Below are positions 1 through 20,499 of a stretch of DNA of 20,499 bases, piece by piece. Under the pieces are notes generated by a model that was given only the letters and a program-made list of their open reading frames with translations, made no database searches and was not told the DNA's origin. The stretch comes from a virus. The stretch's first letter is position 1. Every line of letters begins with the position of its first letter. The stretch spans positions 1 to 20,499 of IMG/VR virus record IMGVR_UViG_3300048121_000975. One strand, 5' to 3'. A program made the translations under genes and the position numbers.

Positions 1-165
1 TATCGCGACGCCTCCGCTTTGAACAGAAGTGCGCTCTACGATCCACCAACAATCACCTTGATTGAGGGAGCTGAGTATCAGTTTAAGGAAGGCATCTTCG
101 TCGGTGATGGTCAGAAATTCCATAGCGACTACAGCTACCGACGCGCCATCATTATCTCGAAATGA
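1..165 (+). CDS. C-terminal end of an unknown late (probably structural) protein
   Basis: This is the last 54 codons of a gene that begins upstream of the window. Frame 1 is open from base 1 to a TGA at 163-165. The visible peptide ends in the basic stretch SYRRAIIISK and has alternating hydrophobic and polar residues, suggesting beta structure. I recognise no motif. The TGA overlaps the ATG of the amidase gene (ATGA), so it belongs to the same operon and its product is probably made in similar amounts. A late structural role is inferred from position only; the fragment is too short to assign. Confidence 0.75.
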   Translation, partial: YRDASALNRSALYDPPTITLIEGAEYQFKEGIFVGDGQKFHSDYSYRRAIIISK

Positions 166-815
166 AGCCAAGCGAAATACTCGACAAGATTCTCGAACTG
201 ATAGCCGCCTACAGAGCGGCTAAAGCTGCTAAACGCAAGAAGGTCAAGAAGCTAAAAAAAGTCGCTATTTGTGTCGGACACAGCCGGATCGGGGATAAAG
301 GAGCTAGCTCTGTCGGCGGTGTGGACGAGTGGACTTACAACAAGAAGGTCGCAGACCTGTTGCAAAACCACCTACGTCATCAAGGGATTCATTCGGTTGT
401 TTTCGACGATTACCCATCAGAGAGTTACGGACGTGCGATGGATTGGATTGGACAGAGCGTAGCAAAAGAGAAGTGTGATATAGCGATTGAACTTCACTTC
501 AACAGCTACTCAAGCTCAAAAGCAGAGGGTTACGAATACCTACATTACCACACGAGCAATAACGGACGACGTTTAGCCGAGTGTTTTAGTAAAGCTCAAT
601 CCGAAAATTTTAAGGTGCAGAAAAATAGGGGCGTAAAAGCAATCGAGTCTGACGGTCGTGGGGCCGGATTCTTGCGGAGCGTCCCACCACCTGCCGTAAT
701 ATGTGAGCCTTTCTTCGGCAGTTCCCCGAAGGAATGGATTCTTTTTGACGCAAAGCACTCACTACTAGCCGACGTATACGCACAAGCGATTGTCGAATAC
801 TTTAACAACGCATGA
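162..815 (+). CDS. N-acetylmuramoyl-L-alanine amidase (Amidase_3-type endolysin)
   Basis: A 217-aa zinc amidase that would cleave the bond between N-acetylmuramic acid and L-alanine in peptidoglycan, lysing the host. Residues 1-33 form a Lys/Arg-rich helix, possibly for wall or membrane contact. From about 33 the Amidase_3 fold starts with VAICVGHS. The expected zinc ligands are visible: His40 (VGHS), Glu56 (GGVDEWTYN) and His112 (IELHFNS), with the catalytic Glu182 in CEPFF. There is no signal peptide, so export would need a holin or similar protein; none is recognisable here. The start at 162 overlaps the previous stop (ATGA) and has no Shine-Dalgarno sequence, so translation is probably coupled. 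There is no separate cell-wall-binding domain; the protein is essentially catalytic domain plus basic N-terminus. A virion-associated wall hydrolase is the main alternative. Confidence 0.9.
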   Translation: MKPSEILDKILELIAAYRAAKAAKRKKVKKLKKVAICVGHSRIGDKGASSVGGVDEWTYNKKVADLLQNHLRHQGIHSVVFDDYPSESYGRAMDWIGQSVAKEKCDIAIELHFNSYSSSKAEGYEYLHYHTSNNGRRLAECFSKAQSENFKVQKNRGVKAIESDGRGAGFLRSVPPPAVICEPFFGSSPKEWILFDAKHSLLADVYAQAIVEYFNNA

Positions 816-1027
816 GAAACTACCGAAAAGAATACGACAACTACCAAGGTAAACCGGAACAGAAAAAGAATCGGGCTAGCCGTAATGGCGCACGTCGAAA
901 GATGAAGAAGCTTTTAGGTAAGAAGGTAAACGGCAAAGACGTTGACCACAAGGACGGGAATCCAAAAAACAACTCACGTAAAAATTTAAGATTACTCAGT
1001 AAATCAAGAAACAGATCTAAGAAGTGA
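812..1027 (+). CDS. Small basic HNH-like protein
   Basis: A 71-aa, strongly basic protein. Residues 43-61 contain DVDHKDGNPKNNSRKNLR, which fits the core of HNH_3-type endonucleases: Asp45-His46, then Asn50, then Asn-Leu-Arg at 58-60. No zinc-binding Cys pairs are present, and at 71 aa it is close to the minimal beta-beta-alpha metal fold, so it may nick DNA or only bind it. Similar short HNH-like proteins are common in T7-like phages, where they may be homing endonucleases or packaging-linked nucleases. It sits between the amidase and an HExxH protein and overlaps both (ATGA upstream, GTGA downstream). Activity cannot be settled from sequence; the fold assignment is fairly strong. Confidence 0.7.
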   Translation: MRNYRKEYDNYQGKPEQKKNRASRNGARRKMKKLLGKKVNGKDVDHKDGNPKNNSRKNLRLLSKSRNRSKK

Positions 1028-1314
1028 AATCGCTAAAATCAGTCATGATCGCTGGTCAGCGGATCAAGATCCAAAAGGCTGAGTTAGATGATTGCTACGG
1101 ACAGTATTTACACGAAAAACGAATAATCCAGTTGCACAAGAAATTACCAGAAAACGAAATAATACCAACTTTACGCCATGAAATGTTACACGCCGCCTTC
1201 CATATCTCAGGCATCTCGTTCTGCGAGAGCTTCCAAGAAGAAGCCTGTATCCGTTGCATTGACGAGGTTTTCTTTCCGGCCTACGAACGGATTTTAAAGA
1301 GACTTAATAAATGA
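1024..1314 (+). CDS. Putative HExxH zinc metallopeptidase-like protein
   Basis: A 96-aa protein with RHEMLHAAFH at 51-60. This is an HExxH zinc motif (His52, Glu53, His56), followed about 16 residues later by Glu72-Glu73 (FQEEACI), which could give the third ligand as in gluzincin or SprT/ImmA-like small peptidases. The N-terminal part is short beta-like segments. A GTG at 1024 overlaps the preceding TGA (GTGA), matching the overlap pattern of this cassette; the ATG at 1045 would give an 89-aa product that keeps the motif. No signal peptide or membrane segment is seen, so it would act in the cytoplasm or inside the particle. The substrate is unknown. It could equally be a metal-binding accessory protein rather than an active protease. 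Confidence 0.65.
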   Translation: MKSLKSVMIAGQRIKIQKAELDDCYGQYLHEKRIIQLHKKLPENEIIPTLRHEMLHAAFHISGISFCESFQEEACIRCIDEVFFPAYERILKRLNK

Positions 1315-1490
1315 AAAAGAAATCAAGAGTCAACGAGGCAGGCAATTACACAAAGCCTACAATGAGGAAGCGTTTATTTAATTCGATCAAAGCAGGAACA
1401 AAAGGCGGCAGAGCCGGACAATGGTCAGCCCGTAAAGCACAGCTACTAGCAGCACGATACAAGAAAAACGGAGGAGGATACAGAGACTAA
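1311..1490 (+). CDS. Small basic phage protein, GQWSARKAQ family (DUF6321-like)
   Basis: A 59-aa protein beginning MKKKSRVNEAGNYTKPTMRK and containing GGRAGQWSARKAQLLAARYK near residues 32-51, ending GGGYRD. This pattern is, from memory, that of a short family (I believe DUF6321) found in phages of marine bacteria, function unknown. The high Lys/Arg content suggests nucleic-acid binding, perhaps a DNA-condensing or particle-internal role; that is inference. The ATG at 1311 overlaps the previous TGA (ATGA), and its TAA overlaps the next ATG (TAATG). The family label should be checked by profile search. Confidence 0.75.
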   Translation: MKKKSRVNEAGNYTKPTMRKRLFNSIKAGTKGGRAGQWSARKAQLLAARYKKNGGGYRD

Positions 1491-1678
1491 TGAAACAATT
1501 TAAACCACACATGATGTATGATAAGTCTGGAAAGGCTTACAAAGCCAACACTTACGAACAACATTTAGCTATGAAGAAAAAAGGATACGGACACGCAAAG
1601 CCAGCAAGTAAACCATCGACTAAGTCTTCTACTAAGAAGAAGGCTAAAAAAATCATCCGCAAACGCTCCGGTTACTAA
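1490..1678 (+). CDS. Small Lys-rich protein of unknown function
   Basis: A 62-aa basic protein. The N-terminal half (KPHMMYDKSGKAYKANTYEQ) is ordinary sequence with aromatic residues. The C-terminal half is a low-complexity Lys/Ser/Pro tail (STKSSTKKKAKK) resembling histone-like or DNA-binding tails. No family is recognised. The start overlaps the preceding stop (TAATG) and is preceded 12 bases upstream by a GGAGGAGG run, one of the few purine-rich Shine-Dalgarno-like sites in the window. Its stop again overlaps the next start (TAATG). Placement in a run of small basic proteins suggests shared DNA-packing or particle-internal work, but nothing shows this directly. Confidence 0.6.
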   Translation: MKQFKPHMMYDKSGKAYKANTYEQHLAMKKKGYGHAKPASKPSTKSSTKKKAKKIIRKRSGY

Positions 1679-1959
1679 TGCCTAAGAAAGCTTCACAGAG
1701 ATCTCTCGACAACTGGACAGGAGAGAAATGGGGAACCAAATCCGGTAAGCCGTCTTTGAAGACGGGTGAGCGGTATTTGCCAAAGGCTGCGCGTGAGGCT
1801 TTGACTGACGAAGAGTATGCCCGAACTAGCCGCAAGAAGCGGAAAGGTATGAGGGCTGGAAAACAGTTTGTCAAACAACCCAAAAAGATTGCGGATAAAA
1901 CTGCAAACTACAGGAGCAAGAGCAGTCTCCTAAAAAGTGCGCGTAAGCGCAAATCATGA
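1678..1959 (+). CDS. Small basic protein, DUF5872-like
   Basis: A 93-aa protein with the order LDNWTGEKWGTKSGKPS, then TGERYLPKAA, then LTDEEYARTSRKKRKG, then GKQFVKQPKKIADKTANYR. This string of motifs matches, from memory, the DUF5872 family of small basic proteins in phages and large DNA viruses; no function is known to me. The Trp/Lys-rich start and Arg/Lys-rich end suggest nucleic-acid contact. The start overlaps the previous stop (TAATG) and the end overlaps the nuclease start (ATGA). No Shine-Dalgarno site lies before the ATG, so coupling is likely. Confidence 0.75.
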   Translation: MPKKASQRSLDNWTGEKWGTKSGKPSLKTGERYLPKAAREALTDEEYARTSRKKRKGMRAGKQFVKQPKKIADKTANYRSKSSLLKSARKRKS

Positions 1960-2474
1960 GTCGTTTCATACTCTACGAACCTACGCCAGAAGATGTCGCT
2001 GAAGCGTGCCGTAGGTCTGACGCCTTAGGAAATCTCAGGACATCGTTCACTAACGGTAAAGGAAACATGACTGGCTTCTTAGGTGAGGTCGCTTTTGAAA
2101 AAACTTTCAAGCAGTTCGCCTACGTAGGAGATAAGTCCTACACTCACGACTACGAATATAAAGGTCTGAAAGTTGACGTTAAGGCTAAGAGCTGCAACAC
2201 CCCACCTAAGCTAAACTATAATGCTTCCGTAGTCAGGACTAAGTTTAGCAAATTTGAAGCCGACGTTTATTTCTTCATGCGAGTTCACAAAGGTCTGCGG
2301 AAGGTATGGCTCTGCGGATGGTCCCCTAAGAAATCCATCATACATAAGAAACGATTCAATGAGAGAGGCGAGCGTGACGCAGATGGATTTAGATTCAAGG
2401 CTGATGGATACAACATAGAGATTAAGAGGACTCGTCGGCCAGACGCTTTCGAGTCACTCCTCCTCCGGCGGTAG
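1956..2474 (+). CDS. PD-(D/E)XK nuclease-like protein
   Basis: A 172-aa protein with the hallmark pattern of a PD-(D/E)XK endonuclease: Glu44 in TGFLGEVAF on the first helix, Asp65 in HDYEYKG, and Asp74 followed by Lys76 and Lys78 in KVDVKAKS on the core strand. A later strand reads ADVYFFMRV. This layout is seen in restriction-like and viral resolvase-type nucleases and in phage enzymes that cut host DNA. It is the last plus-strand gene before the convergent minus-strand arm. Its end (2454-2474) overlaps a minus-strand gene tail to tail. It could degrade host DNA, process packaged DNA or act on branched DNA. The fold is fairly well supported; the substrate is unknown. Confidence 0.7.
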   Translation: MSRFILYEPTPEDVAEACRRSDALGNLRTSFTNGKGNMTGFLGEVAFEKTFKQFAYVGDKSYTHDYEYKGLKVDVKAKSCNTPPKLNYNASVVRTKFSKFEADVYFFMRVHKGLRKVWLCGWSPKKSIIHKKRFNERGERDADGFRFKADGYNIEIKRTRRPDAFESLLLRR

Positions 2475-2681
2475 GCAGTTATGGTGGATGTGGCCCGTCT
2501 TTTTATAAACGGGCCTTATACCGTTAGGAGCGACAAAATCTACGAACTCACTGAGAGGAGCGTCTAAGTAAGCATCTATAACAGACGGGTCACCTCCAAT
2601 TTGTTCTAAAATCTGCCGAAGTTCCATCCAAAACTCACCGCACAGTTCCTGCCTCCTTATCTGAAGATCTTCGTTTGTCAT
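2454..2681 (-). CDS. Small hypothetical protein at the end of the replication arm
   Basis: A 75-aa acidic-to-neutral protein, no family recognised. Residues 6-28 are predicted helical (QIRRQELCGEFWMELRQILE), followed by SVIDAYLDAPLSEFVDF and an acidic end, PPEEE. It follows the primase-helicase gene. With the ATG at 2681 it overlaps that gene by 47 bases. An internal ATG at 2627 lies 7 bases after the primase stop with GGTGAG upstream, and would give 57 aa without overlap; either start is possible. The 3' end overlaps the plus-strand nuclease gene by 21 bases. It is retained because it fills the only gap between the two convergent arms and reads like a folded protein. Confidence 0.5.
   Translation of the reverse strand: MTNEDLQIRRQELCGEFWMELRQILEQIGGDPSVIDAYLDAPLSEFVDFVAPNGIRPVYKKTGHIHHNCLPPEEE
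2492..2520 (+). terminator. Possible hairpin terminator at the end of the plus-strand late operon
   Basis: GGCCCGT at 2492-2498 pairs perfectly with ACGGGCC at 2509-2515 around a 10-base T/A loop, and TTATA follows. It lies 18 bases after the stop of the nuclease gene, where the plus-strand late operon ought to end. The T-run after the stem is poor (TTATA), so termination may be weak. The same bases also encode part of the 75-aa minus-strand protein, so the pairing may be partly a coding accident. Confidence 0.4.
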
Positions 2682-4830
2682 CCGCTGTATAACCTATATC
2701 GTAAATCTCACTCAGGTCAATGCTCCACAATTTACCGCCGCCTTGTCCTTTAGAATTAATGGGTCTGATGTTACTGTTGACTGCTCCAGCTTCCTCAAGA
2801 ACTGACATCCCACGCCTGATAAACTCTAGGTTATTAGACATACCAACATTCCGACCATCGTTAAACGCGTGGATCGCAACTTGAAACTCGGTTAGAGTTC
2901 CAGACCACGTCTTAAGTTCAGGTGCGCTATTACGACACCTCTTGCAGAAGAACTCAACAAGTTCGGCTACGGTGCTTCGGTAACTGTTGTCATATGCTGC
3001 ATCAGCAATCAATGGCTCGATGTAGCTCTGGACGCCAAACCGACCAACGTCTTCAACTTCAGGGTGGACTTTATAATCCATCAAGAACTTAGCAAAGTGA
3101 GGTAACTCGTCTTCGATAGTTGCTTCAAGCTGGTAGTTAGGTGGGAACGATGTCGTTGATGACTCTGATATCAGCAGAGCCATAAGCTTATCTCGGTTAC
3201 TAGAATCAAGTGACGGTATTACCGACAGCGAGTTAGCGTCCATGTTCAGAGACAGCACAACACGACCTGTCCAAGGCACTGATAAAGCGTCAGCATACTT
3301 GGCTTGATACTCGACTCGTGGATTGGCCACCGCACGCTTCAACAGCTCAGTTGCACGTCTTTGGTCTTGAAAGCTGGCTGCTGAGGTCGTATCGTCGATC
3401 ACCCAAGATGCGACACGACCTAAGTCTTTGTTGAATTTTGTGTGACCCCCTAAGTAGTCACTCGCATCAGCAAAACCCCCCACGAGTCCGCTAATAACTT
3501 TGTTACTCAACAATGACTTGCCGCGACCTGTTGGTCCGACCAGCAGCAAAGCTTGCCCCTGTAAGGGCTTTCTTTCTACAACAGCGTAGTAAAACCTTTT
3601 CATCCATGCGTAGAAGTATTCTATAGAATCATGCTTGCTGTTGTTTACGAATAGTTGGTTGAACCAATTATGGAGGAAAGGCCAGTTGGATGGGTCTCCA
3701 TCCGCTGCGGCGTCCACCGGACATAACGTAGAACAGTTCAGAATCCGACTTCCGTTATACGATACAACACGGTCGCTTGAGAACACTACTGGTGCAATCT
3801 CATCAATCCTATTGTTATTACTGATTACCAACACAGCGTTTTCTACTTCGCTAATGCTCTGACCGCGCCTAACTCTCACAGAAAACCCTGCCTGACGTAG
3901 CTCTAATAGAAGCTGATCTTTAGGTATAGAGACTGCGTTTCCGTATAGGAGTTTAAAGAATGTCTTACCGTTAAACCAATACTCGTCTAATAGGGTAGCA
4001 AGTTTCTGGGTCTCGTAATCCTTAACAAATGCCCCACCGAATATATCGGACCAACTCATGAATCCTTTACCAGCTCTGTCGCTATAACAGACCATTCCAT
4101 CTTCCACAACTTGACATCCTTCACGGTCAATACCGTCATCGATCCAGAATAAGGGTCCACGCGCTCCGACTTCAAATTCACCGAACCAGCGATTCGGGAA
4201 TCGGGATTCAACCTCTTTGGCAACCACATCGATTGGGATACACGTTTCGGCAGACTCTGGCGGTTTGGATTCCGCTGCCTTCGCTATAGCCGCAAAAACG
4301 ATTGAGTCTGGAAGTTTGTTACCGTGTGGTTGCCAATCCACTCCTAATTCAAAGTACTGGTTTGGTCGGAATGATGACTTATCAAATCCAGCAAACAAGC
4401 TAGAAGCTTTAACAAGTTTATCTATTGCCATCACGAAAGCCTCATACATTGATGGGTCCACAGGAATTGGGTTCTCAAACTCCCATACTAGTCTAAGGTA
4501 ATCGCTCTGAGTTCTCGATGACCATGTTGGTAAAGGGCTGCTGTTACATGCTGTTCCTAGATTAGCTTGGAAGGTATCCCATTTAACAGGGGCGTCGTAG
4601 TCCGCAACTATCCCGTGAACTATGTGGACAGGGTTATCAGACGTTACTCTTTTAGAAGGAGTTCGTCCTTCTACACACGAATAAAACACATGTTTTGTGT
4701 TTATGTTGCTACACCAATCTCGGTATAGAGCTTTGTTCTTAAACGCTGGCTTCTTTGATTTTACTTGGCTCAAGTCTTCTACTTTTGAAGTCTTTGAGTC
4801 TCTCAGGTTCTTTAATGTTCGATAGGTCAT
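2635..4830 (-). CDS. Primase-helicase: AEP-like primase with SF3 helicase domain
   Basis: A 731-aa replication protein. The N-terminal part (about 45-180) resembles an archaeo-eukaryotic-type primase: the acidic pair Asp77/Asp79 in GIVADYDAP, the basic and aromatic strand LRLVWEFENP at 112-121, and Asp165 in LGVDWQPHG. The C-terminal part (about 400-560) is a superfamily 3 helicase: Walker A GPTGRGKS at 432-439, Walker B-like VASWVIDD ending in Asp479-Asp480, and motif C ending at Asn529 (VVLSLNMD). Primase-SF3 fusions open the origin and lay down primers in many phages and plasmids (D5/P4-like). The start ATG overlaps the stop of the polymerase gene (TAATG), so the two are probably translated in tandem. 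The primase assignment is weaker than the helicase one. Confidence 0.8.
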   Translation of the reverse strand: MTYRTLKNLRDSKTSKVEDLSQVKSKKPAFKNKALYRDWCSNINTKHVFYSCVEGRTPSKRVTSDNPVHIVHGIVADYDAPVKWDTFQANLGTACNSSPLPTWSSRTQSDYLRLVWEFENPIPVDPSMYEAFVMAIDKLVKASSLFAGFDKSSFRPNQYFELGVDWQPHGNKLPDSIVFAAIAKAAESKPPESAETCIPIDVVAKEVESRFPNRWFGEFEVGARGPLFWIDDGIDREGCQVVEDGMVCYSDRAGKGFMSWSDIFGGAFVKDYETQKLATLLDEYWFNGKTFFKLLYGNAVSIPKDQLLLELRQAGFSVRVRRGQSISEVENAVLVISNNNRIDEIAPVVFSSDRVVSYNGSRILNCSTLCPVDAAADGDPSNWPFLHNWFNQLFVNNSKHDSIEYFYAWMKRFYYAVVERKPLQGQALLLVGPTGRGKSLLSNKVISGLVGGFADASDYLGGHTKFNKDLGRVASWVIDDTTSAASFQDQRRATELLKRAVANPRVEYQAKYADALSVPWTGRVVLSLNMDANSLSVIPSLDSSNRDKLMALLISESSTTSFPPNYQLEATIEDELPHFAKFLMDYKVHPEVEDVGRFGVQSYIEPLIADAAYDNSYRSTVAELVEFFCKRCRNSAPELKTWSGTLTEFQVAIHAFNDGRNVGMSNNLEFIRRGMSVLEEAGAVNSNIRPINSKGQGGGKLWSIDLSEIYDIGYTADDKRRSSDKEAGTVR

Positions 4831-6626
4831 TATTTTGTATATTTATTTAAGATTTCTCCTTCTGCATCTAGCGGAATGTCGGGTATCCATTCTGGTGGGG
4901 TAGACATGATTTTAATAATTTTGTTTAGGGTTTCGTCTGCTATCTCTTCGTCACACTCGCAGACAACTTCATCGTGGACGTGAAAAATTATGTTGATGCC
5001 AGCTCTCTCAATCTGGAGCATCATATGACTAAATATATCACGGGCTAAAGCTTGTGAAGCATTTTCTGCTAGGATACCTCCCCAAAGAGTAATATGCCGC
5101 TTTCTGCCGTTGCGGTTTACTGTTACTTGATACCTAGAGCGTCCAGTATCTTCATCGTATTGCTGTAAAACAAAACCATAATTTAGAACTCTACCGGACG
5201 GTAACTCAAGCTTCAACTTAATGTCTTCATTACTCCGTAATGCTACGCTATCTGACATTAGCCCTAGACCAATTAACTTTGAATCGTAATCACCCCAAAG
5301 TTCAGGTACTTTAGAGATCTTTTCGCGATACAAATTTACAGCCTCCTTAGCCTCTTTCTTGGGCATGTTATACATCTGAGCAAACTTTTTGTAACCTGCA
5401 CCATATCCACAACCCAATACAAGAGCTTTAACTTTGTGACGTAACTTAGCGTCTTCTTTTTTAAGAACACCTTTGTCAGAAGACCACAATCCAAATTGAA
5501 TCGCGAACGCCTCGTATATATCATCAGATGCTGCTATAGCGTCCATAGTCTCCCTATCTTTAGCTAGCCAACATAATGTGCGGACTTCAATCTGCGAAAG
5601 ATCGACAACGACTAATTTCTTCCCTTTAGGTGCGGTAATGAGTTTTCTCATGTTCACACCAAACATCTCATCTCGCGGTAAATTCTGTAGATTAAGGTTT
5701 CCTCCACTACCGCTGAATCGTCCGGTATGTCCGCCGAAATACATGAGACCACCGTAGTAGCGGTCGTCTGGCATTGTGGCGTAATCAAAGCTATCTAGCT
5801 TCTTCTTAATCGAATTAATACGCCGCCAATTAGAAACTGCTTCTACCCATGCATACGATCTACCATGTTTTTTAATCCACTCTTGTGCATCTTTATCAGT
5901 TTTAGCGAGTGATGCTGGTGGCTCAATTCCAATCTTGTGGCATTCCTCGTCGAATGCTTTCCGACTCAGTAGTGGTTTTTCACCCGCCCAAGGGATAGCC
6001 TTTTCCGCTTGGAACAAACGCTCATTAATTGTTTCTCTCGCTTCTTTAAGCGCGTCAATATCGATAGGGATGCCTCGCTGGACTACCCGTCGGTTCATGT
6101 TGCTTATACTACGCTCGAAGTCAGACCATCTAGGTGAGTATTCCTGCCAAAGTTTAAGACATAGCTCTGAGTCTTTTAATGCGTATTCAAGAACTTCCTT
6201 ACGAAACTCTTCTGACATACCCGTCCATGTCTTACCTGACATGTTGTCGCGAGTAGTTTTCTCGACCTCGATTCCGAAAGCTTGAGCAGTAGCTCCCTTT
6301 AGTGATCTAGGTAAGCCACATGCCGCAGCCATATCAGCGGTGCAATACCATGCCGCAGGCTTTACCTCTGGCCACCAATTGCAAGTAACGCCATACAGGT
6401 AAAGTGTTTCATCAAAGCTAGCGTTGTGGCTAAGAACAATCTGTCCTTCTAACAAGGACCAGTCAAAATCTTCAGGGTGACCAACGAACTCGTAGCCGTT
6501 GTCACCGACGACACTCACCATATAAGCGTCAAAGTCATAGTGGGAAAAGTATCCTAGTGGGCCAAGCTTGCGTATAGAGCAGTGCTTGTCGTAGTAAGTC
6601 TCAAAGTCTAATGCGTATGTAATCAT
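4830..6626 (-). CDS. Family A DNA polymerase with 3'-5' exonuclease
   Basis: A 598-aa replicative DNA polymerase. The proofreading exonuclease comes first: Asp7 and Glu9 (LDFET), Asp72 (HNASFDETLY) and Tyr148/Asp152 (EYALKDSEL). The polymerase core follows: RFSGSGGNLNLQNLP around 303-317, motif A with catalytic Asp342 (VDLSQIEVR), motif B with Arg396, Lys400, Leu404, Tyr408-Gly409 (RHKVKALVLGCGYG), and motif C with Asp552-Glu553 (HVHDEV). All catalytic residues are present, so it should be active. The 5'-3' exonuclease domain of E. coli Pol I is absent, as in phage versions. Leu404 occupies the position of E. coli Phe762. A strong terminator ends only 20 bases before the start codon, which has no Shine-Dalgarno site. 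Confidence 0.96.
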   Translation of the reverse strand: MITYALDFETYYDKHCSIRKLGPLGYFSHYDFDAYMVSVVGDNGYEFVGHPEDFDWSLLEGQIVLSHNASFDETLYLYGVTCNWWPEVKPAAWYCTADMAAACGLPRSLKGATAQAFGIEVEKTTRDNMSGKTWTGMSEEFRKEVLEYALKDSELCLKLWQEYSPRWSDFERSISNMNRRVVQRGIPIDIDALKEARETINERLFQAEKAIPWAGEKPLLSRKAFDEECHKIGIEPPASLAKTDKDAQEWIKKHGRSYAWVEAVSNWRRINSIKKKLDSFDYATMPDDRYYGGLMYFGGHTGRFSGSGGNLNLQNLPRDEMFGVNMRKLITAPKGKKLVVVDLSQIEVRTLCWLAKDRETMDAIAASDDIYEAFAIQFGLWSSDKGVLKKEDAKLRHKVKALVLGCGYGAGYKKFAQMYNMPKKEAKEAVNLYREKISKVPELWGDYDSKLIGLGLMSDSVALRSNEDIKLKLELPSGRVLNYGFVLQQYDEDTGRSRYQVTVNRNGRKRHITLWGGILAENASQALARDIFSHMMLQIERAGINIIFHVHDEVVCECDEEIADETLNKIIKIMSTPPEWIPDIPLDAEGEILNKYTK

Positions 6627-6645
6627 ATTGATTTATTTGTGGACA

Positions 6646-6695
6646 GAAAAAGCCCGCCGCAAAGGGAACTGATAACAAAACTCTGCGGCGGGCTT
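6646..6695 (-). terminator. Strong intrinsic terminator on the minus strand
   Basis: AAGCCCGCCGCA at 6650-6661 is the exact reverse complement of TGCGGCGGGCTT at 6684-6695, a 12-bp GC-rich stem with a 22-base loop. On the minus strand the stem is followed by TTTTT (complement of 6647-6651), the classic rho-independent arrangement; on the plus strand no T-run follows. It ends transcripts coming from the 63-aa coiled-coil gene, 20 bases before the polymerase start. Confidence 0.85.
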
Positions 6696-6706
6696 GCGTC
6701 CTAGTA

Positions 6707-6898
6707 TTAGGAATCTAGATCTAATTCTTTTTGCTCTCCCGAAACGTGGTCTAATGCTTCGCGCACCACCTGCAACTTCCGTAAATTACGTTCGATCTGT
6801 GCTTTCTGGTCACTAACTTCTGAGATCATACCATCCAGCATGTCGATCTCCTCAAGGAGCAACTCACGGACTTTCTTTTCTTTTTCGTCTTCAGTCAT
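6707..6898 (-). CDS. Small acidic coiled-coil protein
   Basis: A 63-aa highly charged protein, almost wholly helical, with heptad-like spacing of Leu, Ile and Val from about residue 8 to 54 (LLLEEIDMLDGMISEVSDQ) and an acidic end (ELDLDS). No family is recognised; it may dimerise and act as an adaptor for the protein encoded just upstream. The start at 6898 is well supported by GGAGG six bases before the ATG. That GGAGG lies inside the last two glycine codons of the preceding gene, whose stop is 2 bases upstream of this start. Its stop is followed within about 12 bases by the intrinsic terminator, so it closes a transcription unit. Confidence 0.7.
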   Translation of the reverse strand: MTEDEKEKKVRELLLEEIDMLDGMISEVSDQKAQIERNLRKLQVVREALDHVSGEQKELDLDS

Positions 6899-6900
6899 AA

Positions 6901-7551
6901 TTAACCTCCAAAGTTTTTGATGAACTCAAGGACGGCTTCATCTGTCTCTTCTGTAGTGGCAGTTAAGCTTGGATTGAACCATGTATATTTACCCTTTGAG
7001 AACTCTTCAGAAACAAAGTTCCATACCCTAGCACAGATAGGAGTGTTAGGATTAAAAGCCGCGCTGGTAGCAAGAATCTTGTAAGTAGTCCGATAAGCGT
7101 TCTTCCCTACGTTAATCTTACCCAAAGCATATCGGTTATCCCCAATAACGAGTGAGAATGCTGTTTCATCATCATTACCTTCCGGCTGGCGGAGTAATAA
7201 TGTAATCTCAGCAAACTCAGTCATTTGATATTCTGAATCATCAGAAATAGCCTCTGACTCTTCTTTGGACCACGCAATGCGTGGGACTTCATCTTCATCA
7301 AATGGGATATTCTCCCTCCAGCCTTTTTGAGCAACAACTGCAATCGCAGCTATTGTTTCATTAGGGCCAGCGACCACATGTTTACGATCAAAGACAATTG
7401 ATCCAACTGGAGCATCGCCTTGACTCATCTTCTGTGATACATTGATTCGAGGTATCTCGATATCACTGCGGTCGATTTCGATTCCGATGTTTACATTAGT
7501 CGAGAGTTCATTCTCGACTTCCTTCACTTGTTTAGCTTCTTTAGTAGCCAT
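6901..7551 (-). CDS. Protein of unknown function in the recombination/replication module
   Basis: A 216-aa acidic soluble protein. Residues 1-30 are polar and probably flexible. The middle (about 50-190) has alternating strands such as GSIVFDRKHVVAG, FAEITLLLRQPE and FSLVIGDNRYALG, which could be an OB-like or other beta fold. The C-terminus has an acidic patch (EETDEAVLEF) before a short aromatic end. It sits directly downstream of the Cas4/RecB-like nuclease gene (18 bases apart) and upstream of the coiled-coil gene. In phages with DUF2800-like nucleases the neighbour is often a single-stranded-DNA-binding protein (DUF2815), so that role is a reasonable guess, but I cannot confirm homology. 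No catalytic motif is seen. The ATG is preceded by TAAAAT six bases upstream and by no Shine-Dalgarno site. Confidence 0.6.
   Translation of the reverse strand: MATKEAKQVKEVENELSTNVNIGIEIDRSDIEIPRINVSQKMSQGDAPVGSIVFDRKHVVAGPNETIAAIAVVAQKGWRENIPFDEDEVPRIAWSKEESEAISDDSEYQMTEFAEITLLLRQPEGNDDETAFSLVIGDNRYALGKINVGKNAYRTTYKILATSAAFNPNTPICARVWNFVSEEFSKGKYTWFNPSLTATTEETDEAVLEFIKNFGG
6905..6909 (-). promoter_or_regulatory. Shine-Dalgarno site for the coiled-coil gene
   Basis: GGAGG on the minus strand, 6 bases before the ATG at 6898. It overlaps the final Gly-Gly codons of the 216-aa gene. It stands out because most genes here have no such site, and it suggests this small protein is needed in higher amounts than its neighbours. 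Confidence 0.75.
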
Positions 7552-7569
7552 ATTCTTATTTTATTTGGT

Positions 7570-8691
7570 TTACTGATTCGCGACACTGAATCGCTCCTCA
7601 GAGGTTTGGACTATGCCTGCGTCATCACAGGCGGCAAGGAAATTCTGTTGTTTTTCTCGTTTTTCTGATTTTTCTGCGTTTGCAGATACTAATTTTGAGA
7701 TCTTAGTAAGTGGGAAATTTAGTTCACTAATTATCTCACTTAATTCTAGACCATGTTCTTTTGCAATCTTTACGAGCATTTCGTTGTCAGCACACTTACG
7801 TGTTCGACCCATTGACCGTAGTTTTAGGCCGTCGAGTTTATCGCCGTCTTTTAACTTGGCGAGAGTCTTTGCCTTAATAGACGCTGCCCAATTCTCTACA
7901 ATTTTCGCGATGTTGAATAGCTCAGAGAGTCTAGCGGGATTGTCTACGTCGGTAGGGTCAATATCGGGCAACGTGGTATCGAGTTTCTTGGCGACACTAA
8001 TAACGAGTCCACCGAGTGCCGGACAAATATCCTCATGTCTACAGAAACGGCAGTACTGAGTTGGGGTGCATTCATCTAACTCAGGTGTGCCGGACTCCCA
8101 CTTCGGTCGGATCTCTTCACCTGCTTTAATGACTCGGCTTAGGTCTTCGACCAGAGCGGGGAGATCGTCTCGCGTAAACGTGTGATGAAGGGTCGCATTG
8201 TGTTGTGGCACGTAGAACGCGAAGACGATCTCCTGAATCTCAGGATACTTCTGGAAGGCCCCACATGTATATGCTTTGGCCTGCCAGTTCTTATCTGGCG
8301 GGTCAATGATCGAGATGCCTGTTTTGTAATCGGCCATGACGGCTCGGTCACCGCCTTTAAGGATCAAGAAGCGGTCACAGGTTCCCCATGTCTCGGTGCC
8401 GTCCAGAGCAACCTCAACTTGGATCTCGTTTAACTCCTCAGCGACCTCGCCGAAGTTAGTCATAAACTCCTGTTCCATTTGAACAATCTGTTCGTAGATC
8501 TCCAGCTCCTGTTCGGTGTGAAGGGCAGAAGGGTCAAAGACTTCGAGAGCTTCGTGAATTCTGGTCCCCATCTCAGCGGCGGCTGATGTGCCGTCACGTC
8601 CTTGATAAGCAGCACAGGCGGCTACATACTTTAGACTCGACGGAGAAAACTCCGCGTGGCCCCTATCGCTATGGTTTGGTTGTTCGCTCAT
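7570..8691 (-). CDS. Cas4/RecB-like PD-(D/E)XK nuclease with Fe-S cluster cysteines
   Basis: A 373-aa protein. The RecB/Cas4 nuclease signature is complete: His46 in MGTRIHEALE, Asp106 in GTCDRFLI, Asp121 and Lys123 in MADYKTG, and the QxxxY motif Gln137-Tyr141 in NWQAKAYTCG. Cys26 near the N-terminus, with Cys214, Cys217 and Cys223 (QYCRFCRHEDIC), matches the four-cysteine 4Fe-4S arrangement of Cas4 and AddB-type nucleases. The C-terminal 140 residues are helical. It resembles phage DUF2800-type exonucleases, which probably resect DNA ends for recombination or replication. No cas1 or cas2 is nearby, so a CRISPR role is not indicated. The start at 8691 overlaps the previous gene by 23 bases and has no Shine-Dalgarno site. 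Confidence 0.85.
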   Translation of the reverse strand: MSEQPNHSDRGHAEFSPSSLKYVAACAAYQGRDGTSAAAEMGTRIHEALEVFDPSALHTEQELEIYEQIVQMEQEFMTNFGEVAEELNEIQVEVALDGTETWGTCDRFLILKGGDRAVMADYKTGISIIDPPDKNWQAKAYTCGAFQKYPEIQEIVFAFYVPQHNATLHHTFTRDDLPALVEDLSRVIKAGEEIRPKWESGTPELDECTPTQYCRFCRHEDICPALGGLVISVAKKLDTTLPDIDPTDVDNPARLSELFNIAKIVENWAASIKAKTLAKLKDGDKLDGLKLRSMGRTRKCADNEMLVKIAKEHGLELSEIISELNFPLTKISKLVSANAEKSEKREKQQNFLAACDDAGIVQTSEERFSVANQ

Positions 8692-8845
8692 GGGTCGATT
8701 CTTTTATGTGCGTTACCTCACGCTGGATATAATCACGTTTCTTGATTGTTCGGTCAATTTTGTGGTTTAGCATGTAGATCTCATCCTCAAGTAATTTGAG
8801 GCGGATCTTCTCTGCATCAGTCAGATATTTAATGTTGTCGCTCAT
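8669..8845 (-). CDS. Small helical protein of unknown function
   Basis: A 58-aa, highly charged and probably coiled-coil protein: LTDAEKIRLKLLEDEIYML, then IDRTIKKRDYIQREV. I chose the ATG at 8845 (MSDNIKYL). A longer form would need a TTG at 8896 and overlap the upstream gene by 68 bases; the ATG form overlaps by 17. No Shine-Dalgarno site is seen before it (the bases are A/C-rich). No family is recognised. Its stop overlaps the start of the Cas4-like gene by 23 bases, so the pair is probably co-translated and may work together. Confidence 0.6.
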   Translation of the reverse strand: MSDNIKYLTDAEKIRLKLLEDEIYMLNHKIDRTIKKRDYIQREVTHIKESTHERTTKP

Positions 8846-9149
8846 TTTGTTGTTGTCTAAATTTTTTAATAATACTGTTAACTGCGTCACGCCCAAGATT
8901 AAACGAACGCGCTATCAAATCTCTCGGGTAACCCAAATCAGCTAACTCGGTAATAACGCGATGCCTAGCGTGAGAGGATTCAATTCTGGTTTGTATAGTC
9001 CTACCTTTTGGACCTCCCTCATCGAAGCGACTCATTACCCATTTAGGGGGTAACCCATACTGCTCTGAATATTTTTTAATCAGTCTTGTCGCATCAATGA
9101 CAATAGCTTCTTGCATCATCTTAGAGTTCTCTTTCATCTCAGAGTTCAT
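8829..9149 (-). CDS. Small HTH protein, possibly DnaA-domain-IV-like
   Basis: A 106-aa basic protein. The C-terminal half (about 60-97) reads ARHRVITELADLGYPRDL, then IARSFNLGRDAVNSIIKKF, a helix-turn-helix. Its layout resembles DnaA domain IV, with an Arg-containing first helix, a short linker, and GRDxV in the recognition helix. The N-terminal half is helical and includes KWVMSRFDEGGPKGR. It could bind the phage origin or act as a transcription regulator. The ATG at 9149 is supported by AAGGAG nine bases upstream. The gene lies two genes downstream of a second, clearer DnaA-like protein. The HTH is fairly certain; the DnaA link is tentative. Confidence 0.6.
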   Translation of the reverse strand: MNSEMKENSKMMQEAIVIDATRLIKKYSEQYGLPPKWVMSRFDEGGPKGRTIQTRIESSHARHRVITELADLGYPRDLIARSFNLGRDAVNSIIKKFRQQQNERQH

Positions 9150-9151
9150 GT

Positions 9152-9301
9152 TTATTTTCTCCTTTTATTTTTCTTGGGTTGTTTACCTTTTGAGTGTTTT
9201 GATTTAAACGTAGGGTCGTGAAACTGAATTAAAGTCTGACCTTTTTTGCCACTTCTGCTCCCTTTTGCAAACACAGAATTCCTTACAACTTTTGCTCTCA
9301 T
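9152..9301 (-). CDS. 49-aa basic protein of unknown function
   Basis: An open frame from ATG at 9299-9301 to TAA at 9152-9154. It encodes a 49-aa, very basic peptide starting MRAKVVRNSVFAKGSRSGKK and ending in a Lys/Arg/Asn tail (KQPKKNKRRK), with a central LIQFHDPTF. The start is 3 bases after the stop of the DnaA-like gene and its stop is 2 bases before the next start, so it fills this gap exactly, as expected of a real gene in a tightly packed operon. Its net charge suggests nucleic-acid or ribosome binding. No family is recognised. Confidence 0.6.
   Translation of the reverse strand: MRAKVVRNSVFAKGSRSGKKGQTLIQFHDPTFKSKHSKGKQPKKNKRRK
9159..9164 (-). promoter_or_regulatory. Shine-Dalgarno site for the small HTH gene
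   Basis: AAGGAG on the minus strand, 9 bases before the ATG at 9149. It lies inside the 3' end of the 49-aa gene. It is one of only a few recognisable Shine-Dalgarno sites in this window and fixes the start of the downstream gene. Confidence 0.65.
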
Positions 9302-9304
9302 GAT

Positions 9305-9628
9305 TTATGAGTTTAGTTGTTTAAGTACTGACTCGACGACTGAAGCTATCTCAGGGTCTTCCTTGATCCTCTGGTCAAGCGACTTAGATGCGTAAGCTAT
9401 CGAGCTACCGTGGGTGTAGCCGTAGTAAGATGACAGCGAACTATAGGTGAACTTAAACTTGTTCCTCAAGATGCCGACAGCAACCATACGGGGAATACAA
9501 TAAGAATAAGCCCTACTCTTAGTAAAAATCTCGTCACGATCTATGGCGAATTCTGAACATACTAGTTCCGTTACTTTGTCTATTATCTGTTTTTTGTAAG
9601 GGGTCATCCCTTTTATTTTTGTTTTCAT
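9305..9628 (-). CDS. Stand-alone DnaA-domain-IV-like DNA-binding protein
   Basis: A 107-aa protein whose residues about 20-90 match the layout of DnaA domain IV, the part that reads DnaA boxes: VCSEFAIDRDEIFTKSRAY (helix, then the R-containing loop), CIPRMVAVGILRNKF (the conserved Pro-Arg helix), TYSSLSSYYGYTHGSSIAYA (helix-turn-helix with the DHxxV-like turn as THGSS) and SKSLDQRIKED. There is no ATPase domain, so it is not an initiator by itself. It may bind the phage origin, regulate genes or interfere with host DnaA sites. It overlaps the end of the helicase gene by 4 bases (ATGA). The match is good by eye and should be confirmed by profile search. Confidence 0.75.
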   Translation of the reverse strand: MKTKIKGMTPYKKQIIDKVTELVCSEFAIDRDEIFTKSRAYSYCIPRMVAVGILRNKFKFTYSSLSSYYGYTHGSSIAYASKSLDQRIKEDPEIASVVESVLKQLNS

Positions 9629-10917
9629 TGATGTAGAATATTTAAGTTATCTGACTTCTGCTCAACAACACGCATAACGTGTTCTTCTATCGAATCGCTG
9701 GCAACTAGAATCTTCTGGATAGCGTCACTTTTTGCCCCGTTGCGGTGGATGCGCCCTAACGCTTGTAGGTGATCCTTGACGTTAAAGGTAGGCGAGATCA
9801 ACGAGATCCGTTGGCGGTCGCCGTTGATGTCGTGTAGAGAGATTCCGGTTCCACCAGCCGCAGTATTAATAACTAGGACGTGTTCTTCGTCCCTTTGAAA
9901 AGCGTCAATGATGTCCTGCCTGTCCTCGACTTTCTGTCCTCCTTTAATGCACGTACATTCTAGTAGTTCACAGAGGGTATCTACAGTATCTGTAAAATTT
10001 ACAAACAATACAACGCTATGACCTTGCTCTACGAAATCCTTAGCCATATCAGCCATGTCTTTAGCTTTGAGCGACTCCGCTAGCTGGCGAGCGCGTAACA
10101 AATTAACGAGAACCCAATCACTGTCTTCGACAGTTCCGTTCTCTAGAAGACTAGTGATGATCTCTGGAGTGATTCCAAGATCTTTATAAGCCTTAGCGAT
10201 CTTAGTAGCGGAACCAAAAGCTATCGGCTCAATAAAAACTCGGTTCTCTTTGAACGAGTCAGGAAAGTCATCCACTGTGAGACGCTTAACATTCTTCCCA
10301 TACATAACCTTATTGAGATCACTGAGTTTGGTTTTACGGCGCAGCTCCCATGCGTTCCACTGGTTTTGTAAACAGCCGTATTGCATCATCCAACTGAACC
10401 AACTCTTGAGACCATCTGATGCTTTGTTAAGATTATGTAACCCTAATGCGTAACCGATTGGCCTCATCTCAGTTGGGTCTTCCGCAGCAGTAGCGGACAT
10501 CGCATGAATTGAATAGCCTTGTGTAACGAGAGACACGAGAAGCTGAGCGTTCTGTGTATACGGCCCTTTACACTTATGGACCTCATCGACTAGCACTAGT
10601 GTGTCTTCTGGCAAGTGCCACGTCATGATCTTCTTGCCTCGCTTCGACATCCACTCTGTTTTACCAGTTCGGATCTTCTCGTAGTTGAGAACGAACAGTG
10701 GCTCGATTCCAGTCTCCTTGAGTTCACGCCCCCATGACGGGATAACTGATTTAGGGCAGAGGACTGCAACAGGTCTATTTAAGGTCTTAGCTAGATGGGC
10801 GGCTACCACCGTCTTACCAGTCCCGACATGGCTAGTGTCGAGTGAGTTCAAATCTAATCTATGTTTTGCTAGAAAGAAGTCAAAAGCCTCTTGCTGCTTT
10901 GGATATAATGTCTTCAT
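9625..10917 (-). CDS. SF2 helicase, SNF2/DEAD-like
   Basis: A 430-aa superfamily 2 helicase. Motif I (Walker A) is GTGKT at 32-36, motif II is DEVH at 111-114 (LVLVDEVHKCKG), motif III is SAT at 141-143, motif V is GGTGISLHD at 355-363, and motif VI is QALGRIHRNG at 385-394. The arrangement and the GRxxRxG form of motif VI are of the SNF2-like phage helicases that remodel or unwind DNA during replication and recombination. Its partners here are the RuvC-like resolvase upstream and the Cas4-like nuclease downstream. The ATG at 10917 has no Shine-Dalgarno site. A TATAGA box lies exactly 6 bases before it, inside an inverted repeat, suggesting a regulated, near-leaderless promoter. Confidence 0.9.
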   Translation of the reverse strand: MKTLYPKQQEAFDFFLAKHRLDLNSLDTSHVGTGKTVVAAHLAKTLNRPVAVLCPKSVIPSWGRELKETGIEPLFVLNYEKIRTGKTEWMSKRGKKIMTWHLPEDTLVLVDEVHKCKGPYTQNAQLLVSLVTQGYSIHAMSATAAEDPTEMRPIGYALGLHNLNKASDGLKSWFSWMMQYGCLQNQWNAWELRRKTKLSDLNKVMYGKNVKRLTVDDFPDSFKENRVFIEPIAFGSATKIAKAYKDLGITPEIITSLLENGTVEDSDWVLVNLLRARQLAESLKAKDMADMAKDFVEQGHSVVLFVNFTDTVDTLCELLECTCIKGGQKVEDRQDIIDAFQRDEEHVLVINTAAGGTGISLHDINGDRQRISLISPTFNVKDHLQALGRIHRNGAKSDAIQKILVASDSIEEHVMRVVEQKSDNLNILHQ

Positions 10918-10942
10918 TTATTGTCTATACACAGACAAATAA
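10918..10942 (-). promoter_or_regulatory. Inverted repeat over a possible -10 box before the helicase gene
   Basis: TTGTCT at 10921-10926 and AGACAA at 10933-10938 form a 6-bp perfect inverted repeat with a 6-base centre. Read on the minus strand, the repeat contains TATAGA (10929 to 10924), four of six matches to a -10 box, ending 6 bases before the helicase ATG. I found no convincing -35 at 15-19 bases upstream. The overlap of dyad and -10 would suit an operator; this is inferred. Confidence 0.35.
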
Positions 10943-10963
10943 TTGAAGCGACTAGCTATGTCC

Positions 10964-10984
10964 AGAAAAAGTTCAACTTTTTCT
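10964..10984. repeat. Perfect 10-bp-arm palindrome across the resolvase stop codon
   Basis: AGAAAAAGTT (10964-10973) and AACTTTTTCT (10975-10984) are exact reverse complements around one central base. The dyad spans the TGA of the RuvC-like gene. As RNA it could form a 9-bp A/U-rich hairpin with a TGA loop. It lacks a GC stem, so it is not a standard terminator; a protein-binding site is as likely. Confidence 0.6.
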
Positions 10985-11461
10985 ACTACCCCAAATATAT
11001 CGAGCGATAAGGTAGGCGTCGATCATACCATCATGTGGCGTCCGGCAGCGTTTATTAGCAAGCCAGTTCTCCGACGGCTCTAACTGGTTCGCTAGTTCCA
11101 AAGCTACTTCTTTAGTCCTACCTTTAGGAACTCTACCCAACATAACTTTCTGCCACTTGTGAACAGACACGCGCATTATGTTTTCGTAATCGTGGGACTC
11201 AGCCATCCCGACTAACTTACCAAATGAGATCGCCATTGACCTTACAGCTTGGCTGCTCTTCGCGTGTGCAAGCGGTTCTTCTACCGCAAAAATAAAAGGC
11301 GTATTCAAGTCCATTATCCACTGATGAACTTTACGGATGTCGATTTCTTTCTTCTTCGACATCTGAAGAGTCGGCATCCTAATCTTATCAATGAGGCTAC
11401 CGTCGAATTTAGATATTGCACAAAGTCCGCCATCTAATCCGTTGTCGATGCCGACGATCAT
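10973..11461 (-). CDS. RuvC-like Holliday junction resolvase
   Basis: A 162-aa RNase H-fold nuclease. The four acidic positions of the RuvC family are visible: Asp6 in VGIDNGLDGG, Glu61 in FAVEEPLAH, and Asp144 and Asp148 in HDGMIDAYLIARY. VSVHKWQKVMLG (98-109) matches the strand and helix found between the second and third acidic motifs of phage and bacterial RuvC proteins. It would cut four-way junctions before packaging. It overlaps the DUF1599-like gene upstream by 4 bases (ATGA). Downstream is a 55-base gap with two palindromes before the helicase gene. Length is usual for the family (about 160-175 aa). Confidence 0.85.
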   Translation of the reverse strand: MIVGIDNGLDGGLCAISKFDGSLIDKIRMPTLQMSKKKEIDIRKVHQWIMDLNTPFIFAVEEPLAHAKSSQAVRSMAISFGKLVGMAESHDYENIMRVSVHKWQKVMLGRVPKGRTKEVALELANQLEPSENWLANKRCRTPHDGMIDAYLIARYIWGSRKS

Positions 11462-11838
11462 TTCTCAGGACAATACAAATTGTCGCATTCACCACCAGAT
11501 ACCGGATTGCTGCAAGTGCCACACTCACGCTCCTCAGAGAGTAAGGCTTTCGCGAGAATCGAATAGTTCACGAGATCTTCACAGGCGTCATCTACTGACT
11601 CACCTGCTACCTTTAACTCACCGTCGTTAACGAACGACTTAATCCGCATCAGTTTATCCTGCATCCTTAACAGCAATCCGGTGACCGGATGGAGGCCAAG
11701 TGATTTAGCAGTCTTGAAATTGGCGAGTGCATCGACAGTGTTCTCACCACCGCAGTAGTCAGAGTTTTTTGCTCGCATAATTTCGAGCGTTTTCTTGCAC
11801 GTCGATTCGTGAAGACGGAATAAGGTTTCGGGTTTCAT
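11458..11838 (-). CDS. DUF1599-like (nucleotide modification-associated) protein with zinc tail
   Basis: A 126-aa helical protein. The pattern AKNSDYCGG (23-31), ALANFKTAKSLGL (37-49), RMQDKLMRIKSF (58-69) and AGESVDDACEDLVNYSIL (78-95) fits the DUF1599 / Nmad1-type family, which is related to all-alpha MazG-like nucleotide pyrophosphohydrolases. Glu80, Asp84 and Asp88 could bind metal. Such proteins are linked with nucleotide pools or base modification in phages. A C-terminal tail has Cys106, Cys109, Cys118 and Cys123 (CGTC...C...C), a likely zinc knuckle that I do not recall as a general part of the family. The start overlaps the previous stop (TAATG). No thymidylate synthase or other modification gene is in the window. 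Confidence 0.65.
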   Translation of the reverse strand: MKPETLFRLHESTCKKTLEIMRAKNSDYCGGENTVDALANFKTAKSLGLHPVTGLLLRMQDKLMRIKSFVNDGELKVAGESVDDACEDLVNYSILAKALLSEERECGTCSNPVSGGECDNLYCPEK

Positions 11839-12068
11839 TATTTTACGGGTATAGAGTCTCCTCTGACTAGTAGGCCATCGCCCTCTGCTGGAACTAAGAC
11901 TCTGATCCCTTTTGGCAGAGACTGCAAGTAGAATACTTCACGGGCCGTTGAAGGCTTCACGCGATACCAAAGACCATCAGCGGTATCTACCGGAAAACGG
12001 AAGTCTGCTCCGTGATCAATTCTGGTAATAAACTTTGGCCCTACTTCTGGCTCACGGTCATTAAACAT
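11838..12068 (-). CDS. 76-aa hypothetical protein
   Basis: I chose the ATG at 12068 (MFNDREPEVG), which lies 10 bases after the small terminase stop. A longer frame starting at 12212 would overlap that gene by 134 bases and adds an Arg/Ser-rich, unlikely N-terminus. The 76-aa product looks like a small beta protein (FRFPVDTADGLWYRVKPS, then KGIRVLVPAEGDGLLVRG), perhaps SH3-like, but no family is recognised. Its stop overlaps the start of the DUF1599-like gene. Function unknown. Confidence 0.6.
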   Translation of the reverse strand: MFNDREPEVGPKFITRIDHGADFRFPVDTADGLWYRVKPSTAREVFYLQSLPKGIRVLVPAEGDGLLVRGDSIPVK

Positions 12069-12078
12069 TGCAACGGTA

Positions 12079-12720
12079 TTAAATCTCTTTTCCAGTATCC
12101 GCGTCAATCGTTTTTTTCTGCTTGATCGCGCCTCCACCTTTATCTGCTTTAGAGTTATTGAGGATAGAGATGTCGATCTGCATCTTGCTAGTCCCACCAC
12201 CAGTTTTAGCATTTAGTCCTAAGTTACGTCTGATGAGCTGATCGAGTTCGGACATCTCGCGAATCGTCTTAGGTCCACGTAACCCCTTCATCGAATCACG
12301 TAGTAGTTTAATTCCTGCCGCCGCGATGTAGTGTTGGTATTTATCAGCAGGAGAGTTCTGTGCCTCAGCGATTTCGTTGAGGGTCACGTCCTCTTCTTTA
12401 GAGGCGCGGAATCGCTCTTCGACAATAGCTGAACTTACAGTATCGTTGAAGTGTTCTTCTACGTCTTCTTTAAGTTGGTCTTTGTCGGCATCCGGTTTAT
12501 GGTGTTCGTCTTTGACTTTTGTGTTGTGTATCAGGTTATCGAGAACTCTGCCGTCTACTATGTCCCCATTTATCTTGGCGGCGACTCCATGTTTCTTTAA
12601 CCACTTACGTATTGTATTGCGGTGGACTCCAATGTGTTGACCTATAGCCGCATTACTGTAACCTTCTTTGTTAAGGCGCAAGGCTTCAGCCTCGCACTCC
12701 CGTATAGGATTTTCAGACAT
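12079..12720 (-). CDS. Putative terminase small subunit (HTH DNA-binding)
   Basis: A 213-aa protein with an N-terminal helix-turn-helix at about 18-43 (EGYSNAAIGQHIGVHRNTIR), an acidic middle (about 70-115), a helical segment (ADKYQHYIAAAGIKLL) and LDQLIRRNLGLNAK around 160-172, then a Lys/Gly-rich end. HTH plus oligomerisation helices, directly beside the large terminase gene, suggests the subunit that recognises the packaging site. The unusual point is orientation: it is on the minus strand, divergent from terL with 10 bp between the start codons. It could instead be a transcription regulator of the divergent promoters. It is the first gene of the minus-strand arm in this window. Confidence 0.55.
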   Translation of the reverse strand: MSENPIRECEAEALRLNKEGYSNAAIGQHIGVHRNTIRKWLKKHGVAAKINGDIVDGRVLDNLIHNTKVKDEHHKPDADKDQLKEDVEEHFNDTVSSAIVEERFRASKEEDVTLNEIAEAQNSPADKYQHYIAAAGIKLLRDSMKGLRGPKTIREMSELDQLIRRNLGLNAKTGGGTSKMQIDISILNNSKADKGGGAIKQKKTIDADTGKEI

Positions 12721-12727
12721 CCATTAA

Positions 12728-12756
12728 ATTATGCCTTCCGAAGCAGAAAAGCGCAA
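12728..12756 (-). promoter_or_regulatory. Candidate promoter of the minus-strand arm, overlapping the terL start
   Basis: On the minus strand TTGCGC (12756 to 12751), a 17-base spacer, and CATAAT (12733 to 12728) resemble a sigma-70 promoter: three of six at -35 and five of six at -10. The -10 box contains the terL ATG, read in reverse, and ends 7 bases before the small-terminase ATG, giving an almost leaderless message. The weak -35 keeps this tentative. Confidence 0.3.
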
Positions 12757-14518
12757 GCGTGTTCTAGAGCCGAGAATCGACCCACAATCTAAGCAGATGG
12801 ACGTAGGGGGACTCATGATCCAGCCTACTAGCACGCTGACCGCTCTACTATACGGCTTCGCCCATCACCCTAATAATAAAGCTAAGGAGTTCTACTTCTG
12901 GAGAATCTGTGACGAACTCTGGAATAGAGAAGAACTACCAGAGCCTATGATGGTCCGTCATCCTTGGGCTGAAAAAATGATTCGGGCTGCTCTAAAGGAT
13001 AAGTATCTAGCAATTGGTGGTTCAGCCAGTAGTGGTAAGTCACACACCATGGCCGCATGGGGAATCGTCCAATGGCTCTGCCAGCCTCGTGACACACTGG
13101 TCCTGATGACCTCAACCACGTTACGGGAAGCACGAAAAAGGATTTGGGGTTCAGTTATGTCTTTGTTGTCCGTGATCGATGGTGCGCCGATCAAGATTCG
13201 GGATTCGATAGGAAACGCAGCGTATGTCGATGAGAACGGCACGCTTATCGAACGGGCCGGATTATCTCTGATCGCGGCGGAGAAGTCGAAGACACGCGAG
13301 GCAATAGGCAAGTTTATTGGTATCAAGCAGAAACGGGTAATTATGATCGGTGATGAACTTTCAGAACTTTCTGAAAGTATCTTGCAGGCTGGTCTGACCA
13401 ACTTATCGAAGAACCCCTTCTTTCAGATGATTGGTATGTCCAACCCGAATAGTCGCTTCGATGCCTTCGGAGTGTGGTCGGAACCAAAGAAAGGCTGGGA
13501 AGCCATCGACACACAGACCGCTGATGAGTGGAAAACGAAGTGGGGCGGTAAGTATATTCGACTCGACGGTGAACGAAGCCCTAACATTGTGTTAGGTGAG
13601 GTTAAGTATCCTTGGTTGCCGACCGCCGAAAAGCTAGAGGAGGACCGACTATTATTAGGACCAGAATCCAGAGGATATATGCGGATGGTCCGCGCCATCT
13701 TCTTTGACTCCGACGAGACAACCGGAATCTACTCAGAAGCTGAGATGGCTAAGAGTGGTTCAATGGGGGAGGTCGATTGGGCAGACAAGCCTACCGTCGT
13801 TGCCGGAATCGATCCGGCTTTCACTAATGGAGGCGATAGGACTATTATGTATACAGCAGAAGTCGGCTACGCTCGAAACGGCCAATACGTCTGCAAGTTA
13901 GGAGAAGCCATTCACCTCAATGACGATGCCACAAACAAAGCGGTTCCCCGCACATACCAAATCGTCCACCAGATTATCGATCACTGCAAACGTAGGAATA
14001 TCTCTGCTAACAATGTGGCTCTCGACTCCACTGGTGCAGGTGCGCCCTTCTGCGACGTTCTGGCTGGCGAGTGGGAGAGTTCGTTCATGCGCGTTACCTT
14101 TGGCGGAAAAGCTTCCGACAAGAGAGTCAGCATGAACAGCCAGCTCACAGGCGAAGAACTCTACACTAATAGAGTGTCAGAACTCTGGTTCGTCGGTAAG
14201 GAGCTGATGCGGACACGTCAGATCTACGGAATCTCGTCGGATTTAGCCAAAGAGATGTGCGCCAGAAACTACGATATGGTGAAAACGGGTTCCCTTAAAG
14301 TGAAGATCGAATCAAAATTAGAGTTCAAATCACGCTTCGGTAGGTCACCTGACTTAGCTGATGCCGCATTTCTCGCGCTCGATTGCGCTCGCCAAAGACT
14401 CGGAATGGTGGCTGTTGACCCACCGAAAGACGAAGATGGTAAAGGGTTCAGGAAACAGGTTACGATAAAAACGCTTCGGGATACGTTGCAAAACCCCGAT
14501 ACTCAGCTCCTTTCATAA
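12731..14518 (+). CDS. terL: Terminase large subunit
   Basis: A 595-aa packaging motor. The N-terminal ATPase has Walker A GSASSGKS at 97-104, the VLMTSTTLREARKRIWG segment at 124-140, Walker B VIMIGDE with Asp208-Glu209, and the coupling motif FFQMIGMSNPNS at 230-241. The C-terminal RNase H-like nuclease has Asp361 (VAGIDPAFTNGGDRT), Asp432 (NVALDSTGAGAP) and Asp544 (SPDLADAAFLALD), the three metal ligands that cut concatemeric DNA. All key residues are present. The start lacks a Shine-Dalgarno site and lies 10 bases from the divergent small-subunit start; no convincing promoter is visible just upstream. It is followed by the largest noncoding stretch in the window. Confidence 0.95.
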   Translation: MPSEAEKRKRVLEPRIDPQSKQMDVGGLMIQPTSTLTALLYGFAHHPNNKAKEFYFWRICDELWNREELPEPMMVRHPWAEKMIRAALKDKYLAIGGSASSGKSHTMAAWGIVQWLCQPRDTLVLMTSTTLREARKRIWGSVMSLLSVIDGAPIKIRDSIGNAAYVDENGTLIERAGLSLIAAEKSKTREAIGKFIGIKQKRVIMIGDELSELSESILQAGLTNLSKNPFFQMIGMSNPNSRFDAFGVWSEPKKGWEAIDTQTADEWKTKWGGKYIRLDGERSPNIVLGEVKYPWLPTAEKLEEDRLLLGPESRGYMRMVRAIFFDSDETTGIYSEAEMAKSGSMGEVDWADKPTVVAGIDPAFTNGGDRTIMYTAEVGYARNGQYVCKLGEAIHLNDDATNKAVPRTYQIVHQIIDHCKRRNISANNVALDSTGAGAPFCDVLAGEWESSFMRVTFGGKASDKRVSMNSQLTGEELYTNRVSELWFVGKELMRTRQIYGISSDLAKEMCARNYDMVKTGSLKVKIESKLEFKSRFGRSPDLADAAFLALDCARQRLGMVAVDPPKDEDGKGFRKQVTIKTLRDTLQNPDTQLLS

Positions 14519-14522
14519 GGTC

Positions 14523-14540
14523 TATAAAGTAAACGATTTA
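14523..14540 (+). repeat. Motif copy 1: TATAAAG-TAAAC
   Basis: TATAAAGTAAACGATTTA. Compared with copy 3 (14602-14620) it lacks two bases after TATAAAG and has one extra G before ATTTA. It lies 5 bases after the terL stop codon. Confidence 0.55.
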
Positions 14541-14580
14541 GTAGTAAGCTGGATACGGTAACTAAAACTTTTTCAAAAGC

Positions 14581-14615
14581 GTTTACTCTTTATATACTTA
14601 CTATAAAGAGTAAAC
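14581..14615. repeat. Perfect 14-bp inverted repeat (motif copies 2 and 3)
   Basis: GTTTACTCTTTATA at 14581-14594 is the exact reverse complement of TATAAAGAGTAAAC at 14602-14615, with a 7-base loop (TACTTAC). As RNA this would be a long A/U-rich hairpin; no U-run follows at once (ATTTACAG), so it is not a textbook terminator. As DNA it is two oppositely facing copies of the motif also present at 14523. Confidence 0.8.
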
Positions 14616-14661
14616 ATTTACAGAAAAGTTTTTGGAGTAGGTTTGAGTAAGATCCCGAAGA

Positions 14662-14690
14662 TTGACACTATTCAATAAAAACTGTATCTT
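14662..14690 (+). promoter_or_regulatory. Sigma-70-type promoter, predicted leaderless
   Basis: TTGACA at 14662-14667 is a perfect -35. After a 17-base spacer, TATCTT at 14685-14690 is a four-of-six -10. The start codon GTG begins 7 bases after the -10 ends, at 14697, where transcription should begin, so the message would have no or almost no 5' leader. It would drive the small basic protein and the late genes after it. Confidence 0.65.
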
Positions 14691-14696
14691 CTGCCT

Positions 14697-14990
14697 GTGG
14701 CGAATAAGCGTTTCAAGAGGCTCCCGTCTGGCCGTATCCAATACCACGGTGAGACTTACGCGGGGTTCAATAAGCCGAAGCGTGCGCCAAAAGGATCTAA
14801 AAAGAAATTCGTCGTGTTAGGTAAAGAAGGAGATAAGATTAAGAAAGTCTCATACGGCCACCGTGATTACAGTGACTTCACGAAACACAAGAACCCTAAG
14901 CGTCGGGCTAACTTCAGAGCCAGACACAACTGCAAAACAGCAAAAGATAAAACAACCGCACGCCACTGGGCTTGCAAACACCTTTGGTAA
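14697..14990 (+). CDS. Small basic phage protein (RANFRARHNC-type family)
   Basis: A 97-aa very basic protein with YHGETYAGFNKPKRAPKGSK (residues 16-35), KKVSYGHRDYSDF, then RRANFRARHNCKTAKDK and ARHWACKHLW at the end. I know this pattern from small proteins of T7-like marine phages; DUF5754-like is my best label and is uncertain. Function unknown; its charge suggests DNA or RNA binding. GTG at 14697 is the only start that keeps the conserved N-terminus and no in-frame ATG lies nearby. There is no Shine-Dalgarno site, and the predicted transcription start falls on the GTG itself. Confidence 0.75.
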   Translation: MANKRFKRLPSGRIQYHGETYAGFNKPKRAPKGSKKKFVVLGKEGDKIKKVSYGHRDYSDFTKHKNPKRRANFRARHNCKTAKDKTTARHWACKHLW

Positions 14991-14992
14991 TC

Positions 14993-16180
14993 ATGACAGA
15001 AGCGGAGAAGAAAAGGTTAAAGGCAACGTTAAATAAAATAAAGTCTGAGACAGCTAAAGAAGTATCCTCGACGGTTAACGCTCCTGAAACTAGCGAACAG
15101 AAAACAGCTCGTTTAGATAAAGATACTTTAAATCGAAGAGTATCTCAAATCACAGATGCTTACGAAAAAAGAAATGTGGATGAAAAAAGAAATGAGCAAC
15201 TAGGTTCACTATCTTATGGTCTGGATGGACAGCCCTATACACCGACATCCGAAAACATGGTATCTGTGCCACCAGATGCAGGTGCGCCTACCTTGCCTCA
15301 AGGGGTCACTGGAAGTCAAGCTATTGGTATGTTTGAGCAGAAAGATGCTGCACAGCCCCCCGCCGCTGCCAATTCTGAGAAACAAACAAAGGCTATGAGT
15401 TCTGCGTCGGACTACCTAAAGTCTTTAGGCCCAACTGGTAATATCCCGACTATAGCGCAAGAGAACACAAAACCCTTAAAATCTAGTAGTATAGAAACTG
15501 ATTCTTTAGGGAAATTGTCAGTAGGTATACAGGGCATGAATGTGGACGCCGCAATTGATAAAGCCTACAAAGACTACGAGAACGCCCCAATCCAGAGAGG
15601 TATTGCTAGAGGTCTTAGAAACCTTTCGAGACGTGGTGCTTTAACTTCAGACCTTCTTAGAGAAGCACGCGACCGTGCAACTGCTGCTGGTGTATCAGCC
15701 GACAAGTTCTCCTCTTTCCTAAAGAAGAATAGGATTAGAGAACAAAACTTCACTAGCTCTCCAAGAGCAACTTCTTCAGGAGAGGCTACTGAGAACGTGA
15801 TGGCAGCGAGGACTGGCCTTGGCGCACTCGCCGCGATGCAAGACCCTAGCTATGAGGTAGGTAGTGGTAGCCCCTTACGTAAAAAATCTGAGCCTATTGG
15901 TCCCGCAAGTGGGAAAGGACGCCGCGCCGCCCGAAGACTCCGCCGCCAAGGTTATGGGAGAGCAGCGGAACAGACCGCTATGGCTGCGGAAACAGCCCGC
16001 TTTAGTGAACCTTCGATTACTTCAGACGCTACTAGAGACCAGAGTTATGCTGAAGCCGCAGCCGAAGCCGCAGAAATGAGAAATCAGCAACGCTTGAGGG
16101 AAGAGCAACAACGTGAGTATGACCGTCAGCAAAGAGAGCGAGGAGTCTCACGAGGGCCGAACGGAGCAGTAAACAAATAA
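14993..16180 (+). CDS. Low-complexity, coiled-coil protein; possible virion or scaffold protein
   Basis: A 395-aa protein from the ATG at 14993, 2 bases after the previous stop; an upstream TTG at 14972 would overlap that gene and is less likely. The N-terminus is charged and helical, the region around 65-130 is rich in Pro, Gln, Ala and Ser, the middle has IQRGIARGLRNLSRRGAL, and the end has a basic patch (GKGRRAARRLRRQGYGRA) followed by an Ala/Glu and Gln/Arg-rich helix. No catalytic motif or membrane segment is seen. Placement after terL and before other helical proteins suggests a structural, scaffold or internal virion role. I do not recognise a family. Confidence 0.6.
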   Translation: MTEAEKKRLKATLNKIKSETAKEVSSTVNAPETSEQKTARLDKDTLNRRVSQITDAYEKRNVDEKRNEQLGSLSYGLDGQPYTPTSENMVSVPPDAGAPTLPQGVTGSQAIGMFEQKDAAQPPAAANSEKQTKAMSSASDYLKSLGPTGNIPTIAQENTKPLKSSSIETDSLGKLSVGIQGMNVDAAIDKAYKDYENAPIQRGIARGLRNLSRRGALTSDLLREARDRATAAGVSADKFSSFLKKNRIREQNFTSSPRATSSGEATENVMAARTGLGALAAMQDPSYEVGSGSPLRKKSEPIGPASGKGRRAARRLRRQGYGRAAEQTAMAAETARFSEPSITSDATRDQSYAEAAAEAAEMRNQQRLREEQQREYDRQQRERGVSRGPNGAVNK

Positions 16181-16184
16181 GCGG

Positions 16185-17195
16185 ATGGATTTAAATTATA
16201 GTCAAGACATCGCCCCACTCCGGCAGCAGTTCTTCCCTATGCAGATGGGGAGCCGTGCGTTTGATCGTGCGATGAAACACCATCAAGAGGTTATCTTACC
16301 TATGCAGAAGCAGACAATGCAGATGCAGAGTAATATCCTCAAGATGCAGAACGACGAACTTGCATTTAAACGACAAAACTTTGAGCTAAATCAGGCTAGA
16401 AAAGCAGCCCGTCGTGAGAACGAAGCGATGGAGCGGATTCCTGACGTTATAGACCAGATCAATACTATCACGGATGACCCCACAAAAGATGTCTTTGAGC
16501 GCCAGAAGGACATCCTTAAACTCCAGATGCAGTATCAGCCATTCGCGAAGTATTCACCTTCGATGAATAACTTGTTTACAGCCGCATCCCGTTCCATTGA
16601 TGTTGATTATAAGAAGGAAACAAGGAACGATAAGCTTATTCAAGACGCTGCTCTTAGGGGTGTTTCATCTGAAAAAATAGCAGACCTTGCTGCACAGGAT
16701 GGGGTTCTCTCCATGAGTGATGAAGCTTCTATTGGGATCTCAACTGCGTTAGAGGATAAGACCCAGAGAGAACTTAGGGTGAAGCAGTTTGAGTTGTTGG
16801 AGGACCGCCGCAAAGAAGACGTTAAAGCACTCACTAGGAGAGCTGAGGATATTAAGTCTACTTTGATTAGCCTTGTTCCAAAAGCTACGTCTTCTACATC
16901 GAAGGAGATGCTATATGATGGTTATATCTTTGCGAAGCAAAAAGCAGCGCAGGGAGATCAAACAGCCAAAGAAGAGTTCCTTAGAAAGAGAGACCTCTTA
17001 GAAGAACTCTATTACGATCTTCTTTCACCTGCTGAGAAAGTTGCCTTTGACCGTGACCCAGACGCCATGCCTGACGAACAAATGTTTAGGGCCGTCTATA
17101 GAAGAGCGAGTGCCTTACAAAGATCTGTCCAGATGCCAGAGCTTGCCGACGGGTCATCATTACCATCAACCATATCCAGTTCATTCACCAAATAA
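16185..17195 (+). CDS. Helical, Met/Gln-rich protein; probable internal virion protein
   Basis: A 336-aa, largely helical protein. Residues about 18-60 are rich in Met and Gln (PMQKQTMQMQSNILKMQNDE), and a long charged coiled coil follows to about 85. Later parts are helical repeats such as RQKDILKLQMQYQP and REKQ-like stretches around 190-235. It starts 4 bases after the preceding stop. Its stop is followed by a small 7-bp-arm hairpin. Such proteins beside a giant helical protein often form the internal core or ejection complex of podovirus particles; this is inferred from composition and place, not from a recognised family. Confidence 0.6.
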   Translation: MDLNYSQDIAPLRQQFFPMQMGSRAFDRAMKHHQEVILPMQKQTMQMQSNILKMQNDELAFKRQNFELNQARKAARRENEAMERIPDVIDQINTITDDPTKDVFERQKDILKLQMQYQPFAKYSPSMNNLFTAASRSIDVDYKKETRNDKLIQDAALRGVSSEKIADLAAQDGVLSMSDEASIGISTALEDKTQRELRVKQFELLEDRRKEDVKALTRRAEDIKSTLISLVPKATSSTSKEMLYDGYIFAKQKAAQGDQTAKEEFLRKRDLLEELYYDLLSPAEKVAFDRDPDAMPDEQMFRAVYRRASALQRSVQMPELADGSSLPSTISSSFTK

Positions 17196-17197
17196 AA

Positions 17198-17212
17198 CTA
17201 GTGTAACACTAG
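17198..17212. repeat. Short perfect palindrome after the helical protein gene
   Basis: CTAGTGT and ACACTAG flank one central A, 2 bases after the stop at 17195. It could form a 6-bp hairpin with a TAA loop in RNA. There is no T-run after it, so termination is doubtful; RNA processing or protein binding are alternatives. It lies in a 53-base gap before the giant gene. Confidence 0.45.
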
Positions 17213-17248
17213 AAAACATCACCACTAACATCCCAAACCTCTTCAGCT

Positions 17249-20200
17249 ATGTCTGACTTGTACCTTACTCCATACGAAAGAAATCGTCTTCCTGAGACTC
17301 AAACCCCGAAGCAAACAATTAAACCGTTCTCTGAATGGACAGGTGAAAAGGATTTATCTAGTGATGCCCCTTACAACTACCTACGTTACGCCGATTATGT
17401 CCGCGACACGATGGGGGACTCTTACGACACTCAAGCGGAGGTTGAGATCCAGAAGGGCTTACGTGAAGGGTTATCTACGATCTCCGGTATGGACGAGGAG
17501 ACTCTTGAGAAGACACTCACTCCCGAAGAACCTACCTTCAATCAAAACGTAAAGATGGTTTACTCCGCTTTGCCGGAAGGGCCAGAGCGTCAAACTTTAC
17601 GTGATTATATCGCAGGAGCTACGACTGTATCTGAACAACCAGACGCTACTGAAGAATACAAAGCTGACGTTGAGATAATGCGGACGAAGGCGGAGGCTAT
17701 TGTAGGTAGCCGTATTGATGAAGCGAAACAAGTTCTAGTAAACGAAGGAGACCTCTCTTTTGCTTTTGTAAAGGACGACCAGAGCGAAGACGGGAAACGA
17801 TTAATAGTTGGGGACTCAGCTATCTCTACCCCATTAGTTAGGGCGATCAGATCTTCAAGAATGGGTGGGGTATCCTTCATGGATGTGCCTGCTCTTCAGT
17901 ACCAGACAACAGCGCACCCTTATTCTAACATCCCTATCTTTAAGCATAAGCAGCTTATGGAGATTTCTAAAGGGATCGAGGCTCTTGCTAAGAGTGACTC
18001 TATGGTTAACGAACACCTTCTTGGCCACGCTAGGCGGAGGGGGAGGCACGACCAAACATTTATTGAAAAGAAAGCTGAACAGTTTGGTCGCGGAGTTTCT
18101 AGGATATTAAATGCAGTAGGGATTGAAGATGAATATAAAGGGGCAAGGCGGGAAAGAGTTACAAGAGCGAGGTACACTAACCATGACTCTATAGTTGAGC
18201 ATATCACTGAGCAGCTTAATGAGAGTGGGGCGAACTACAACCCGCACGATGTTCGTGATGCTTATGAGAACAACGTCGTCCAGACAGGGTTCCAAAAAGG
18301 TGTCTTTAAACTTCGTCAAGAAGACGAAGAGGATTTCCAACAGAACATCCAGATTACGAGACTTGGGCCTGTTGTTAACCCTAAAGCTTATCTTCAGAAT
18401 GATGTGTTTGAAGGTGTGTTAAAACACCCTGACCTTAATGAATCACAGAAAGCTGTGATTAAAGAGTCTAGGGATATCGCTTTAACTCAAAACTTCCAAG
18501 ACTATAGCAGGACACTCAGTAACTCTGACTATAAAGATGAATGGTCTAAAGAACTTCTGGCTGGTAGGCTGGCTGGTAAGAAAGACCCACAGATCTTAAC
18601 AGACTTCTTAACTGATAACGATACTTATAGTGATGTCTTTGCGAGAGGAGAGAGCGTAAGAATCGGACTAGTAGATTCCATTGCTAGCCTTTACTACTTA
18701 GCTGTATCTAAGTTAGGTGACGAAGAGTTCGGTCATAGAGGGTTAGTAGGCATCGCAGAAGATCAAGCGAAGCGGCGTAAGCTTGCTGAAATGTTTGGGG
18801 CTGATTGGGGAGTCGAGCAAGACATCATGGAAGGAGCAGCCCCGTTAGTAGTAGACGTGGTAGCAACTGGCCTTTTAGGAGTAGCAACAGGAGGAGCCGC
18901 TGGAGTAGGTTATTTAACCGCTAAGACCGGAGCTAGACTAACTTTAAACGGTTTAATTAAAGGTATAACTTCTAACGCCCTTAGAGCCACTGGGACAGAA
19001 GCTTTAGAGCGGGTAGCTAAGACGGCTGTATCACGAGGTCTTATTAAAGAGTCTGTAGAGACGGGAGGTCGTAAAGCTACTATTAAAGCACTTGGAGCCT
19101 ATAACAACACAATCGCTAAGAAGTTAGGTATCCAATCGGCTTTGTATACAACAGCTTCAAACCGTATCACGTCTGGTGCTTACGGTAACATGTACTCTCA
19201 ACTTAGAGAAGCTTACCCAGACATGTCCGATCAAGAAGTTCGCGATAAGGCAATGGGTTACGCGACGAGCATGGGAACAGTCGGAGGATTAATAACTTCT
19301 GCTTTCTCGTTGATGGGTCGCGGTGCTGTAGATGACGCCCTCCTTAAAGGGATGAACTTTAGGCAGGCCAAAGAATTAATTAAATCGTTTGGTAACGTAG
19401 CGGGTATCACTGATAAATCATTAGCGGGGGCTATGAAGGAGGTGATGGAAGTCACTCTTAAAAAGCACGGTAAGAGTTTATTGAAGGGGGCGAGGCGTGG
19501 ACTTAAACACGGGGGTGATGAAGCGATGGAGGAGGGAATCTCTGAACTCGTTAACACTTACATTGAAGACGTTGCCTTAGAACAAGAGACCCCTCTTATG
19601 GAACGGTTCCAACAGGTGGCTGGAGCTGCTTTTGTTGGTGGTGTATTTGGAACGGGTGTCCCTGCTGCGAGAGCCGTGGCTAGTAAGTTGGGGGTAACTC
19701 CAATGGACAGAGTGATGCAGCAAGTCCAGTTGGAGAACCAGTTCTATGAAGACGTTGCACAGAAATTAAAAGCTACTGGTAGTAGTCTGTCAGCAAAAGA
19801 AATCCGTAATAAGGTTAAAGAGCGTGCGAGGACTAGACCAGTTGAAGCCCCAACTAAAGCACAGCCACCAGCCCTCCCGACTCCTGAAGAAGGGAAAAAG
19901 GATTTCGTTGAGGTTGATAACAGACCACCTGATGGTGTAAAAGAAGATCAACTCTCGTCTACCATCAATACGAATGAGCTAGAGCAAGGACCAGCCGCAG
20001 TGGAGGCACTACTTAAAGCCGTCCGTATGATCGACCCTAAAGAGGCGACGATCCGGTTCGATGGAATCCAACAGCGAGACAGAGGTAAGTTCTCTGCCCA
20101 GTTTGAGGAAACAACAACGATGGACATGAGTGATCTTAGTATCACCCCATCAGAAGACAGCACTACTCCTTTTGACGTTGACCTAAACCTCACTGAGTTC

Positions 20201-20499
20201 GGTCGGCGACTAAGGAATGTAACTGAAGGGCCAGACACTAATACTGTCGTGGGTCATCAGACACAACGAGTCGTTGGGCATAACGCCGAAAGACGTTCAA
20301 GTATCCCTGCAAACTCTAAAGCGCGTGCGAAGCGTAACGCATCTGGCTTCATCGAGTTTGATAACGAGATCAGCCCGACTGTTCAAAGAAAGATTTTTGA
20401 ACTAGCCTCAGCGGGTTACCCCGCAACTGTAACGAGAAGCATCTCTTACGGTATCCCACTCCCTAAAGGTGCTAGTGAGGTTGCCCTTACTGAACACGC
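17249..20499 (+). CDS. Giant protein, at least 1083 aa, truncated by the window; probable internal virion protein
   Basis: The frame from ATG at 17249 (MSDLYLTPYERNRLPETQTP) is open for 1083 codons to the end of the window with no stop. It is mostly helical and charged. A Gly/Ala/Val-rich hydrophobic segment at about 529-560 (LVVDVVATGLLGVATGG) and a second at about 790-815 (GAAFVGGVFGTGVPAARA) could enter a membrane. Between them lie SGAYGNMYSQLREAYPDMSD and DEAMEEGISELVNTYIED, layouts I associate with large internal or polyvalent phage proteins ejected with DNA. A Pro-rich linker (KAQPPALPTPEE) is near 870. No transglycosylase or protease site is seen in the visible part. The start has no Shine-Dalgarno site. 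Confidence 0.75.
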   Translation, partial: MSDLYLTPYERNRLPETQTPKQTIKPFSEWTGEKDLSSDAPYNYLRYADYVRDTMGDSYDTQAEVEIQKGLREGLSTISGMDEETLEKTLTPEEPTFNQNVKMVYSALPEGPERQTLRDYIAGATTVSEQPDATEEYKADVEIMRTKAEAIVGSRIDEAKQVLVNEGDLSFAFVKDDQSEDGKRLIVGDSAISTPLVRAIRSSRMGGVSFMDVPALQYQTTAHPYSNIPIFKHKQLMEISKGIEALAKSDSMVNEHLLGHARRRGRHDQTFIEKKAEQFGRGVSRILNAVGIEDEYKGARRERVTRARYTNHDSIVEHITEQLNESGANYNPHDVRDAYENNVVQTGFQKGVFKLRQEDEEDFQQNIQITRLGPVVNPKAYLQNDVFEGVLKHPDLNESQKAVIKESRDIALTQNFQDYSRTLSNSDYKDEWSKELLAGRLAGKKDPQILTDFLTDNDTYSDVFARGESVRIGLVDSIASLYYLAVSKLGDEEFGHRGLVGIAEDQAKRRKLAEMFGADWGVEQDIMEGAAPLVVDVVATGLLGVATGGAAGVGYLTAKTGARLTLNGLIKGITSNALRATGTEALERVAKTAVSRGLIKESVETGGRKATIKALGAYNNTIAKKLGIQSALYTTASNRITSGAYGNMYSQLREAYPDMSDQEVRDKAMGYATSMGTVGGLITSAFSLMGRGAVDDALLKGMNFRQAKELIKSFGNVAGITDKSLAGAMKEVMEVTLKKHGKSLLKGARRGLKHGGDEAMEEGISELVNTYIEDVALEQETPLMERFQQVAGAAFVGGVFGTGVPAARAVASKLGVTPMDRVMQQVQLENQFYEDVAQKLKATGSSLSAKEIRNKVKERARTRPVEAPTKAQPPALPTPEEGKKDFVEVDNRPPDGVKEDQLSSTINTNELEQGPAAVEALLKAVRMIDPKEATIRFDGIQQRDRGKFSAQFEETTTMDMSDLSITPSEDSTTPFDVDLNLTEFGRRLRNVTEGPDTNTVVGHQTQRVVGHNAERRSSIPANSKARAKRNASGFIEFDNEISPTVQRKIFELASAGYPATVTRSISYGIPLPKGASEVALTEH

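Follow-up and report, generated by a model that had tools for sequence, protein, structure and literature searches.

The window analysed here is the whole of a 20,499-nt (20.5-kb) virus record, IMG/VR IMGVR_UViG_3300048121_000975, from an uncultivated marine phage. Its TerL matched none of 50,697 phage records, i.e. the phage has no cultured relative at the TerL level. The terL gene and a terS-like gene are divergent and separated by a 10-nt gap (12720-12731), so that each must have its promoter within the opposite gene. Upstream, on the minus strand (9305-9628), a stand-alone DnaA domain-IV-like protein (Pfam Bac_DnaA_C, E 7e-8) is encoded next to a small HTH protein, and is found in only some relatives. 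The gap downstream of terL (14519-14696) contains one palindrome, followed by a sigma-70-like promoter and by the gene of a DUF5754 protein (Table 1), which has a 56% match in Roseobacter phage CRP-2, where the gene order is different. Leaderless sigma-70-like promoters, with a -10 box ending 5-8 nt before the start codon, are present at the DUF5754 gene, the portal gene, a 314-aa gene and a small basic gene. The end of the window (17249-20497, plus strand) holds the start of a giant, almost unannotated virion-region protein (in relative L165 at 5381-18193, minus strand), which measures 2323-4270 aa in relatives and is very divergent between close genomes.

Table 1. Positions of the terL-downstream palindrome, its parts and its neighbours in the window.
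Feature	Position	Strand	Evidence and remarks
Terminase large subunit	12731..14518	+	PHROG 2, E 3e-14; ends 45 nt before the element
Third motif copy of the preliminary description, TATAAAGTAAAC	14523..14534	+	Probable chance match or decayed copy
Whole palindromic element, terL-locus copy, type 'GTTTACTC'	14564..14633		Repeat search; covariance model R1; kept in L003-L007
Left outer arm, AAAACTTTTT	14564..14573	+	Alignment A4; most conserved part across types
Inner left arm, type-specific	14581..14594	-	Shared unchanged by the window and L003-L007; L001/L002 have unrelated arms
Loop TACTTAC	14595..14601		Reverse complement GTAAGTA in the same-type second copy, G001/L301
Inner right arm, type-specific	14602..14615	+	Repeat and motif search
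Right outer arm, AAAAGTTTTT	14624..14633	+	Alignment A4
Sigma-70-like promoter TTGACA-17-TATCTT	14662..14690	+	6 nt before the GTG start (leaderless); follows the element in almost every relative
97-aa DUF5754 protein, opening the virion-gene operon downstream	14697..14990	+	Pfam PF19058, PHROG 7595

The core of the palindrome consists of perfect 14-nt inverted arms (GTTTACTCTTTATA and TATAAAGAGTAAAC) around a 7-nt loop, which confirms the perfect inverted repeat that a preliminary description of this DNA had placed behind terL. The structure is bigger than was described then, as the two outer arms extend it to a longer imperfect palindrome. The inner repeat is the sole perfect inverted repeat of the window with arms of at least 14 nt and a loop of at most 12 nt; such repeats occurred 0 times in 60 dinucleotide shuffles of the window and once in 2000 shuffles of the gap, and RNA folding of the gap gives z = -3.1. 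Covariance model R1 matches the element with 44 bits on the plus strand and 41 bits on the minus strand, and no Rfam 15 family matches the window at gathering score. Repeat, motif and covariance-model searches of the 20.5-kb record found no further copy, as the preliminary description had stated. That description had also counted three copies of a motif in the gap, two of which are the arms of this single hairpin. The third, a "direct" copy, lacks the AG of the motif and does not rise above chance, 5 of 34 arms of unrelated types scoring at least equally; it is retained in L007 only and is absent from L003-L006 despite their identical hairpin. The three copies thus come down to the two arms of one hairpin and a probable chance match. 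Genuine third and fourth arm copies exist in other lineages.

Searching viral contigs with TerL yielded 80 loci, all from metagenome assemblies. Aligning the gap downstream of terL, as had been proposed, reveals a palindrome between terL and the next promoter (TTGACA-N17, leaderless) in all but a few of about 75 relatives; the exceptions are two loci that end there (L015, L068), three with weak stems (L012, L014, L016) and one with an inserted stretch (L072). The most conserved columns across types are the outer A tract and T tract (alignment A4), and most types also keep TTAG/CTAA at the ends of the inner arms. At this locus, 40 distinct inner hairpins were extracted. Among 16 aligned types or variants, 95.5% of the cells are paired, and changes on both sides number 45, compared with 14.5 for shuffles (0/500) and no more than 20 for slid controls. 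Paired cells together with this excess of both-side changes indicate that the hairpin is maintained by compensating change; selection acts on the palindrome structure, the sequence being free to drift. The preliminary description had named a lack of conservation, or arms varying without compensation, as observations that would count against it; what we found is a conserved hairpin whose arms change in pairs. Selection on the RNA only was considered and rejected: wobbles at terL leaned to G-T (20 versus 8 A-C in 40 hairpins), which was not upheld in the genomes with both loci described below, where G-T and A-C count 6 versus 7 at terL and 11 versus 4 at the second locus and so give no firm strand bias.

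The inner arms comprise at least 29 types, their changes being paired on both strands (29 types on 62 distinct terL sequences at a type threshold of 90%). Inner hairpins of relatives are mostly either similar or very dissimilar. Identical hairpins are seen at terL nucleotide identities of 82-90% (86% for the window and L003, 82% for L042 and L057), and very different hairpins are seen at terL identities of up to 97% (L035/L038) or 93% (the window and L001). On the terL tree, type changes number 31, where the minimum is 28 and shuffled labels give about 52, indicating that each clade owns its type and that types turn over fast. When L035 is compared with L038, or L013 with L025, the inner palindrome alone differs, and outer arms, internal loops and flanks are identical.

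Complete-looking relatives carry the element again 15-23 kb beyond the terL copy. This second copy is located 3' of the small basic gene (80-90 aa) and usually directly 5' of a NUMOD4-like gene (138-156 aa) that precedes the portal gene, the loci of both proteins being outside the window. A tandem pair occupies the second locus in G006, G007, G008, G014, G018 and others, and the G002/G004 lineage has a third copy elsewhere in the genome. The orientation of the copies varies among genomes; in G001, the copy of the window's type (TTTACTCTTTATA-GTAAGTA-TATAAAGAGTAAA) is inverted relative to the window copy. A scan of viral contigs with the window hairpin retrieved only five same-type relatives, one copy each, and missed this second G001 copy because its arms are 13 nt. 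A covariance-model search of 688 kb (contigs of 14 relatives plus the window; E ≤ 1) detected nothing beyond the known loci.

We measured the two-locus match in the genomes of relatives, the window record carrying the terL-locus copy. In 21 of 21 genomes with both loci, the second copy matches the terL copy, with a mean inner-hairpin identity of 0.942 within a genome versus 0.642 when genomes are shuffled (0/20,000; 21 genomes). Both copies also match in G036, which is not among the 21 and in which no NUMOD4 gene was detected. Genome pairs that share a type and have both loci are few. Since the copies nearly always match within a genome despite their lineage-specific sequence, something keeps both alike. 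Copying, rather than convergence, would be the simplest cause, because the match runs beyond the arms into the flanks: the two elements of G010, each of about 76 nt, are alike across arms and flanks in inverted orientation, and those of G031 match over roughly 100 nt, as far as the -35 of the next promoter.

The reading that we place first, with somewhat less than even confidence, is that the element is a symmetric hairpin or cruciform insulator, similar to a bidirectional terminator, in concerted evolution. The palindrome occupies two fixed junctions, one after terL and one after the small basic gene 15-23 kb on, and would act there as a two-way boundary, most likely blocking read-through from the preceding gene into the next unit. 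The copies may exchange sequence by recombination or template switching, in which case the arms would change together and each lineage would have its own matching type; the phage encodes an exonuclease and a RuvC-like resolvase. The element lies behind a stop codon and, at the terL locus, also before a strong leaderless promoter, and in the window a T tract directly follows the stem, as in an intrinsic terminator (AAAACTTTT...AAAAG, then T5); stop codon, promoter and T tract together suggest a terminator. A consensus terminator scan called none at 14564-14633, where the base of the stem is A/T-rich rather than G+C-rich. A one-way terminator was rejected, as the A and T tracts are equally long (means of 5.7 and 5.9 at the terL locus): with a 5' A tract as strong as the 3' T tract and both neighbours of the terL copy on the plus strand, it would leave the symmetry unexplained. 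Further points count against the insulator or terminator. Several lineages have no promoter between the second copy and the next gene. Identical hairpins at 14-18% terL divergence would need strong homogenisation if the sequence were irrelevant. Finally, terminators within a few bases of a stop codon are reportedly repressed by the ribosome (PMC4824070). Two other transcriptional roles were rejected, namely a late-promoter element, as two other leaderless promoters have no such palindrome, and a hairpin promoter for an N4-like virion RNA polymerase, as the 4270-aa virion protein has no RNA-polymerase domain in Pfam or PHROGs.

Nearly as likely as the two-way insulator or cruciform, and to be taken as tentative, is that a fast-evolving protein encoded by the phage reads the inner arms as a recognition site specific to the type, such as an operator or enhancer. 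Both copies would have to fit the reader, so that reader and arms would change together, by analogy with lambda N and boxB or with baculovirus IE1 and the hr palindromes. The within-genome identity of the two copies fits such a site, as do the full conservation of inner arms within a type despite terL differences of up to 18%, the variable orientation of the copies and the presence, in several lineages, of extra single arms of the genome's own type, which in G017 are all clustered at the two loci. Binding alone does not demand that the flanks beyond the arms also match, and the element is missing from two other leaderless promoters of the genome.

Which protein could read the arms was considered among the products encoded by these phages. 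The HTH and DnaA-like proteins, named as candidate binders in the preliminary description, cannot be the specific reader, nor can the TerS-like protein, since they are almost unchanged between unrelated arm types: the window and L001 share the DnaA-C-like protein at 99% identity, the window and G012 share the HTH protein at 90%, and the TerS-like protein keeps 85-97% identity across most types. The candidates for a reader are the two proteins encoded beside the second copy. The NUMOD4-like protein diverges fast while the portal stays 94-100% identical; in its N domain, pairs of the same type are 0.86-0.98 identical, and pairs of different types (portal at least 0.94) do not exceed 0.86. The C domain aligns with residues 1-66 of the DNA-binding homing endonuclease I-HmuI at Z 9.3 and rmsd 2.1 (64 aa). 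The Pfam NUMOD4 assignment is a weak hint (E 0.02), and Foldseek alone gave no match below E 0.001. The small basic protein follows arm type about as well, and for both proteins identities overlap at 0.86-0.91 between types; both track type only weakly. As both genes adjoin the second copy, this tracking is suggestive only, and on these comparisons the NUMOD4-like protein is a better reader candidate than the HTH, DnaA-like or TerS-like proteins. Against a dedicated reader, no protein follows type cleanly and the linkage is partly physical neighbourhood; moreover, the NUMOD4 gene of G029 is displaced from the element, and G036 keeps both copies with no NUMOD4 detected. A wider form of the recognition-site reading, which we consider slightly more doubtful, is that the palindrome is a lineage-specific "code" placed at two control sites; a partner protein of the phage with the matching specificity would read it, and lineages would switch code by exchanging the inner arms at both sites at once, which would create mutually incompatible regulatory or replication types in one phage group.

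The binding-site and origin interpretation of the preliminary description is partly supported: it keeps the conserved hairpin with its paired arm changes, and gains no support from the named binders or from GC skew; a sequence-specific regulator or origin function is possible for the element. As a replication origin or single-strand initiation hairpin proper, present twice per genome with one copy near each point of divergent transcription, we regard it as unlikely. Both copies do lie near the two points where gene orientation diverges, the centre is AT-rich, and the window's replication module (primase, PolA, SSB-like, exonuclease) shares 98-99% identity with that of the same-type G001 and about 56-83% with those of most other types. 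However, the turning point of the GC skew in six genomes coincides with the coding-strand switch in terL, 1.4-1.6 kb away from the element, and so lends no support to an origin there; L001 combines a window-like replication module with a different arm type, and no initiator was identified.

We give slightly less weight still to a mobile palindrome, MITE- or REP-like or linked to homing, that recopies itself within each genome. The near-identical dispersed copies, the tandem copies at the second locus, the extra copy of the G002/G004 lineage and the NUMOD4-like neighbour gene would suit such an element. Its positions are nevertheless the same across diverged phages, the covariance model finds no copies elsewhere in the contigs of 14 relatives, and type changes between close relatives swap the inner arms only. 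Instead of the many non-homologous positions that define REP or MITE families, it has two fixed loci and one extra copy in one lineage.

A T7-like hairpin for concatemer processing or packaging beside terL is very improbable: it adjoins terL and many contigs end shortly 3' of this gene, but each genome has two loci, self-overlap is seen in most of the largest contigs, whose opening points vary, and TerS-anchored contigs also end widely inside terL. A genome end behind terL was likewise rejected, as contig ends, although clustered there, are found inside terL too, and most large contigs self-close. The 0.9 kb downstream of terL contains the ends of about 22 contigs and the 0.9 kb upstream the starts of only about 5, a distribution that a genome end or an assembly break in a conserved region could explain. 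A target of site-specific recombination (protelomerase or tyrosine recombinase) was rejected, integrase family PF00589 being absent from 9 relatives and present in 14 of 14 controls.

Two side observations concern the phage group. Two different TerL relatives (L316, L317) lie on contigs that share the bin of one uncultured Opitutae (Verrucomicrobiota) MAG, which hints weakly at Verrucomicrobiota hosts. In two relatives, stable hairpin pairs recur in the early minus-strand gene region (L165:414-493, 714-793 and 1149-1228; L270 at about 13397-13476), with arms of about CATAGCTC(A/G)CA...TGTGAGCTATG followed by a G+C-rich CCCCGC...GCGGGG stem, and look like a second dispersed RNA-like family.

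The palindrome offers a clear case of a cis-element at two distant sites of a phage genome in concerted evolution, with at least 29 types. Should a reader protein exist, these types would represent dozens of natural protein-DNA specificity pairs; should there be none, homogenisation would be so strong that arms stay identical between phages whose genes differ by 14-18%. In both cases, the element provides a convenient landmark when the transcription units of these phages are mapped.

A literature search found no description of such an element, and several known systems resemble it in part. Like REP/BIME and MITE sequences, it is a short palindromic intergenic repeat, near-identical within a genome; unlike them, it has just two or three copies at fixed homologous positions. 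The T7 concatemer-junction hairpin is a palindrome beside the terminase gene, as here, but our element has a second copy 15-23 kb away beside unrelated genes. With bidirectional intrinsic terminators it shares the order A tract, stem, T tract and the position after a stop codon and before a promoter; it differs in its long stem with an A/T-rich base, whose inner part is homogenised between two loci. Lambdoid phages have the nutL and nutR boxB hairpins, a pair of sites per genome with the N protein as partner; the two sites agree within a phage and differ from those of other phages. Our element shows the same pattern of agreement and difference, but boxB is a short, directional RNA hairpin located close to early promoters, and the element is long, symmetric and independent of orientation, its partner being only a candidate. 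In baculoviruses, the hr sequence varies between species. Baculovirus hrs are A+T-rich imperfect palindromes, several per genome and some in tandem, implicated as origins and enhancers (PMC5794183). The present element resembles them in having several A+T-rich palindromes, alike within a genome, different between genomes and sometimes tandem; hrs belong to eukaryotic viruses, form longer arrays and occupy more places, and no IE1-like partner is known here.
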